64,000 nucleotides of DNA from Posidonia oceanica (taxonomy: Eukaryota > Streptophyta > Magnoliopsida > Alismatales > Posidoniaceae). The stretch is from assembly GCA_037176725.1 (NCBI GenBank), contig JAZBRS010000039.1:29796001-29860000 (forward strand), read 5' to 3'. The notes beneath the pieces were generated by a model. It made no database searches. It saw nothing but the letters and a program-made list of their open reading frames with translations, and was not told where the DNA came from. The translations under genes and the position numbers were made by a program. How positions within the stretch are numbered: position 1 is the first letter of the stretch; each line of letters opens with the position of its first letter. Shown in pieces: positions 1 to 64,000 of the stretch.

Positions 1-82
1 ATTCTGTATAAGCAGTAGAGCAAGTTAGAAAGGGCCAATATGCATACGAGGCAAGAGATTAACAGGGAAAGAGCTGCCTTAC

Positions 83-304
83 CTCAAACCAGTCTTGGTC
101 GCAAATGTGCTCCTCACTAAGCAAGCGGCCTTCATGGTTTCCTGCTTCCTGTCCAAAGTTCGAAACAGGAATCAGGAATAGATGAAAGCAAAAACAGAAG
201 TACAAATCAAAGGCCAGTTTCGAGTCTACCTCTAAGGGAATGGCTGGACCTGGACTGGCGGAACCCTCCCGCGAGTCGTCCGAATCAGAAGCACCCCCGG
301 ACAC
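83..304 (-). pseudogene. Possible 5' exons of a PMD-type gene, cut by the window edge
   Basis: Read on the minus strand, an acidic Ser/Asp/Glu-rich exon ends at 230 with donor GAG|GTAGAC. A second 66-nt exon (148 to 83) starts after TTTGGACAG and ends at GAG|GTAAGG. The two exons join in phase 0 with no stop. Acidic low-complexity N-termini of this kind also occur in the PMD gene at 7,691-12,813, so this may be the start of another such gene continuing to the left of the window. No domain is visible, the first ATG is not clear, and splice-like junctions alone are weak evidence. It could equally be unexpressed repeat debris. Confidence 0.3.
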
Positions 305-330
305 CCAAGATCCTGAGGCTCGCTGTCCCC

Positions 331-2456
331 GGGACCTCGAGCTTGAGGCGCCGCTCGCACCCGCTTGTCTCGAACCAGACTACAAAGCAAAAATTAAGAA
401 GCTCAAAGCAAATCATTTTCTAAATGCAGGAGGAAAATACATAAGCAGCATTTGTTTCATGAAATAACGCCAACCACAAGCAGGGTCAGGCATGCCACAA
501 GAACATCACGGGTGCATGTAAATCAGGCAATTGGTGGTACAAGCATGTTTTATCAAGTATTTAAATAAATACTGGTATTTAAAATACAACCAAGATCAAA
601 CAAAGCATCACCAAGGCTAACAGAGTACAATGCATGGTAGACGAACATATATCCAGCATAATGTGTCAAGTCCAATCAAACCTAAACAGAGCGTCATTAG
701 GGTTGGCAGAAAAAGCAGAGCAGTTCGTGGCAGTCAAATATACAGGCAAACTCAGAATTTGAAATGCAAAGTCATTTGGCTTAGTTGGCATGCCACATTC
801 ATTGAGGAAAAAATCAGGGATCTAGCTGAAAAACCATATAGTAGGCACAGCATACAAATAAAAGTAGGAGGACTAAATACATAGTTAATTGGGTATAAGC
901 AAGCTTGTTCATGGCACATTCAAATCTGCATTTCAAACAAAATTATCATTGGCATTCAAACATGTCAGGGCCTAGCAAAATCCAGCATAGCAGATCAAAA
1001 TCAAGCTGAGCATCATTGAAAATACAGGCATGTTTGGCATTCTAAAAAAGAAGAACAAAGGCATAGCAAAATCAGCATTGGCATTCCGATGTATAAGGGC
1101 ATAGCATATGTCAAGCATGGCCAAAGAAAATCAAACAAAACTCATCCAGAATTTAGAAGCAAGACAGGCATTTTTTTTGGCATTCATATGGCAACTTGAT
1201 GAAAAAAAATGCAAGCAAGTAGGGGGCTATAGCCTGCCGGCCGGCACCCCTCCAAGCAGCCTCCCCACTGCCGGAATGACACCACTCCAGGCCGCCCGCA
1301 CAGCCGTGCCTTCCCGCTATCGGAATAGCCACCCACCGCTGCCGGGCCGCCCTAGCACAGCCGTGCAGCCGAGCTTGCAGCCACAGGGCCCCCATCGCAC
1401 AGCCGTGCCCTCATGGCCCAGACAGCCCGTCGCCGGCAACCCACGTTCGGTGGCACCCTAGAAAGGAGGGAGAGAGGTGAGATCGAAATGAAAGGGAAGC
1501 AAGGAAAAGGAGAATCCAGGGATACCATTTGTTTTCGTGTCATCGGAGAGCCACCTCCCGCCGCCGGAGCTCAGCCCTAGCCTCGATACCGCACCCTGCG
1601 CCCGTGAAGATCCTCCCCGGAATGGCCTGCAACTGCCGTGCCTCCAACACCACAGCCCTCGATCTCACCGGTGCCACCACTCCGCCGCCGCACATAGGAG
1701 GAGAAGAAGGAGATGGGTCGGCGGTTTGCAGTGGGATGTAGAGAAAGAAGGGAGAAAGAGGAGTCCAGGGCACGTTTTTTTTGGTTGAAAAAGGAAATGC
1801 AAATCACATAAATGAATAGTGCCATTTACTGCTAAAGTTGCAAATTAAAACTTGGGGCAAACGAAGAGATGCACTCTCAGGAACCCAAAAACGGTTGCAG
1901 GCAATTACCTAGGTGGGACCCACCAGGTTTTAAAATCATTGGCATTCCCGGCAAATTTCTTCAGGGGCCAAAGCGTAATTTACTTAGAAAATTTGCATTT
2001 TGCATCTTAATTTTGTAACAAGCCAGCAGAGGATCCTCTACTTGACAAAATTGTCATGAACTCCAGTACAGGTGGACATCACCAAGGAGACTCCCAGAAC
2101 AGTGGAATTTACCTCAAAACCCTATAGTTTTGCAAATTTGCAGATAGGTCCCTGACTTGTTGAAAACGGCAAAAAGCGATCACAACGCCGTGACAGAACC
2201 CTTGTTTCAATGTCCAGCAACACTTGTCGCATCACAGACACCCTAGGATAGGCAGCAGAGCAATGGCATTCGGCAAATTGCAAAAACAACCCTCAGTTTG
2301 CAAAAATTGCATATAGGCCCCGAGCTTCTGTGCAAGCACCAGGAATGGCCACAGCCCGAGGCAGAGCCCTCACAGCAGTGCATCAGCACTTGTTGCACCA
2401 TGAATGCCCAAGACAAACAGTAGAATGGCAGCATCGGTCAACCTGCAGGCCAATTA
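331..2456. other. Unrecognised repeat-like DNA
   Basis: I see no convincing gene. The first kilobase is A-rich. A GC-rich block (about 1,240-1,750) has short overlapping open frames on both strands with no domain. The rest repeats phrases such as 'tttgcaaaaattgcatatagg', which resemble the non-coding parts of plant LTRs. It is probably an LTR or leader of an element whose other parts lie outside the window. No ends, PBS or polypurine tract could be placed. Confidence 0.4.
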
Positions 2457-2766
2457 CATCAGTTTGCAAAAATTGCAGATAGGCCCCTGGCTCTCACAGG
2501 AATGGCAAATCGGCTCCGGTTTCCAACCGAGCCCCGGCAGGATCCTTTGTGGTCATAACGGAACCAGAACAGGACCTGGTCAGGTCACAACAGTCCGAGA
2601 TGGACAGAAGGCATCAGTTTGCAAAACTTGCAGATAGGCCACTGGCTTTCACAGGAATGGCAAATCGGCTCTAGTTTCCATCCAAGCCCCGGCAGGATCC
2701 TTTGTGGTCACAAGGGAATCGAGGTAGGACCTGGTCAGGTCACTACAGCCCACGACGGGCGTTGAG
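2457..2766. repeat. Two tandem copies of a 155-bp repeat
   Basis: The phrase CATCAGTTTGCAAAA starts at 2,457 and again at 2,612, a spacing of 155 bp. The two units stay alignable over most of their length, sharing for example GGCAGGATCCTTTGTGGTCA and GACCTGGTCAGGTCAC. A diverged relative of the first 50 bp occurs near 2,297. There is no coding potential. Confidence 0.75.
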
Positions 2767-3102
2767 CCTCGCAATTTGGACAAATTGCAAAGAGCCCCCA
2801 GTTTTATCGGGCAATCTAAACCTCTTCAGAGCCGATCGAAGCTACTATGCACCGTAGATCGAGAGACTTGCATAAAGGCCCCCACCAGAGCAGAAGCCGT
2901 AGTTCCGCCCCTCGGAGTGATACAAGTTGCCAACCCGACGCATCGGAGCACGCCCGCTTCCCGGTCTTCTTTCTCGGGCTGACACCCCCAACTGTCACGG
3001 GATCGTCTCTAGACATCTGCCAAGCCTCCAAGTATTGGTATTCCCGTCTTTTTTTTCGTAGTCGATAAGTCCGAAACTTATCACATTTCAGCCTCTCTTA
3101 CG

Positions 3103-3646
3103 CGTCTTCGTTCCAGACGGACGAAGCCCCGCCTGCTTGCTTCCTCAGTCGAGGACAAGTCTCTCTTGTGCGTCTTCGTTCCAGACGAACGAAGCCCCGC
3201 CTGCTTGCTTCCTCAGTCGAGGACAAGTCTCTCTTGCGCGTCTTCATTCCAGACGGACGAAGCCCCGCCTGCTTGCTTCCTCAGTCGAGGACAAGCCACT
3301 CTTGTGCGTCTTCATTCCAGACGGACGAAGCCCCGCCTGCTTGCTTCCTCAGTTGAGGACAAGCCTCTCTTGCACGTCTTCGTTCCAGACGGACGAAGCC
3401 CCGCCTGCTTGCTTCCTTAGTCGAGGACAAGCCTCTTTCGCGCGTCTTCATTCCAGACGGACGGAGCCCCGCCTACTTGCTTCCTTAGTCGAGGACAAGC
3501 CTCTTTCGCGCGTCTTCGTTCCGGACAGACGAAGCCCTGCCTGCTTGCTTCCTCAATCGAGGACAAGCCTCTCTTGCGCGTCTTCGTTCCAGACGGACGG
3601 AGCCCCGCCTGCTTGTTTCCCCAGTCGAGGACAAGCCTTTCTACTC
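3103..3646. repeat. 68-bp tandem array, eight copies
   Basis: The phrase CGTCTTCRTTCC starts at 3,103, 3,171, 3,239, 3,307, 3,375, 3,443, 3,511 and 3,579, an exact 68-bp period. Copies differ by a few substitutions and no length change. Because 68 is not a multiple of three and the unit lacks stops in each plus-strand frame, long overlapping plus-strand open frames arise. These are a by-product of the repeat, not a gene. The array is inserted among the element 4 hairpins and has no counterpart at the matching place in element 1. Confidence 0.95.
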
Positions 3647-3815
3647 GGGCTGGTAGCTCCAACTACTCGGTCGACAACCGTCAAAATGTCTACTCGGGCT
3701 GGCAACCCTAACTGCCCAGATGACATCTGTCAGAGTGTCTAGAGCTTCTCTGCTCGGGCTAACATCCCTAACTGTTCGGCCGACACCAGTCACCATGTTT
3801 GGAGTATTTTGCTGC

Positions 3816-3844
3816 CCCCTGGCATCGTTTCTCGATACCAGGGG
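3816..3844 (+). promoter_or_regulatory. Terminator-like hairpin, element 4 copy 1
   Basis: CCCCTGGCATCG, a 5-nt loop and CGATACCAGGGG form a 12-bp stem with one C-A mismatch, followed by CATC and six T residues. The same hairpin-CATC-T-run design recurs at 3,971, 30,142, 30,325, 48,285 and 48,613, always in the sense orientation of its element. The function is unknown. Confidence 0.6.
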
Positions 3845-3970
3845 CATCTTTTTTCCGCTGTCTTGAGGGATCTTTCCCTTCTTCAGGCTGGCAGCCTTTA
3901 ATCGCTCGATTGACGCCCGTCATAGCTATCCCGCATCTCTCCTTTTTTCGCCTAGGAACACCTTGGCTGC

Positions 3971-3999
3971 CCCCTGGCATCGTTACTCGATACCAGGGG
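3971..3999 (+). promoter_or_regulatory. Terminator-like hairpin, element 4 copy 2
   Basis: The stem is the same as in the copy at 3,816 with loop TTACT, followed by CATCC and four T residues. It lies 155 bp after the first copy. Confidence 0.6.
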
Positions 4000-4813
4000 C
4001 ATCCTTTTCGTTTGTCCTAGGCCGTCGTTCTTTTCCTTCGGGCCAATAACCCGAACTATCCGGTGATGAGTCCGTAAACTCATTGTGCATTGCATCATTT
4101 GCATACACTGCATCGCCCTCACTTAGAGCAATCCTCTGTGAATGGCACCCTGCGTTTGAGCCGTACACCGCTCAGCGCACAGCATCTGCATTGCCCTCGC
4201 TTAGAGCAACGCTCGGCAAGTGGCACCTCTGCGTTTGAGCCGTACACCGCTCAGCACGCGCCAACATACCATCAGCATCTCAAGACTAACACTAACTTTG
4301 CATCCTAACTTTTGCATCTTGCATTTGCATTTGCATTCGCATTGGCATTTGCATTTGCATTGTGGCAACGAGTCACGACCCTTCCGGTGCATCCGCCGGA
4401 TAGGTGACCTATGCCGACAGTAACATTTCTCCCACCGACTCCAAGTGGGGTGTCTATGTCAACCTTGAGCAATGGCCTTGGTCCCGCATCAGTGGCAGAA
4501 ACCGGCACTCTGACACTCATGTATAGCTCCCGTGTGAAGCTCTCGCTTGTTGTCCTGTGTCAGTAGCGAAAACTGACAGACTGACAGCCGCGCCCAGCTC
4601 CCGCATCGAGCTCCCGCGGTATGTCCTGTGTCAGTAGCAAAAATCAGGCGGACCAATCACCTTGGCCCACCTCCACCTCACTCGCCATTGGCTCCCACCA
4701 ATCTAGGCTCGTGCATCTGGACACCTGGACCATCCATCGATCTTCAGCAACCATCTCAGCCTTTCGTTTTGAATCTTGATCTGCACTAACGGCCAACATC
4801 GACTCCCGCAGCC

Positions 4814-4820
4814 TATAAAA
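4814..4820 (+). promoter_or_regulatory. TATA box of the element 4 LTR
   Basis: CCTATAAAACACC lies about 335 bp from the presumed left end of the LTR. This suits a short U3 and transcription starting about 30 bp downstream. Confidence 0.5.
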
Positions 4821-6786
4821 CACCGACCAGAGCTTCCCAGGGTCCGATTCAGCACTCCCATGCATCCCTGAGAGCACCACCTACACCCAGAGCGTCCTCT
4901 CCAAGCTTCCGAGCACCTCTCGACCTCTGAAACCTCTCAATTCCAATGTTCTGGAATTGAGGACTTATCTCCGATGAACTCACTCACCGTCGAGAACCCC
5001 ACCGGCATTCCAGCACCTCCAGAGCGACCACCTAAGCCCGTGAGGAAGAGCACCACCTTTCCAAGTGACTTCCCGAGCTCCGCCGCCTCCGTCCGCCTGC
5101 CTGTCTGCTGCAGCGACGTCACCGGAGAAGACAGCATCCGCGGTGCGTTTCAGGTAAGCACCCGGTCTTCTGGTAGCATAGAACTATCCTCTAGTGTAGT
5201 GCTTTCATTCCCCAAGAGTTTTCCATTTCAATTGTAGTCTGCATTATTGTTTCCTCTTCTCCTCCGCCGCCTCTCGTGCTAGGCAGATGGCTCGCGCCCG
5301 GCCTCGCGCCGACGCGCCCATAGCTGCCTCACCTCGCTGCGTAGAGCCTCCGGCTAGCTCCCCCGTGTCTGCCTCAAACCTCCTCATTGTGCCTCAGGCT
5401 GATAGCGCCCTCCAAGCCGCCTCTATGGCCAGAGGAGAAGTGCGGTCGCCGGCACAGTACTGCCAAGGTGGGGGCGACGATTCAGGTGGCGCCACCTCGC
5501 ATCCGCACCTCATGTGGATAGCTGGGTGTGCCACCTCGCCTCCCCAATTTATTTCGTCGCATTCCATTGAGCATCGGGCCCAAAATCAAGCGATGAAGAT
5601 CCTCTATCTGGCAAGCCGGTCCCGCGCCGAGGTCCCGCGTGGACCTCCTGTGTGTTAGACTGTGACACCAGGCCGAGCTTCCAGCCTCTTTTCGACCCTT
5701 GTTAGAATCTGTTTCCTTCATATTTTTACATAATATTGTTGTCTAGCATCTTCTCTTCAGTACCCATCTACTTTCTTTAATTTCCATTGCCTGTGGGTCC
5801 CAAAATCTGGCGATGAAGGTTCTCTTGCTGAACCGACTGGTCCTGCGTCGAGGTCCCACGTGGACCTCCCGTGTGTTTGACTGAGATATCAGACAGAGTT
5901 CCCAGCCATCATTCCGACCCTCGTTTATGCCTATTTCTTAGATGTTATTGCATAATATTGTTCCGGGATACTTCCTCCCCGTCATCCAACCAATCTCATA
6001 CCAAATTGGATTGAGGAGGGCATCCCATTTGGCTATGACTTACCACTGGAAGTGCAAACTGTCCCCGCGTGGAGGTCCCGCGTGAGACCCTCGCGTATGT
6101 AACAGTGGCTTCTACAGATGTGGATAGAGCCCTTTTTTCCATTGTTTTGGTTATCCCTCATGCACGTTTACATTCAAGTACCCTTATTTACTTCTCTGTT
6201 TCCTTTTGAGCATTGTTTACTTAAGTCTTACTTGCTTTACTTATGCTCTTTATTTTGTACATTACCTTCCCACTTTACATTGTTTATCTCCTGATTGCTT
6301 GCAGCATGTGTGATGTTTAATTACATTCTATCTTCTCATGTATGTTTGCTTCTTAGCCTTATATAGCTATTTGCCTTGGTCTTCCCTTAATTCATGAGCA
6401 TGTTTACTTAAGTTTCTTTCCATTCGCGTTCTTAAAATACCATGGCATGTTTTCTTTAGCTAGAACAAATTAATTGGCCTTCAGCCTACATCGAGCCACA
6501 CTATGAGCGGAATGATGTTAGAAAAAGCCGTTCCTCGAGCATGTCGGGGGTGCCTAACACCTTCCCCACGCATACTAGGAGTCCTTACCCATCTCTGGAC
6601 CGCAATGACTCAGTGTCGCATTCATTTTGCATGGATCCACTTTGTTTTCTTTCGCTTTCTTTGTTTACTCCGGTTTTCCTCGTCTTCCAGCTTTTCCCAA
6701 TTAGACTAGGTGGCGACTCCCCTTTTTTGTTGTTTATCTTATTCGTCGATTTCGATGTTTATTGGTAATTTTACACTCTTTATCGG

Positions 6787-7110
6787 GTCGAATCTTTCTC
6801 GGACATGCCATTTATTGAGACCCTCTTTCTCTTCGACCGAGCGTCTGTGAGCTTTGGCAGCGGCTCCCGTATCGTATGCGAGAGACGGTCGCATTAGAAT
6901 GACCACTCCGTTAAGGAATTTAGACTTGATCCTTTTTTCCTTTTTCTTTTTATTCTTTTATCGTCACTTATCATTTTATTGGTGTTTTCTTCCTTGAGTC
7001 GAACTTTCCTCGGATACACCATTAGCTGTGGCCCTCATTCGCTATGGCCAGGCGTCTACGAGCTTTGGCAACGGCCCCCGAGTCGTACGTCGAAAGAGAC
7101 GGTCACACCT
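6787..7110. repeat. Diverged 211-bp tandem duplication
   Basis: GTCGAATCTTTCTCGGACA at 6,787 and GTCGAACTTTCCTCGGATA at 6,998 start two copies. Each copy ends near a phrase like 'gagacggtcrca'. The copies have drifted and the end of the second is only approximate. Confidence 0.6.
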
Positions 7111-7690
7111 AAAAAAAGACAAAAAAACCAAAAAACCAAGACATACAACCTACCTACAAGTGAGAACTTAGTAAGTAGGAAAACTGGAATTAATATGGCC
7201 GATGAAGCAACCATCAATTCACCACGATTCAGAGTTAGCGTCCTACTCAAGCGTGTCTCACGGCTTGGGTGCATTCTCTCAGCAAAGACATTACTCACGT
7301 AATGATCTTTAGAGTATGCACGGATGACTCACAATCAGCGTTTACTGGGCTCTGATTTCCATCACTTTAGCTGAGGCCGGAAATTAATTCCCTCCACCCA
7401 TTTTAAGATAAGCATGCTTTCTTTGCATTAACATCTGTTATGTCTTCTTGTTAGTTAATTAACTTAGCCCAAACCTCTTTCATTTAACCTATCTTCTCTT
7501 TGATTAATTAATCAACTTAACCAAATCTTTCGCCAAGGAAGGTATGCTTCGTGATTACTAACAAGAAAAGTAAGCATGTGCAGGTAAACAAAGTAGAAAA
7601 CATTTCATATGAATATTCACATCTTTACAAGAACAGACTCTAACAAAAGAAAAGTACAGACTCTGACAGAAACAAAAGAAAGGTACAAGC
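7111..7690. other. Unassigned AT-rich spacer
   Basis: I see no open frame with a domain, no repeat array and no clear element end. It separates the element 4 LTR from the 3' end of the eroded PMD gene. Confidence 0.5.
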
Positions 7691-10576
7691 TCAGTGGCCC
7701 GACTCGCCACTACCCTCCCGACCGCTGCCCTGAGGCCTCAGTGCGAGCTGAGCAATTGAAGAAGCGGCCTGACTCCGAGACCGACTCCTCTCTTGGGACC
7801 CCCGAAGTGCAGAACGAAGCATCTCGAAGTGGGGCGTAGACCGCACTCTCTCAACCTCCTTTGCTGTCAGAGCCCTAGAGTGTCCTGAGACGAATGCAAA
7901 AGCAGCAAAAACAAGGGCAGTGTCAAAAAGAAGGGTACCTAGAAGAGCCACCGCCGTTGATGCCTCAGCCTGTGACATCTGCACCTCCAAGTCTTGTATC
8001 AGCCAGCTGCGGTGAGCGCTCAGCTGTAATGAAAGAGAAGACTATATCAGAAAACAGCTCATAAATAAAGAGAACTAGCAGGTAGCAAGTACAAACAGAG
8101 AAGTAATAAAAGAAAGAGGGTACTCGTCTTAGAGAGTCCGCCTCAAGACGCGCCCTAGCCGCCTACCTCTCAAACGCAGTTGCTCGGGTCTCCAACTCCC
8201 TATACCGAGTCTCTGACTCTTGGATGCAGCTGTCACACTCCCACTCCACCTGACTGAGACGTCCCTTTAGCTCCTCAGCACGCCCCAAGGCATCGTCTAG
8301 CTGGCTCTGAGTGGGACCGGTGGCTGGAGGTGTGTGGATTAGATCCATCATTGCCTGAATCTGCACGATGAAATTGTATGAGTTAGAGGACAGGTATTTA
8401 CAAGTACTTAAAGCAAGAAAAGTGCGGTAGTACCTCTGAATCACGAGCCCGGAGCTCCTCAGCAAGTATGCCCTCAGCACGGGAAGTAGCTGGACCTGTG
8501 GTGGCAGTAGGGGCAGGCTCTACACTTGTCGAGGCACCCTCGGCCTATATCAAAGCAAAGACAGCAGTTAAACAAGTAGAAACAGGCACAAACAATTGAA
8601 AAGAGGAAACGAGACTCACTCATGCTCGAAGCTCGTCCATCTAGGACAAGAGCTCGTCCCTCTCCCGCACTAACTCCGCGACTCTCAAGGAGTGCTGCTG
8701 CTGCTGAGTCCTGAACGCCTCAGTCATCTCCTCTGAAGTGGCCATCTGTGCAAACAAGGGAGATGCGTAAACAAATGAACTTGTAAAGGAGCAGTAAAAT
8801 AGAAGTACATCAAAGGGAGTTGCTTACCAGCTCATCAATGCAGCTGTTGGTAGTCGCCAACTCCCGTTGAAGGTCACTAGCACTCGCACCAGGACCAACG
8901 CCCATCGGTACGTTGGAGCGACCATAAAAGATAGCACAGTGGAAGACGATCAGATGACCAAACTTAGAGTCAAGCCAGGTCCTCCACGCCACCTCCGTCT
9001 CTGCCGAACCATCAGAAAAGGGCACTGTGCCACCCGAGCGCCAGTTCTCGAGCTGCTCTGCAAACCGCTGAGGAGCATCAGTCTGACCTCCCCTAGTAGA
9101 TCCCAGAGAGCAATCCGCAGGACCAGACACTGGGACAACCTGTCAAAGGCCAAACTATCGCAGGACACGGCCCACCTGGCTATAGTAGCACCGGAAGAGG
9201 CTAAAGAGCCAGCACTCCCGAAAAAACAAGTGGGAACGCCACGGGCTCCTCAGCAGCATGCTCATCCTCAGAGTAGGGTCTCCAGACAACCTGCAAGCAC
9301 AAATCAGTCAGAAACCAACAAACTGTGTAGGGAAAGAAGGGTCTAAACACTGAAACTTACCCAATCCTCTAGGAAGATCTCTAACAGGAAGCGGCTTAGA
9401 TGTCTCACAGGGCGAAGCCACTCCGGAGCCAACTGCATGTCACTCCATCATCGAGCCCGAGGAAACTCGACGGGGCCATCTCTTGGGAATTCGGGTCGAA
9501 GGTACACGAAGTGCTCAAAAATCCAGGTTTGTCACACAAAGAAATAGTTCCAAGTCAGAAGTAGGCAACTAAACAGAAGGTAGGCAAATAAATAAAGCAC
9601 AAACCTAAAAAAGGGGCAAATAGCTCGAGAGAGAGTGGGTCTGGCCCATAGTAAAAGCCTCTATCCAGGAGATCAAGTAGACCAACACGGCTGAACCCCA
9701 GGAATATGTACTGATCCTCTCCACATCCAGAAGGAGAGGGGCAAAACTGGCATGAAGCATCTGTGAAGACGTGCCGAAGAAGAGTCTATGAAACAGAATA
9801 GACAAGAAGACCTAAAGCTGCTGGTCCGCAATGTTCGGAGTCATCCCGTCAGCAAGAAGAAGATCATCTAGTCGGTCCTTCAGCCACTTGACGTTGACAT
9901 GCGTGTGGTAGCGACTAGAAGGGGGAGGTCGCACACCATAACAGGCCTCCAGCTCATCACCATAGTCAGGCTACAAAACCGCCACAACAGGCTCTCCGTC
10001 AACCCTCAGGCCCACCAGCCGAACTACGTCCTCCAAGGTGATCATCATCTCACCCACGCGAAAGATGAAGCTGCCAGAACTGCTGTTGAACCTCTCTGCA
10101 AAAGCGACCAAGAGTCCAAGGTGGATCTCAAAGGGCATGATCTCCAAAAAATGGCCGAAACCCATCCTCGCAAGTCTCACCCGTTGGAACTCTGGGAGAT
10201 TGATGTACGTCTCATGTAAGTCCTCCCAGCTGGAGCACGCCCGGCTCAGCAACGGCATCTGACATAAAAGAAAACATTAAAAAAACATTAATAACTTAAT
10301 AAAAATCAAGCAAAGTAACTTAATAAAAGCCAAAAACACATGAAATAACCTCACCTGGCCAAGCTCTGCGAGCTCTGCTGCTGTACGGGCTCTCCTAGGA
10401 GGTGAAGGACCGCACCTGAACCAGGGTCACCACCGTCACCGCCACCAACCTCAGGCTGGACAGGAGACGGCGCATGTGGATGCCTCGTCCGAAGCTTGTG
10501 AGGACGAGAGGAGCTCGCCTCCGCAATAGAAGGACCGGCCTCGTCCCTCCCCGTCTCAGCCTCCTCGTCAGAAACC

Positions 10577-12487
10577 CTGAAATAGTGCCACGAGCAGAGC
10601 ATAGTCAGTTAAAGTCATTAATAATCTCCTTAAACATTTTCTTGAACATCAACTAATCTCCCTAAACATTAAACATTTCAAAACACTAATCTAACTAATC
10701 AATAATCATCCTCTTGATCATCAATCATCCTAAACATTAACCGATTAAAACTCAAAACTCATCACTTTAACTAACCAATTAAAACTTAAATTAACCAATT
10801 AAAATTTTAATCATCTACCTCCCTGCCTAATTAAGGTGAACAATTGCATTAATCACCTCCCTCTTTAGTTGTCTAACTCTTTAGAAAATTGCCTCTCTCG
10901 TTAATTAATCTAACTCCTTAAAATTATCTTAATGTTTAATTAATAGGACACATCAACCATTAAAAGTTACCTTAATTAATTAAGCAAGACACATCAACCA
11001 TTAAAAGTTAGCTCTTTAATTAATTAACGAGGCATGTAAACCATTTAAGACATAAGTCTATCTTTAATTCAACCCTTAAAAATTAATCCCTAAAATCCAT
11101 CCTTAGAATTAATCTTTAAAGTTAATCCTTAAAATTAATCTTTAAAGTTAGTTCATCTTTAAAAATTAACCCTTCAAATTAATGTTCAAGTTAATCTCTT
11201 TGAAACTAACCCTTAAATCAATCCTTAAATCAATCCTTAAAAATTCAATCCTTAAAATCTTTAAAGCTAAAAAAATTCAATCTTTGAAGTTAATCCCTTT
11301 AAAGTTAATCCTTAAATCCTTAAAATTAAAACTCTTAACATCTATCTCTTAAAAATTCAACTAAAAATTCAACTTAAAAATTCAACTTTAAATTCAACTT
11401 TAATATCCTAACTTTAAAATTCAACCTCTAAAAATTAAAGATCCAACTCTAATCCAACTTAAACCTTTTACTTATCCAATTAGGTAACAAAAAAATCGTT
11501 AATTCCTTTGTTCTGAATTAACAATCCAATTAAAGCTTAACAAGGGAATCCTTTTACATGTTTAAATCCCAAAGTCAATTCCTCTACATTTAAAAATTCC
11601 AAAAATTAATCTAAATTCCATTTAAATCTCTTAAATTTCTAGAAAAAATTCGCCATAACCTCTCCTATAATTTCAACTAAAAATTTTTCATTTTCTTGCA
11701 AATCAACAACATGCATAAAAAAGGACTAAATAAACATTCAAATCTCCATAAAAATGGTTTTCATTCACATTTCACATTCACATCAAAAATTCCATTCACA
11801 TTTCACATAAAAATTTCCATTTCCCTTTCACATTCACATCAAAAAATTCCATTCACATTTCACATTCACATCAAAATTTCCATTTCCCTTTCACATTCAC
11901 ATCAGAAATTTAACATTTAAAACATAACTTTAAATAACTAAATCCAATAACTGAATTTAAATCAATTTTCCATGAACTTAAACCAAATTGAGTTTAAATC
12001 TAAATTTCCACAACTAAATTGAATTTAAATATAAACTTCCACAACTAAACCAAATTTAAATCTAAATTTCCACAATTAAAACTTAAAAATTCAGATTTTC
12101 CATAAATTCAACTAAAAATAGAATTTTTAATTAAACTAAAAACAGAATTTTTTTTAAAAAAACTGAATTTTTAATTAAACTAAAAACTGAATTTTTAATT
12201 AAACTAAAAACTGAATTAATTAAACTAAAAACTGAATTCATTAAACTAAACTAAAACTGAAATTAAAATTTCTACAATAAACCTAAATTAAAATTAAAAA
12301 TTTCCATATGCATTTAAAAACTAAATTCCCATATGCATTTAAACATCAAAATTTCCATAATAACTAAAATCAACATCAAATTTCCATTAAATTTCCTCAA
12401 TTTTTCCATGATAATTCCAAAACCTAAAACTACTTCATCCCAAAATTAACAACCCAAATAAAAAAAGAGGGGGAAGGAAAGGCCTAC
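10577..12487 (-). other. AT-rich 1.9-kb putative intron 1 of the eroded PMD gene
   Basis: It runs between donor ACAGAG|GTAGGC and acceptor ATTTCAG|GGTTTC, which would join exons 1 and 2 in frame. It is very AT-rich, with degenerate short repeats: 'aattaatccttaaa' at 10,900-11,400, a TTTCACATTCACATC minisatellite at 11,755-11,905, and 'aattaaactaaaaactgaa' at 12,120-12,250. No gene is seen inside. Confidence 0.5.
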
Positions 12488-12566
12488 CTCTGTCGCCGAC
12501 GAGACCGATCGCCTGCACCACTGTCACCACCGTCGGCGCCACCGCCCGCACTACCACCTTCGATGC

Positions 12567-12806
12567 CGCCGTCTCCCTCTCTGTCGCTCATCAAGGAGGA
12601 GGAAGGGGGAAGAGGGTCACCACCCATGCCGTCTCCCTCTCTATCGCTCAACAGGGAGGAGGAAGGGGGAAGAGGGTCACCACCCACACCGTCTCCCTCT
12701 CTGTCGCTCATCAGGGAGGAGGAAGGAGGAAGAGGGTCACCACCCGTGCTGTCTCCCTCTCTGTCGCTCATCAGGGAGGAGGAAAGGGGGAGAAGATCAC
12801 CACCAC
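12567..12806 (-). repeat. 60-bp coding minisatellite, four copies
   Basis: Four exact-length 60-bp units follow one another in exon 1 of the eroded PMD gene. On the minus strand they encode a 20-residue repeat containing SSSLMSDREGDG and GGDPLPP. The 60-bp length keeps the frame, and the differences between units are few. Confidence 0.9.
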
Positions 12807-13358
12807 CACCCATACCACCGGAGCTCGCCGGATCGTGCCACCGCACCACCAGAAGACACCGCTGGACGAAGGGAGAATCGCCGAAGGAGAGGAGAGGTGG
12901 AGAAGAAAATTTGAAAGAGGGGAGAAGGTTTGAAGGTCTGGAAAAAAGGGGGGCAACGGTCCAGTTTTGCTATTGGACTCGCACCCTAGTCGCCAAGAAA
13001 AGCAGTGACTCGCTCAAACGCCTCCGCAACAGGCAACTGACCCTTCAACTTCTTCGCACGCCGACCTTCCTGCTTCAATTTGAACATTCTAGAAAGGTGC
13101 GACTCTAGACGCCCTAAAAGGAGGCGACTGGAATGGACACCATCATTGGCGGCGACTAATGAGGATAGAGCAGTTTCTTCCTTTAATTTCCCTCTAATAC
13201 AAACTTATACATTAACAAACAACAAAACACAACTTAAAAACTAAAACGTAATTCAACCCAAACTTAAACTCAAAAACTAAAACATATTTCAACCCAAACT
13301 TAAACTTAAAAACTAAAACATGATTCAACTCAACTTAAAATTAAAATTTAAAACATAA

Positions 13359-14733
13359 TCAGCCATGCATTGCCATGCTCGAGCAGTTGAGCCCAAGCAT
13401 CATCAGGAATTCCCGCCTGTCATCAGCATATTTCTGAGGAGTGGGACAGTGCCGTGCATACCACTTCACGTACGTTGACTCCTGGGACTCTCGAGCAGTT
13501 GTAGAAAGTCGAGTCGCACTCAGAGATACTCGCCTGCCAATGTGAACCCAACGTGCTATGTACTCCAAGACCATCCTCTCATCTCGATCATGATCTTCCT
13601 TGCGAACGTGGATCGGAGGGGTCAGAACTACGTCGGCCTGGACAACTAGCTCCTGATTCAGCAGACGTGGACAACGATGGATGGGATACAGCACTAACGA
13701 TGTGGCACCCACTAGGACAAGCTCAAGGTCACTATGAACTGTGCTCATCACCCGCGCCTTATGAGCTCCAGGCAGCTTCAGAACAAAGTCAAAATCCTGC
13801 AGTGACAAGTGTCCAAGGCGGAGAACGCAGTCATGGAAGCTCAGGCCGGCAAAATCTGTATCACAGCAACAATGAGATATGAACCATCTGTGCAGCAGCA
13901 GTGGAGAGCCAAAGAACTTCCCTGAACAAGAAGCACTGGTGAGCCCCTCCATGGTGTAAGCCAATTTAGCAGGAGCCAAGCACAAGTCTGGACGAAGAGC
14001 CACCAACATCAGGAGATCCACATGGTGAAGATCCATTGTGAAATTTGTGTCTGCAAACAAGGCAAGGCCATCGACTGCTACAAACAAGCACTTCCTCAGC
14101 TCAGTCTCAGCAAGTTGCCTGGTGCTAAGAACCTCCCACAGGCCTCGAAGAAAGAGTCTCCCCGAGTGCATCAAAGCCTTGCTAGCCTCTTGATCCATTG
14201 CTAAATACCCACCTATCTTCTTGGAGCCCATTGTCTCAACAGAAATGGCGAAGCGATCATCTACCGCTTCAGTAGATTCCACCGCCAATCCAAGCAAAGA
14301 AGACACCTCCTCACATGTGATCAAAGTCTCCCCACAAGGAAGGTTGAAAGTGTTGGAGGGGCCATTCCAAAAAGCCATCAAAGCATGCAACAATGGCCAA
14401 GGCACAGGCGTGCGAATCAGATCAAGTAGCTTGTTGAAACCACTACACCCAAAGAGATGCTTGTTATCCTCTGCTCGATTGATCAAGCCAGCCACCCACG
14501 GCAGAGTATACCAGAAAGAATTGTGGAAGTCCGGGCATCCTGTGAGGTTCACTACATCCTAAATAAGCAACATTCAAAGGCAAAACCACAAACAGAAGCA
14601 TGCAAAGACAAAAGGGACAAAGATGAGAACATACCTGGTCATCCTGGATGGCTTTCATCAAATGGTTGGGGATATCAACCACCCTCTTCACTTGGAAGGT
14701 CGAAGAAGAGAAGGAAGGAAGCTTCATGATCAA
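13359..14733 (-). CDS. Intact two-exon PMD-superfamily protein, about 432 aa
   Basis: Exon 1 runs 14,733-14,635 (33 codons from the ATG). A 76-bp intron at 14,634-14,559 has donor CCAG|GTATGT and acceptor TATTTAG|GATG. Exon 2 runs 14,558-13,359 and ends in TGA. The joint is in phase 0 and there is no internal stop or frameshift, unlike the neighbouring PMD copy. The family signature lies near residues 80-125 (the phrase NTFNLPCGETLITCEEVSSL). A weakly similar layout is seen in the extra ORF of element 2 at 49,138-50,475. PMD proteins are plant-specific, occur as host genes and inside Tat and DNA transposons, and have no settled biochemical role. It lies antisense and upstream of the plus-oriented Tat LTR at 15,803, the position where Tat elements are known to carry antisense extra ORFs. 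Whether it is a host gene or element cargo is open. Confidence 0.7.
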
Positions 14734-14810
14734 GATAAGGGGTTTACTTGTGCAGAATGCTTCCTAAAAAGCAAGGACATCCGTCTTTTATCTCCCTTTA
14801 TCAAAAGAAC

Positions 14811-14818
14811 TAGGGTTT
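14811..14818 (-). promoter_or_regulatory. Telo-box-like motif upstream of the intact PMD gene
   Basis: AAACCCTA on the minus strand lies 78 bp before the ATG. This motif is common in promoters and 5' UTRs of plant housekeeping genes. An isolated 8-mer is weak evidence. Confidence 0.3.
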
Positions 14819-14829
14819 AAAACGATTTC

Positions 14830-15788
14830 TGAACTAAATAAGCCAGGTGATCATGCGTCGTCCTAACAACCGGTGACTAGCATAGCCGCCCTATCAAGAG
14901 GCGACTAACCCATCAGAACAGACCATCTGCTACAACCCAGCATCCCTTCCATTCAGGATGATGCTACCTCCAAACTGCGAAGCTAACGAGTGAACTTTTG
15001 CATTGAGTTCACGCACCATCCGCCGCAACCATTGCAAACACCTGACGACACATCGGATTGGCAAGTGAGGGGTTCACTCCCTCACCCAGTTCTTTTTGCA
15101 CGGAACCTCCTTACTTGCCAAATAGAGCTGTGGGACGACGGTCCTTTCCAGAGAGTACTGGTCACACTTGAGGACGGAAAACACTTGACCACAACGAATT
15201 GCATTCATTCATTTTGCATATGTCCATATGGTTTGGGACCAACCGTACCTTGCCAGCCTAACCTAGCATCTGGACCATTCATTGCATCGTGTGTTGACCT
15301 TGCATCTATATTTGTTTGTTTGAATCATGCATCCATGCATTTTCTCATATCATTGGAAGTGGAGCACGGACGGAGCATTGTTCTTCAAGAGTGTTAGAAA
15401 CGCTTTAGGCATGTGATTATCCTAGAGCCAACCCAGTTCATACCTATCCTTTTATCAATTCCAATCTGAGTGAAGTCTCAAACAAGATGCCGCACTCTCC
15501 TTTCGATCGTGCTGGAATGACATCCCGTGATTTCCTCCTTAGTTCTTGCCCTATTGGAACACCTCTACATGGTTGACCTGGTCTTGACTTCGGCTGTGAC
15601 ACAAGTTCCGAAACCGACTTGACCCCTCCATGCCTGTGTCTCCAATTTGATGGCAATTTAAACCCTCTTTTTATCTTTCCTTTGGCTACTTCAGTGGCAA
15701 ATTGTTTGAGATGGAGCTCCCCTTTTCAGGAAATGCTCAATAGGACATCGTTCTTACCATGGAATCAATCTTGTTCCAAGATCAACTC
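14830..15788. other. Spacer between the PMD gene and the Tat LTR
   Basis: No gene was recognised. Near 14,880-14,910 it contains the phrase GGCGACTAAC, which is common in the 16.2-16.7 kb repeats. This suggests that the PMD gene region and the LTR belong to one element. Confidence 0.4.
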
Positions 15789-15802
15789 CAAGGAGGGGCA
15801 TC
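15789..15802 (+). other. Polypurine tract of plus-oriented Tat-type element
   Basis: CAAGGAGGGGCATC directly precedes the LTR start TGTAAATATCC. The GGAGGGGCATC core is the same as in elements 1 and 2 (minus strand of 28,356 and 45,852). This places an LTR start at 15,803 and makes the LTR a 3' copy. Confidence 0.65.
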
Positions 15803-16262
15803 TGTAAATATCCTATTTTCGCATTTCTAAGAGTTCTTCTGAGGATAGAAGCCTGGAGGCGCCCCAAATCTCGTGCCTAAGTTTTGATAACATGTCTTCC
15901 AGATGTTCCTTGATTTCTTCAAAGCATCACTTGAGCCTACCTAGACTCAGGTTGTTGGCTGTGGCAGAGCTAACTCACTCAGGCTCGTGGCAAGTCCGAG
16001 TACCCTGGGTATCCTTTACTTCTACTCAGATTCATGGCAGATTTGAGTTAACAGAGATGCCTTCTTGATTTCATAGACTATCTGTAGTTTCCCAGCCTTC
16101 TATCTTGTTTTCTCTGGCCAAAACCCGAAAAGTAGGGCTAGAAATGACCTAAGCTTGCTAGTTGCCAGCTGGAGAGGCGACTCGAGCAGTTGCCAGCTAT
16201 GCAGGCGACTAAGTCAGTTGCCAATAGTAGAGACGGCCAATTCAGCTATCATCTATGGAGGC

Positions 16263-16640
16263 AACCCACTTAGACGCTAACTAACACGGCGACTAAGCGA
16301 TCGTGGACTGCAGTGGTTGTCTCCCACGATCCTCAACCATTAGGCGCCAACTCAACAGGCGACTAGTGATCGTGGCCTCCTTTGAACCACTTTTACACGG
16401 TTGTTTCCCACGATCCCTCTCAACCCTTAGGCGCCAACTCATCCAGCGACTAAGCGGTTGTGGAATTGCAGTAGTTATCTCCTACAATCCTCAACCATTA
16501 GGCGCCAGCTCAACTGACGACTAATGATCATGGCTCCTTTGAACCGCTTTTCCACAGTTATTTCCCACGACCCCCTCGACCGTTAGGCGCCAACTCAATC
16601 GGCGACTAATAGTCGTGGCCTCATTCCGGGGTCTTTCACA
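16263..16640. repeat. Dimeric repeat (about 71 + 87 bp) with internal inverted repeats
   Basis: The phrase GCGCCAACTCAA..GGCGACTA recurs at about 16,273, 16,344, 16,431, 16,502 and 16,587, with spacings 71, 87, 71 and 85. That is a two-part higher-order unit of about 158 bp. Units contain inverted arms GATCGTGG/CCACGATC (16,299/16,324 and 16,368/16,408). It sits in the U3 part of the LTR. Confidence 0.7.
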
Positions 16641-16751
16641 TTTGACTGGGCGGTTGCTAGCCTTAGTCGCTAACTCAACTGGCGACTAACCCTAACTTCC
16701 ACTTTTCTTCTAGAATTTTCTGAATTCCAACCATCCTCACCCCCTAGTGTC

Positions 16752-16760
16752 TATAAATAG
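16752..16760 (+). promoter_or_regulatory. TATA box in the Tat-type LTR
   Basis: TCTATAAATAGACCCC fits the plant TATA consensus well. Transcription would start near 16,785. Confidence 0.6.
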
Positions 16761-17406
16761 ACCCCTTAGGCTAGTGGTTTGAGGGTCAGAATTTTTGAGA
16801 GAGGAATTCCCCCCTAGGGTTGGAATTTTTGAGAGAGGAATCACCCTGTCAGTGTTAAGTCTCCACCTTCCAGAGCTAGAGCCTTCAACCCAGAAGCTCT
16901 ATCTCCCACCTTTTAGAAGAGGGAAACCCAATTCCCATCTTCATTCCAGTGATTCTCAGCTAAGCCGGAGCTCCGACCGTGCCTCCTTTCAACTTCATTG
17001 CATTCAACATAAGGGTGAAAGGGAGTATCTTCCTCCAATCTAATTTTTCATTGCATTTTTACATTCCTTAGCATAGGACTCATAGTATATGCATGCGGGG
17101 AACAATCCTCGGTTAGTATTTGTTTCTTTTAGTCATGTCGTTTCGTTTACTTCTGTTATTGACTACTACACTTGAACTAATCTAGATCTATTTCATTTTG
17201 TTTTGAAGGGAAGGAAAGAGCTTACGTAACACGAGGAAGCCGCTAGACGACATCCAGCCGTCGATCTAGTGGTCCGAGGACTCGCATCTTCATAATCTCC
17301 CCCCAGGTGTCTTGTCTACCCAAAGGCGAGTGGCGATTACAACAAAGTTGACAATGTACGTGGAGGCACCGATATCTTCTTAAACACCCCCCCCCCCAAT
17401 TCCACA

Positions 17407-19913
17407 CTATAGGGTCCTACAATGGGTTAACTCATTGGCTTCTTCAACAAACATTAATTCATCTTCGAAAATCTCCTCAAAACTTTGGTCAAAGTAGCCT
17501 AGATTAAAATCAATTTCATTCTCTATTAGGTCTTCTTCTTCTGAGAAATCTTCAATCATATTAACCTTGAAATGTCTCATCTGGTTCATTGATTAACTGC
17601 TTATCCAAATTAAAAATGATAAGTGTGACAGTTAAATCTCCATAATTCAGTCTCATTGAACCATTTCGATAGTTGATTAAAGCATTGGTTGTAGCTAGGA
17701 AGGGTCGACCTTGGATAACTGGGATTTGGCCTTTAAGATTGGTCAAGGGTTGGATTTCTAAGATCACAAAATCTACAGGATATACATAGTCACCAACCAT
17801 GATCAGAACATCTTCAACGATTCCTCTAAGCATCTTGATTGATCTATCAGCCAACTGTAATGTTACCTTAGTTGGTTTCAATTCGCCTAGTTCTAATTGC
17901 TCATACACCGAGTATGGCAATAGACACTAGCTCCTAAATCTAGCAAAGCCCTATTAATCAAAGTGTTACCTATTGTACATGAGATTGTGGGACTTCCAGG
18001 GTCCTTATACTTCATAGGTAATTGATCTATCAGAATAGAGCTGACATTGACTGCTAGAAAAGCTTTCTTAGGCACATTTGTGGTTCTCTTTCTAGTGCAC
18101 AAGTCCTTAAGGTATTTGGCATAAGTAGGGACCTGTTGGATTGCATCTAAGAGAGGAATATTTACCTTAACTTGCCTAAACACCTCTAATATCTTTTCCA
18201 TTTGTGCAGATTCCTTTTTATTTTTGAGCCTATTAGGAAATGGAACAATGGGTTTCTATATGGGCTTCACAGATGACTCATTAGAGGGCCCAACCTGTTC
18301 GTTGGGTTCTTTAGAATTCTCAGGCTCCTCAGACTGGCCTAAGTGGGATTGGACTAGTGTAGTCGAGTCAGAAGATGAGTCCTTCTGAATCCTAACAGCA
18401 TGATCAGGCATGACAACATGGTTGTCTACCTGATTTCCAGATCTTAATGTAACGACAGCATTAACATGGTTGACCTGGTCATCTTGAATCACATGAACCT
18501 GCCCTTGATTTGGATTTTGGGCTTGACCTCTAGGGTTTGGGACAGGTTGACTAGGGAAGGTTCCTTTCTCTCTCCCTCCAACCCATGTGGCTAGCTGACT
18601 CAATTGCATCTCGTTTCGAGATATGGCTTGCGTATTTGCATCCATGCTAGTATTTGTTTGAGAGTTAGCATTGAGAAGGGCTTCCATGCCTTTCTCCAAA
18701 GTGCTCATTCTCCTCTCACTGTCATTAAATCCTGGAGGTGGGCTGGGTTGTGATCCTGCATTAAAATTCTGCTGGACAGGTTGATTGTGCCTAAAATGAT
18801 TTGAGTGCTGTTGTTAGCCTTGGGAGAAAGCAAAATTGTTGCTTCCTTGATGAGGTTGCTAGTTCCAAGAAAAATTAGGATGATTCCTCCATCTTGGATT
18901 GTAAGTTGGGGCATATGGATCATTTCGGGGCCTATCAATGGTTGCATTTAATTGTTCAGGTCCAAAATTAGGTTGACCTCCGACTGCAAGACACTCTTCC
19001 ATCACATGACCCCCCATGTGACAACCTTTACACCAAGGAACTGGGTCAGACACTTGGTTTACCTTGGCTTTCTCCTTCATCTCTAGAGCTTCTAACCAAC
19101 GAGCTAGTGTGTTGTATTTGGCTTCAGTGGCTATAGAAGACTCTATTGAGTGAATACCGCCTTTAGAGGATGTGGGTTTATCAATTAATTGATCATTTGT
19201 ACTTTCCCACTGTATGTTTTCTCAGCTAACTCTCCTAGGAATTCCCATGCCTCTTCCTCATTTTTCTTCATGAATCCTCCCTGACACATAGACTCAAGCA
19301 TGGTCCTAGTTGAAATATCTAAACCCTCATAAATGATTTGGCATAGTCTCTATTTTTCAATACCATGGTGCGGACACTGGGCTAAGAGATCCTTAAATCT
19401 ATCAAAATACTTCCAAAAAGACTCACCACTCTGTTGTTTAGATGAATGAATTTTATTTCTAAATTTGATGGTCTTATGAATAGGATAATATTTTTTTAGA
19501 AATATAGTGCAAAATTGGGCCCAAGTGGTGATTGAATTAGTTCATAGACTATAAAGCCATTTTTAAGCATTGTCTTTTAATGCAAAAGGAATGAATCTTA
19601 ATCGGACTGCATCATCAGACAACTGCTGTAACTTCATCATACTGCACACCTCCTCAAATTCATTAATGAACTAGTAAGCATCTTCAGATTCTAGACTCAT
19701 GAACTTAGGCAACTGACCAATATAATTAGATTTGAGTTCAAAATTGTTGCCAATAGCATTTGGAAGTCTAATGCAAGAAGGTTGTGCAAGTCTCACTAGG
19801 TAACACCTGGCTTCTAAGGCTAAAGATGGATTGTGCACTTTATCAGCCATTTCAAGTTCTTTGGGTTTGACACAGATGAGACGATGAGTCAAATCACAGA
19901 CCCAAACGGGCAT
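17407..19913 (-). pseudogene. Athila-type gag-protease fragment, decayed
   Basis: Read right to left: the gag N-terminus (19,913 to 19,676, with LEARCYLVRLAQPSC); the gag core with residues such as SITTWAQFC and IYEGLD (19,675-19,085); a CCHC knuckle CKGCHMGGHVMEEC near 19,030; a low-complexity part (18,947-18,256); and an aspartic protease region with active-site LLDLGASV near 17,945 followed by MPYSVYEQLELGELKP. This order and wording match Athila Ty3/gypsy elements. It is broken by stops in gag (for example 19,671, TAG) and by a frameshift just after GASV. RT and integrase are absent, since the fragment ends where the plus-oriented LTR begins. The tail after protease is acidic. Confidence 0.8.
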
Positions 19914-19935
19914 ACACTTGATGAAACTTTATTAT

Positions 19936-19992
19936 GATTATTATGATGATGATTATTATTATTATTATTATTATTATTATCATTATTATTAA
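19936..19992. repeat. (ATT)n microsatellite
   Basis: An interrupted run of TTATTATTATTA with a few GAT units lies in the Athila leader. It is a simple repeat. Confidence 0.95.
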
Positions 19993-21037
19993 CCAAAAGC
20001 AATGAAAATAGAAAAGAAGAAAAGATGAGATAATATGAACTAAATGGATGAGGAGATTACAGATAGAGGAGAAAGATGCCTAATCTAATCACACAAGTCA
20101 AACAAATCTTAATTCTAATGTTGACCTAAAATCGAGACACCTCCTAACTTAAAGTTGGCTTTCAAGATTATCAAACTCAAAAATCCCTAACCTAATTGGC
20201 CAGGTAAGTGGAGAAATGTGGGAAGCTCCCCGTGCTTTTGCAATGGACCTAATTAGAGAACCACTTTCCTTTTAAGGCATAGCCTTGTAAATCACTTGCC
20301 TAGACACCAAAAAGGTAAGAAAATTCCAAATTTGATTCTCTATTAAGTTTCCTTTCCTAATCAAGGTCGAAACCCTAGGAGCCGATGTCTAATCAATTTT
20401 AAATTAAGCTCAAGGTCAATGCAATTATGTGGTTGGTTGTTTGTGGGCTAAGGAAGGGTGATGAAATCCCCACCTTATCTTGTGCTATAGGTTTTGCCCT
20501 TAAGTACTTTGAAATAATATGCAACAAACAATTATGCTCAAACAAGTTGTTCTTCCTACTAACTATATGCTCTAAAATGCAAAGAATCAAGTAGGAGAAC
20601 ACGTACCTTTTCCTCCAGTAATCACCAAAATAAAATAACAGGAAATAAAAATTACTCTAAATGCAAATTATATGATGTATGCCCTAAAAACAAGCTTCTA
20701 TCTTATCATGAAATATTTTTAATTTGATTTTCGATTTTTTAATTAGTGAACCAGAATAAACAGAAACAATAATTAAACCCTAAATCAGGATTCTAAAAAA
20801 AATCAGGAATAACTGAAACTAAAATTACGGAGAAAATATCTCACCTAGGCGCCCAATAGGCGCCAGAAGTGCAGTTTGGTGCCTAGGAGGTGCCCCTGAT
20901 CTCTGGAAATTTCTGAAAATTGCTTCCTGATTATTCTGATCACTGTAAGATTGATATAATGAAACAAATATTTTGTTTTTATAAAAACGGAAAGAAAGAA
21001 ATAACCGACAATAACTCAATATTATAAAAACACTATT
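19993..21037 (-). other. Athila 5' leader
   Basis: Non-coding DNA lies between the PBS and the start of gag on the minus strand. It is rich in stops in all frames. I see no further feature except GGCGCC-containing phrases near 20,850 (GCCCAATAGGCGCCAG) that recur in the LTR near 22,010. Confidence 0.55.
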
Positions 21038-21054
21038 CTCCGACAGCGGCGCCA
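21038..21054 (-). other. Primer binding site of the Athila element
   Basis: The minus strand reads TGGCGCCGCTGTCGGAG, 6 nt after the LTR end CACATCA. The TTTTTGGCGCCG phrase is typical of the start of the internal region in Athila and related elements. Confidence 0.65.
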
Positions 21055-21060
21055 AAAACT

Positions 21061-22309
21061 TGATGTGAATTTTAATTAACCGCAAGTGCACGGTGTACTA
21101 TGTAGTATGTATGCAAAATACGGGTCGATCCCACAAAGAATAGAGTTTCAAAACATAGAGATTAATTATCAGTTATTGAAAGGAGTTTGAGAGTGATGAT
21201 GATTAAGAACTAAAACTAGAAGATGTAATCAAATTAATTAAAACCTAGGATTTCAAATCCATTTATGCAAAATACAATATGCATGATTAAATCCACTCTC
21301 TATCTCTCTTCATGATCTAAATAGTTTAACTCAAAGGTTCTTATCCTAACAAGCATAATCTATATGCAATGCACCATAGATTATCAAGTCCTAAGATAAA
21401 ATCACACAAATCAAACTAAATCAAATGATATATGATAGATCTGATATTATATACACAACCCCCAAGTTATTCTTCCCTAAGCATAGATTAAAAAGATATT
21501 ATCAATATTAATCTATCAAAGTTTATCAAATAATGAATGATCTATGTAATATACATCCAGTCTATATAATCATAGCATTTAAGCATGAGAAGACAAAGAG
21601 GAACTTAATCACAACATATGCAAGTCCATAAACTTCATTTAAACCCTAGATCTAGAAACTTAGCCAAGCATGCTAATGGAAAACATCAAAATAAAAGATA
21701 GGGAAAGAGAAGAGCAAGACATAATTAAGATAAAGAAATGAACTTGTAATAATAAAATACATTGATTACAGAAAATAAGCTTGAAGAACTCTAAAATAAT
21801 GGAAGAAGAAAGTCTAAGCCTAATGTGGAAGATGAAGCATCCCTAGGGTTTACACAATGGGTCCCTTTTATAGGCTTACAAGGACTTGGCTATCACGGAG
21901 ACAAATCCGGATACAAATCAGGAAACTGAATTTCAATTATAAGATATTTCCAAGTGATCAATGTGACGGCCAAAGAATGAATCAATGATATCTTCTCCGG
22001 GCACCTAGAAGGCGCCAGTTGTGCCATTGGGCGCCTGGGAGGCGCCAGCTGGCCCTAGATTAGCTCCAACTTGGTTAATTTTGTTTCCTTATCTTCCTCC
22101 CCATGTTCACACATGGAAAAAGTGTATTTGATATCTTGCACGGATTTGCATTTCTTGTATCCTTGGATTTGCATTTCTTTTTATCTTTTATCATTTTTCT
22201 TCCTACTTTTTCTCTTTTCTCTTCAGGTCCAAAGTTTCTGCACAAATTGCACAAAATACCTCGAGTAATATTATTTATGAACAAAAGAGATAAATATGGG
22301 CATAAAACA
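21061..22309 (-). mobile_element. 5' LTR of the Athila element
   Basis: The left end (3' end of the LTR on the minus strand) is set by the PBS and reads ...CACATCA. The right end is not certain: TGTTTTATGCCC at 22,309 would give a TG start. The neighbouring Tat sequence shared with 31,372-31,500 begins at 22,331, so the true end lies between these points. There is no second LTR in the window to test the length. Confidence 0.55.
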
Positions 22310-22330
22310 TGTAAGAATAATGTGCTAATC

Positions 22331-22741
22331 GCTATGTTCTGCTCTGCTTTAGTCCTCTCCATGTCTGGTGGACTCTCTTGATAGGGTAGATCTCACTTTT
22401 GGGAGTTTTCAGCTCAGCGAGATGCTTTGTTCTGCTCTAAGTCTCACTTTGTGACCACATGCAAGAAATGGCGCTGCTCGGGTGGGACCTGCCTGAGATT
22501 GTCGATGCTTGACATCCTCTCGGCGTTGCTTGTTGTCCAAAGCCAGTTTTTTGATTATACAAATGTTTGTGGGTTTTGTATTTTACACATGTTTTTGGGC
22601 TTTGTGGCTTTTGTGATTTTTATGGTTTTTGCTTTAGGAAAACATAAAGGAGGAAACCAGCAGAAGGGAAAAACATGTTTTTGTTGTTTTTTATTTTCTT
22701 ATTTTTTTTGGTGCTTTTGTCTTTTATGGGAAATGATATGT
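22331..22741 (-). mobile_element. Left remnant of Tat element 3 (3' non-coding)
   Basis: The stretch from GCTATGTTCTGCTCTG on is similar to 31,376-31,500 in the internal region of element 1. It is therefore the same type of 3' internal DNA of the older element into which element 1 jumped. No coding sequence is present. The Athila element borders it on the left. Confidence 0.55.
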
Positions 22742-22746
22742 ACATG
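22742..22746. other. Left target site duplication of element 1
   Basis: ACATG precedes TGTAGTAATCCC. The right flank of the element at 37,543-37,547 is ACATA, a 4 of 5 match, as expected for an old 5-bp duplication. Confidence 0.6.
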
Positions 22747-23435
22747 TGTAGTAATCCCGGTGTTCAGATCGTCCATGCACACTGCCAAAGCTCGCGTGCA
22801 TTGATCGGAATCAGGTTCACTATTAGCGGCTGTGTCCGAGAAGAAAGGCTTAACTCGAAAACACTTAAAAAAGGGAAAAAGGAAAGAAAAGAAGAAGATG
22901 AAACAAATCAGAGTCGCCACCGTGTCTATTAACTCGGGATACAAGGAGAATCGGGGAAATGCGTGAATAAACACGCAAAACCAAGTAAAAGATGCAATGC
23001 AAAAGAAATGAGATACAAATGAATGCAAATGATATGACTCATGCCTAGGATAAAGGCAATATGGTAATTACGGGCCAAGAGAAAGGGCAAGGACTCCTGT
23101 TACGTGCGGGGAAGGTGTTAGGCACCCCCGACACGACTGAGAATCGGTCTTTCTAGGTTACGCTCACATACGCAGGGAAATGCAGATTTTGAATGCCTAA
23201 GTGCCATGAATGCCTAAGTAGATGCTTATAGGTGTGCTCTAAGTGATGGAATGCATGCAAGGAATTAAACGTGCTATCTAAGCACTTAGCAACGCTATCT
23301 GTGTTCCGAACTGGGCGAACCCTGGTCCGTGAGAACTCAAGCAGTAAGCATCACTGCTCTAAATGCAAATGCAGGCAATAAAACGAAACATCGGTAAAAC
23401 CAGGCAATGCGAGCGACATGCAAGGGAAAACAACG

Positions 23436-23700
23436 TCAAACACGCAAAACGGTGCAAGAAAAGAAAGTCAGCATGCAAAATGGTGCAAGAAACAAAGTGG
23501 GCACGCAAAACGATGCAAGAAACAAAGTGGGCATGTAAAACAGTGCATGAAACAAAGCAGGCACGCAAAATGGTGTAAGAAACAAAGTCGACAAGCAAAA
23601 CGGTGCAAAAGGCAAAGTAGGCACGCAAAACGGGCAAGAAACAAAGGTCGGCACGCAAAACAGTGTAAGAAACAAGCGAAACAAAACATCGTAAAAGCCA
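23436..23700. repeat. 30-bp minisatellite in the element 1 LTR
   Basis: Units like GGTGCAAGAAACAAAGTGGG plus CACGCAAAAC repeat about nine times. The 30-bp period gives long spurious open frames with a 10-residue periodicity on both strands. Related arrays occupy the same place in both element 2 LTRs. Confidence 0.85.
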
Positions 23701-24451
23701 TGCGATGCAGATGTAAAAACAGGCAAAGGGGAAGCACAAGAGAAGTAAGGAGAGGCAAGCGATGTAAGTGTGAGAACAAACACTGCTTAAGGACCACACA
23801 ATGTAGGTGTGAAAACCTACAAAGGGGAAGGGAAGCAAGCAGAGGGATTACCACTATCCTGTGACTGTTTCCCACTAAGCCATCCCACGATGTGTCTCGC
23901 ACGCTGCCAAAAGCTCGCAGTGCAATCGAATCGTGGAAAAGGGGGAAGAAGGTCGCAATTAGTAGTGAATCCAGGGGGAACTCAACCCAAAACACTGAAA
24001 GTACGCGAAAAGAGGAGATAGAGTTGATAGACAAGAAGAGAAAGTCCTAATCTACATGCTCAGAAAGTGCGGTGCAAAAACAATGCATGCAATGCAAGTG
24101 ATATGCAGACAAAGTGCTGTGCAGAGGTTCAGAAGGACTTACCTTTGAGATCTGAGGCCTGATCCGAGGCAAACTTGGTCAGCATGAGAGTCTGCTCCAC
24201 CAGGATGGTCTAGGTAACTTGGTTGCAAAGATCCGACAGTCCGATCGGAAGATATTCAGGCTACAAGGCAGAAGGCGCAAGGGCCAGGGGAAGAGAAGGG
24301 ATCTAAGTGTAAAAGGGGTCCTAGGGGTGTACAAAACAGGTCCTCCCACATACATGGGAGCTAAAAGTGTTTAAAAGTGTGCAAAAATGCTAAGTGTAGT
24401 GATGCATGGGTGCAATGCATGCAAAAATGCAAAAAAGGACCTAAGTGTGAT

Positions 24452-24620
24452 GTTTTAGAAAAGTTAGGGACCGAAATGCAAAGTTATTGAAAAGTTAGGG
24501 ACCTAAATGTAAAGTTTTTGAAAAGTTAGGGACCTAAATGCAAAGTTTTTGAAAAGTTGGGGGCCTAAATGCAAAATTTTTGAAAAGTTAAGGGCCTAAA
24601 TGCAATGTTTTTGAAAACTT
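24452..24620. repeat. 31-bp tandem array in the element 1 LTR
   Basis: About five units of AAAAGTTAGGGACCTAAATG plus CAAAGTTTTTG occur here. A matching array at 31,511-31,660 marks the point where the truncated right LTR begins. Confidence 0.85.
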
Positions 24621-27600
24621 GAGGGTTTAGATGCAAATAAAATAAAATGCAGGGTATGAATTGCAATTTTATCTAGAAAAATGTGCAGTTAAATGATTTT
24701 TCTAAACATGCAGAGGACTAAAATGCAATTTAAAATCATGTAGGGGCTAAAATGCAATTTTATATGGTAAAGTATGCAATATAAATGATGCTGTGCATGC
24801 ATGCAGAGGACTAAAGTGCAAAAATAAAATAAGACAGGATAAAGTGCAATGCAATATGGTAAAATAAGAAATTAAATGAGTTTTACAACTAAACAGAGGA
24901 TTGAATTGCAAATAAAATAAAAAGCAGAACTAAAAGGCGATGTAATAAGGTAAAAGCAGATATTTAAGTGACATTTAACAACCATAGGACTTAGATGCAA
25001 AATAAAATAATTACCGGACTGGAAAAATAGAAAACAGAAAAGTATTTGAACTAGAGCAGGATCAACATGCATATAAAATAAATAACTAGGCTGGAAATAA
25101 ATAAAACTAAAAAAGCTGTAACTGTAGAGGACTAACATGCAAATAAAAATAAAGAGCTGGGCTTAAACTAAAAGAAAACAGAAGTTTTTATACAGCAGCA
25201 GGACTAACATGCAAATAAGCGAAACTACGTATTGTTCATGCAATTTCATATGATTTTTATTTAGAATTAAATGAATCTTGAACTATGGCTGGACTGGAAA
25301 GTAAATAAGCAAAACAGCAAGGTAAAAATGCAATTTCATGGCAAAGTTCATAAGTTAAGGAAAAATAAAAACGATGGCAAACGAAGGGAAATAAAATAAT
25401 AAGAACACTGTAGCGAAGCTAACAGAGGCCAGTGCCGAAGAAGGAGACCCGCTCGGACGGTGCTGGCAGGCCGGGGAGCTGCGCCAGAGGTGCATGGAGG
25501 CCAGAGGTGTGTCGGCGGACCATGACAGAGCTTGGAGCGGACTGGAGAAGGTGGCAGAGCTCTGCAGAAGCTCTGGAAGCAGACTGGAGGAGGGAGGCAT
25601 CGACGGCAGAAATGGAGGACAGGACAGCGTTGCTGGAAGCTCCGCGATGCTCAGAGGATCGACAGCGAGGGACGAGCAGGCTGGAGCAACGATCTACGCG
25701 CAGAAGCTTGCCAGAGAAGACAGGTCCTCGGCAGCGACGACTTCGCGCGACACAGACCAGAACCTTATTCTAATGGGTCTGGGAGCAAGAGAGGAAGAAA
25801 GCTAGCCTAAAGGTGCAAGCAGGTACCTATTTCGATGGCTGAGTCGCTCCCCCGACGCAGGTGGTTTTAGCAGAGGTCGACGATGGTGGTCTAGCTAGTG
25901 CAGGCATTCCCGGCGGCTCGCGAAGGTCGGGATCCACTCCAGGCGTCGCTCTAGAGCTTCTTGGATGCTCAGGTACAAGCTTGCAGACCGGAGGAAGAAG
26001 TTGGCTCTTTTGGGTTCCACAGAGACTGCCGGGGGTGGGGGGAACGGTCTATTGCTCCTCGGGCTAAGTGGAGAGCTCCGGTGGGTAGTTGGGTGTCTGG
26101 TGGTGGTGAGGAAGTGTTTGAATTGGATCGGGGAGTGCTGTGGAGGAAGTTGTGGATTGGGTTGATTTCTAGACAGAAAAGGAGGTATGTGTTTGCAGTG
26201 GATGGTTGGAGCTGTGGTGAGTGTTTGGATGGGATACTGGGGGGTTTGGAAAGGTGGAGTTCAGGCGAGTTGGGTGGAGGAATTTAGGCTGAGTTGGTGG
26301 TCTGAGGAGTTGGGAATTTTGAAGTGGAGGGAGTTGGGTTCTGTGGAGGAGAATGGAGGTGTTTTGGGTGTTTCTAGGTTGGTTCTGGTCGTGGAAGAGT
26401 GGAGATGGATTGCTGGAGGATTGGGTGATATTTGGGGAAGGATTTGGGATGGTTTTAAGGTCTGTGGAGGGGTCTGTTGGGAGAGGGAAGATGCTGAATT
26501 TCAGAGGGAAGGAGGAGGAGAATTCTGTTGGCTCTCACGCTCTCTTTGGATTGGCAAAAAGGTGTGGAAGGAGTGGAGAGGGTGCTGGTTTTAACGAGAG
26601 GCATTGGAGCTGCTGATGGATGCTGGTGGATTTCAAAATCCACCAAGCGAGGAGATTGCAGCTGATGGCTGCGACCGGCGAGGCGATGGGCATTAATGCC
26701 GCCGAAGAAGGAGATGGGAAAGCTGAAAGAGGGTGAGAGAGGAGAGGGCGTGAGAAGGAGGGGAAGATTTTGGATTTGAAACGAGGGGGGAATGCTGTTG
26801 CAGCTCGTGGGAGAAGAAGCAGAAGGCTGAAAGAAAGGAAGAAGGAAGGGAAGAAGGGGGGGAAGGAGGAGGAAGGATTTGGGCAAGTGGCAGATGGGCT
26901 GGGCTCGTGCGGGAAAAGAAACAAAGAAAGAAAAAAAGAAAGAGAGGGGAGAAGGTAGGAGGCAGGTGGGCCGGGTCGGAGTAAAGAAAAGAAAAGAAGA
27001 AAGAAAAAAGAAGAAAGGAAAAAAGAAAGGAGAAAGAAAGAGAAGAAGAAAAAGATTTGGAATAAAATAAAAAAGATTTGGAAATATTTTAGAGTGGTTG
27101 TTTTTAGGTTAGGATTTTTAATTAGATTTTTAAAGGATTGTTTTTTAATTAGTTAATTAGGGTTGAGAGGAGTTTTAGCTTTGATTTTAGTTTTTTGTGA
27201 TTTTTCTTAAGTTTTCTTTAAATTGTTTTTTAAGTTTGTTTTAAATATTTGTTAAGTTTTTTAATTATTTTTAAGTTAAGTTTTTTTCTTGTTAAGTTTT
27301 TCCTCTTTTTTTCTTTTTAATTAAGTGTTTTAAATTGTTTTAAGTTTTAACTGTTTCTTTAGATTTGTTACTTGTTTTTTAATTACTTATCCTAGGGTTT
27401 TTTAATTGTTTTTCCTTTTTTAGGATTTGTTTTTGATTTGTTGTTATTTTTAATAGGGTTCTTTCTTTTTGTTTGTTTTGGTTACATTTTTCTTTTGTTT
27501 TTTTTTCAATAGCGTTTTCCTCTTCTTTGTTTTATATATTTTTTTTAGATTGCATTCTTAGTTTTTTAGTTGCTTTTAGTTGGAATTTTCTTTTAATTGT

Positions 27601-28355
27601 TTGTCCAAGTTTTTTAATTATTTCTTTTTAAGGTTTTGGTTTGTTTCTCTTTTGTTTTCCTTTTTAAATTAGAGTTTTAAAGGTTTAGTGGAAGAAAGGA
27701 AAAGGAAAAGGAGAGGAAGAAGAAAAGAAAGAAATAAAGAAAGAAAGAAGAAAGGGAGGGGAGGAAAGAAATTAAATACTAGAAAATCAAGAGATAAGAT
27801 AAAAATAAAGTAAAAATACAGATAAAATACAGTAAGGAAAGATGCACAGGGGGGCCCACTGCCAAGCAGGAATAAGAGAAAGAAGGAGAGGAAAAGAAGG
27901 AGAATAAGAGGGAGAATAGAGAGGAGAGAGAAAAGAATAATTTTGGAGAGAGAAAAGGATAATTTGGAGAGATGAAGGGGATAAAGGCTTGAAAATGGAG
28001 TGGGATTGGGTGAGTGTGTGGCCTAGGGTTTCTAGTGTTTAACCTAGGATTTGAAGTGGGGTTTTGGAAGAGTTTTGGGTGTAGAAAAAAGGGGGGATTT
28101 ACCTAGGTTTTCTAGGATTTTTGGGAGTGGTTTTGGTTTGAAATTCTAAGAGTTTTTTGGAGGGTTTTCCAGGTTAGGAAGGGTGGGTTTTCCTATGATT
28201 TTTGGGTGATTTTTTGGGTTAGAAAAATGGGTGTGATTCTAGGTCTGGTTTTGGGTTTGATTTGAAGAGAAGGATGTGGTTTTGGGTCTAGGTTTGGGTT
28301 CAGAAGCCACCAGAAGGATTCCACTAATTCAGCCTGTCAAAATGGGGTGTCTACA

Positions 28356-28372
28356 GATGCCCCTCCCTGAGC
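28356..28372 (-). other. Polypurine tract of element 1
   Basis: The minus strand reads GCTCAGGGAGGGGCATC immediately before the LTR start TGTAGACACC. It is identical in element 2 at 45,852. This is the plus-strand primer for reverse transcription. Confidence 0.75.
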
Positions 28373-29154
28373 GAGGTCAAGCGTAGCAGGGCCGCTGCTC
28401 AGGGTTGACAAAACACCCCATCTGACCGACGGGAGCACAAAATTGCTATTGGCATGAGTCACCTATTCAGCAGATGCACCGAACGTCGTGACTCGTTGCC
28501 GCAATGCAAAATGCAAGATGCAGATGCAGATGCATTGCAATGCATGCTAATGCAGATGCAATGTAGATGATGCTGATAATGTAATGATGCTGATGATGTA
28601 ATGATGCTGATGATGTAATGATGCAATGCTGAGGTTGAACCAATATGCTAGTGGTGCATGTGCGGATGCTGTGCATGAGGAAATGCTATGCTGATGCAGT
28701 GAGTGCTGGTGCTAGTGCAGTGTGATGCATGCTGAAGCGAGGAGAAGCAGAAAGTGCGATGATGCAACGCGACAAGTTGGCTGCTCGTCTAAGTGTGCGC
28801 AGCAGGGGCTCCGGAAGGACTAACGTGCTTGCCGCTCAGGCAAGTTGGCTGCTAGTCCGGGGGAGGCCAAAGGGCCCTTGTCCGTTTAGGACAAGTGAAA
28901 TGAGCAGGAGCTCGCGAGGCCGCGAGAAGGGGAAAATGCTTGCCTCCAAGCGAGGCAGCAAATAGGCAGAAAGGGCAATGCAATGCAAAGGGTGTCCTAG
29001 GCAATGCAAGAAGGTGAATGCAAATGCAGATGAATGCAAACACTAGAATGCTATGCAAATGATATGCCTATGCTAACGCTTACTACGCTGTACTCCTCTG
29101 GGGGAAAGCGGGATGGTACATGCACGCGGAAAAGTGGAAATGCAATGCGATGCA

Positions 29155-29345
29155 AAAGCTGAAAGTAAAGTGCTGCAAGAAAAGTGTTGAAAGGAAATTG
29201 CTGAAAGTAAAGTGCTGCGAGGAAAGTGCTGAAAATAAAGTGCTGGAAGTAAAGTGCTGCAAAGAAAGTGCTGAAAATAAAGTGTGGGAAGTAAAGGCTA
29301 AAAGTAAAGTACGGGAAGTAAAGGCTGAAAGTAAAGATGCAAAAA
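29155..29345. repeat. Short-period array (about 15 bp)
   Basis: Variants of GCTGAAAGTAAAGTGCTGC repeat across the stretch with changing length. It is non-coding. Confidence 0.75.
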
Positions 29346-30141
29346 GTAAAGCAGAGGATGTGCATGCAATGGCGGGTACGAAATGCTCGGGAAAACGAAA
29401 TGCAGAAGTTGGTGTAAGGACCACAGAGCAGCAGTAGTGCAATAAGGGTGCAGTGTTATGCAATGTTATGCAGTGGAATACAGGGTATACAGTGGAACGC
29501 CGGGCATGCGAAACCAAGAAAGCAATCCCAAGGCCGCGCACTACTGCGAGTATCATCCCAAGCCGACAAGCTGCGAAAGTCTTGCGGGTGTCGAGGATGA
29601 TACCTTAGGCAATACGCGAGCCAGGGGTTCGAATCCTAAGCACGCGATGTCCGTGTGATGATGAAATGCAATACTAGGACTGACTCTACAAGGGATACAA
29701 AGAAGCTATATGATGTCATGCAATGCGAATGCTGTGAAATGCAATGTACAAACAATGGAACGCCGGGCACGTGAAATCGAGAAATCAATCCTGGTTGTGC
29801 GATGTCCGCGTGATGATGAAATGCTAATGCCATGCAACAAAATGCTATTAAACTACGATGAAATAAGTGATAGGTTAACGGACCTATCGCCGGATAGTTA
29901 GGGCTATCGGCCCGCTGAGGAGTTAACGGACTCATCACCGAATAGTTAGGGCTATCAGCCCGCTGAGGAGTTAACAGACTCATCACCGGATAGTTAGGGC
30001 TATCAGCCCGAATGAGGGTGGAAAGGGGGCGGGGATACCGAACCAAAAGGCGCGGCAAAGGTCCAGAGACGCTCCCGCGACAGTTGGGGATGTCAGCCCA
30101 ATGCAGATGGAAATGGGATACCATGGGGCAGCAAAAATATG

Positions 30142-30170
30142 CCCCTGGTATCGGTGAACGATACCAGGGG
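30142..30170 (-). promoter_or_regulatory. Terminator-like hairpin, element 1 copy 1
   Basis: There is a perfect 12-bp stem CCCCTGGTATCG/CGATACCAGGGG with a 5-nt loop. In the element's sense direction it is followed by CATA and five T residues. The neighbouring GATACCATGGGGCA (30,119) could pair with the same arm instead. Confidence 0.65.
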
Positions 30171-30324
30171 ACAGTCGAAGCGTCCCTGGCATCAAAATGC
30201 AAGGTGGATGAATGAATGGAGGAGTGGATGCGAGGTGATAGATTGACGGACCCATCGCCGAGCAGTTAGGGCTGCCAACCCGATGAGAAAAGGGGGACGA
30301 TACCATAGGGCAGCAAAAAAGATG

Positions 30325-30351
30325 CCCCTGGTATCAGGGTGATACCAGGGG
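30325..30351 (-). promoter_or_regulatory. Terminator-like hairpin, element 1 copy 2
   Basis: There is a perfect 12-bp stem CCCCTGGTATCA/TGATACCAGGGG with a 3-nt loop. In sense direction it is followed by CATC and six T residues. A competing arm GATACCATAGGGCA lies at 30,300. Confidence 0.65.
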
Positions 30352-31510
30352 ACAGCCGAAGTGCCCCTGGCACCAAAATGCGAGGATGGATAGATGAATG
30401 GATGATAGGTTGATGAACCTATCGCCGAGTAGTTAGGGGTGCCAGCCCGAATGCAAAGAATGAGGAATGCAAAAGGATACAGAGAAAACAGGAAACCCCC
30501 TGTGGTGGGTGTGCAATGGTCTCAGCACAGGCATGCATCGTGGCATCACGAGGTGACAAACGAGGGACATGCCAGTCATCAAGGACCTACCCAATGTGGT
30601 GGGCGGCAAAACTTTGAAAAGGGCAGAGCCTCTGAGCGAGGTCAGGCAAAAAGTGCTGATCCTTGACTCCGGTTTTCGAAAACAGGGAGAGAAGAAGGTA
30701 AAGATATATTACAACATGCATGTTTTGGTGGCTTTGGACTTAAAGCAGCTATGAAGAGGGTGCTTCTGTACTTTCTAACTCAGGAGACTCGATCCACAAG
30801 CAATGCCATGCCGAGTTGTGGTCAGTGGCTTTCATTCACACTCTTTGCTCGGGATGAGGCCTTGGCTTTGCAGAGTATAGCCTTTGGCTGCAGGTAGGTA
30901 GCAGAAGCGTTGGACGTAGCTTCACAGCCTCCGTCTTAATTCCTCGGGGACCGACTACCGCTTTTGACACTCACAGAATGATATTTCTTTTCCCCTCTTG
31001 AGTGACTGGAGTTGCATCTAGCCTGGAGGTAAAGTTGTCTGCACAGGGGATTGGAGCATGCTGCTGCGCTCGGAGGGTGGGGCCAGGTCCTCCAGATTAA
31101 GTGTCCCGTGCATTTGCCAGTGTGGCGCTTTGAAGTTGATAACTGAGGGGGCTTCGATACTCGTCCGAGTCACTCCTCTCTTGAGCGCCTTCTTTCTTCA
31201 ACTTCTTTCTTCATTTTTCTTTTATACTCAGCATGCATATCATGTTATCATATTCTTTTGCTCACATGATCTCTATTCTTTTGGACATGCATGACTTCGC
31301 CCTCTTGGGGTAGCAATCCCTGATGAGATGTTAAGAGTTCAGCTGATCGGCGTACACCTTCAGCCTCTGCAATGTGTACAGGCAGCCTCTGGCTATGCTC
31401 TGCTCTACTTCGGTCCTCTCCACGTCTGGTGGACTCTCTTGTTAAGGTGGATCTCGCTTTTGGGACTTCTGAAACTCAGCGGGATGCTCTATTCTACTCT
31501 CAGTCTCATT

Positions 31511-34500
31511 AAGTGCAAAGTTTTTGAAAAGTTAGGGACCTAAACGTAAAGTTTTTGAAAAGTTAGGGACCTAAATGCAAAGTTTTTGAAAAGTTGGGGG
31601 CCTAAATGTAAAGTTTTTGAAAAGTTAGGGGCCTAAATGCAATGTTTTTGAAAACTTAAGGGTCTGGATGCAAATAAAATAAAATGCAGGGTCTGAATTG
31701 CAATTTTATATGGAAAAATGTGCAGTTAAATGATTTGTCTAAACATGTAGAGGACTAAAATGCAATTTAAAATCATGCAGGAGCTAAAATGCAATTTTAT
31801 ATGAAAAATGTGCAGTTAAATGATTTTTCTAAACATGCAGAGGATTAAAATGCAATTTAAAATCATGTAGGGGCTAAAATGCAATTTTATATGGTAAAGT
31901 ATGCAATAAAATGATGCTGTGCATGCATGCAGAGGACTAAAGTGCAAAAATAAAATAAGACAGGATAAAAGTGCAATGCAATATGGTAAAATAAGAAATT
32001 AAATGAGTTTTACAACTAAACAGAGGATTGAATTGCAAATAAAATAAAAAGCAGGACTAAAAGGTAATGTAATAAGGTAAAAGCAGATATTTAAATGACA
32101 TTTAACAACCATAGGACTTAGATGCAAAATAAAATAATTGCCGGACTGGAAAAATAGAAAACAGAAAAGTATTTGAACTAGAGCAGGATCAACATGCAAA
32201 TAAAATAAATAACTAGGCTGGAAATAAATAAAACTAACAAAGCTGTAACTGCAGAGGACTAACATGCAAATAAAAATAAAGAGCTGGGCTTAAACTAAAA
32301 GAAAACAGAAGTTTTTATACAGTAGCAGGACTAACATGCAAATAAGCGAAACTACGTATTTTTCATGCAATTTCATATGGTTTTTATTCAGAATTAAATG
32401 AATCTTGAACTATGGCTGGATTGGAAAGTAAATAAGCAGCAAAGTAAAAATGCAATTTCATGGCAAAGTTCATAAGTTAAGGAAAAATAAAAGCAATGGC
32501 AAACGAACGGAAATAAAATAATAAGAACACTGTAGCGAAGCTAACAGAGGCCGGTGCCGAAGAAGGAGACCCGCTCGGACGGTGCTGGCGGGCCGGGGAG
32601 CTGCGCCAGAGGTGCATGGAGGCCAGAGGTGTGTCGGTGGACCATGACAGAGCTTGGAGCAGACTGGAGAAGGTGGTGGAGCTTTGCAGAAGCTCTGGAA
32701 GCAGACCGGAGGAGGGAGGCATCGACGGCGGAAATGGAGGACAGGACGGCGCTGCTGGAAGCTCCGCGATGCTCGGAGGATTGACAGCGAGGGACGAGCG
32801 GGCCGGAGCGACAATCTGCGCGCAGAAGCTTGCCAGAGAAGACAAGTCCTCGGCGGCGACGACTTCGCGCGACACAGACCAGAACCCTATTCTAATGGGT
32901 CGGGGAGCAACAGATAAAGAAAGCTAGCCTAAAGGTGCAAGCAGGTACTTGTTTCGACGGCTAAGCCGCTCCCCCCACGCAGGTGGTTTTAGCAGAGGTC
33001 GGCGGTGGTGGTCTAGCTGGTGCAAGCGTTCCTGACGGCTCGCGAAGGTTGGGATCCACTCCAAGCGTCGCTCCGGAGCTTCCTAGATGCTCAGGTACAA
33101 GCTTGCAGACCGGAGGAAGAAGTTGGCTCTTTTGGGTTCCACAGAGACTGCTGGGGGTGTGGGGAGTGGTTTGTTGCTCCTCGGGCTGAGTGGAGGGCTC
33201 CGGTGGGTAGCTAGGTGTCTGGTGGTGGTGAGGAAGTGTTTGAATTGGATCAGGGAGTGCTGTGGAGGAAGTTGTGGATTGGGTTGATTTCTGGACAGAA
33301 AAGGAGTATGTGTTTGCGATGGATGGTTGGAGCTGTGGTGAGTGTTTGGATGGGATACTGGGGGGTCTGGAAAGGTGGAGTTCAGGCGAGTTGGGTGGAG
33401 GAATTTGGGCTGAGTTGGTGGTCTGAGGGGTTGGGAATTTTGAAGTGGAGGAAGTTGGGTTCTGTAGAGGAGAATGGTGGTGTTTTGGGTGTTTCTGGGT
33501 TGGTTCTGGTCGTAGAAGAGTGGAGATGGATTGCTGGAGGATTGGGTGATGTTTGGGGAAGGATTTGGGATGGTTTTAAGGTCTGTGGAGGGGTCTGTTG
33601 GGAGAGGGAAGATGTTGAATTTCAGAGGGAAGGAGGAGGAGAATTCTACTGGCTCTCACGCTCTCTCTGGCTCTCTCTGGATTGATAAAAAGGTGTGGAA
33701 GGAGTGGAGAGGGTGCTGTGTCACGCCCCCAGCGCGACCAAATAGCATCAACTACCCAAATGATATTTAAAAGAATAAACAATTAATTACATTTGAGAAC
33801 AAATTTAAAACTTTTACAAAATTATTAAAATACTCCCAAGATCCCCAGTGTGCGACTACGTGGTTCCCCTAAACAAGCACCAGGTTGGACTGTACCTCGA
33901 ACCTGCACCTGAAAACCAAACACAAAACATGCGTGAGTGACATCTAAGTCACCCAGTACGTGCCACCCAAACCCACGGCAAACGGCAGCAGAAACAATTA
34001 CTAAAGCAATAAACATCATAAATTTATAGTAGTCTATGCTATTTAAAAGCATACCATTCATTAATGTCAAATCACATGCTTTTATAAAGCTATCCACATT
34101 TTCTAAAACATGCAATCTCAAATACATCATAATTCATCTCAAATCCACACTCACACACACATTGATTCCAAATATCATCGAACACCCTGGCCACAGGTGA
34201 ACGACACTAGCCACAAGCAGTTGCAGATGACACACGCATCTCTTGGTTGCAATGCCGCGGAAGACTACCCCATGTGGGAGAACAATCCGCCCCGGGAACT
34301 CAATCCTCAATTTATAGCATGATCATTTTCATGATCAACCTCATAACAACACGAGGTTATGCACTCAGGCGTCCCTTTGGTGCCTGAGCGTCTGGGGACT
34401 CCAACCCCAGCCCCAGCCAGCACCAGCACAGAGGGTAGACCGTCTGTTTCAACGGGGCCTACTGTACCACTAACCTCACCCTAGGCTACCTGACTCTTGG

Positions 34501-37500
34501 ACCATAGGGCGTGTATTCAAACACCCCTAATCGCCAGTCAGAAGCTTCGGTCTCTTGGTCCTCAAAACCACGGAAACCATTTCCAAGCTCTTTTCGCAAA
34601 CATGCATTTCTTTTCTAAAAATCATTTAGAAATCCTTTCAAAACCTTTCCTCATAATCCACAAAACCACAACCAAATCATAACAAAACCAAACACCTCGA
34701 AAACCCAAATCTCTCTCTCTTTAGAAACCATTTTACCCCAAAAATGGCACACCGAAAAGTCAGCACCGGTCGACCGAAAATCCCTGATTCGGTGGAACCA
34801 AACCCACCGATCGAATCGATCCACACAGAAATCGGCAGACCGATCGATTTCGGCACACCGAAATCAGAATCTGGCCTAAACTGACAGCAAAACGGGACAC
34901 CGAAAATGGCAGGTCGTACTGATTTCTACCGAAAATGGCATATCGAAAATAAAGGTCGTACCGATCTGGGCGATCTCGGAAAACCAAAAACGAAACCCAA
35001 AACAAATCGCCCAAATGGGAACTCCAACCGATCTCACCACAAAAACCCATAAATCACAAGTAAATACTAGAATCAAAGTATCACGAGTGCTCTACACATG
35101 AGCACAAAAATCAAACCAATCCATGCATCATACATCAAGATATAAATTCGCAAAGCTCAAGAGGTCAAATAAAACCTATTTCCATTCAAACCACAACCAA
35201 TCCAAAAACCATTCAAAACCAAACGAAATCCTACAATATTCATGGCATAGCTAGATCACATGCATTCTAAGCATTCTAGGCAAGAATTGGAAAGAAAACC
35301 TAGGGGGAGACGCGTACCAACCACCGGCGAACACTCCGCCCCCAAACCTCGGCTGGTCGACGAACACAGCCCTCCTCCAGCCGACGAGCACCACACCTCC
35401 TCACCGGCTTGCCTCCGCACTCCTCCAGCACTGGCCGCACCTCCTGGATCTCCTCCAGCTGCCGACGATTGCTTAGGCTGCAATCGGCTGTCGAGTGGAG
35501 AAAACGGAAGGAAGGAAGAAGAAAGAGGGAAGAAGGAAATGGGCACGTGCGGTGGGGAAAATGGGCAAATTGCACTCTAACCCATTTTCCACCACAAACC
35601 ACACACACGCCCCCAACTTCCATCAACAAAGCCCTCACTTCCTCACGACCACACCAAACAACACCGAGGTGCTAGAAACCAAACCACCAAAGACACACAA
35701 CCCCAACACACCACAAACAACAGCAACAACAACAGGGAAAGATTTTCCAAAATAAATAACTCAATTTTATTATGGAAAATCAGGATATTACATGCTAGTT
35801 TTAACGGGAGGCATTGGAGCTGCTGATGGATGCTGGTGGATTTCAAATTCCACCGAGCGGGGAGACTGCAACTGATGGCTGCGACCGGTGAGGCGACGGG
35901 CATTAATGCCGCCGAGGAAGGAGATTGGAAGGCTGAGAGAGGGTGAGAGAGGAGAGGGCGCTGTTGATGATCTGATGGAGGGGGAGATTTTGGATTTGAA
36001 ACGAGGGGGGAATGCTACTGCAGCTCGCGGGAGAAGAAGCAAAAGGCAGAAAGAAAGGAAGAAGGAAGGGAAGAAGGGAGGGAAGGAGGAGGAAGGATTC
36101 GGGCAAGTGGCAAGTGGGCTGGGCTCGTGCGGGAAAAGAAAGAAAAAAAGAAAAAAAGAAAGAAAGGAGGGGAGAAGGTAGGAGGCAGGTGGGCCGGGCC
36201 GGAGTAAAGAAAAGAAAAGAAGAAAGAAAAAAGAAGAAAGGAAAAAAGAAAGGAGAAAGAAAGAGAAGAAGAAAAGGATTTGGAAATATTTTAGAGTGGT
36301 TGTTTTTAGGTTAGGATTTTTAATTAGGTTTTTAAAGGATTGTTTTTTAATTAGTTAATTAGGGTTGAGAGGGGTTTTAGCTTTGATTTTAGTTTTTGTG
36401 ATTTTTCTTAAGTTTTCTTTAAATTGTTTTGTAAGTTTGTTTTAAATGTTTGTTAAGTTTTTTAATTATTTTTAAGTTAAGTTTTTTTCTTGTTAAGTTT
36501 TTCCTCTTGTTTTCTTTTTAACTGTTTCTTTAGATTTGTTACTTGTTTTTTAATTACTTATCCTAGGGTTTTTTAATTGTTTTTCCTTTTATAGGATTTG
36601 TTTTTGATTTGTTGTTATTTTTAATAGGGTTCTTTCTTTTTGTTTGTTTTGGTTATATTTTTCTTTTGTTTTTTTTTTCAATAGCATTTTCCTCTTCTTT
36701 GTTTTATTTTTTTTTTTTTAGATTGCATTCTTAGTTTTTTAGTTGCTTTTAGTTGGATTTTTCTTTTAATTGTTTGTCCAAGTTTTTTAATTATTTCTTT
36801 TTAAGGTTTTGATTTGTTTCTCTTTTGTTTTCCTTTTTAAATTAGAGTTTTAAAGGTTTAGTGGAAGAAAGGAAAAGGAAAAGGAGAGGAAGAAGAAAAG
36901 AAAGAAATAAAGAAAGAAAGAAAGAAGAAAAGGAGGGGAGGAAAGAAATTAAATATTAGAAAATCAAGAGATAAGATAAAAATAAAGTAAAAATACAGAT
37001 AAAATACAGGAAGGAAAGATGCACGGGGGGGCCCACTGCCAAGCAGGAATAAGAGAAAGAATGAGAGGAAAAGAAGGAGAATAAGAGGGAGAATAGAGAG
37101 GAGAGAGAAAAGAATAATTTTGGAGAGAGAAAAGGATAATTTGGAGAGATGAAGGGGATAAAGGCTTGGAAATGGAGTGGGATTGGGTAAGTGTGTGGCC
37201 TAGGGTTTCTAATGTTTAACCTAGGGTTTGAAGTGAGGTTTTGGAAGGTTTTGGAAGGGTTTTGGGTGTAGAAAAAAGGGGGGATTTACCTAGGTTTTCT
37301 AGGGTTTTTGGGAGTGGTTTTGGTTTGAAATTCTAAGGGTTTTTTGGAGGGTTTTCCAGGTTAGGAAGGGTGGGTTTTCCTATGGTTTTTGGGTGGTTTT
37401 TTAGGTTAGAAAAATGGGTGTGATTCTAGGTCTGGTTTTGGGTTTGATTTGAAGAGAAGGATGTGGTTTTGGGTCTAGGTTTGGGTTCAGAAGCCACCAG

Positions 37501-37542
37501 AAGGATTCCACTAATTCAGCCTGTCAAAATGGGGTGTCTACA
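31511..37542 (-). repeat. Truncated 5' LTR of element 1
   Basis: It is alignable with 24,475-28,355, but the inner 1.73 kb of the LTR (equivalent of 22,747-24,475) is missing. It has one extra tandem copy of about 105 bp near 31,690-31,900 and is split by the solo LTR at 33,719-35,792. The outer end ...GGTGTCTACA is at 37,542. Where I compared GC-rich parts the differences were transitions only. Confidence 0.75.
33719..35792 (-). mobile_element. Solo LTR (2,074 bp), Ty3/gypsy-like
   Basis: The uninterrupted relative at 26,575-26,600 shows exactly where it went in. On the minus strand it starts TGTAATATCCTGATTTTCC and ends GGGGGCGTGACA, common ends for chromovirus-type LTRs. The flanks are TGCTG (33,714-33,718) and TGCTA (35,793-35,797), a 5-bp target duplication with one mismatch. 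There is no PBS, gag or pol, so it is probably the product of LTR-LTR recombination. The GC-rich part at 35,290-35,560 has open frames without domains. Assignment beyond Ty3/gypsy is a guess. Confidence 0.8.
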
Positions 37543-37547
37543 ACATA
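37543..37547. other. Right target site duplication of element 1
   Basis: ACATA follows the LTR end CTACA, to be compared with ACATG at 22,742-22,746. Confidence 0.6.
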
Positions 37548-37740
37548 CAGAGATGATATGCACGTGCAGGAAGTGGTAGATATGTGTGGGATGATAAGTT
37601 GACGGACCTATCGCTGAGCAGTTAGGGCTGCCAGCCTGGTGATGAGTTGACGAACCCATCGCTGGATAGTTAGGGGTACCAGCCCAAGGGTGATAGGTTA
37701 ATGGACCTATCGCCAAGAAGTTAGGGCTGCCAGCCCTAAG
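37548..37740 (-). other. Hairpin region of Tat element 3
   Basis: It contains the same paired mini-hairpins as element 1: for example GCAG-ttaggg-CTGC at 37,618 and GATAGG-ttaatgga-CCTATC near 37,693. It lies directly downstream of the gag remnant, so pol was already missing from element 3 or was deleted. Confidence 0.6.
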
Positions 37741-37938
37741 CTAATGGAAAAAGAAATGCATGTTTTTAGGTCTTTCGTGATTTTATAATTTTTATGTTTT
37801 TCCATTTGGCGAGAAAACGCAAACCAAAATGGAAATAAAGAAACGACGATGTAGAAATCAAAAGAGGGGTAATAGGAACTTACTTGTCAGCAACCTTGAG
37901 AGGGAGGTGCTGGGTCCGCTCCTACGCTGCTGATGCTG

Positions 37939-39918
37939 TCAGCGGGGTCTACTTTCGGCAGTGCGGGGAGCACTGGGGCTGCTGGAGCTGCTAATGGCAG
38001 TGCGGGGAGCACTTGAGCTGCCAAGGTTGGAGGAGATACAGACCTGAATGGTGCTGCGATCAGGTTTGTTGTCGATGTTGCCGTTGCGTCTTCGAGCGTC
38101 CCCTAGGCGAGCTAAGAAAGGGCAAGAAGAGGAGATTGCGTCGATGGGATCAGAAGGATCCACCGGGGCGAAGCTGGACTCAGAGAAGACTGGAGTGAGG
38201 GAGAAGACTCCCGAGGTTCCAACATCTTTGAAGCCTACAGGCTTGGAAGAGGAAGGGCCGACTACACTTAAGTTGTGCAAGTGCTAGTGCAAGTGTAAGT
38301 GCAGGTGTTGGTGTAGGTGATGCCTCCTGCACGGCAACGTTGAAAATCTTTCGATTGATCAAGCCCTGGACGGCATCCCGTAGAGTGAGGCAGTCATCCG
38401 TCGTGTGCCTGGTGGCCCGATGGAAGCTGCAGAATTGATCCGTGTTGTGCCACTATGGAGGGGGCTTCGGTGGCGGACGGACAGTCGGGAGTCTCAGGAG
38501 TGACTCGACCTAGGGAAAGATAACACTCAGTGGTTCGGCCAGAGGGGTGTAATCACACTCGGTACGACAAGGTCGTCTTCGTCCCAGTTGGAGTCCTTGC
38601 CGAGCTGGTGCGACGTGATACACTGGCTTAACGGTGGCAGTGTGTGCAAGACTATGTGCGTAATCTAGTGGAAAAGAGTCTGGCTGACTCATTGCATAGG
38701 CAGGCTCTGCGGGAGGTTCAACGTATGAGACAACGTGCTGTTCAGAGTAGTCGGGCACGGAGTCTCTGTTGCTGGTGCCACTGCGGCGATTATTACTGGA
38801 GTTGTTGTTGATCTGCTCGGCCAATGCAGCAAGTGCGAGGAAATTTCCACTTCGCATTGAGCTTTCCACGCGGGCGCTAGATCTAATCAACGATGCAAGC
38901 TTAGTGATTGGTTGGAATGATAGCAGGGCTCTAGTCATTGGCATCACCCCCTTGACGATCATGTCGTTAGATTCCTCGATGGAGGCTCTATCTCTGATCT
39001 AGATGGCTATGGAACGCCAACGATCGACATACTCCCCGAATGGCTCATGAGGCCCTTGCCGAATGGCGACAAGATCCTCTCGCTAGGGGATCAAGTCAAG
39101 GTTGAAAGAATACTGCCCAAGGAAAGCCTAGGAAAGGCCGTTCCAAGTCTGGATAGCGGCCATGTCAAGGGAAGTGAACCACTTGAGTGTGGGGCCGGTC
39201 AGACTCTTCTGGAATAGACGGATTAGGAGCCTGTCGTCAGCCTAAAGCTGAGGAAGGTCTCCGCAGTATGCCCTCAGATGCGAGATAGGGCAGCCTCTAC
39301 CATTGTACTTTTTGAACCTCGGGAGATGGAATATCGCTGGGAGTGTCGCCTCTGGAAAGAGACAGAGGTCCCGGAATTGGTAGGGTTGGTGGTCCATGCC
39401 TTGCACTTGACGAAGTGCTCTTTCTAGATTTCCCAACCTGGCGAGGACGGGATCTAAAGTTGCTGCTGGCAATGGTTGTGCAGCAGAGGCAGGGGCAGCG
39501 TATACTGTATGGGTCACACGAAAGCGCTCCTCCGAATCCACCATCACACCACCTGGTGTCAAGGCGTGAGGGCCAGCATACCTGTGCGAGTGTGAGAAGT
39601 GTTTTGAGATGCATGCAGGGGTTTGAACCTGATGCAAAGGGGATGAATAGATAGTATGTTGTGCAGTGTAAGGTACAATGTGGGGAGCAGCAGCTGTGGC
39701 ATTGGCACGGTGCCGGGCAACGGGCTCTGAGGGTGCTGTGCTCCTACCAATCCAGGAGACTGGCCACCAAATGATGGAGTAGCATGCAGTGAATAGTATT
39801 GTGCAGACACAGGAGGCAGATAAGGCCCCCGCATCGCTAAAGCTGTGAGGAGCTGGGGCAATGACGAGGGCGGAAGTGTAGTGTAGGGAACCTGCAGAGC
39901 TATAGTGGACTGCACCGG
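37939..39918 (-). pseudogene. gag pseudogene of Tat element 3, cut by element 2
   Basis: The protein aligns with the element 2 gag from about its middle: YQFRDLCLFPEA, KKYNGRGCPISHL, ARVESSMRSGNF, and a C-x2-H-x4-H-x4-C knuckle (CSFHRATRHTTDDC) near 38,400. The 5' part of gag lies beyond element 2, outside the window. One frame carries TAG at 39,242, 39,128, 39,083, 38,999, 38,510 and 38,453. Where element 2 is aligned, three of these are CAG (Gln) and two are AAG. Frameshifts lie near 39,700 and 38,280. After the knuckle a low-complexity part continues in another frame to 37,939, and no protease or RT follows. It is not functional. Confidence 0.8.
39914..39918. other. Expected target site duplication of element 2, left copy
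   Basis: ACCGG lies directly outside the LTR end TGTAGCGATCCC. The right copy should follow the 5' LTR outside the window, near 67,931 if both LTRs have the same length. Confidence 0.45.
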
Positions 39919-42900
39919 TGTAGCGATCCCGATCGGAACCAGGCTCGCTATTTAGCGGCGATTGAGATCCGAGGAAGAGGCTCAACTCGAAAAAACACTT
40001 AAAATCGAGGAGAAAAAGGAAAAGATAAGACAAATCAGAGTCGCCACCACGTCTATTAACGGAAGACGAGGAAAACCGGGGTAATGCGTGAATTAACGCG
40101 CAAAACCGAGCAATAAATGCAAAGCAAAGCAATGCAAAGGGAAACAAATGCAAACAAATGCAAATGAGATGACTCTAGCCTAGGATAAGGGCGGTACGGT
40201 CATTGCGGGCCAAAAGACAGGGTAAGGACTCCTGTTACGTACGGGGAAGGTATTAGGCACCCCCGACACGCCCGAAAATCGGTCTTTCTAGGCTTACGCT
40301 CGCATACGCAGAAAGATGCAGGATTGAATGCCTATGTGCCTATGAATGTCTAAATGAATGCTCAAGGAGTGCTCTAAGTGGGAAGAAACAATGCAAGGAA
40401 GTAAACGTGCTCTCTAAGTGCTCAGCTGCGCTGTCTGTGTTCCGAACCAGGCGTAACCTAGCTCGTGAGAACTCCAGGCAGTAAGCATCACAGCCCTATA
40501 TGCAAATGCAAGCGAGAAAACAAAACAGTGTGAAAACCATGCAATGGGATCGACATGCAAGAGAAAACGGCACGAAACACGCAAAACGAGGCGGGAAGCG
40601 ATCAACGCACGCAAAACGATGCAAAAGAGCGAAACCTTCACGCAAAACGAGCGGAAAACAAGGCAGCGCGCAAAACGAGACAAGAGAGCAGGAAGGTACG
40701 CAAGACAGGACGAGAAAACAGAATGATACGCAAAACGGGGCGAAAGAATAAAACCAGCACGCAAAACGAACGAGAAGGCAAGACAGTGCGCAAAACGAGA
40801 CAAGAAAACAGATGGGCACGCAAAACGGAGCGAAAACGAGGGCGGGCACGCGAAACGGTGCCAAAACAGCGAAGCAAAAACCTCGAAAAAGCCATGCAAA
40901 TGCAAGAATGCAGAAAGAGATTAAAAGGGGTCAAAGGGGAGGCAAGACAACGTGTGTATAAGAACAAACGCTGTTTAGGACCACTCAGGGTAGGTGTGAA
41001 GACCTACTGAGGGGAGAAGGGGCAAATGGAGGGATTACCACCTCTTTGCGACTGTTTCCCACTAAACCGTTCCACGGTGTGTCTCGCATGCTGCCCAAAG
41101 CTCGCGATGCGATCGGATCGTGGAAAAAGGGGAAGAAAGTCACATAAAGTGGCAAATCCAGGGAGAACGCAACACGAAACACACAGGGAAACGCGAAACG
41201 AGGATTTGAATAGACAAGCAGAAAGGGGAAGTCCTATTCTACATGCTCAAAGAGACAGAAAGCGAAAACAAGGAAAACTGTGCAAATGCCATGCAAATGA
41301 ATGCAATGCAGGGGTTCAGGAGGACATACCAGGAAATCCGGGAGCCTGATCTGAAATCTGTCTGGTCTATGCTGAAGAGCGCTTCGCTGCGGTCGCTTGG
41401 GCAGCTCACTTGAGAAGATCCAACGGCCGGATTGGAAGATATCGCAGCTCCAAGGCAGAAGGGCCAGAACAGGGGAGAAGAACAGATCTAGGTGTTCAGG
41501 AGGTCCTAGGGATGTGCAAAAGGGTCCTCCCAAGTGAAAGGGAGCTAGAAGTGCTTAGTGTGTGCAAAGGGGATGCTGAAATGCAAGACTAAATGGATGT
41601 AGAATGCATGCAAAAGCAAGAAAAAGTAAAGAAAAGAAGCTGGGAAAAAACTAGGATTTCAGAAAGTATTTTGAAAAAGAAGAGGGGCTAAAAAATGCAA
41701 ATTTCCCAGAAAACAGGGTTCCACAGGAGAGGATTTTGAAAACAGGGGAAGACAAGGGTCTATTTGGCAAAAAACTAGGCTTAGAAAGGTGTTTTGAAAA
41801 GAAGGTATGCTTTGAAAGAGATTTTGAAACCAAAAGGGGTCAGAGTGCAATTTTGAAAAAATCTAGGGTCTAAGATGCAAATTTTCCAGAAAACAAGGTC
41901 CTGGGGAGTCTGGGGGTACTGGTGGAAGGTCTGTATGAAATTTGGTAGGCATAGGGGCTAAAATGCAACCTAGGGGCAAAATGGTCTTTTCACGTGATTT
42001 TTAAAGCATGCAGGGACCTAAGTGTGGTTTTGAAATCATGCAGGGGTTGAAAATGCAATTTAGTATGGAAAATATGCTCTGAAAATTAAATGCCAGGACC
42101 ACAGTGCAATTTCTGGAAAATATGGGGTTAAAAATGCAATGCAGTAAGTTAAAATGCATGCAGCACAGTTACTGTCCATTTAAAATGGACCTAACTGCAA
42201 ATATGATAAAGCAGAGTGGCAAATATGCAATGCATCAACCAAAAATAAAAATCAGAACCTAAGTTTCTACAGTGCATGTACTTAAATGCAAAAACAGAAA
42301 AATGCAGGGACTTGGAATGCAATGCAGTATGCAAAAATAAAAAATAATCCTAAGTTCTAACAGTGCATGGGACTTAAATGCAAAAATAAAAACATGCAAG
42401 GGGCCAGGATGCAATGCAGTATGGTAAAATATAAGTAAATTAATGAACTGACTTGGTGCAGGACTTAAGTGCAAAAAAATAAAACAGGTGGACTAAACTA
42501 CAAAATATCATAACAGCACAGCACAGTAAATGGATCTACTTGCAAATATTGAAAACTATAAACAGATTATGCAATTTAGCATAGCATTTAATTAAAAACC
42601 AAGCAGAATAAATGAAATAAGGACTAAAGTGCAAAAATTGAAAAACTTAAGTTAAACATGCAATATTTACACCTAAAACTATACTGAAGAAAAATAAATG
42701 AACAGTGTTGATCGTCGACGGCGACGAGCACTGTAGCACAAAGCTTCCAGAGCTCGTGCCGTCGACAGGGGAGGCTGAGGATGCGCGGGAAGGCGGAGAG
42801 CGACGTCGGCGATCGTCCGGAGCTCCGGGGGTCGACTGGAGCTCGCTCTGCTGGTCGGAGTGTCCGGAGGAAAAGCAGCCGGCGCCGGAGAAGGAGGACT

Positions 42901-45851
42901 GTCCGGTGAGCTGATGACGGAGCAGGAGGACCGGAAAGCCTATTCTAAAGGCTGGGGAAGCAAGAGAAGAAGGAGAGGAAGCTAGGGGAAGCAGTGATTA
43001 CCTTTTCCCGCGCCTGAGTCGTTCCCCCGACGTCAGTGACTTCAGCTGTCGCCGGTGGAGGCCGTCTGGTTGCTGCAGACGTTGCCGGCTGCTCGCGGAG
43101 GTTGGAATCACTTCAGAACGTCCCTCCGGTGCTTCCTGATCGACCGGACCGAAGTTCTACAGCTCAGGTAACGTTTCGGCTTTTCTGGGTTCAGAGGATG
43201 CTGCCGGAGGCCGAGGGAGGTGTCCGCTGCTCGTCGGCTTGGATGGAGCGTTCTAGGAGATTGCTGGAGGTGCGGGGAGTGGTTCTGGGTGGTTGAATTG
43301 TTTTTTGGGAGGCTGTAGGTGGAGATTGGAAGTCGGCTGGTTTTCTGATCAGTGAGTGGTGTAAGTGTTTGTGGTGGAGTTTGGAAGCTGTGGTGAGCGG
43401 TTGGGTTCGAGGCCGGGGGCTTTAGAAAGGTGGAGGCCTGGTGAGTGACTGGGTGAAGTTTGGGGGGGAGTTGTGGGCTGGAGTGATGGGAATTGTGAGA
43501 GAATGGAGTTGGGTTGCAGGTCTGGTGATCAGGGTGTCTCTGGGAGGTTTTAGGTGGTTTCAGTGGGTGGAATGGCCGGGGAATGAGGCTGGGAAATGGC
43601 TGGGTTTTGGGTGAACTTGGGGGAGTAATTGGGAGAAGTGTGGAGGCTGTGAAGGTTGCTAGATTATTGGAAGAGATGGGGGAGGGTCTGCTGGGGATTT
43701 CTGAAGGGAGATGAGAGGGGTCTGGGTGGAGATTGCTCAGGAATGGAGGGCTCTCTCCGGGATGTCACAGGGACTCTCAAACTCTATCCTCACTGCTCCC
43801 TTTTCTCTCGAAACGGAGGATGAAGAGGAAGAGATCAGAAGCTGTTTCAGGTGGGGAAAAGAGGGTGGAATTCACACTGATGCCTCTCTGATCCAACGCT
43901 CACTCTCGGATGGCAAAAGGTCTTTGAAGGAGGGGAGAAATGGATGCTTATATCAGGCCGAGGGCTGCCGGTGCGCGCGCTGGTGATTTTCGAATTTCTC
44001 CGGTGCGAGTACTGCAGCAGACAAGAGGCGAATGCCGGCGAGACGACAGGCAATTAAAGCCTCCCGGAATCGGTGCTGAGAGATGAGAGAGCGGCGGACG
44101 CTGTAGATGAAAGGATTGAAGGCTTGAATTCAAAAAAGAAGGAGGGAATGGCAGCTGGCCGCGGGAGAGAAAGCTGCGGAGAGAAGAAAACGCAGAAGGA
44201 GGAGGAGGAAGAAGGGTCGCGTGGGCTGGGCTGCTGCGGGCCGAGAAAAAATAAAAAGAAAAAAGAAGAAGCGGGCCGGAGGGCCCAGTAAGGAAAAGTA
44301 AGAAAGAAAGAAGGGAAATAAGGAAGAAAGAGGGGGTAGGATGGGAAAATAAAATAGGTAAAAATAAACTAAAAATAAATAAAAAATATTAGAAGAGTTT
44401 TGCTGTAGATTAGGATTTTAATTAAGATTTTTAATGGTCATCTTGAGTAGATTAATGTGTTTTGGGCTTGATTAGGGTTTTAGGGCTTTGGTTTTACTTT
44501 TAATTAGTTTTCACTTGTTTAAATGTTTGTTAATCCCTTTTTAAATTATTTTAAAAATTTTATTTCTTTTGTTGGACACTTAGGGTATTGATTAGGATTT
44601 TTTAGGATTTATTTCGTATTAATTTAGGGTTGGTTTTAGATTTTAAAGTTGTAGTCTTCTTAGGGTTTTTCTCTCTTAAGTCTTTTAAGTTATGTCTTGA
44701 TTTTTTATTTATGGATTTTTCTTGAAGTTTTTAGTTGGATTTTTCTGGTTTGATAGGGTGTTTTTAAGCTTTTCAGATGTGTTTTCTTTTTTTTTTTTAG
44801 TTAAGTTTTTACTTGTTTTTCTTATGTTTGTTAGGTTAAGTCTTTTGCCTTTCTTAATTACTTGTTCTAGTATTTGATTTTTTAATTTTTCTTTTTGGGT
44901 TTGTTTTTTAATTCCTCTGATGGGTTTTTACCTTTGGTGGATTTGGATTTTATTTTAGCTTTTTCCTTGATTTTTCAGTGTTTTCTTTTGATTTGTTTTG
45001 CATTTTTTAGTTTGCATGCTTGGTTTTCTTTTTAGCTTGCTTAAGTTAAGTTTAAGTTGTTGATTGCTTGTTTAACATTTTTAATTGTTTTTCTTAGTGC
45101 ACTGATTTGTTTGTTTTATGTTTTGAGATTTTACAGATTTTTATGGGTTTTTGTGGATTTTTGCAAAAGGGAGAAAAGGAAAAGAGAAGGAGGGAAGAAA
45201 TGGAATGAAAAGGGGAATAAAAGGAAAAAGGATAGATTGGAGGAAAACGATTTTTAAAAATTCAGAAAAAGTGTTAAAAATAAAGTAAAAACCAGGATAA
45301 GATAGAGGAAGGGTAGAAGCACAGAGGGGGCCCACAGCCAGACCCATAAAAGGATGAGAAGGGGGGAAAAAGGGAGATGATAATCAGGAGAGAGAGAGGA
45401 GAGAGAAAATGATAATCCCGGAGAGAGAAAAGGATAATTTGGGTGAAAGAGGGTCTTAATGGTCTCGGAATGGGGTGAAAATTGGTGGGTGGGTAGTCTA
45501 GGGTTTAAAGTCTTGGGTCTGAAATTTTGGTTTGATTTTAAGGAGGTTTTGGAGGGGTTTCAAGGTGTAGAAAAAGGACAGTTTCACCTAAGTTTTCTAG
45601 GGTTTTTTGGGGATGGGTCAGGCTTGGAAATTCCTAGGTTTTTGGGTAGGTTTGTTGAGTGGATAGTGGTGGGTTTTCCTATGAATTTTGGTTAGGTTTT
45701 GAGGTTGGGAAGGGGGGTAGAGGTTTAGGCCAAAATGGGCTGATTCTGAAGGGTTGAGAGGAGGGTTAGGGTTAGGGTTTGGTTGGGGTTTGATCCAGCA
45801 ATCAACAAGAGGGCTCCAAGGGTCTAGGTCTGCCAAGATGGGGTGTCAACA
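39919..45851 (-). repeat. 3' LTR of element 2 (5,933 bp)
   Basis: On the minus strand it begins TGTTGACACCCCATCTTGG right after the polypurine tract and ends GGGATCGCTACA at the junction with the element 3 gag. It has a 30-bp-type minisatellite at 40,560-40,870, an A-rich part (41,600-42,700), a GC-rich part (42,700-44,330) and a T-rich part (44,340-45,170), the same order as in the element 1 LTR. I find no gene in it. Confidence 0.85.
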
Positions 45852-45868
45852 GATGCCCCTCCCTGAGC
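45852..45868 (-). other. Polypurine tract of element 2
   Basis: GCTCAGGGAGGGGCATC on the minus strand directly precedes the LTR start TGTTGACACC. Confidence 0.75.
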
Positions 45869-46383
45869 GAGGGCAAGCGGAGCGCGGCCGCTGCTCAGGG
45901 TTGACAAGACACCCCATCTGACCGGCGGGAGCAGCGGGTTGCTATGGGCGTGAGCTACTTATTCGGCGGATGCACCGAAGATCGTAGCCCGTTGCCGCAA
46001 TGCAAAATGCCAGTGCAGATGGATGCTGTGCTGTGTGTGATATGCTAAATGCAATGCAAGAGTTAGTATAAAAGTTAGTGCAGCTATAAGAAAATGCTGA
46101 TGCTGTGCAAGTGATACTGATGATGCTAAAATGACATGCAGTGCTAGCTAAGAAAGTGCAGAGATGATGCAAGAAAATGGTAAAAAGGCGCGATGTGGTG
46201 CAAATGTCTGGCAGGGAGGGCAGACTTGCACGACAAAGCGAAGGAAAATAGGGTGCAGCTGGTCCCCGCCCGGGGAGCAAGCTAGCAGGAAAGAAGGGCG
46301 CGAGGGGAGAGAGGCCAACTCTCCCATCGCAGAAAGGGGGTGCGTGATCTCGTCTTCCTGGGACAAGGTCACGCCGAAAAGGA
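45869..46383 (-). other. Conserved block before the polypurine tract, then spacer
   Basis: The block 45,869-46,010 is shared with 28,373-28,510 and, inverted, with about 4,360-4,475. It contains ACCCCATCTGACCGGCGGGA, a partial repeat of the LTR start. The rest is non-coding. Confidence 0.6.
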
Positions 46384-47465
46384 GAAAAAAAACGATAAGG
46401 TGACGGGCTTATCGTCCGGATAGTTTACGGTCCTATCAACCGGGAGTGACAGTTTACGGTCCTGTCAACCGGAGCAGTTGTGAGTGATAGTTACTGGATA
46501 TCAGCCGTATAACATGGTTGTGGGTGATAGTTTAGGAGTATCAGCCTAACGACAGTTTACGGTCCTGTCAACCGGTGGATAGTTTACAGACCTATCAACT
46601 GGAGGATAGTTTACAGACCTATCAACTGGAACCCACAAACCATGAGTGATAGTTACTGGATATCAGCCGTATAACGCAATGCCGGATAGTTTACAGTCTA
46701 TCATCTGGAACGACAGTTTACGGTCCTGTCAACCGGCGGATAGTTTACAGTCCTATCAACTGGTGGATAGTTTACAGTCCTATCAACTGGAAACAGCATT
46801 GCGAGGGACAGTTACTGGATGTCAGCCATATAACATCATTGCGCGTGGTAGTTTACAGTCCTACCAACTGGTGGATAGTTTACAGACCTATCAACTGGAG
46901 CGACAGTTTACGGTCCTGTCAACCGGCGGATAGTTTACAGACCTATCAACTGGAAACGCGCAATGATGAGGGATAGTTACTGGATATCAGCCGTATAATG
47001 CAATTGCGGGTGATAGTTTAGGAGTATCAGCCTAACGACAGTTTACGGTCCTGTCAACCGGTGGATAGTTTACAGACCTATCAACTGGAGGATAGTTTAC
47101 AGTCCTATCAACTGGAAACCGCAATTGCAAGGGACAGTTACTGGATGTCAGCCGTATAACGTAATTGCACGCGGTAGTTTACAGTCCTACCAACTGGAGC
47201 GACAGTTTACGGTCCTGTCAACCGGTGGATAGTTTACAGACCTATCAACTGGAAAAGTGCAATTACGAGGGACAGTTACTGGATGTCAGCCGTATAACAC
47301 AACTGCGGGCCAACCATGGATCGGCCAGAAGATAGTTTAGGTTATCAGCCTGAGAGTGATTGATTGTTGATAGTTTCGGATATCAGCCTAGCACGAGTTT
47401 GATAGATTGATAGTTTCGGATATCAGCCTAGCACGAGTGATTGATTGATTGATAAGAGGGGGCAA
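46384..47465 (-). other. Array of five nested-hairpin modules
   Basis: Five modules in a row each have an outer inverted repeat of their own. The arm pairs start at 46,514/46,632, 46,676/46,796 (GCAATGC/GCATTGC), 46,834/46,957 (CATCATTGCGCG/CGCGCAATGATG), 46,999/47,119 (TGCAATTGCGG/CCGCAATTGCA) and 47,161/47,257 (GTAATTGCAC/GTGCAATTAC). Inside each arm pair lie three to four mini-hairpins with 5-bp stems: GATAG/CTATC, GACAG/CTGTC or GGTAG/CTACC, with loop TTTACRGWC. Linkers of about 31 bp carry another hairpin, GATA-gttactgga-TATC or GACA-gttactgga-TGTC. A lead hairpin CGATAAG/CTTATCG lies at 46,392. No coding frame explains the pattern. Confidence 0.85.
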
Positions 47466-47507
47466 GATCATGATGAGAATGATAAGATATCGGACTTATC
47501 GGCCGGC

Positions 47508-48090
47508 AAAGAGGGGATGAGGTAATGATGAGAAGTTGATCTAAAGAGGGGGTGAGATCATGATGAGAAATTAATCTAAAGAGGGGATGAGGTCATGATG
47601 AGAAGTTAAGCTAAAGAGGGGACGAGATCATGATGAGAAATTAAGCTAAAGAGGGGATGAGATAATGATGAGAAATTAAGCTAAAGAGGGGATGAGATAA
47701 TGATGAGAAATTAAGCTAAATAGGGGATGAGATAATGATGAGAGGTTAAGCTAAAGAGGGGATGAGATCATGATGAGAAATTAAGCTAAAGAGGGGATGA
47801 GATCATGATGAGAAATTAAGCTAAAGAGGGGGATGAGATCATGATGAGAAATTAAGCTAAAGAGGGAGATGAGATCATGATGAGAAATTAAGCTAAAGAG
47901 GGGGATGAGATCATGATGAGAAATTAAGCTAAAGAGGGGATGAGATAATGATGAGAGGTTAAGCTAAAGAGGGGATGAGATCATGATGAGAAATTAAGCT
48001 AAAGAGGGGATGAGATCATGATGAGAAATTAAGCTAAAGAGGGAGATGAGATCATGATGAGGAATTAAGCTAAAGAGGGGATGAGGGAAT
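47508..48090. repeat. 35-bp tandem array, about 17 copies
   Basis: The unit is GAGGGGATGAGATCATGATG plus AGAAATTAAGCTAAA, sometimes with one extra base in the G-run. Variants (ATAATGATGAGAGG at copies 7 and 13) recur six units apart, pointing to duplication of blocks. It is flanked on both sides by GATAAG-atatcgga-CTTATC-type hairpins (47,482; 48,090; 48,150). Confidence 0.9.
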
Positions 48091-48284
48091 GATGAGAATG
48101 ATAAGATATCGGACGTATCGGCCGGCAAAGAAGGGGTAAGGGAATGATGAGAATGATAAGATATCGGACTTATCGGCCGGCAAAGAAGGGGTAAGGGAAT
48201 GATGAGAAGAAACCATCCCTATGACGCCAGGAACGTCATAGGGGAAAGGGGGAGAGAATGATACCGTGGGGCGATCAAAAGATG

Positions 48285-48311
48285 CCCCTGGTGTCGGGAT
48301 GACACCAGGGG
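48285..48311 (-). promoter_or_regulatory. Terminator-like hairpin, element 2 copy 1
   Basis: CCCCTGGTGTC/GACACCAGGGG is a perfect 11-bp stem. Compared with element 1 a T-A pair has become G-C on both sides, a compensated change. In sense direction it is followed by CATC and four T residues. Confidence 0.65.
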
Positions 48312-48612
48312 TTGGCCAGCGCGTCCATGGCATCGAAAGCAGAGAGTGATGACAAGAGTGTCGTGCTTGTCAGACGAGTAGTTTGGGGTACCAGCCCGCA
48401 AGGGATTCAGCTGAGGGCGATCAGCTGGGGACTCAGCTGGGGTGACCAGCCGAGAAGAGTGTTAGGTTGACGGACCTTTCGCCGAGCAGTTTGGGGTGCC
48501 AGCCCGCGGGGATGATGATCCAGCTGGGGCGACCAACTGGGGACTCAACTGGGGATGACCAACCGAGAAGAGGACTCAGCTGGGGATGATACCACCGGGC
48601 GACCAAAAGATG

Positions 48613-48639
48613 CCCCTAGTATCAGGATGATACCAGGGG
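48613..48639 (-). promoter_or_regulatory. Terminator-like hairpin, element 2 copy 2
   Basis: CCCCTAGTATCA/TGATACCAGGGG has one change, which is a G-T wobble on the sense (minus) strand. It is followed by CATC and four T residues. Confidence 0.6.
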
Positions 48640-49137
48640 ATGGTCGGTACGCCCCTGGCATCAGGATGCAAGGACAGATAGGCGAGTGGATGGATGATAG
48701 GTTGACGGACCTTTCGCCGGGCAGTTTGGGGTGCCAGCCCACGAGGGACTCAGCTGAGGATGAACAGCTGAGGAGGATAACAGGTTGACGGACCTTTCGC
48801 CGGGCAGTTTGGGGTGCCAGCCCGTAGAGGATGGTGGTCCAGCTGGGGGCGACCAACTGGGGATGCCGGACAGCGGAGCTGAGTGTCGCGGGCCTGCAGA
48901 TGCTCTGGGCTCCGGATTGGGTGCTGAGGACTTCGCCGCGCTGAGATGTCTGCAAGTCTGATTAGAGGGCCCAAGATAATGATGATGATGATATGCAATG
49001 CAGCAAAGAGTCTTGATGTGCAAGCAAAAAGCAGAAACAGTTTTTATTGATATGATCTTGATAAGTACAATGCCTGAGGCAGGCCAGAAAAGCACAGCAC
49101 AAATTGAAAGAAGACCACATGATGGTCGCACAAGGGC

Positions 49138-50475
49138 CTAGTCAACCCGGGCCTTCTTCGGCTGCCTGGAGTCGGGGAACAAGGGGCCGCCTGGCGGGAC
49201 TTCAGTGATTGGCCAGAGCTGTCGGACTTCCGCTTCATAATCAGAAGTGCATCCAGTACCTCTCACGGCTGCAACGTCTGTAGATTGGACCCCATGCTGC
49301 ATCAGACTAGCAAGCTTCTTGGTTGGGGCAGTGGTGCTGAGAGGATAAGTCTGTAGAAGCTCGGGCGCTGTACTGTCGATGAAGGCGCCCTGCTGGAAGC
49401 CGAACTGGCGCATGACCCTGATTGGATGGTACTCTACGCCTGCTGTGAAGCCTGGAAGAATGATCAGCCGCGTGTCACGCGCGCTGAAGAAGATTGTGAA
49501 TGGCTCTGCTGCGGAGGGAATGATGCGCCAGATCACAGCGTCGTTAGTCAATGCTGACAGCCTCTCGTATTCGTCTTTGACGCTCTTGTCTGCTCTGGTA
49601 CGGGCGCTACTGCAGTAGGCTTCAAAAGCATGCGCTTGAGGGCGCAGGAAGTCCATTTCTAAGTGCGCGATCAGCCAGACTTGTATAAGTGCTCCGCAAC
49701 CGTGGAAGTGGCGGCAACGATGAGAAATGCGGTCCAGCCCGCGATAAGTCTCTGCCAAGACAACTGGTGCCAGATCTATATGCTGGGTCACCACAGCTAA
49801 TGCAATCTCTGCAACCTCGATGGCCACTGTCAGTCGGCCATGAGTAAAGATTAGTTCGCCCAGAAAGCGGATGACGAATCCTCGGAGCCACAGCTCATCT
49901 CCGAGGTCAGTACGCTTGTTCAAGATTTCATCAAAGTGTGCAAGGCGAAGCATAGGCTCTTGTCCACTGGTGCAGATTAGCTTTTGTTGGCAGGCTTGAG
50001 TGGAGAGTCCAGTCAGTTGGTTCAGGACTCGGAGATATCCGTCGCGCCTCATGAAGACAGGCGGCCCCAAGATCTTTGAAAAGCCGCAGATCCAACGCAC
50101 CTCTTCCAGTGTAGGTGTCAGCTCAGTCTTGTTGAAACGGAAGACATGATGCGCCGGCTTCCAGAATCTCGCGGCGGCACACAGAAGGTGGCGGCTGACC
50201 TCCACATCAGCAGCCTTTAGCAGCTTAGTTGGTATGCCCCACAGGCGCAACTTTTCACAGTCTTGTAGAGTGAGCCTGCTGATCCATTCTCGCAGGGTTT
50301 CCGAGCAGTGTGCGGGAGTCAACAGAGTAGGAAAACCCATTGCACTGGTTGCAGAAGACAGGCTGATTGCTGCAAGGCTTGAGGTACCTGCTATCAATAA
50401 ATAGTCAGATCTCGCAGGCATATAATCTTTGACAACAAGCAGAAGCTGAGACTGAAAGTGTAGTTCCATATGCAT
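49138..50475 (-). CDS. Extra ORF of element 2, PMD-like, up to 445 aa
   Basis: A single open frame runs without a stop to TAG at 49,138. ATG codons lie at 50,475, 50,469 and 50,340. The last gives MGFPTLLTP and would follow a possible acceptor TTGATAGCAG, so the true start is uncertain. FNKTELTPTLEEVRWICGF near residue 115 and RVMRQFGFQQG near residue 366 recall PMD and related (DUF7745-like) plant proteins; the latter phrase also occurs, broken, in the PMD pseudogene at 9,155. It lies downstream of integrase, same strand, in the slot where Tat elements are known to carry extra ORFs. Its role in the element is unknown. Being intact while gag-pol has four stops is notable. Confidence 0.7.
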   Translation of the reverse strand: MHMELHFQSQLLLVVKDYMPARSDYLLIAGTSSLAAISLSSATSAMGFPTLLTPAHCSETLREWISRLTLQDCEKLRLWGIPTKLLKAADVEVSRHLLCAAARFWKPAHHVFRFNKTELTPTLEEVRWICGFSKILGPPVFMRRDGYLRVLNQLTGLSTQACQQKLICTSGQEPMLRLAHFDEILNKRTDLGDELWLRGFVIRFLGELIFTHGRLTVAIEVAEIALAVVTQHIDLAPVVLAETYRGLDRISHRCRHFHGCGALIQVWLIAHLEMDFLRPQAHAFEAYCSSARTRADKSVKDEYERLSALTNDAVIWRIIPSAAEPFTIFFSARDTRLIILPGFTAGVEYHPIRVMRQFGFQQGAFIDSTAPELLQTYPLSTTAPTKKLASLMQHGVQSTDVAAVRGTGCTSDYEAEVRQLWPITEVPPGGPLFPDSRQPKKARVD

Positions 50476-51873
50476 TCAGCAGTTGATAACAGAACATAGC
50501 AGTTAAGCACAAGTGAATAAAGGGAATTGGCAGCAGTCCGGTGAAAAGCGGGGGCGAGGGCCGGCAGGGGATGTGGACTGGCGCAGCTTGAGTGTCGCCG
50601 ATGTGCCTCTGTTGGGGAAGAGTACTGTCTCAGGGCCTGAGCGTGTTGCAGAGCGGAGGGATTGGCGGAAGGGGAAAGGAAAGAAGGAAGATGCATGAAT
50701 GCAAGATGCTAGTGATATGCTTATGTGGATGAATATTATTGGATGACTAAGTATGTTTGAATGGATGGATATGCTTGGGTGGATGCTTGAATGCCCTCAG
50801 CGTACGGAGTGCTTTGGTGCCTGCTGCAGAGGAAGGGAGTGGTCCTTGACTCACTGGGCCCTACTCAGACTCTCGGCTTATTGGTGGCGCTCCGGAACAG
50901 GTCGTTGGCATTATATAGGTGGTGATGTGGTGAGGACAGGCTACTGGCTGCACTCTCAGGACCTACACCTATTCTTTCAGCTCTCTCTTTTTTTTTGAAA
51001 GGTTTCTCCCTCATAGGTATGCAGTCTTTCTCTGCCCCTAGCTGGGAGAAGGTATGTGTTTGCTCTTGGGAGGATGTGGTAGACCCCCTTTGCAGGCTTG
51101 ACATGCTGGGGATCTCTTAGTAAAGTATGGGGGATAACGGTGCCTGTGCTTTTCGGGCTACCTTTGCCCTTTTTCTTCTTCTCTTTTTCTTGTTTTGCTT
51201 GCTTTTCTCCTTTTTTGTTTTTGTTTTTGTTCTATCTCTTTTTTCTCTTTTTTTTTTTTTGATTTCTCTCTTTTTTTTTTTTTTGTTTTTTTTTTTTAGG
51301 CTTTTGCTATCCCCATTCTGGTGGCAAAAGAAGGGTGCTTGAAATGTAATGGATTCAGATTTTGGGTTTGCTGTGTGATGGGTGGAAGGAGCAGGGTTAG
51401 ACTGCACACCCCTATCTCTAGGGCCGGCTTCTGTCTTCGTCTTCTGTCCCTTTGAGGAGCCCAAATCTAGATGTCTATTCTCACTTTTTTTCAAGCTCAC
51501 ATCCTAACATTTTTTCTCCCTCAGAGGTGTATGTCCTTGTGAGATTGGGCAGTTCGCCCGTCCTAATTGGTGGTGGCTCCCTCACTTGCTAAGTCATCTA
51601 AGTAGTGCCTGGTGAGGCAGGGTGACTCTTTCCAGAGCAGGCAAGCACTTCCGGTTGTCATCACCGGGCTCAAGATGCAATGCTTGAGAGAATGACGATG
51701 ATGATTTGAATAGGGATGCAAGAGTTGAAAGGATGACGATGATGATTTGAAACAGAGAGTCGCAAGAGTTGAAAGAATGACGATTATGATTTGAAAGGAG
51801 ATGAAGCAAGAAGGCGAGAATGAAAATGCAAGTGTAGGTGGGAGAAGGGCATCTGCAACGGGGCCGCTTTCGG
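50476..51873 (-). other. Spacer between integrase and the extra ORF, with pyrimidine tract
   Basis: It is non-coding. On the plus strand 51,165-51,300 is almost pure pyrimidine, with long T-runs (a long purine tract on the sense strand). This could be a secondary polypurine primer or simply slippage-grown DNA. Short ATGA repeats lie at 51,690-51,800. Confidence 0.5.
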
Positions 51874-53622
51874 CTACTGATAGTACTTCTTCAGATAGCA
51901 GAGGTTGACGGGCTCAGACTGCTCGACCTGGTCCATATCTTCAAGGGTTACAGCACCTCCCGAAAAGATCTGCTTGACTACAAAGGGGCCACGCCAATTG
52001 GGTCGGAATTTCCCTCGACCGTCCGGCAAGTGAATGGCGCGCAAGACAAGGTCCCCTGGCTGGAAGCTTCTGGGCTGGACCTTCTTCAAGAATGCTCTGG
52101 CCATCCGCTTCTGATAGCAGTGAGCGTTGTGCATGGCATGCAATCTGCGCTCATCAATCAAGTTCAGTTGGATGCAGCGGTCTTCGACCCATTCTGCTTC
52201 TTCCAACTCAGCTTCCCGCAGGATCCGCAGAGAGGGGATCTCTACTTCAACAGGTAACACCGCTTCCATGCCGTACACCAGAGAGTACGGGGTGGCTCCT
52301 GTAGAGGTCCGGATTGATGTCCTGTACGCCCAGAGCGCGTACGGGAGCTTGTCGTGCCAATCCTTGTGGATTTCTGCCATTTTCTTCAGAATCTTGACAA
52401 TGTTCTTGTTTGCAGACTCCACTGCTCCGTTCATCTGAGGCCGATAAGGCGAGGATCGATGGTGCTTGATTCTGAGACTTTGCAGGTATTCTTCGATCCT
52501 TTTGGCAATGAAGTTTGAGCCGTTATCAGAGATGACAGAGTATGGGACCCCATATCGGGCAACAATATTGTTTCTGATAAATTTTTCTGTTGCCGCGGCA
52601 GTGACTGTCTTGTAAGAGGCTGCTTCCACCCACTTGGTAAAGTAATCGATCGCTACCAGAATGTAACGATGACCATTTGAAGCAGCAGGGTGGATGGCGC
52701 CAATGACATCGATCCCCCAGGTGGAGAAAGGCCATGGCGAGGACATGTTGTGCAGCTGATGTGGAGGGGCCTTGATGAAGTTACCATGAATCTGACAGTT
52801 GTGGCATCTACGCACGAACCGGCAGCAGTCGGCTTCCATGGTCTGCCAAAAATAACCTTGCAGCATGATCTTCTTGGCTAGGAGAACGCCGTTCATGTGC
52901 GGGCCACAGGTCCCCGCATGCACTTGAAGCATCAGCGTGTCAGCCTCTGATTTGTTCAGGCAGCGCAGTAGCATCTGATTGTATGACCTTCTGTATAGCT
53001 GCCCGGCCCCTAACACATACTTTGACGCCAGACGCGCCAAAGTTCTCTTGTCTGCTGCCGTGGTATCAGGAGGAAAGTTACCAGACTCTAGGAAAGATTT
53101 TATGTCCTGATACCAGGGCTGCCCCTGTGCAGGATCCGCTTCTTCTATGCTCATGCAGTATGCAGGCTGTTCAATGCGAGTGACTGATACATCCACAGTG
53201 CTGTCTTCTGATATAGTGAGCCAGGATGCCAGAGTTGCTAGTGCGTCTGCATACGCGTTCTTTGCTCTGTTCAGGTATGTGAAGCGGATGCTCTTGAATT
53301 CTTCCATCAACCTCAGCAGGTGTTCGTGATACGGCACAAGCTTGGGATCTTTTGTCTTCCATTCGCCGTTCACTTGAGAAATTACCAGCATGGCATCGCC
53401 GTGCACATGCAGCTTCTGCGCCTCATGCTCGAGGGCGACTTTCAACCCCAGGATGCATGCTTCATACTCTGCTTCGTTGTTTGTGCAGGTGAAAGTCAGC
53501 TTCCTCGCGAAAGGAGTCATCTGTCCTTGGGGCGTGGCCAGCACTGCGCCTACGCCTCGGCCCTTCTTGTTGACTGCACCATCAAAGTAGAGCTGCCATT
53601 CCTCTGCTTCTTCAGGATTTTT
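51874..53622 (-). CDS. Second RNase H and integrase of element 2
   Basis: RNase H: the full Asp-Glu-Asp-Asp set is present in LYFDGAVN, TNNEAEYEA, HGDAMLV and NAYADALA. This extra RNase H is a mark of the Tat lineage. Integrase: the zinc-binding HAGTCGPH and CHNC; then the DDE triad in WGIDVIGAI, VISDNGSNF and NGAVESANK, with 35 residues before the Glu in the usual way; and a C-terminal GPF module (NWRGPFVV). It ends with KKYYQ at TAG 51,874, the natural end. No chromodomain is seen. Confidence 0.9.
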   Translation of the reverse strand, partial: KNPEEAEEWQLYFDGAVNKKGRGVGAVLATPQGQMTPFARKLTFTCTNNEAEYEACILGLKVALEHEAQKLHVHGDAMLVISQVNGEWKTKDPKLVPYHEHLLRLMEEFKSIRFTYLNRAKNAYADALATLASWLTISEDSTVDVSVTRIEQPAYCMSIEEADPAQGQPWYQDIKSFLESGNFPPDTTAADKRTLARLASKYVLGAGQLYRRSYNQMLLRCLNKSEADTLMLQVHAGTCGPHMNGVLLAKKIMLQGYFWQTMEADCCRFVRRCHNCQIHGNFIKAPPHQLHNMSSPWPFSTWGIDVIGAIHPAASNGHRYILVAIDYFTKWVEAASYKTVTAAATEKFIRNNIVARYGVPYSVISDNGSNFIAKRIEEYLQSLRIKHHRSSPYRPQMNGAVESANKNIVKILKKMAEIHKDWHDKLPYALWAYRTSIRTSTGATPYSLVYGMEAVLPVEVEIPSLRILREAELEEAEWVEDRCIQLNLIDERRLHAMHNAHCYQKRMARAFLKKVQPRSFQPGDLVLRAIHLPDGRGKFRPNWRGPFVVKQIFSGGAVTLEDMDQVEQSEPVNLCYLKKYYQ

Positions 53623-55086
53623 CTACTCAGAGTCCTCCATTGCAAAGAGAATGTCTTCATCAGGGAACTGCGTCTGGAGGGGCTGGTATTCAGGCAGAGG
53701 GAGGTCAGCAAGATGGTCTGCCATTGCTTGACCCTTCATGGATTTCTGTGTGACGAAGGTGATGTCGTACTGAGACAATAACACCTGCCACTTAGCACAT
53801 CTGCCCACCATGGCCGGCTTCTGGAAGAGGAATTTGATGGGATCGTGCCGGCATAAGAGCTGCACTGGGTATGCCATCATGTAGTGTCTCAGCTTCTGTG
53901 CAGCCCAGACAAGTGACAAGCAAGTCTTCTCTAGTGTTGTGTACTTGGCTTCACATTCATTAAATTTCTTGCTCAGGTAGTAGATGGCACGCTCCTTCCT
54001 ACCAGATTCGTCATGTTGGCCCAAGACGGCGCCCATGGAATGCTGCGTGGTAGAAAGGTAGAGAAGTAAAGGTCTCCCCGGCGTAGGCGGGACCAGGACA
54101 GGAGGCTTGATCAACAGCTGCTTGATCTTGGCAAATGCAGCCTGACACTCCTCGCTCCAGTGAATCTGCGCATTCTTCTTTAAGAGCTTGAATATGGGTT
54201 CGCAGATGGGCGTAAGCTGTGCAATGAAGCGACTGATAAATTGTAAACGCCCAAGCAGACTTCTGACTTCTTTTTCAGTTCTAAGGGGTGGCATGTCCAC
54301 GATGGCTTGTGCTTTCAATGGGTCCACCTCAATCCCCCTTTGGCTAACAATGTAGCCGAGCAATTTGCCAGAAGACACCCCGAATACGCACTTCTTGGGA
54401 TTCAGGCGCAGCTTGTACTTCCGTAGACGGTCAAAGAGCTTTCTGAGACAGGCAAGATGATCCTCGGGCTCTTTGGTTTTGGCGATCATATCGTCTACAT
54501 AGACCTCCACTTCTTGGTGCATGAGGTCGTGGAATAATGCAATCATGGCCCTCTGATAGGTTGCACCAGCATTTTTTAGGCCGAACGGCATGACTTGGTA
54601 GCAGAAGACTCCCCAAGGGGTGATGAATGAGGTCTTTTCCATGTCCTCTTCTGCCATTTTGATCTGATTGTATCCAGAAAAGCCGTCCATGAAGGAGAGC
54701 ATTTTGTGGCCCGCTGTATTGTCGACTAGGACGTCAATGTGGGGCAATGGAAAGTCGTCCTTGGGACTTGCCTTGTTCAGGTCCCTATAGTCGATGCAGA
54801 TCCGGATTCGGCCATCTTTCTTGGGCACAGGTACAATGTTTGCCAGCCATTCAGGATAAAGAACGACCTTCAGAAAGTTGACTCCAAGCTGCTTCATTAT
54901 CTCTTCTTTGATCATGAGCAGCCACTGCGGTCGCCATCTTCTCAATTTCTGCTTTACTGGCTTGGCATCCGGATTTAAGGGCAGATTGTGCACCACTATC
55001 TCTATGTCAAGGCCGACCATATCTTCATAACTCCAGGCGAAGACATCCGCATATTCTTTCAGGAATGCGATGAATTCTGCTCGAAC
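53623..55086 (-). CDS. Reverse transcriptase and degenerate RNase H of element 2
   Basis: After EYADVFAWSYEDM come the RT motifs VPKKDGRIRICIDYRDLN, LSFMDGFSGYNQI, MPFGLKNAGATYQR and the catalytic YVDDMI, then LGYIVSQRGI and EKEVRSLLGRLQFISRFI. The following RNase H domain has LLLYLSTTQHSMGAVL where active enzymes carry TDAS, so its first Asp is missing. This is known for Tat elements, which have a second RNase H. It would copy the element RNA into DNA. The segment ends at TAG 53,623. Confidence 0.9.
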   Translation of the reverse strand, partial: VRAEFIAFLKEYADVFAWSYEDMVGLDIEIVVHNLPLNPDAKPVKQKLRRWRPQWLLMIKEEIMKQLGVNFLKVVLYPEWLANIVPVPKKDGRIRICIDYRDLNKASPKDDFPLPHIDVLVDNTAGHKMLSFMDGFSGYNQIKMAEEDMEKTSFITPWGVFCYQVMPFGLKNAGATYQRAMIALFHDLMHQEVEVYVDDMIAKTKEPEDHLACLRKLFDRLRKYKLRLNPKKCVFGVSSGKLLGYIVSQRGIEVDPLKAQAIVDMPPLRTEKEVRSLLGRLQFISRFIAQLTPICEPIFKLLKKNAQIHWSEECQAAFAKIKQLLIKPPVLVPPTPGRPLLLYLSTTQHSMGAVLGQHDESGRKERAIYYLSKKFNECEAKYTTLEKTCLSLVWAAQKLRHYMMAYPVQLLCRHDPIKFLFQKPAMVGRCAKWQVLLSQYDITFVTQKSMKGQAMADHLADLPLPEYQPLQTQFPDEDILFAMEDSE

Positions 55087-56682
55087 CTAGGTGGACAGCT
55101 GGGCACTGATGCAAACTTCTCTGACTTCCTCAGCTGTGCCGATGTTGACAACCTCCGTTTCTTCTTCGACATGGAGGTTGGGGCCTTCTGGGTCGTCGTC
55201 ATAGGGCCGGAACTCGGGCAAAGGTTCGTCAGTCTCATCTATGCCCGTATCGTCCTCTTCTCCATAAGCAACAAGTTCTGAGAGGATCTCTTTCTCGAAA
55301 GAAGGACTTGCAATGCTGAAAGAGTGTATGTGTTCTGCTGCTTGGCCCTGGTGACGCTTCAGGATGGTCACGCTTACTCGAGTATTCTTGTAGCCTCGGT
55401 GCGCGACCTCCGTCCTAGCAACTCCTTCTACTGTTTGCTCTGGCCTGACTGACTCTGCTGAGTGCTCTGCTGATTCTGCTGCTGATACTACTGACTGCTC
55501 TGTTGACTGTTCTGCTGACTGTTCTGCTGCCGAGGCTGCTGACTGCTCTACTGCTGAGGCATTCTGCTTTGTTACTGCCGCTGCATGTACTGCTGATGTT
55601 CCTCCCTCTGGGTCTTCTAGTGTGCTTGTGGAGGATATGCCAGACTGGCGGCTAATCTGGCCACTGCCGCTCGATGCCTTGCTTAAGTGAGGCATGGGTT
55701 GCACAAACCACCTAGACTCGCCTTCTGGTTGAAGAGTGATGAGCTCATCTGGTCTAGGGGAGTCCGGCGTTGCTGAGTCTTCCAGGACCATGATAGAAGC
55801 ATGGTCCTCTTGCAGAGAAGGATCCGTAACTACGGCTTTTCCTTTCCTTTCTGCAGCTTGATGCTCTGCCAGGTCTTCTGCTATTGACTTGATCTGTTCT
55901 TGATAGAGTAGCTCTAAGTCGGACATCCAAGAATCGACCTGGGCTTCTATCGCCACTCCTTCTTCCTCGTCTGAGGGGGAGTCGACGTAGTAGGCGCCGG
56001 GGGCCTGCGGCACTGGCCCGGCTGCAAGATGGATCGCCGCCCTTGGGGTCTGCATGATCTGGTTCATGGGCGCGTCTGATGGTGGCAACTCTGATGTAGA
56101 TGGCCCAAATAGACAAGCTAGCGGTGCTACTGATGGATAAGCTTCCAGGGTCACTGCGGAAGAGTAAACAGGGGTGCTCCTTGGAGGGCTCAAGGGCCCG
56201 GAGAGTTTAGTGCTCAGTTGGCCTTTTGTATCGGGCCGTAGCTGAGAGAGCGCAGCCTCTGACGCCATAGGGTCTTGCCACGAGAGCTGCTGCGGGTCGT
56301 CAGGAGAATGCGGAGCGGACTGGGCCAACTGCATTCCTGAAGATGATGCTGAGGGAGCGGGCTGGGCCACGCTGCCGACTGAGTTGATGGACTGCCCCTC
56401 CAGAGATGGGGGCAGTGGCACTGATGTTGCAGTGACCGCTGGTAGCATGCTTGGTTCTGCCAAGAGGAGTGTCTCTGACTCCTGCACTGCTGCTGACTTT
56501 TCTTGAGAAGCTGGTGTGGCTGGAAAAGGATGAGAACTTGCTTTTGCCACAGGGCCTGCTGAACTGCCTGCTGTTTCTGCCAGAGGGAGAGCTAAATAAA
56601 TTGACTGTGGGGCCTCTGCTCTGACCACTGTTTCTGCTGAACTGATTGGGACTGCCTCTGTTGCATCAGACTGCTCCTCATC
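55087..56682 (-). CDS. Low-complexity linker between protease and RT of element 2
   Basis: Some 530 codons rich in Ser, Ala, Glu, Gln and Pro (for example repeated AEQSAEQS) have no recognised domain until the last 40. There the phrase TEVVNIGTAEEVREV announces the region just before RT in Tat elements. It ends at TAG 55,087. Its composition suggests a disordered spacer. Confidence 0.7.
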   Translation of the reverse strand, partial: DEEQSDATEAVPISSAETVVRAEAPQSIYLALPLAETAGSSAGPVAKASSHPFPATPASQEKSAAVQESETLLLAEPSMLPAVTATSVPLPPSLEGQSINSVGSVAQPAPSASSSGMQLAQSAPHSPDDPQQLSWQDPMASEAALSQLRPDTKGQLSTKLSGPLSPPRSTPVYSSAVTLEAYPSVAPLACLFGPSTSELPPSDAPMNQIMQTPRAAIHLAAGPVPQAPGAYYVDSPSDEEEGVAIEAQVDSWMSDLELLYQEQIKSIAEDLAEHQAAERKGKAVVTDPSLQEDHASIMVLEDSATPDSPRPDELITLQPEGESRWFVQPMPHLSKASSGSGQISRQSGISSTSTLEDPEGGTSAVHAAAVTKQNASAVEQSAASAAEQSAEQSTEQSVVSAAESAEHSAESVRPEQTVEGVARTEVAHRGYKNTRVSVTILKRHQGQAAEHIHSFSIASPSFEKEILSELVAYGEEDDTGIDETDEPLPEFRPYDDDPEGPNLHVEEETEVVNIGTAEEVREVCISAQLST

Positions 56683-59073
56683 CTAGTAGTAGTCCTCAAC
56701 ACACACCCAATCCTCTGTCGGCGCTGCGGCTTGGTAGTCAGTTGATCCCAGAATTCCTGCACTGGTAAAGTTAGTGAGGTCTCTGGGAATGGCTGGTGCA
56801 CGATCCTTGAGCTGGAAGCAGTGATCTTCGTCGAGCTTTGGTTCGTAGCCGAGACCTTCTGACTTCCTTCGCTCCACTGCTATGATCAGCTCCGCGATCC
56901 CTTGGCCGTGACGCCCGAGTGGCGTACCCTTTGTGTAACCCCACCTGTGACATACATTCTCGACCGTTCGAAAGGGGTTACTGTGAACGGCCAAAGAGTT
57001 GACACGTTCAAGATCAGGAACGAAGTTAACTGGCTCGCACCGGTTAACGCGATAGAGGGCTTCAGAAGTCTCGGGGTCAAACGGGATGGATTGCGAAGAC
57101 ACGGGAGAAACTGCTTCAATCCGCTCCTTCTCAAAGTTCTCCGCCATGACGACAATGACATCATCGCCACGACGGTACTTTATCATTCGATGGAGGGTCG
57201 AAGGAAGGACCTGATGCTTGTGAAGCCAAGGGCGCCCAAGCAGAAGATTGAAGTTAGGCTTCAAGTCGACGACATAGAATTCTACGTCGAAGACGACCGG
57301 GCCGATAGCCAGAGGGATAATCAGAATCGCTAGAGCGTCATGGTGAGTGTTGTCAAACGCAGTCATTCCCTTTACGGCTGGCGTGATATCCTCGGCTTTG
57401 AATCCGAGCTTGGTTGCTGTACGCAAGGGGCAGACGTTAAGGCCTGACCCGTTATCAACCAGTGTTAGGGGAATGCGAAAGTTTTTGAACTGCACCGTGA
57501 CGAATAGGGGCTGGTTGTGATTAATCCCTGCCGGAGGCAGCTCATCACTCGTAAAAGAGATGACCTGGGGCTCCGCGATTAACCCAACCACGCTCTCCAA
57601 GGCAGAAGGCTCAATGGACTGGGACACACGAGCAGCCTGGAACACACGAAGAAAAGCCTCGCAATGTTCGGCAGAAGTGTGGATCAAATCCCAGATGGAG
57701 ATGTCGGCTTTAACCTTCTTAAGCTGGGAGGTTAGGTCTGCTCTAGGTTGGTCTCTCCTAGCAGCTGGAGGGGTGATTCTAGCAGCTTCTACAGGGGTAG
57801 TGGCAGGAAGCTGGGTTACTACAGGCTGGCTAGGGGCTTGGCTAACTACAGGCTGATCTGGGGCTGGATTTGCTAAGGGTTGGCCTGAGGGTGGGGGTAT
57901 AACAGGTCTTGGATGAGTTGGCCTAGTTGCCGGTGCTGGGGGCCTGTAAATCCTCCCCGATCGCGTTACTTCCGCGCACATTTCTGTGGCGTAGCTGTAA
58001 GGGACGCGATGGGTGTCCAGGGTCAAGTTAATGATGACTGGAGCATGTGCTGCGAGCACAGGAGGGGTTACAGGGGGACCTACAGGATACTGAGGTCTGT
58101 CTAAGGGATATGGTTGTTGGGGTGGGAAGGCTGGGGCAGGTTGAGGTCTGCCTAGAAGGTGTGGTTGAGGTCGCCCTAGAAGGTGAATGGGAGAACTAGG
58201 CTGGGCTCTGGCTAAAAGGTGTACGGGAGATTGAGCCTGAGGGAGCAGGGTGGGAGACGCGCGAGGGCGCTCCGGCCTAGCACGCGGTCGGATCAAATGG
58301 ATTCCCGACTCGGAGCCGGCAACTGCCGCCAAATAGAGACTGACTGGGAAAGGCTCAGAGAGGTCAGAGATAAGATCAGAAGGGTCTACTACAGAGGTAG
58401 CGGGCCCAGAGGGAAAGACAGAGTGGACGCCTGAGGTTCCCGCCCTTCCCGGATAAGAGTGCTCCGGTAAAGGTTGGCGGACGATGCCAGAATGCGGGGG
58501 AACAACTGGAGATGCAGATGCATGGGTGCGTGCTTGAGTGGAAGCCTCGTGCGTGTCGATCACAATCGTTCCCGATTCGATCAGGTCCTGAATTGCGTTC
58601 CGCAGGGAGAAGCAATTATCCGTCGAATGCCCGACGCTTCGATGGAAATTGCAGAAGAGGTCCGGCCTAAACCAATGCGGCAGAGGGCTTGGCGGCAGAC
58701 GAACCTCCGGGAACTTCAGGAGCGATGCCACCTTTGGCAAGATGACCGTGAGTGGTTCCACCAGTGGGGTGAAATTCCGCCTCTCAGTGGGTGGTCTTCT
58801 TTGCCTTGGGTACGGGCCTTGCTGAACCGGTGCGGCAGGATAGACCGGTCTAGCGGTGGTTGTGATGTGCGGTGTGTGCGGATTCCTAGGTGCAGGAGCG
58901 TACACCATCTGAGCTGGGGCAGGCCGTGACAGCAAGCGAACAGGCACAGCAGGAGAATCGACGAATGCAACAGCGGGTTTCGGCGAGTCCTTCCTCTTCG
59001 GGCGGTTGTTGTTGCTGCCGCTGTTGTTGTTGTTGGAGGTGCTGCTGTTGGCACTGTTGCTGCTTATCACTGC
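56683..59073 (-). CDS. gag C-terminus, aspartic protease and G-patch of element 2
   Basis: An Asn/Ser-rich start is followed by a knuckle CNFHRSVGHSTDNC (C-x2-H-x4-H-x4-C) near residue 140, then a long Pro/Gln-rich spacer. The protease lies around residues 540-650, with active-site phrase LVDNGSGLNV and the later NFNLLLGRPWLH. D-N-G-S instead of D-S/T-G is usual for Tat proteases. A G-patch-like stretch, GTPLGRHGQGI ... GLGY, follows near residue 710. The protease would cut the polyprotein. The frame ends at TAG 56,683. Confidence 0.85.
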   Translation of the reverse strand, partial: AVISSNSANSSTSNNNNSGSNNNRPKRKDSPKPAVAFVDSPAVPVRLLSRPAPAQMVYAPAPRNPHTPHITTTARPVYPAAPVQQGPYPRQRRPPTERRNFTPLVEPLTVILPKVASLLKFPEVRLPPSPLPHWFRPDLFCNFHRSVGHSTDNCFSLRNAIQDLIESGTIVIDTHEASTQARTHASASPVVPPHSGIVRQPLPEHSYPGRAGTSGVHSVFPSGPATSVVDPSDLISDLSEPFPVSLYLAAVAGSESGIHLIRPRARPERPRASPTLLPQAQSPVHLLARAQPSSPIHLLGRPQPHLLGRPQPAPAFPPQQPYPLDRPQYPVGPPVTPPVLAAHAPVIINLTLDTHRVPYSYATEMCAEVTRSGRIYRPPAPATRPTHPRPVIPPPSGQPLANPAPDQPVVSQAPSQPVVTQLPATTPVEAARITPPAARRDQPRADLTSQLKKVKADISIWDLIHTSAEHCEAFLRVFQAARVSQSIEPSALESVVGLIAEPQVISFTSDELPPAGINHNQPLFVTVQFKNFRIPLTLVDNGSGLNVCPLRTATKLGFKAEDITPAVKGMTAFDNTHHDALAILIIPLAIGPVVFDVEFYVVDLKPNFNLLLGRPWLHKHQVLPSTLHRMIKYRRGDDVIVVMAENFEKERIEAVSPVSSQSIPFDPETSEALYRVNRCEPVNFVPDLERVNSLAVHSNPFRTVENVCHRWGYTKGTPLGRHGQGIAELIIAVERRKSEGLGYEPKLDEDHCFQLKDRAPAIPRDLTNFTSAGILGSTDYQAAAPTEDWVCVEDYY

Positions 59074-60663
59074 CTACTTAGCGAACGCAGAGAGAGCTGG
59101 GAAGTTGCCACTCCGCAAAGAACTCTCCACGCGCGCTCCAGCTCTGATGAGTGCCGCAAAAGTAGTGACTGGTTGGATGCTAAGCAGAGCTCCGAGAGAC
59201 GGCTGCGCCCCTTTGATAACGATCTCGATAGATTCCTCGTCAGAGGGTCTATCTCGAACCTGAGAGGCAAGGGCGCGCCAGCGGCCGACGTACTCCCCGA
59301 ACGGCTCGCCAGAGTTCTGCTTGATGGCGATCAAGTCCGCCCTCTTTGGGACAAGATCGAGGTTGAAGGAGTATTGTTCCAGGAACGCCTGACTGAGGTC
59401 ATTCCAAGTCTTGATGGCTGACATATCGAGTGATGTGAACCACTTGAGCGCCGGCCCGGTCAAACTCTTCTGGAACAAACGGATCAGCAACCTCTCGTCA
59501 GCCTGAAGCTGAGCGAGATCACCGCAATACGCCTTCAGGTGTGCTACAGGGCAGCCCCTACCATTATACTTCTCGAAGTCCGAGATTTTGAACTTCGGAG
59601 GGAGTACCGCCTCTGGAAAGCAACAGAGGTCTCGGAATTGGTAGGTCTGGTGCTCAGTACCCTGCACTAGTCGTAGTGCCTTCTCCAAGACGTCCATCCG
59701 GTTGTTGATGGGGTCTGGAATTGCTGCTGTAGGAGAGGGATCAGCAGGGTTAGCGAGCACATACGCCGAATGGGTCGCACCTAAGTGCTCCTCCGGATCT
59801 ACCATAGCGTCACCTGGTGGAGCAACGGGATGGCCGGCGTATCCGTGCTGGGGGATAGTGTATGCAGGAGTGTATGCAGGATGCTGGACTTGAGGGAGAG
59901 GAGAAGAATAAATGCCATGCTGTGCTGGGACAGGGGTAGGATGGCGGAGCACCAGTTGCTGTGCAAGCGGGGTGCCAGACAGCGAGCCAGTGAGGTACTG
60001 GGCTCCAGCCGACCCAAAGGGTTGACCACCAGAAGAAAGTGGAGCATGCTGTGCCAAGTGTTGTGCAGGAGGCGGTAAACGAGCCCCCATCGTCGGAACC
60101 GTGAGCAGTTGCGACGATGGTCGAGGCGGAGGTGTAGAGGTCGATGCAAGGAATGCAGGAACTGGCCTCAGAGGAACCTCAGGAACGACAGAGATAGAAG
60201 GAGGACGAACTGACAGAGCCATGCCCTGCAGTCTCTGGGCAAGCTCCATCAGGTGCTGGTACTGCGCCTCGGGCGTCTCGCCAGTGGGGACGCTGAAGTG
60301 CAGTGCCGGCGGCGGCTGAGAAGCAAGAGGCACGGACACAGATGGTCCGGGAAGGAGGGGATCTACAGAAAAAGTCGCAGCAACGGTGGAAGGGATGTCG
60401 AAAGCGACGTATCCCTGGGACGGAGGGGGCAGTGGCGTCTCCGGAGCGCGAGTAACGGCCGTCAAGATAGACTCGGCGACCGGATCCGGAGGAAGGGAGG
60501 CTTGCCACTGTCCCGGGGTGTACTGAGAACCTAGAGACGTCAGAGGAGGAAACCCTGGCGTCGGAGGGGGAACAAGTGGGACAGAAAGAGCAACCGGGGG
60601 GGCCAGAACGGAAACACCCTCCGTGACAGGAGTAAAAGAAGGCTCACTAACGTACTGGGCCAT
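59074..60663 (-). CDS. gag (capsid part) of element 2
   Basis: A Pro/Ser-rich N-terminal half of about 330 residues is followed by a Retrotrans_gag domain: YQFRDLCCFPEAVLP, YNGRGCPVAHLKAYCGDL, LKWFTSLD, FLEQYSFNLDLVPKRADL, FGEYVGRWRALASQVRD, ARVESSLRSGNF. It would form the virus-like particle in the cytoplasm. It ends at TAG 59,074, where the aligned codon of element 3 is CAG. The sequence on the other side continues in frame. Confidence 0.85.
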   Translation of the reverse strand: MAQYVSEPSFTPVTEGVSVLAPPVALSVPLVPPPTPGFPPLTSLGSQYTPGQWQASLPPDPVAESILTAVTRAPETPLPPPSQGYVAFDIPSTVAATFSVDPLLPGPSVSVPLASQPPPALHFSVPTGETPEAQYQHLMELAQRLQGMALSVRPPSISVVPEVPLRPVPAFLASTSTPPPRPSSQLLTVPTMGARLPPPAQHLAQHAPLSSGGQPFGSAGAQYLTGSLSGTPLAQQLVLRHPTPVPAQHGIYSSPLPQVQHPAYTPAYTIPQHGYAGHPVAPPGDAMVDPEEHLGATHSAYVLANPADPSPTAAIPDPINNRMDVLEKALRLVQGTEHQTYQFRDLCCFPEAVLPPKFKISDFEKYNGRGCPVAHLKAYCGDLAQLQADERLLIRLFQKSLTGPALKWFTSLDMSAIKTWNDLSQAFLEQYSFNLDLVPKRADLIAIKQNSGEPFGEYVGRWRALASQVRDRPSDEESIEIVIKGAQPSLGALLSIQPVTTFAALIRAGARVESSLRSGNFPALSAFAK

Positions 60664-61977
60664 TGCTGACCTAGAGCGTGTGAGAACTGGGCTGCGACGG
60701 GTATTCAAGCGATGCTTCCTAAGAGGAGCTATCGTCGCAAGTGCGGATAGCTCGGAAGGGGAATGGTCGCGAACTAAGTCGCAAAAGGGCGTCAACGAGG
60801 GTCGGTACTCAAGCTCTGGCAAAGGGAACTCGCTTACCGATCACGCTGACACAACAGAAGGAAATTAGGGTTAGAAACTAGAGGATGAATGCAAATGAGT
60901 TAGTTAAGTGGCGTGAATGATATGCATGCTTTCTAGTATGCCCCCCTTACCTAACTAGTGTTTCCTAGCAAGGCTGTCTACTCCGGGTATCCCTGGATGT
61001 ACGGGTCACCGACTCAGGTCAGAAAAAGTAGGTCCCCTGTCTAACTCCCGGCCCAAAGCTCAGGTAATGACAGGGTGGTGCGTTAGTGGCCTCTACCCTG
61101 CCAAAGCGTGGGTGGTACCCTCTACTAACACCGACACGACCCCCGGACAAGGAGGGGACGGACCGACCAACTTATGCCACGCCCAAAGCAGTGGAATAAG
61201 AGGCCGGAACCGTCCTTCGCAGACTAGTAGGTGGACTCAGAGGAGAAGAATGCATGCCCTATATGATGCTTATGCAAAATGCTTAGAGTTTTTTTATCTT
61301 GCACATTTTATTAACCAAAAAGGGAGTGAAGGATTGTTTGTAGTCTCTAGTTGCCCCTAGAAGTTCTTTTTACTTGCATTTTTTAGTTAACCATGGGGGA
61401 AGCAGACAGGTCTCTACTATCCTAAGCATGGCATGTGCAAAAGGGAAGAAAATCAATCCAAATGGCAAGCAACCATCATACAACACAACAAAAGGCATGT
61501 TCATGGCATGTGCGAGTGTTTGTGAATATGATGGTGAAAAAAGAAGCATTCATCAAGTCAAAAGGCATGTAAGCATAGTATGTGCGTGTGTAGTGGCATA
61601 GCAAGGGTGTAAAAGAAGCATTCAACATCCAAAAAGCATGTATTTTAGCCAAACAAAGTATGTAGACATGCAATGTGCAAGAATTAAAGCAATAATAAGC
61701 AAGTAAGGCAAAACAAGATAAAAGTAAGCAGACTGTAAAAGAAATAGGAGTATAAGCAAGACAATGAGTAAATAAACAAGCAAATAAGCGAAGCCAGGTA
61801 AAAGAAAGCGCAAACCGAGGCGAAAGAGGTGCAAAACCCAAGCAAAGTAGCCACGAAGCGACTTGCTAGGAGTTTGCACAGAAAGGCGAGCAAAACAGGC
61901 AAAGAAGGCACACAAGGTAGACAAAACTACAAAACAAGCGAGCGAAAAGCCGAGAACGAAAGCCGGAGTCTAGTCTA
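60664..61977 (-). other. Leader of element 2 between PBS and gag
   Basis: It is non-coding, with many stops in all frames. Near the PBS it is rich in 'gcaagtaagcaaaac' phrases. No extra ORF before gag is present, although Ogre elements usually have one there. Confidence 0.65.
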
Positions 61978-61996
61978 GTCCCCAGCGGAGTCGCCA
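61978..61996 (-). other. Primer binding site of element 2
   Basis: The minus strand reads TGGCGACTCCGCTGGGGAC, one base after the LTR end CGCTACA. The first ten bases would fit the 3' end of a plant tRNA-Arg (…GGAGTCGCCA), as reported for Ogre elements. The tRNA match is from memory and not checked. Confidence 0.75.
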
Positions 61997-61997
61997 C

Positions 61998-64000
61998 TGT
62001 AGCGATCCCGATCGGAACCAGGCTCGCTATTTAGCGGCGATTGAGATCCGAGGAAGAGGCTCAACTCGAAAAAACACTTAAAATCGAGGAGAAAAAGGAA
62101 AAGATAAGACAAATCAGAGTCGCCACCACGTCTATTAACGGAAGACGAGGAAAACCGGGGTAATGCGTGAATTAACGCGCAAAACCGAGCAATAAATGCA
62201 AAGCAAAGCAATGCAAAGGGAAACAAATGCAAACAAATGCAAATGAGATGACTCTAGCCTAGGATAAGGGCGGTACGGTCATTGCGGGCCAAAAGACAGG
62301 ATAAGGACTCCTGTTACGTGCGGGGAAGGTATTAGGCACCCCCGACACGCCCGAAAATCGGTCTTTCTAGGCTTACGCTCGCATACGCAGAAAGATGCAG
62401 GATTGAATGCCTATGTGCCTATGAATGTCTAAATGAATGCTCAAGGAGTGCTCTAAGTGGGAAGAAACAATGCAAGGAAGTAAACATGCTCTCTAAGTGC
62501 TCAGCTGCGCTGTCTGTGTTCCGAACCAGGCGTAACCTAGCTCGTGAGAACTCCAGGCAGTAAGCATCACAGCCCTATATGCAAATGCAAGCGAGAAAAC
62601 AAAACAGCGTGAAAACCATGCAATGGGATCGACATGCAAGAGAAAACGGCGCGAAACACGCAAAACGAGGCGGGAAGCGAACAACGCACGCAAAACGATG
62701 CAAAAGAGCGAAACCGTCACGCAAAACGAGCGGAAAACAAGGCAGCGCGCAAAACGAGACAAGAGAGCAGGAAGGTACGCAAGACAGGACGAGAAAACAG
62801 AATGATACGCAAAACGGGGCGAAAGAATAAAACCGGCACGCAAAACGAACGAGAAGGCAAGACAGTGCGCAAAACGAGACAAGAAAACAGATGGGCACGC
62901 AAAACGGAGCGAAAACGAGGGCGGGCACGCAAAACGGTGCCAAAACAGCGAAGCAAAAACCTCGAAAAAGCCATGCAAATGCAAGAATGCAGAAAGAGAT
63001 TAAAAGGGGTCAAAGGGGAGGCAAGACAACGTGTGTATAAGAACAAACGCTGTTTAGGACCACTCAGGGTAGGTGTGAAGACCTACTGAGGGGAGAAGGG
63101 GCAAATGGAGGGATTACCACCTCTTTGCGACTGTTTCCCACTAAACCGTTCCACGGTGTGTCTCGCATGCTGCCCAAAGCTCGCGATGCGATCGGATCGT
63201 GGAAAAAGGGGAAGAAAGTCACATAAAGTGGCAAATCCAGGGAGAACGCAACACGAAACACACAGGGAAACGCGAAACGAGGATTTGAATAGACAAGCAG
63301 AAAGGGGAAGTCCTATTCTACATGCTCAAAGAGACAGAAAGCGAAAACAAGGAAAACTGTGCAAATGCCATGCAAATGAATGCAATGCAGGGGTTCAGGA
63401 GGACATACCAGGAAATCCGGGAGCCTGATCTGAAATCTGTCTGGTCTATGCTGAAGAGCGCTTCGCTGCGGTCGCTTGGGCAGCTCACTTGAGAAGATCC
63501 AACGGCCGGATTGGAAGATATCGCAGCTCCAAGGCAGAAGGGCCAGAACAGGGGAGAAGAACAGATCTAGGTGTTCAGGAGGTCCTAGGGATGTGCAAAA
63601 GGGTCCTCCCAAGTGAAAGGGAGCTAGAAGTGCTTAGTGTGTGCAAAGGGGATGCTGAAATGCAAGACTAAATGGATGCAGAATGCATGCAAAAGCAAGA
63701 AAAAGTAAAGAAAAGAAGCTGGGAAAAAACTAGGATTTCAGAAAGTATTTTGAAAAAGAAGAGGGGCTAAAAAATGCAAATTTCCCAGAAAACAGGGTTC
63801 CACAGGAGAGGATTTTGAAAACAGGGGAAGACAAGGGTCTATTTGGCAAAAAACTAGGCTTAGAAAGGTGTTTTGAAAAGAAGGTATGCTTTGAAAGAGA
63901 TTTTGAAACCAAAAGGGGTCAGAGTGCAATTTTGAAAAAATCTAGGGTCTAAGATGCAAATTTTCCAGAAAACAAGGTCCTGGGGAGTCTGGGGGTACTG
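61998..64000 (-). repeat. 5' LTR of element 2, cut by the window end
   Basis: It is the same as 39,919-41,921 with no indel and about ten substitutions (eight transitions, two transversions). It contains the 30-bp-type minisatellite (62,640-62,950). The remaining 3.9 kb should lie to the right of the window. Confidence 0.9.

Follow-up and report, generated by a model that had tools for sequence, protein, structure and literature searches.

In Tat elements, Ogre and Retand among them, the stretch from pol to the 3' LTR carries hypervariable tandem repeats; the accessible parts of two reports assign these repeats no known function and describe the 3' tandem repeats of Tat/Ogre elements as a recognized source of plant satellite DNA (PMC7004042, PMC11963269). 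A second RNase H between RH and integrase is listed, in the available text of a further source, as a feature of Ogre and Retand elements, and PMD extra ORFs are counted there in 57% of Ogre elements (PMC6317226). Export of the RNA of plant LTR retrotransposons has had no direct study so far, according to a 2025 review (PMC12786077). The window analyzed here, the whole 64,000-nucleotide stretch of Posidonia oceanica DNA, holds a retrotransposon, element A, whose main parts are the following.

39919..41921, minus strand: 3' LTR of element A; its extent is taken from the match to the other LTR and may be longer, the second LTR being cut by the window end
61998..64000, minus strand: 5' LTR of element A, truncated where the window ends, 99.5% match to 39919-41921
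51877..60840, minus strand: gag-pol frame with gag, protease, RT, RH, second RNase H and integrase in order (Pfam)
49141..50475, minus strand: PMD ORF in sense orientation, 3' of pol (PF10536, E 1.4e-21)
46393..48834 (about), minus strand: structured RNA domain, with pseudoknot units, hairpins, the five-module array and a 35-nt tandem array between

Element A is a young minus-strand Ty3/gypsy LTR retrotransposon, and its LTR pair shows 10 differences in 2003 bases. It likely belongs to the Ogre-like Tat lineage, judging from its coding order: the second RNase H sits between RH and integrase (RVT_3 at residues 13-131, then rve at 298-395 of ORF 51877-53622, with RT and RH in the preceding ORF; Pfam), and the PMD extra ORF of the Ogre branch is present, about 7 kb from the 3' LTR. 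The gag-pol frame spans 2988 codons and is broken by four in-frame stops, all TAG, with no TGA or TAA. A protein search with the RT returned plant relatives at 55-69% identity among the best 120 of 6184 proteins below the cut-off; Cajanus, Gossypium and Vitis are named sources among the matches listed, and one listed match is labelled Salmonella, probably through contamination. Three further features of the window were noted: a gag and protease-like fragment directly past the 3' LTR of element A (38318-39682, minus strand; 61% identity to the gag of A over 290 residues), a second ORF with a PMD match outside element A (13362-14558, minus strand; PF10536, E 9.2e-09) and the plant C/D-box snoRNA snoR71 (19360-19466, plus strand; 43.2 bits against a gathering score of 40).

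The initial annotation had assigned its structure to the 3' part of an element transcript, and the structured domain indeed lies between pol and the 3' LTR. We consider it probable, from sequence analysis, that this region is a selected cis-acting RNA domain of an Ogre/Tat-type genomic RNA, composed of tandem compact H-type pseudoknots that in element A are gathered into five arm-closed modules. The annotated extent, 46513..47298, covers the five modules and falls short of the domain, which reaches from about 46393 to 48834 and recurs in three other element copies. The array itself is built from these parts.

47160..47267, minus strand: module M5, arms 47257-47267 and 47160-47170, 11 bp, three units enclosed
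46999..47129, minus strand: module M4, arms 47119-47129 and 46999-47009, 11 bp, four units enclosed
46834..46968, minus strand: module M3, arms 46956-46968 and 46834-46846, 13 bp, four units enclosed
46675..46803, minus strand: module M2, arms 46796-46803 and 46675-46682, 8 bp, four units enclosed
46513..46644, minus strand: module M1, arms 46631-46644 and 46513-46525, 13 bp by eye with one bulge, 8 bp uninterrupted, four units enclosed
47298..47306, minus strand: 5' half of the outer closing helix, GCAGTTGTG on the sense strand
46474..46482, minus strand: 3' half of the outer closing helix, CACAACTGC on the sense strand
46486..47297, minus strand: range of six 27-nt linkers, at 47271-47297, 47133-47159, 46972-46998, 46807-46833, 46648-46674 and 46486-46512

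All five arm pairs of the initial annotation were found, slightly longer than claimed (8-13 bp, one with a bulge), and its statement that the arms of one module do not match those of another holds as well. In a 6x6 arm matrix the uninterrupted helices of M5 to M1 measure 11, 11, 13, 8 and 8 bp and the outer helix 9 bp, whereas the other 30 combinations reach at most 6 bp. Two random 18-mers of the same composition formed a helix of at least 8 bp in 20 of 20,000 trials, and the true assignment of the five inner arm pairs was the best of 120 permutations (helix sum 51, next 42). In each of the 10 module pairs the interiors resemble each other more closely than the arms do, narrowly for M5/M4, the interior agreement values of M5 being lowered because this module lacks one unit; for M1 and M4 the interiors agree in 104 of 109 columns, the arms in only 7 of 15. 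Arm pairing is thus retained while arm sequence diverges between modules, as had been claimed. The sixth helix, absent from the initial annotation and formed by 9 bp between 46474-46482 and 47298-47306, flanks the first and last linker and surrounds all five modules. The linkers had been described as 31 bp long, each with its own hairpin: they do separate the modules and each retains stem 2 (GATA/TATC or GACA/TGTC), but their length is 27 nt and stem 1 is weak in five of the six. Between copies they agree at 24-27 of 27 positions. Upstream of the array in the transcript, 47508-48098 is a 35-base tandem array of 16.8 copies, situated between the modules and the upstream units, in which no pseudoknot unit was recognized.

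Neutral tandem-repeat dynamics could also be invoked for such an array: strand transfer during reverse transcription would multiply the units, and the arms would be kept by template-switch (quasi-palindrome) correction or by the common ancestry of duplicated units. The long arms are known from element A only, which suits this explanation, and so does the outer helix, readable as two halves of one ancestral module left at the array ends; for this reason the outer helix is weaker evidence than the five inner pairs. We judge the neutral account quite unlikely; as an explanation of the arms, correction by template switching is weakened and retains some probability.

The units enclosed by the arms had been pictured as three to four mini-hairpins per module in a cloverleaf-like arrangement. 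The count is right (three in M5, four in each of M1-M4), and the nested form is not: the small units interleave, and are better read as H-type pseudoknots than as nested hairpins. Examples on the sense (minus) strand are CGGT-t-GACAG-g-ACCG-taaa-CTGTC, CAGT-t-GGTAG-g-ACTG-taaa-CTACC, TTAGG-ct-GATA-ct-CCTAA-ac-TATC and CGG-cc-GATAAG-t-CCG-atat-CTTATC. A tRNA-like cloverleaf was rejected on the same ground, the interleaving of the units. L1 spans a stem 2 of 4-7 bp with 1-2 nt and L3 a stem 1 of 3-5 bp with 2-5 nt, in scans that admitted L1 of 1-2 nt only and L3 from 2 or 3 nt. Loops of such lengths suit the sense strand in the groove geometry of pseudoknots; read on the other strand, the units would leave a loop of 1-2 nt to span the shallow groove of the longer stem. 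The units thus have the loop lengths that groove crossing in an H-type pseudoknot calls for. We infer that the units would fold as pseudoknots in cells.

The same units extend beyond the module array and into three other element copies in the window.

48374..48834, minus strand: upstream part of the element A domain, holding hairpins and units of classes A and B
29867..30459, minus strand: element copy B, a tandem of class A and class B units with two hairpin copies
37591..37747, minus strand: element copy C, closely related to B, likewise a tandem of units of both classes
2965..4086, plus strand (opposite to A, B and C): element copy D, with class A units, a single class B unit and hairpins at 3816-3844 and 3971-3999
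48285..48311, minus strand: 11-bp hairpin CCCCTGG...CCAGGGG, copy 1 in element A
48613..48639, minus strand: second element A copy of the CCCCTGG...CCAGGGG family, one G.U pair

Two unit classes, GGG-ct-GATA-g-CCC...TATC and CGG-c-GATAGGT-CCG-tta-ACCTATC, alternate in copies B and C, and both also occur in A at 48374-48834. Long arms were not noticed in B, C or D. Copies B and C are about 92% identical in shared blocks and 66.6-69.4% identical to A in aligned blocks of more than 500 bases; D aligns to A in a single piece of about 200 bases (4290-4477), which sits after the units, in the same order as in A. The hairpin CCCCTGG...CCAGGGG is present twice each in A, B and D; in A it shows one compensatory change and one G.U, in D one C.A mismatch per copy. 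Other repeats and hairpins were seen in these domains: a 12-bp hairpin in element A at 48217-48243 on the minus strand (CCCTATGACG...CGTCATAGGG), several element A hairpins with a CAGCTG/CAGTTG core that differ by G.U (48404-48860, minus strand) and, within the D domain at 3090-3642, a 68-base tandem array of 8.1 copies whose units hold the hairpin CTTCGT...ACGAAG. Degenerate unit patterns searched in viral and genome contig collections gave no match, and an RT search of viral contigs yielded two stretches with the unit pattern, neither of which was confirmed.

Pairing of stem 2 was examined with anchors independent of the tested pairs. Of 58 AACT sites, 10 were without an anchor (sites less than 24 nt from a domain start were skipped), and 44 of the 48 anchored units have four of four pairs; the exceptions are one class B unit (C 37600), D 3075, which by eye pairs in another register, and two single mismatches. 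The inner two letters of the stem read AT/AT in 22 of these units, AC/GT in 11, GC/GC in 6, GT/AC in 4 and otherwise in 5; there is compensatory change at two positions. Within the module array the stem-2 halves match their own partner in 19 of 19 cases, those of other units in 142 of 342 and that of the next unit in 5 of 18, and none of 10,000 shuffles equalled the 19 of 19. A class A alignment was scored over 23 of the 29 class A rows from the four elements (two units TAGGCTGATATCCGAAACTATC and four copies of included rows were omitted), and an alignment mixing units of unequal stem length was excluded from the counts. In it 95.7% of stem-2 cells are paired, against 86.5% in shuffles (0 of 500 as high) and no more than 57.1% after sliding; the covariation score reaches 0.414, against 0.249 in shuffles (0 of 500) and at most 0.155 when slid; and 23 cells changed on both sides, against 8.3 in shuffles (0 of 500). 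Two of the five measures of this alignment lie within the shuffles, namely pairs changed on both sides (37 of 500) and further pair types (310 of 500). When stem-2 halves were shuffled within each class, arrangements with as many fully paired rows arose 0 times for class A, 432 times for B and 320 times for C in 10,000. Three class B units of A have a stem-2 mismatch in common.

The departures from pairing are informative about the strand. Among 245 stem-2 cells they comprise 15 G.U, 2 A.C and 7 others (G.U against A.C, binomial p 0.002), and at these places G.U pairs are possible in the sense RNA only. Neutral repeat dynamics predict neither this excess of G.U over A.C (15 to 2) nor the same grammar in four element copies, and likewise do not predict two interleaved stems with loops suited to one strand; stems of 3-5 bp would, moreover, be short for palindrome correction.

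Of 49 distinct rows, 41 combine stem 2 with a stem 1 of at least 3 bp; 4.9 such rows are expected, and none of 2000 shuffles did as well. This null is generous because the class A and B anchors fix one stem-1 G and class A also one C. The row set held 60 rows, of which 49 are distinct, after class A/B matches coinciding with class C units had been dropped. Five of the six linkers, as copies, are among the 8 rows with less than 3 bp. Covariation of stem 1 within classes was not significant in any: shuffles did as well 1432 times for A, 5649 for B and 3485 for C of 10,000, in a set of 68 rows (44 distinct) that includes some class A rows with stem 1 shifted in register, six class C units entered twice and two chance matches. 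Between classes, stem 1 is formed by different yet complementary sequences.

A geometry descriptor of the whole unit gave 42 matches on the minus (sense) strand and 2 on the plus strand over domains A-C (3.3 kb). The counts overstate independence, since units of one tandem share ancestry, the shared blocks of B and C are about 92% identical and the descriptor was devised after seeing the sequence. Shuffles (n=100) gave a mean of 0.81 and a maximum of 3. In D the descriptor matched 5 times on the plus strand, here the sense strand, and never on the minus strand; elsewhere on the minus strand it matched 0.33 times per kb. A loose pseudoknot scan by stem energies (291 minus, 258 plus) had a high background on both strands and was therefore replaced by the anchored tests and the tighter descriptor. 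Nested folding, which is blind to pseudoknots, counts against the sense-strand reading: for 46395-47465 (1071 nt) it favors the plus strand, at -337.9 kcal/mol, over the minus strand, at -310.4 kcal/mol. Seven crops were also folded, five from the minus and two from the plus strand. The six that cut an arm fold no better than expected (z of -0.33 to -1.40), and the single crop with complete arms gave z -3.41.

The annotation had left the choice between a selected RNA and a single-stranded DNA structure. Sense-strand RNA is retained over single-stranded DNA because of the loop lengths and the bias to G.U over A.C. A feature acting at the DNA level, either inverted repeats bound by an element protein such as the PMD product or folds of single-stranded DNA, is highly improbable. 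Inverted repeats do exist in the DNA too and the PMD ORF adjoins the domain; half-sites for a protein would be expected to keep their letters, yet here both halves change together, and both the geometry and the G.U bias are strand-specific.

If the region is a selected RNA domain, the repeated fold might offer a multivalent docking site that gathers several copies of one protein on the full-length RNA, and the divergent arms might serve as addresses, preventing near-identical modules from pairing with each other. What such a domain would do is graded by analogy. The usual site of transport elements of the CTE, MTE and PTE type is the interval from pol to the 3' LTR, or else the 3' part of the RNA, and the structured domain of element A lies there. 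If the domain is functional, we tentatively rank first a role in the export and protection of the unspliced genomic RNA, as in retrovirus and musD transport elements, with export itself a candidate function. In pea and Medicago Ogre RNA, the available text describes an intron between the protease and RT ORFs that is spliced from part of the transcripts (PMC6317226); with splicing partial, unspliced RNA must therefore exit the nucleus. Gag recognition and a translation or stability role like that of the TMV upstream pseudoknot domain (UPD) would follow close behind under the same condition, each a rather doubtful candidate taken singly. A frameshift signal was rejected, the array lying 3' of pol and of the PMD ORF.

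Gag recognition and the UPD-like role each also have a version that competes as an explanation of the region as a whole. One is a structured RNA for recognition of the genomic RNA, through Gag binding, dimerization or packaging into virus-like particles. Multiple identical folds would suit a multimerizing protein, and the genomic RNAs of Ty1 and Ty3 have pseudoknots or potential ones in the part of the source available (PMC11381356); the Ty1 signals named in abstracts on the subject are at the 5' end, not 3' of pol. As a full account we regard it as unlikely. The other is a structured RNA that works like the UPD, acting from the 3' part of the transcript to promote translation or stability. 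In its favor, the accessible text on the TMV 3' UTR describes three consecutive pseudoknots that bind eEF1A, with structure mattering over sequence for replication (PMC4683447). Against it, the domain of element A lies several kb upstream of the LTR, away from the RNA end. Rfam contains UPD models, and the structured domain matched no Rfam family at gathering score, its four weak matches (to E 5, best 0.12) being to snoRNA and lncRNA models. We place this account, too, among the unlikely ones. A hammerhead or other ribozyme, raised by CTGATGAG-like strings, was rejected for want of an Rfam match.

The selected-RNA reading can be carried one step further, to a proposal we hold as possible at somewhat less than even chances: some of the hypervariable repeats that follow pol in Ogre/Tat elements, ahead of the 3' LTR, would form a new class of RNA element, long arrays of compact pseudoknots in which letters drift and the fold is kept, and in which one lineage gained mutually non-pairing address arms and a helix around the whole array. 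The maintenance of pairing under sequence change suggests that the RNA shape itself would serve the element. Were a conserved fold indeed encoded in Tat/Ogre 3' repeats, it would turn these repeats into a cis-acting element open to test in very large plant retrotransposons, with export, packaging or translation of the RNA as its possible tasks; some of the repeat variability would then be drift under structural constraint. The array would also be a natural case of near-identical RNA modules in which divergent closing helices prevent mispairing.

Structured cis-acting RNA is known from retroelements; the form and host seen here have no description in the literature searched. That literature, mostly outside subscription journals, contained no counterpart of a tandem pseudoknot array in a retrotransposon and no occurrence of six unit sequences. 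The hypervariable Tat repeats resemble the element A array in the kind of element, the location and the variable tandem arrangement. The units of element A, however, keep a two-stem fold while their letters change, and no fold is described for Tat repeats in the accessible parts of PMC7004042 and PMC11963269; the main-text portions available of both lack the terms 'hairpin' and 'secondary structure', and that of PMC11963269 also lacks 'pseudoknot'. The upstream pseudoknot domain of TMV likewise lines up small pseudoknots one after another in the 3' portion of a plant RNA, but as described in the available text it has three of them beside a tRNA-like end in a virus (PMC4683447), whereas element A has tens of units and arm-closed modules, far from the RNA end, in a retrotransposon. 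With the musD transport element and the MLV PTE, element A has in common structured retroelement RNA, the MTE having a pseudoknot and the PTE measuring about 1,400 nt; these belong to animal hosts and are not, in the part of the source available, tandem arrays of one small pseudoknot, and an export role for element A would be by analogy only (PMC5767303). Ty1 and Ty3 come close in another respect, as LTR retrotransposons with pseudoknots in the genomic RNA: those described in the accessible text are single, at the 5' end in Ty1 and predicted in GAG/POL in Ty3 (PMC11381356), whereas element A carries a tandem array of them 3' of pol.
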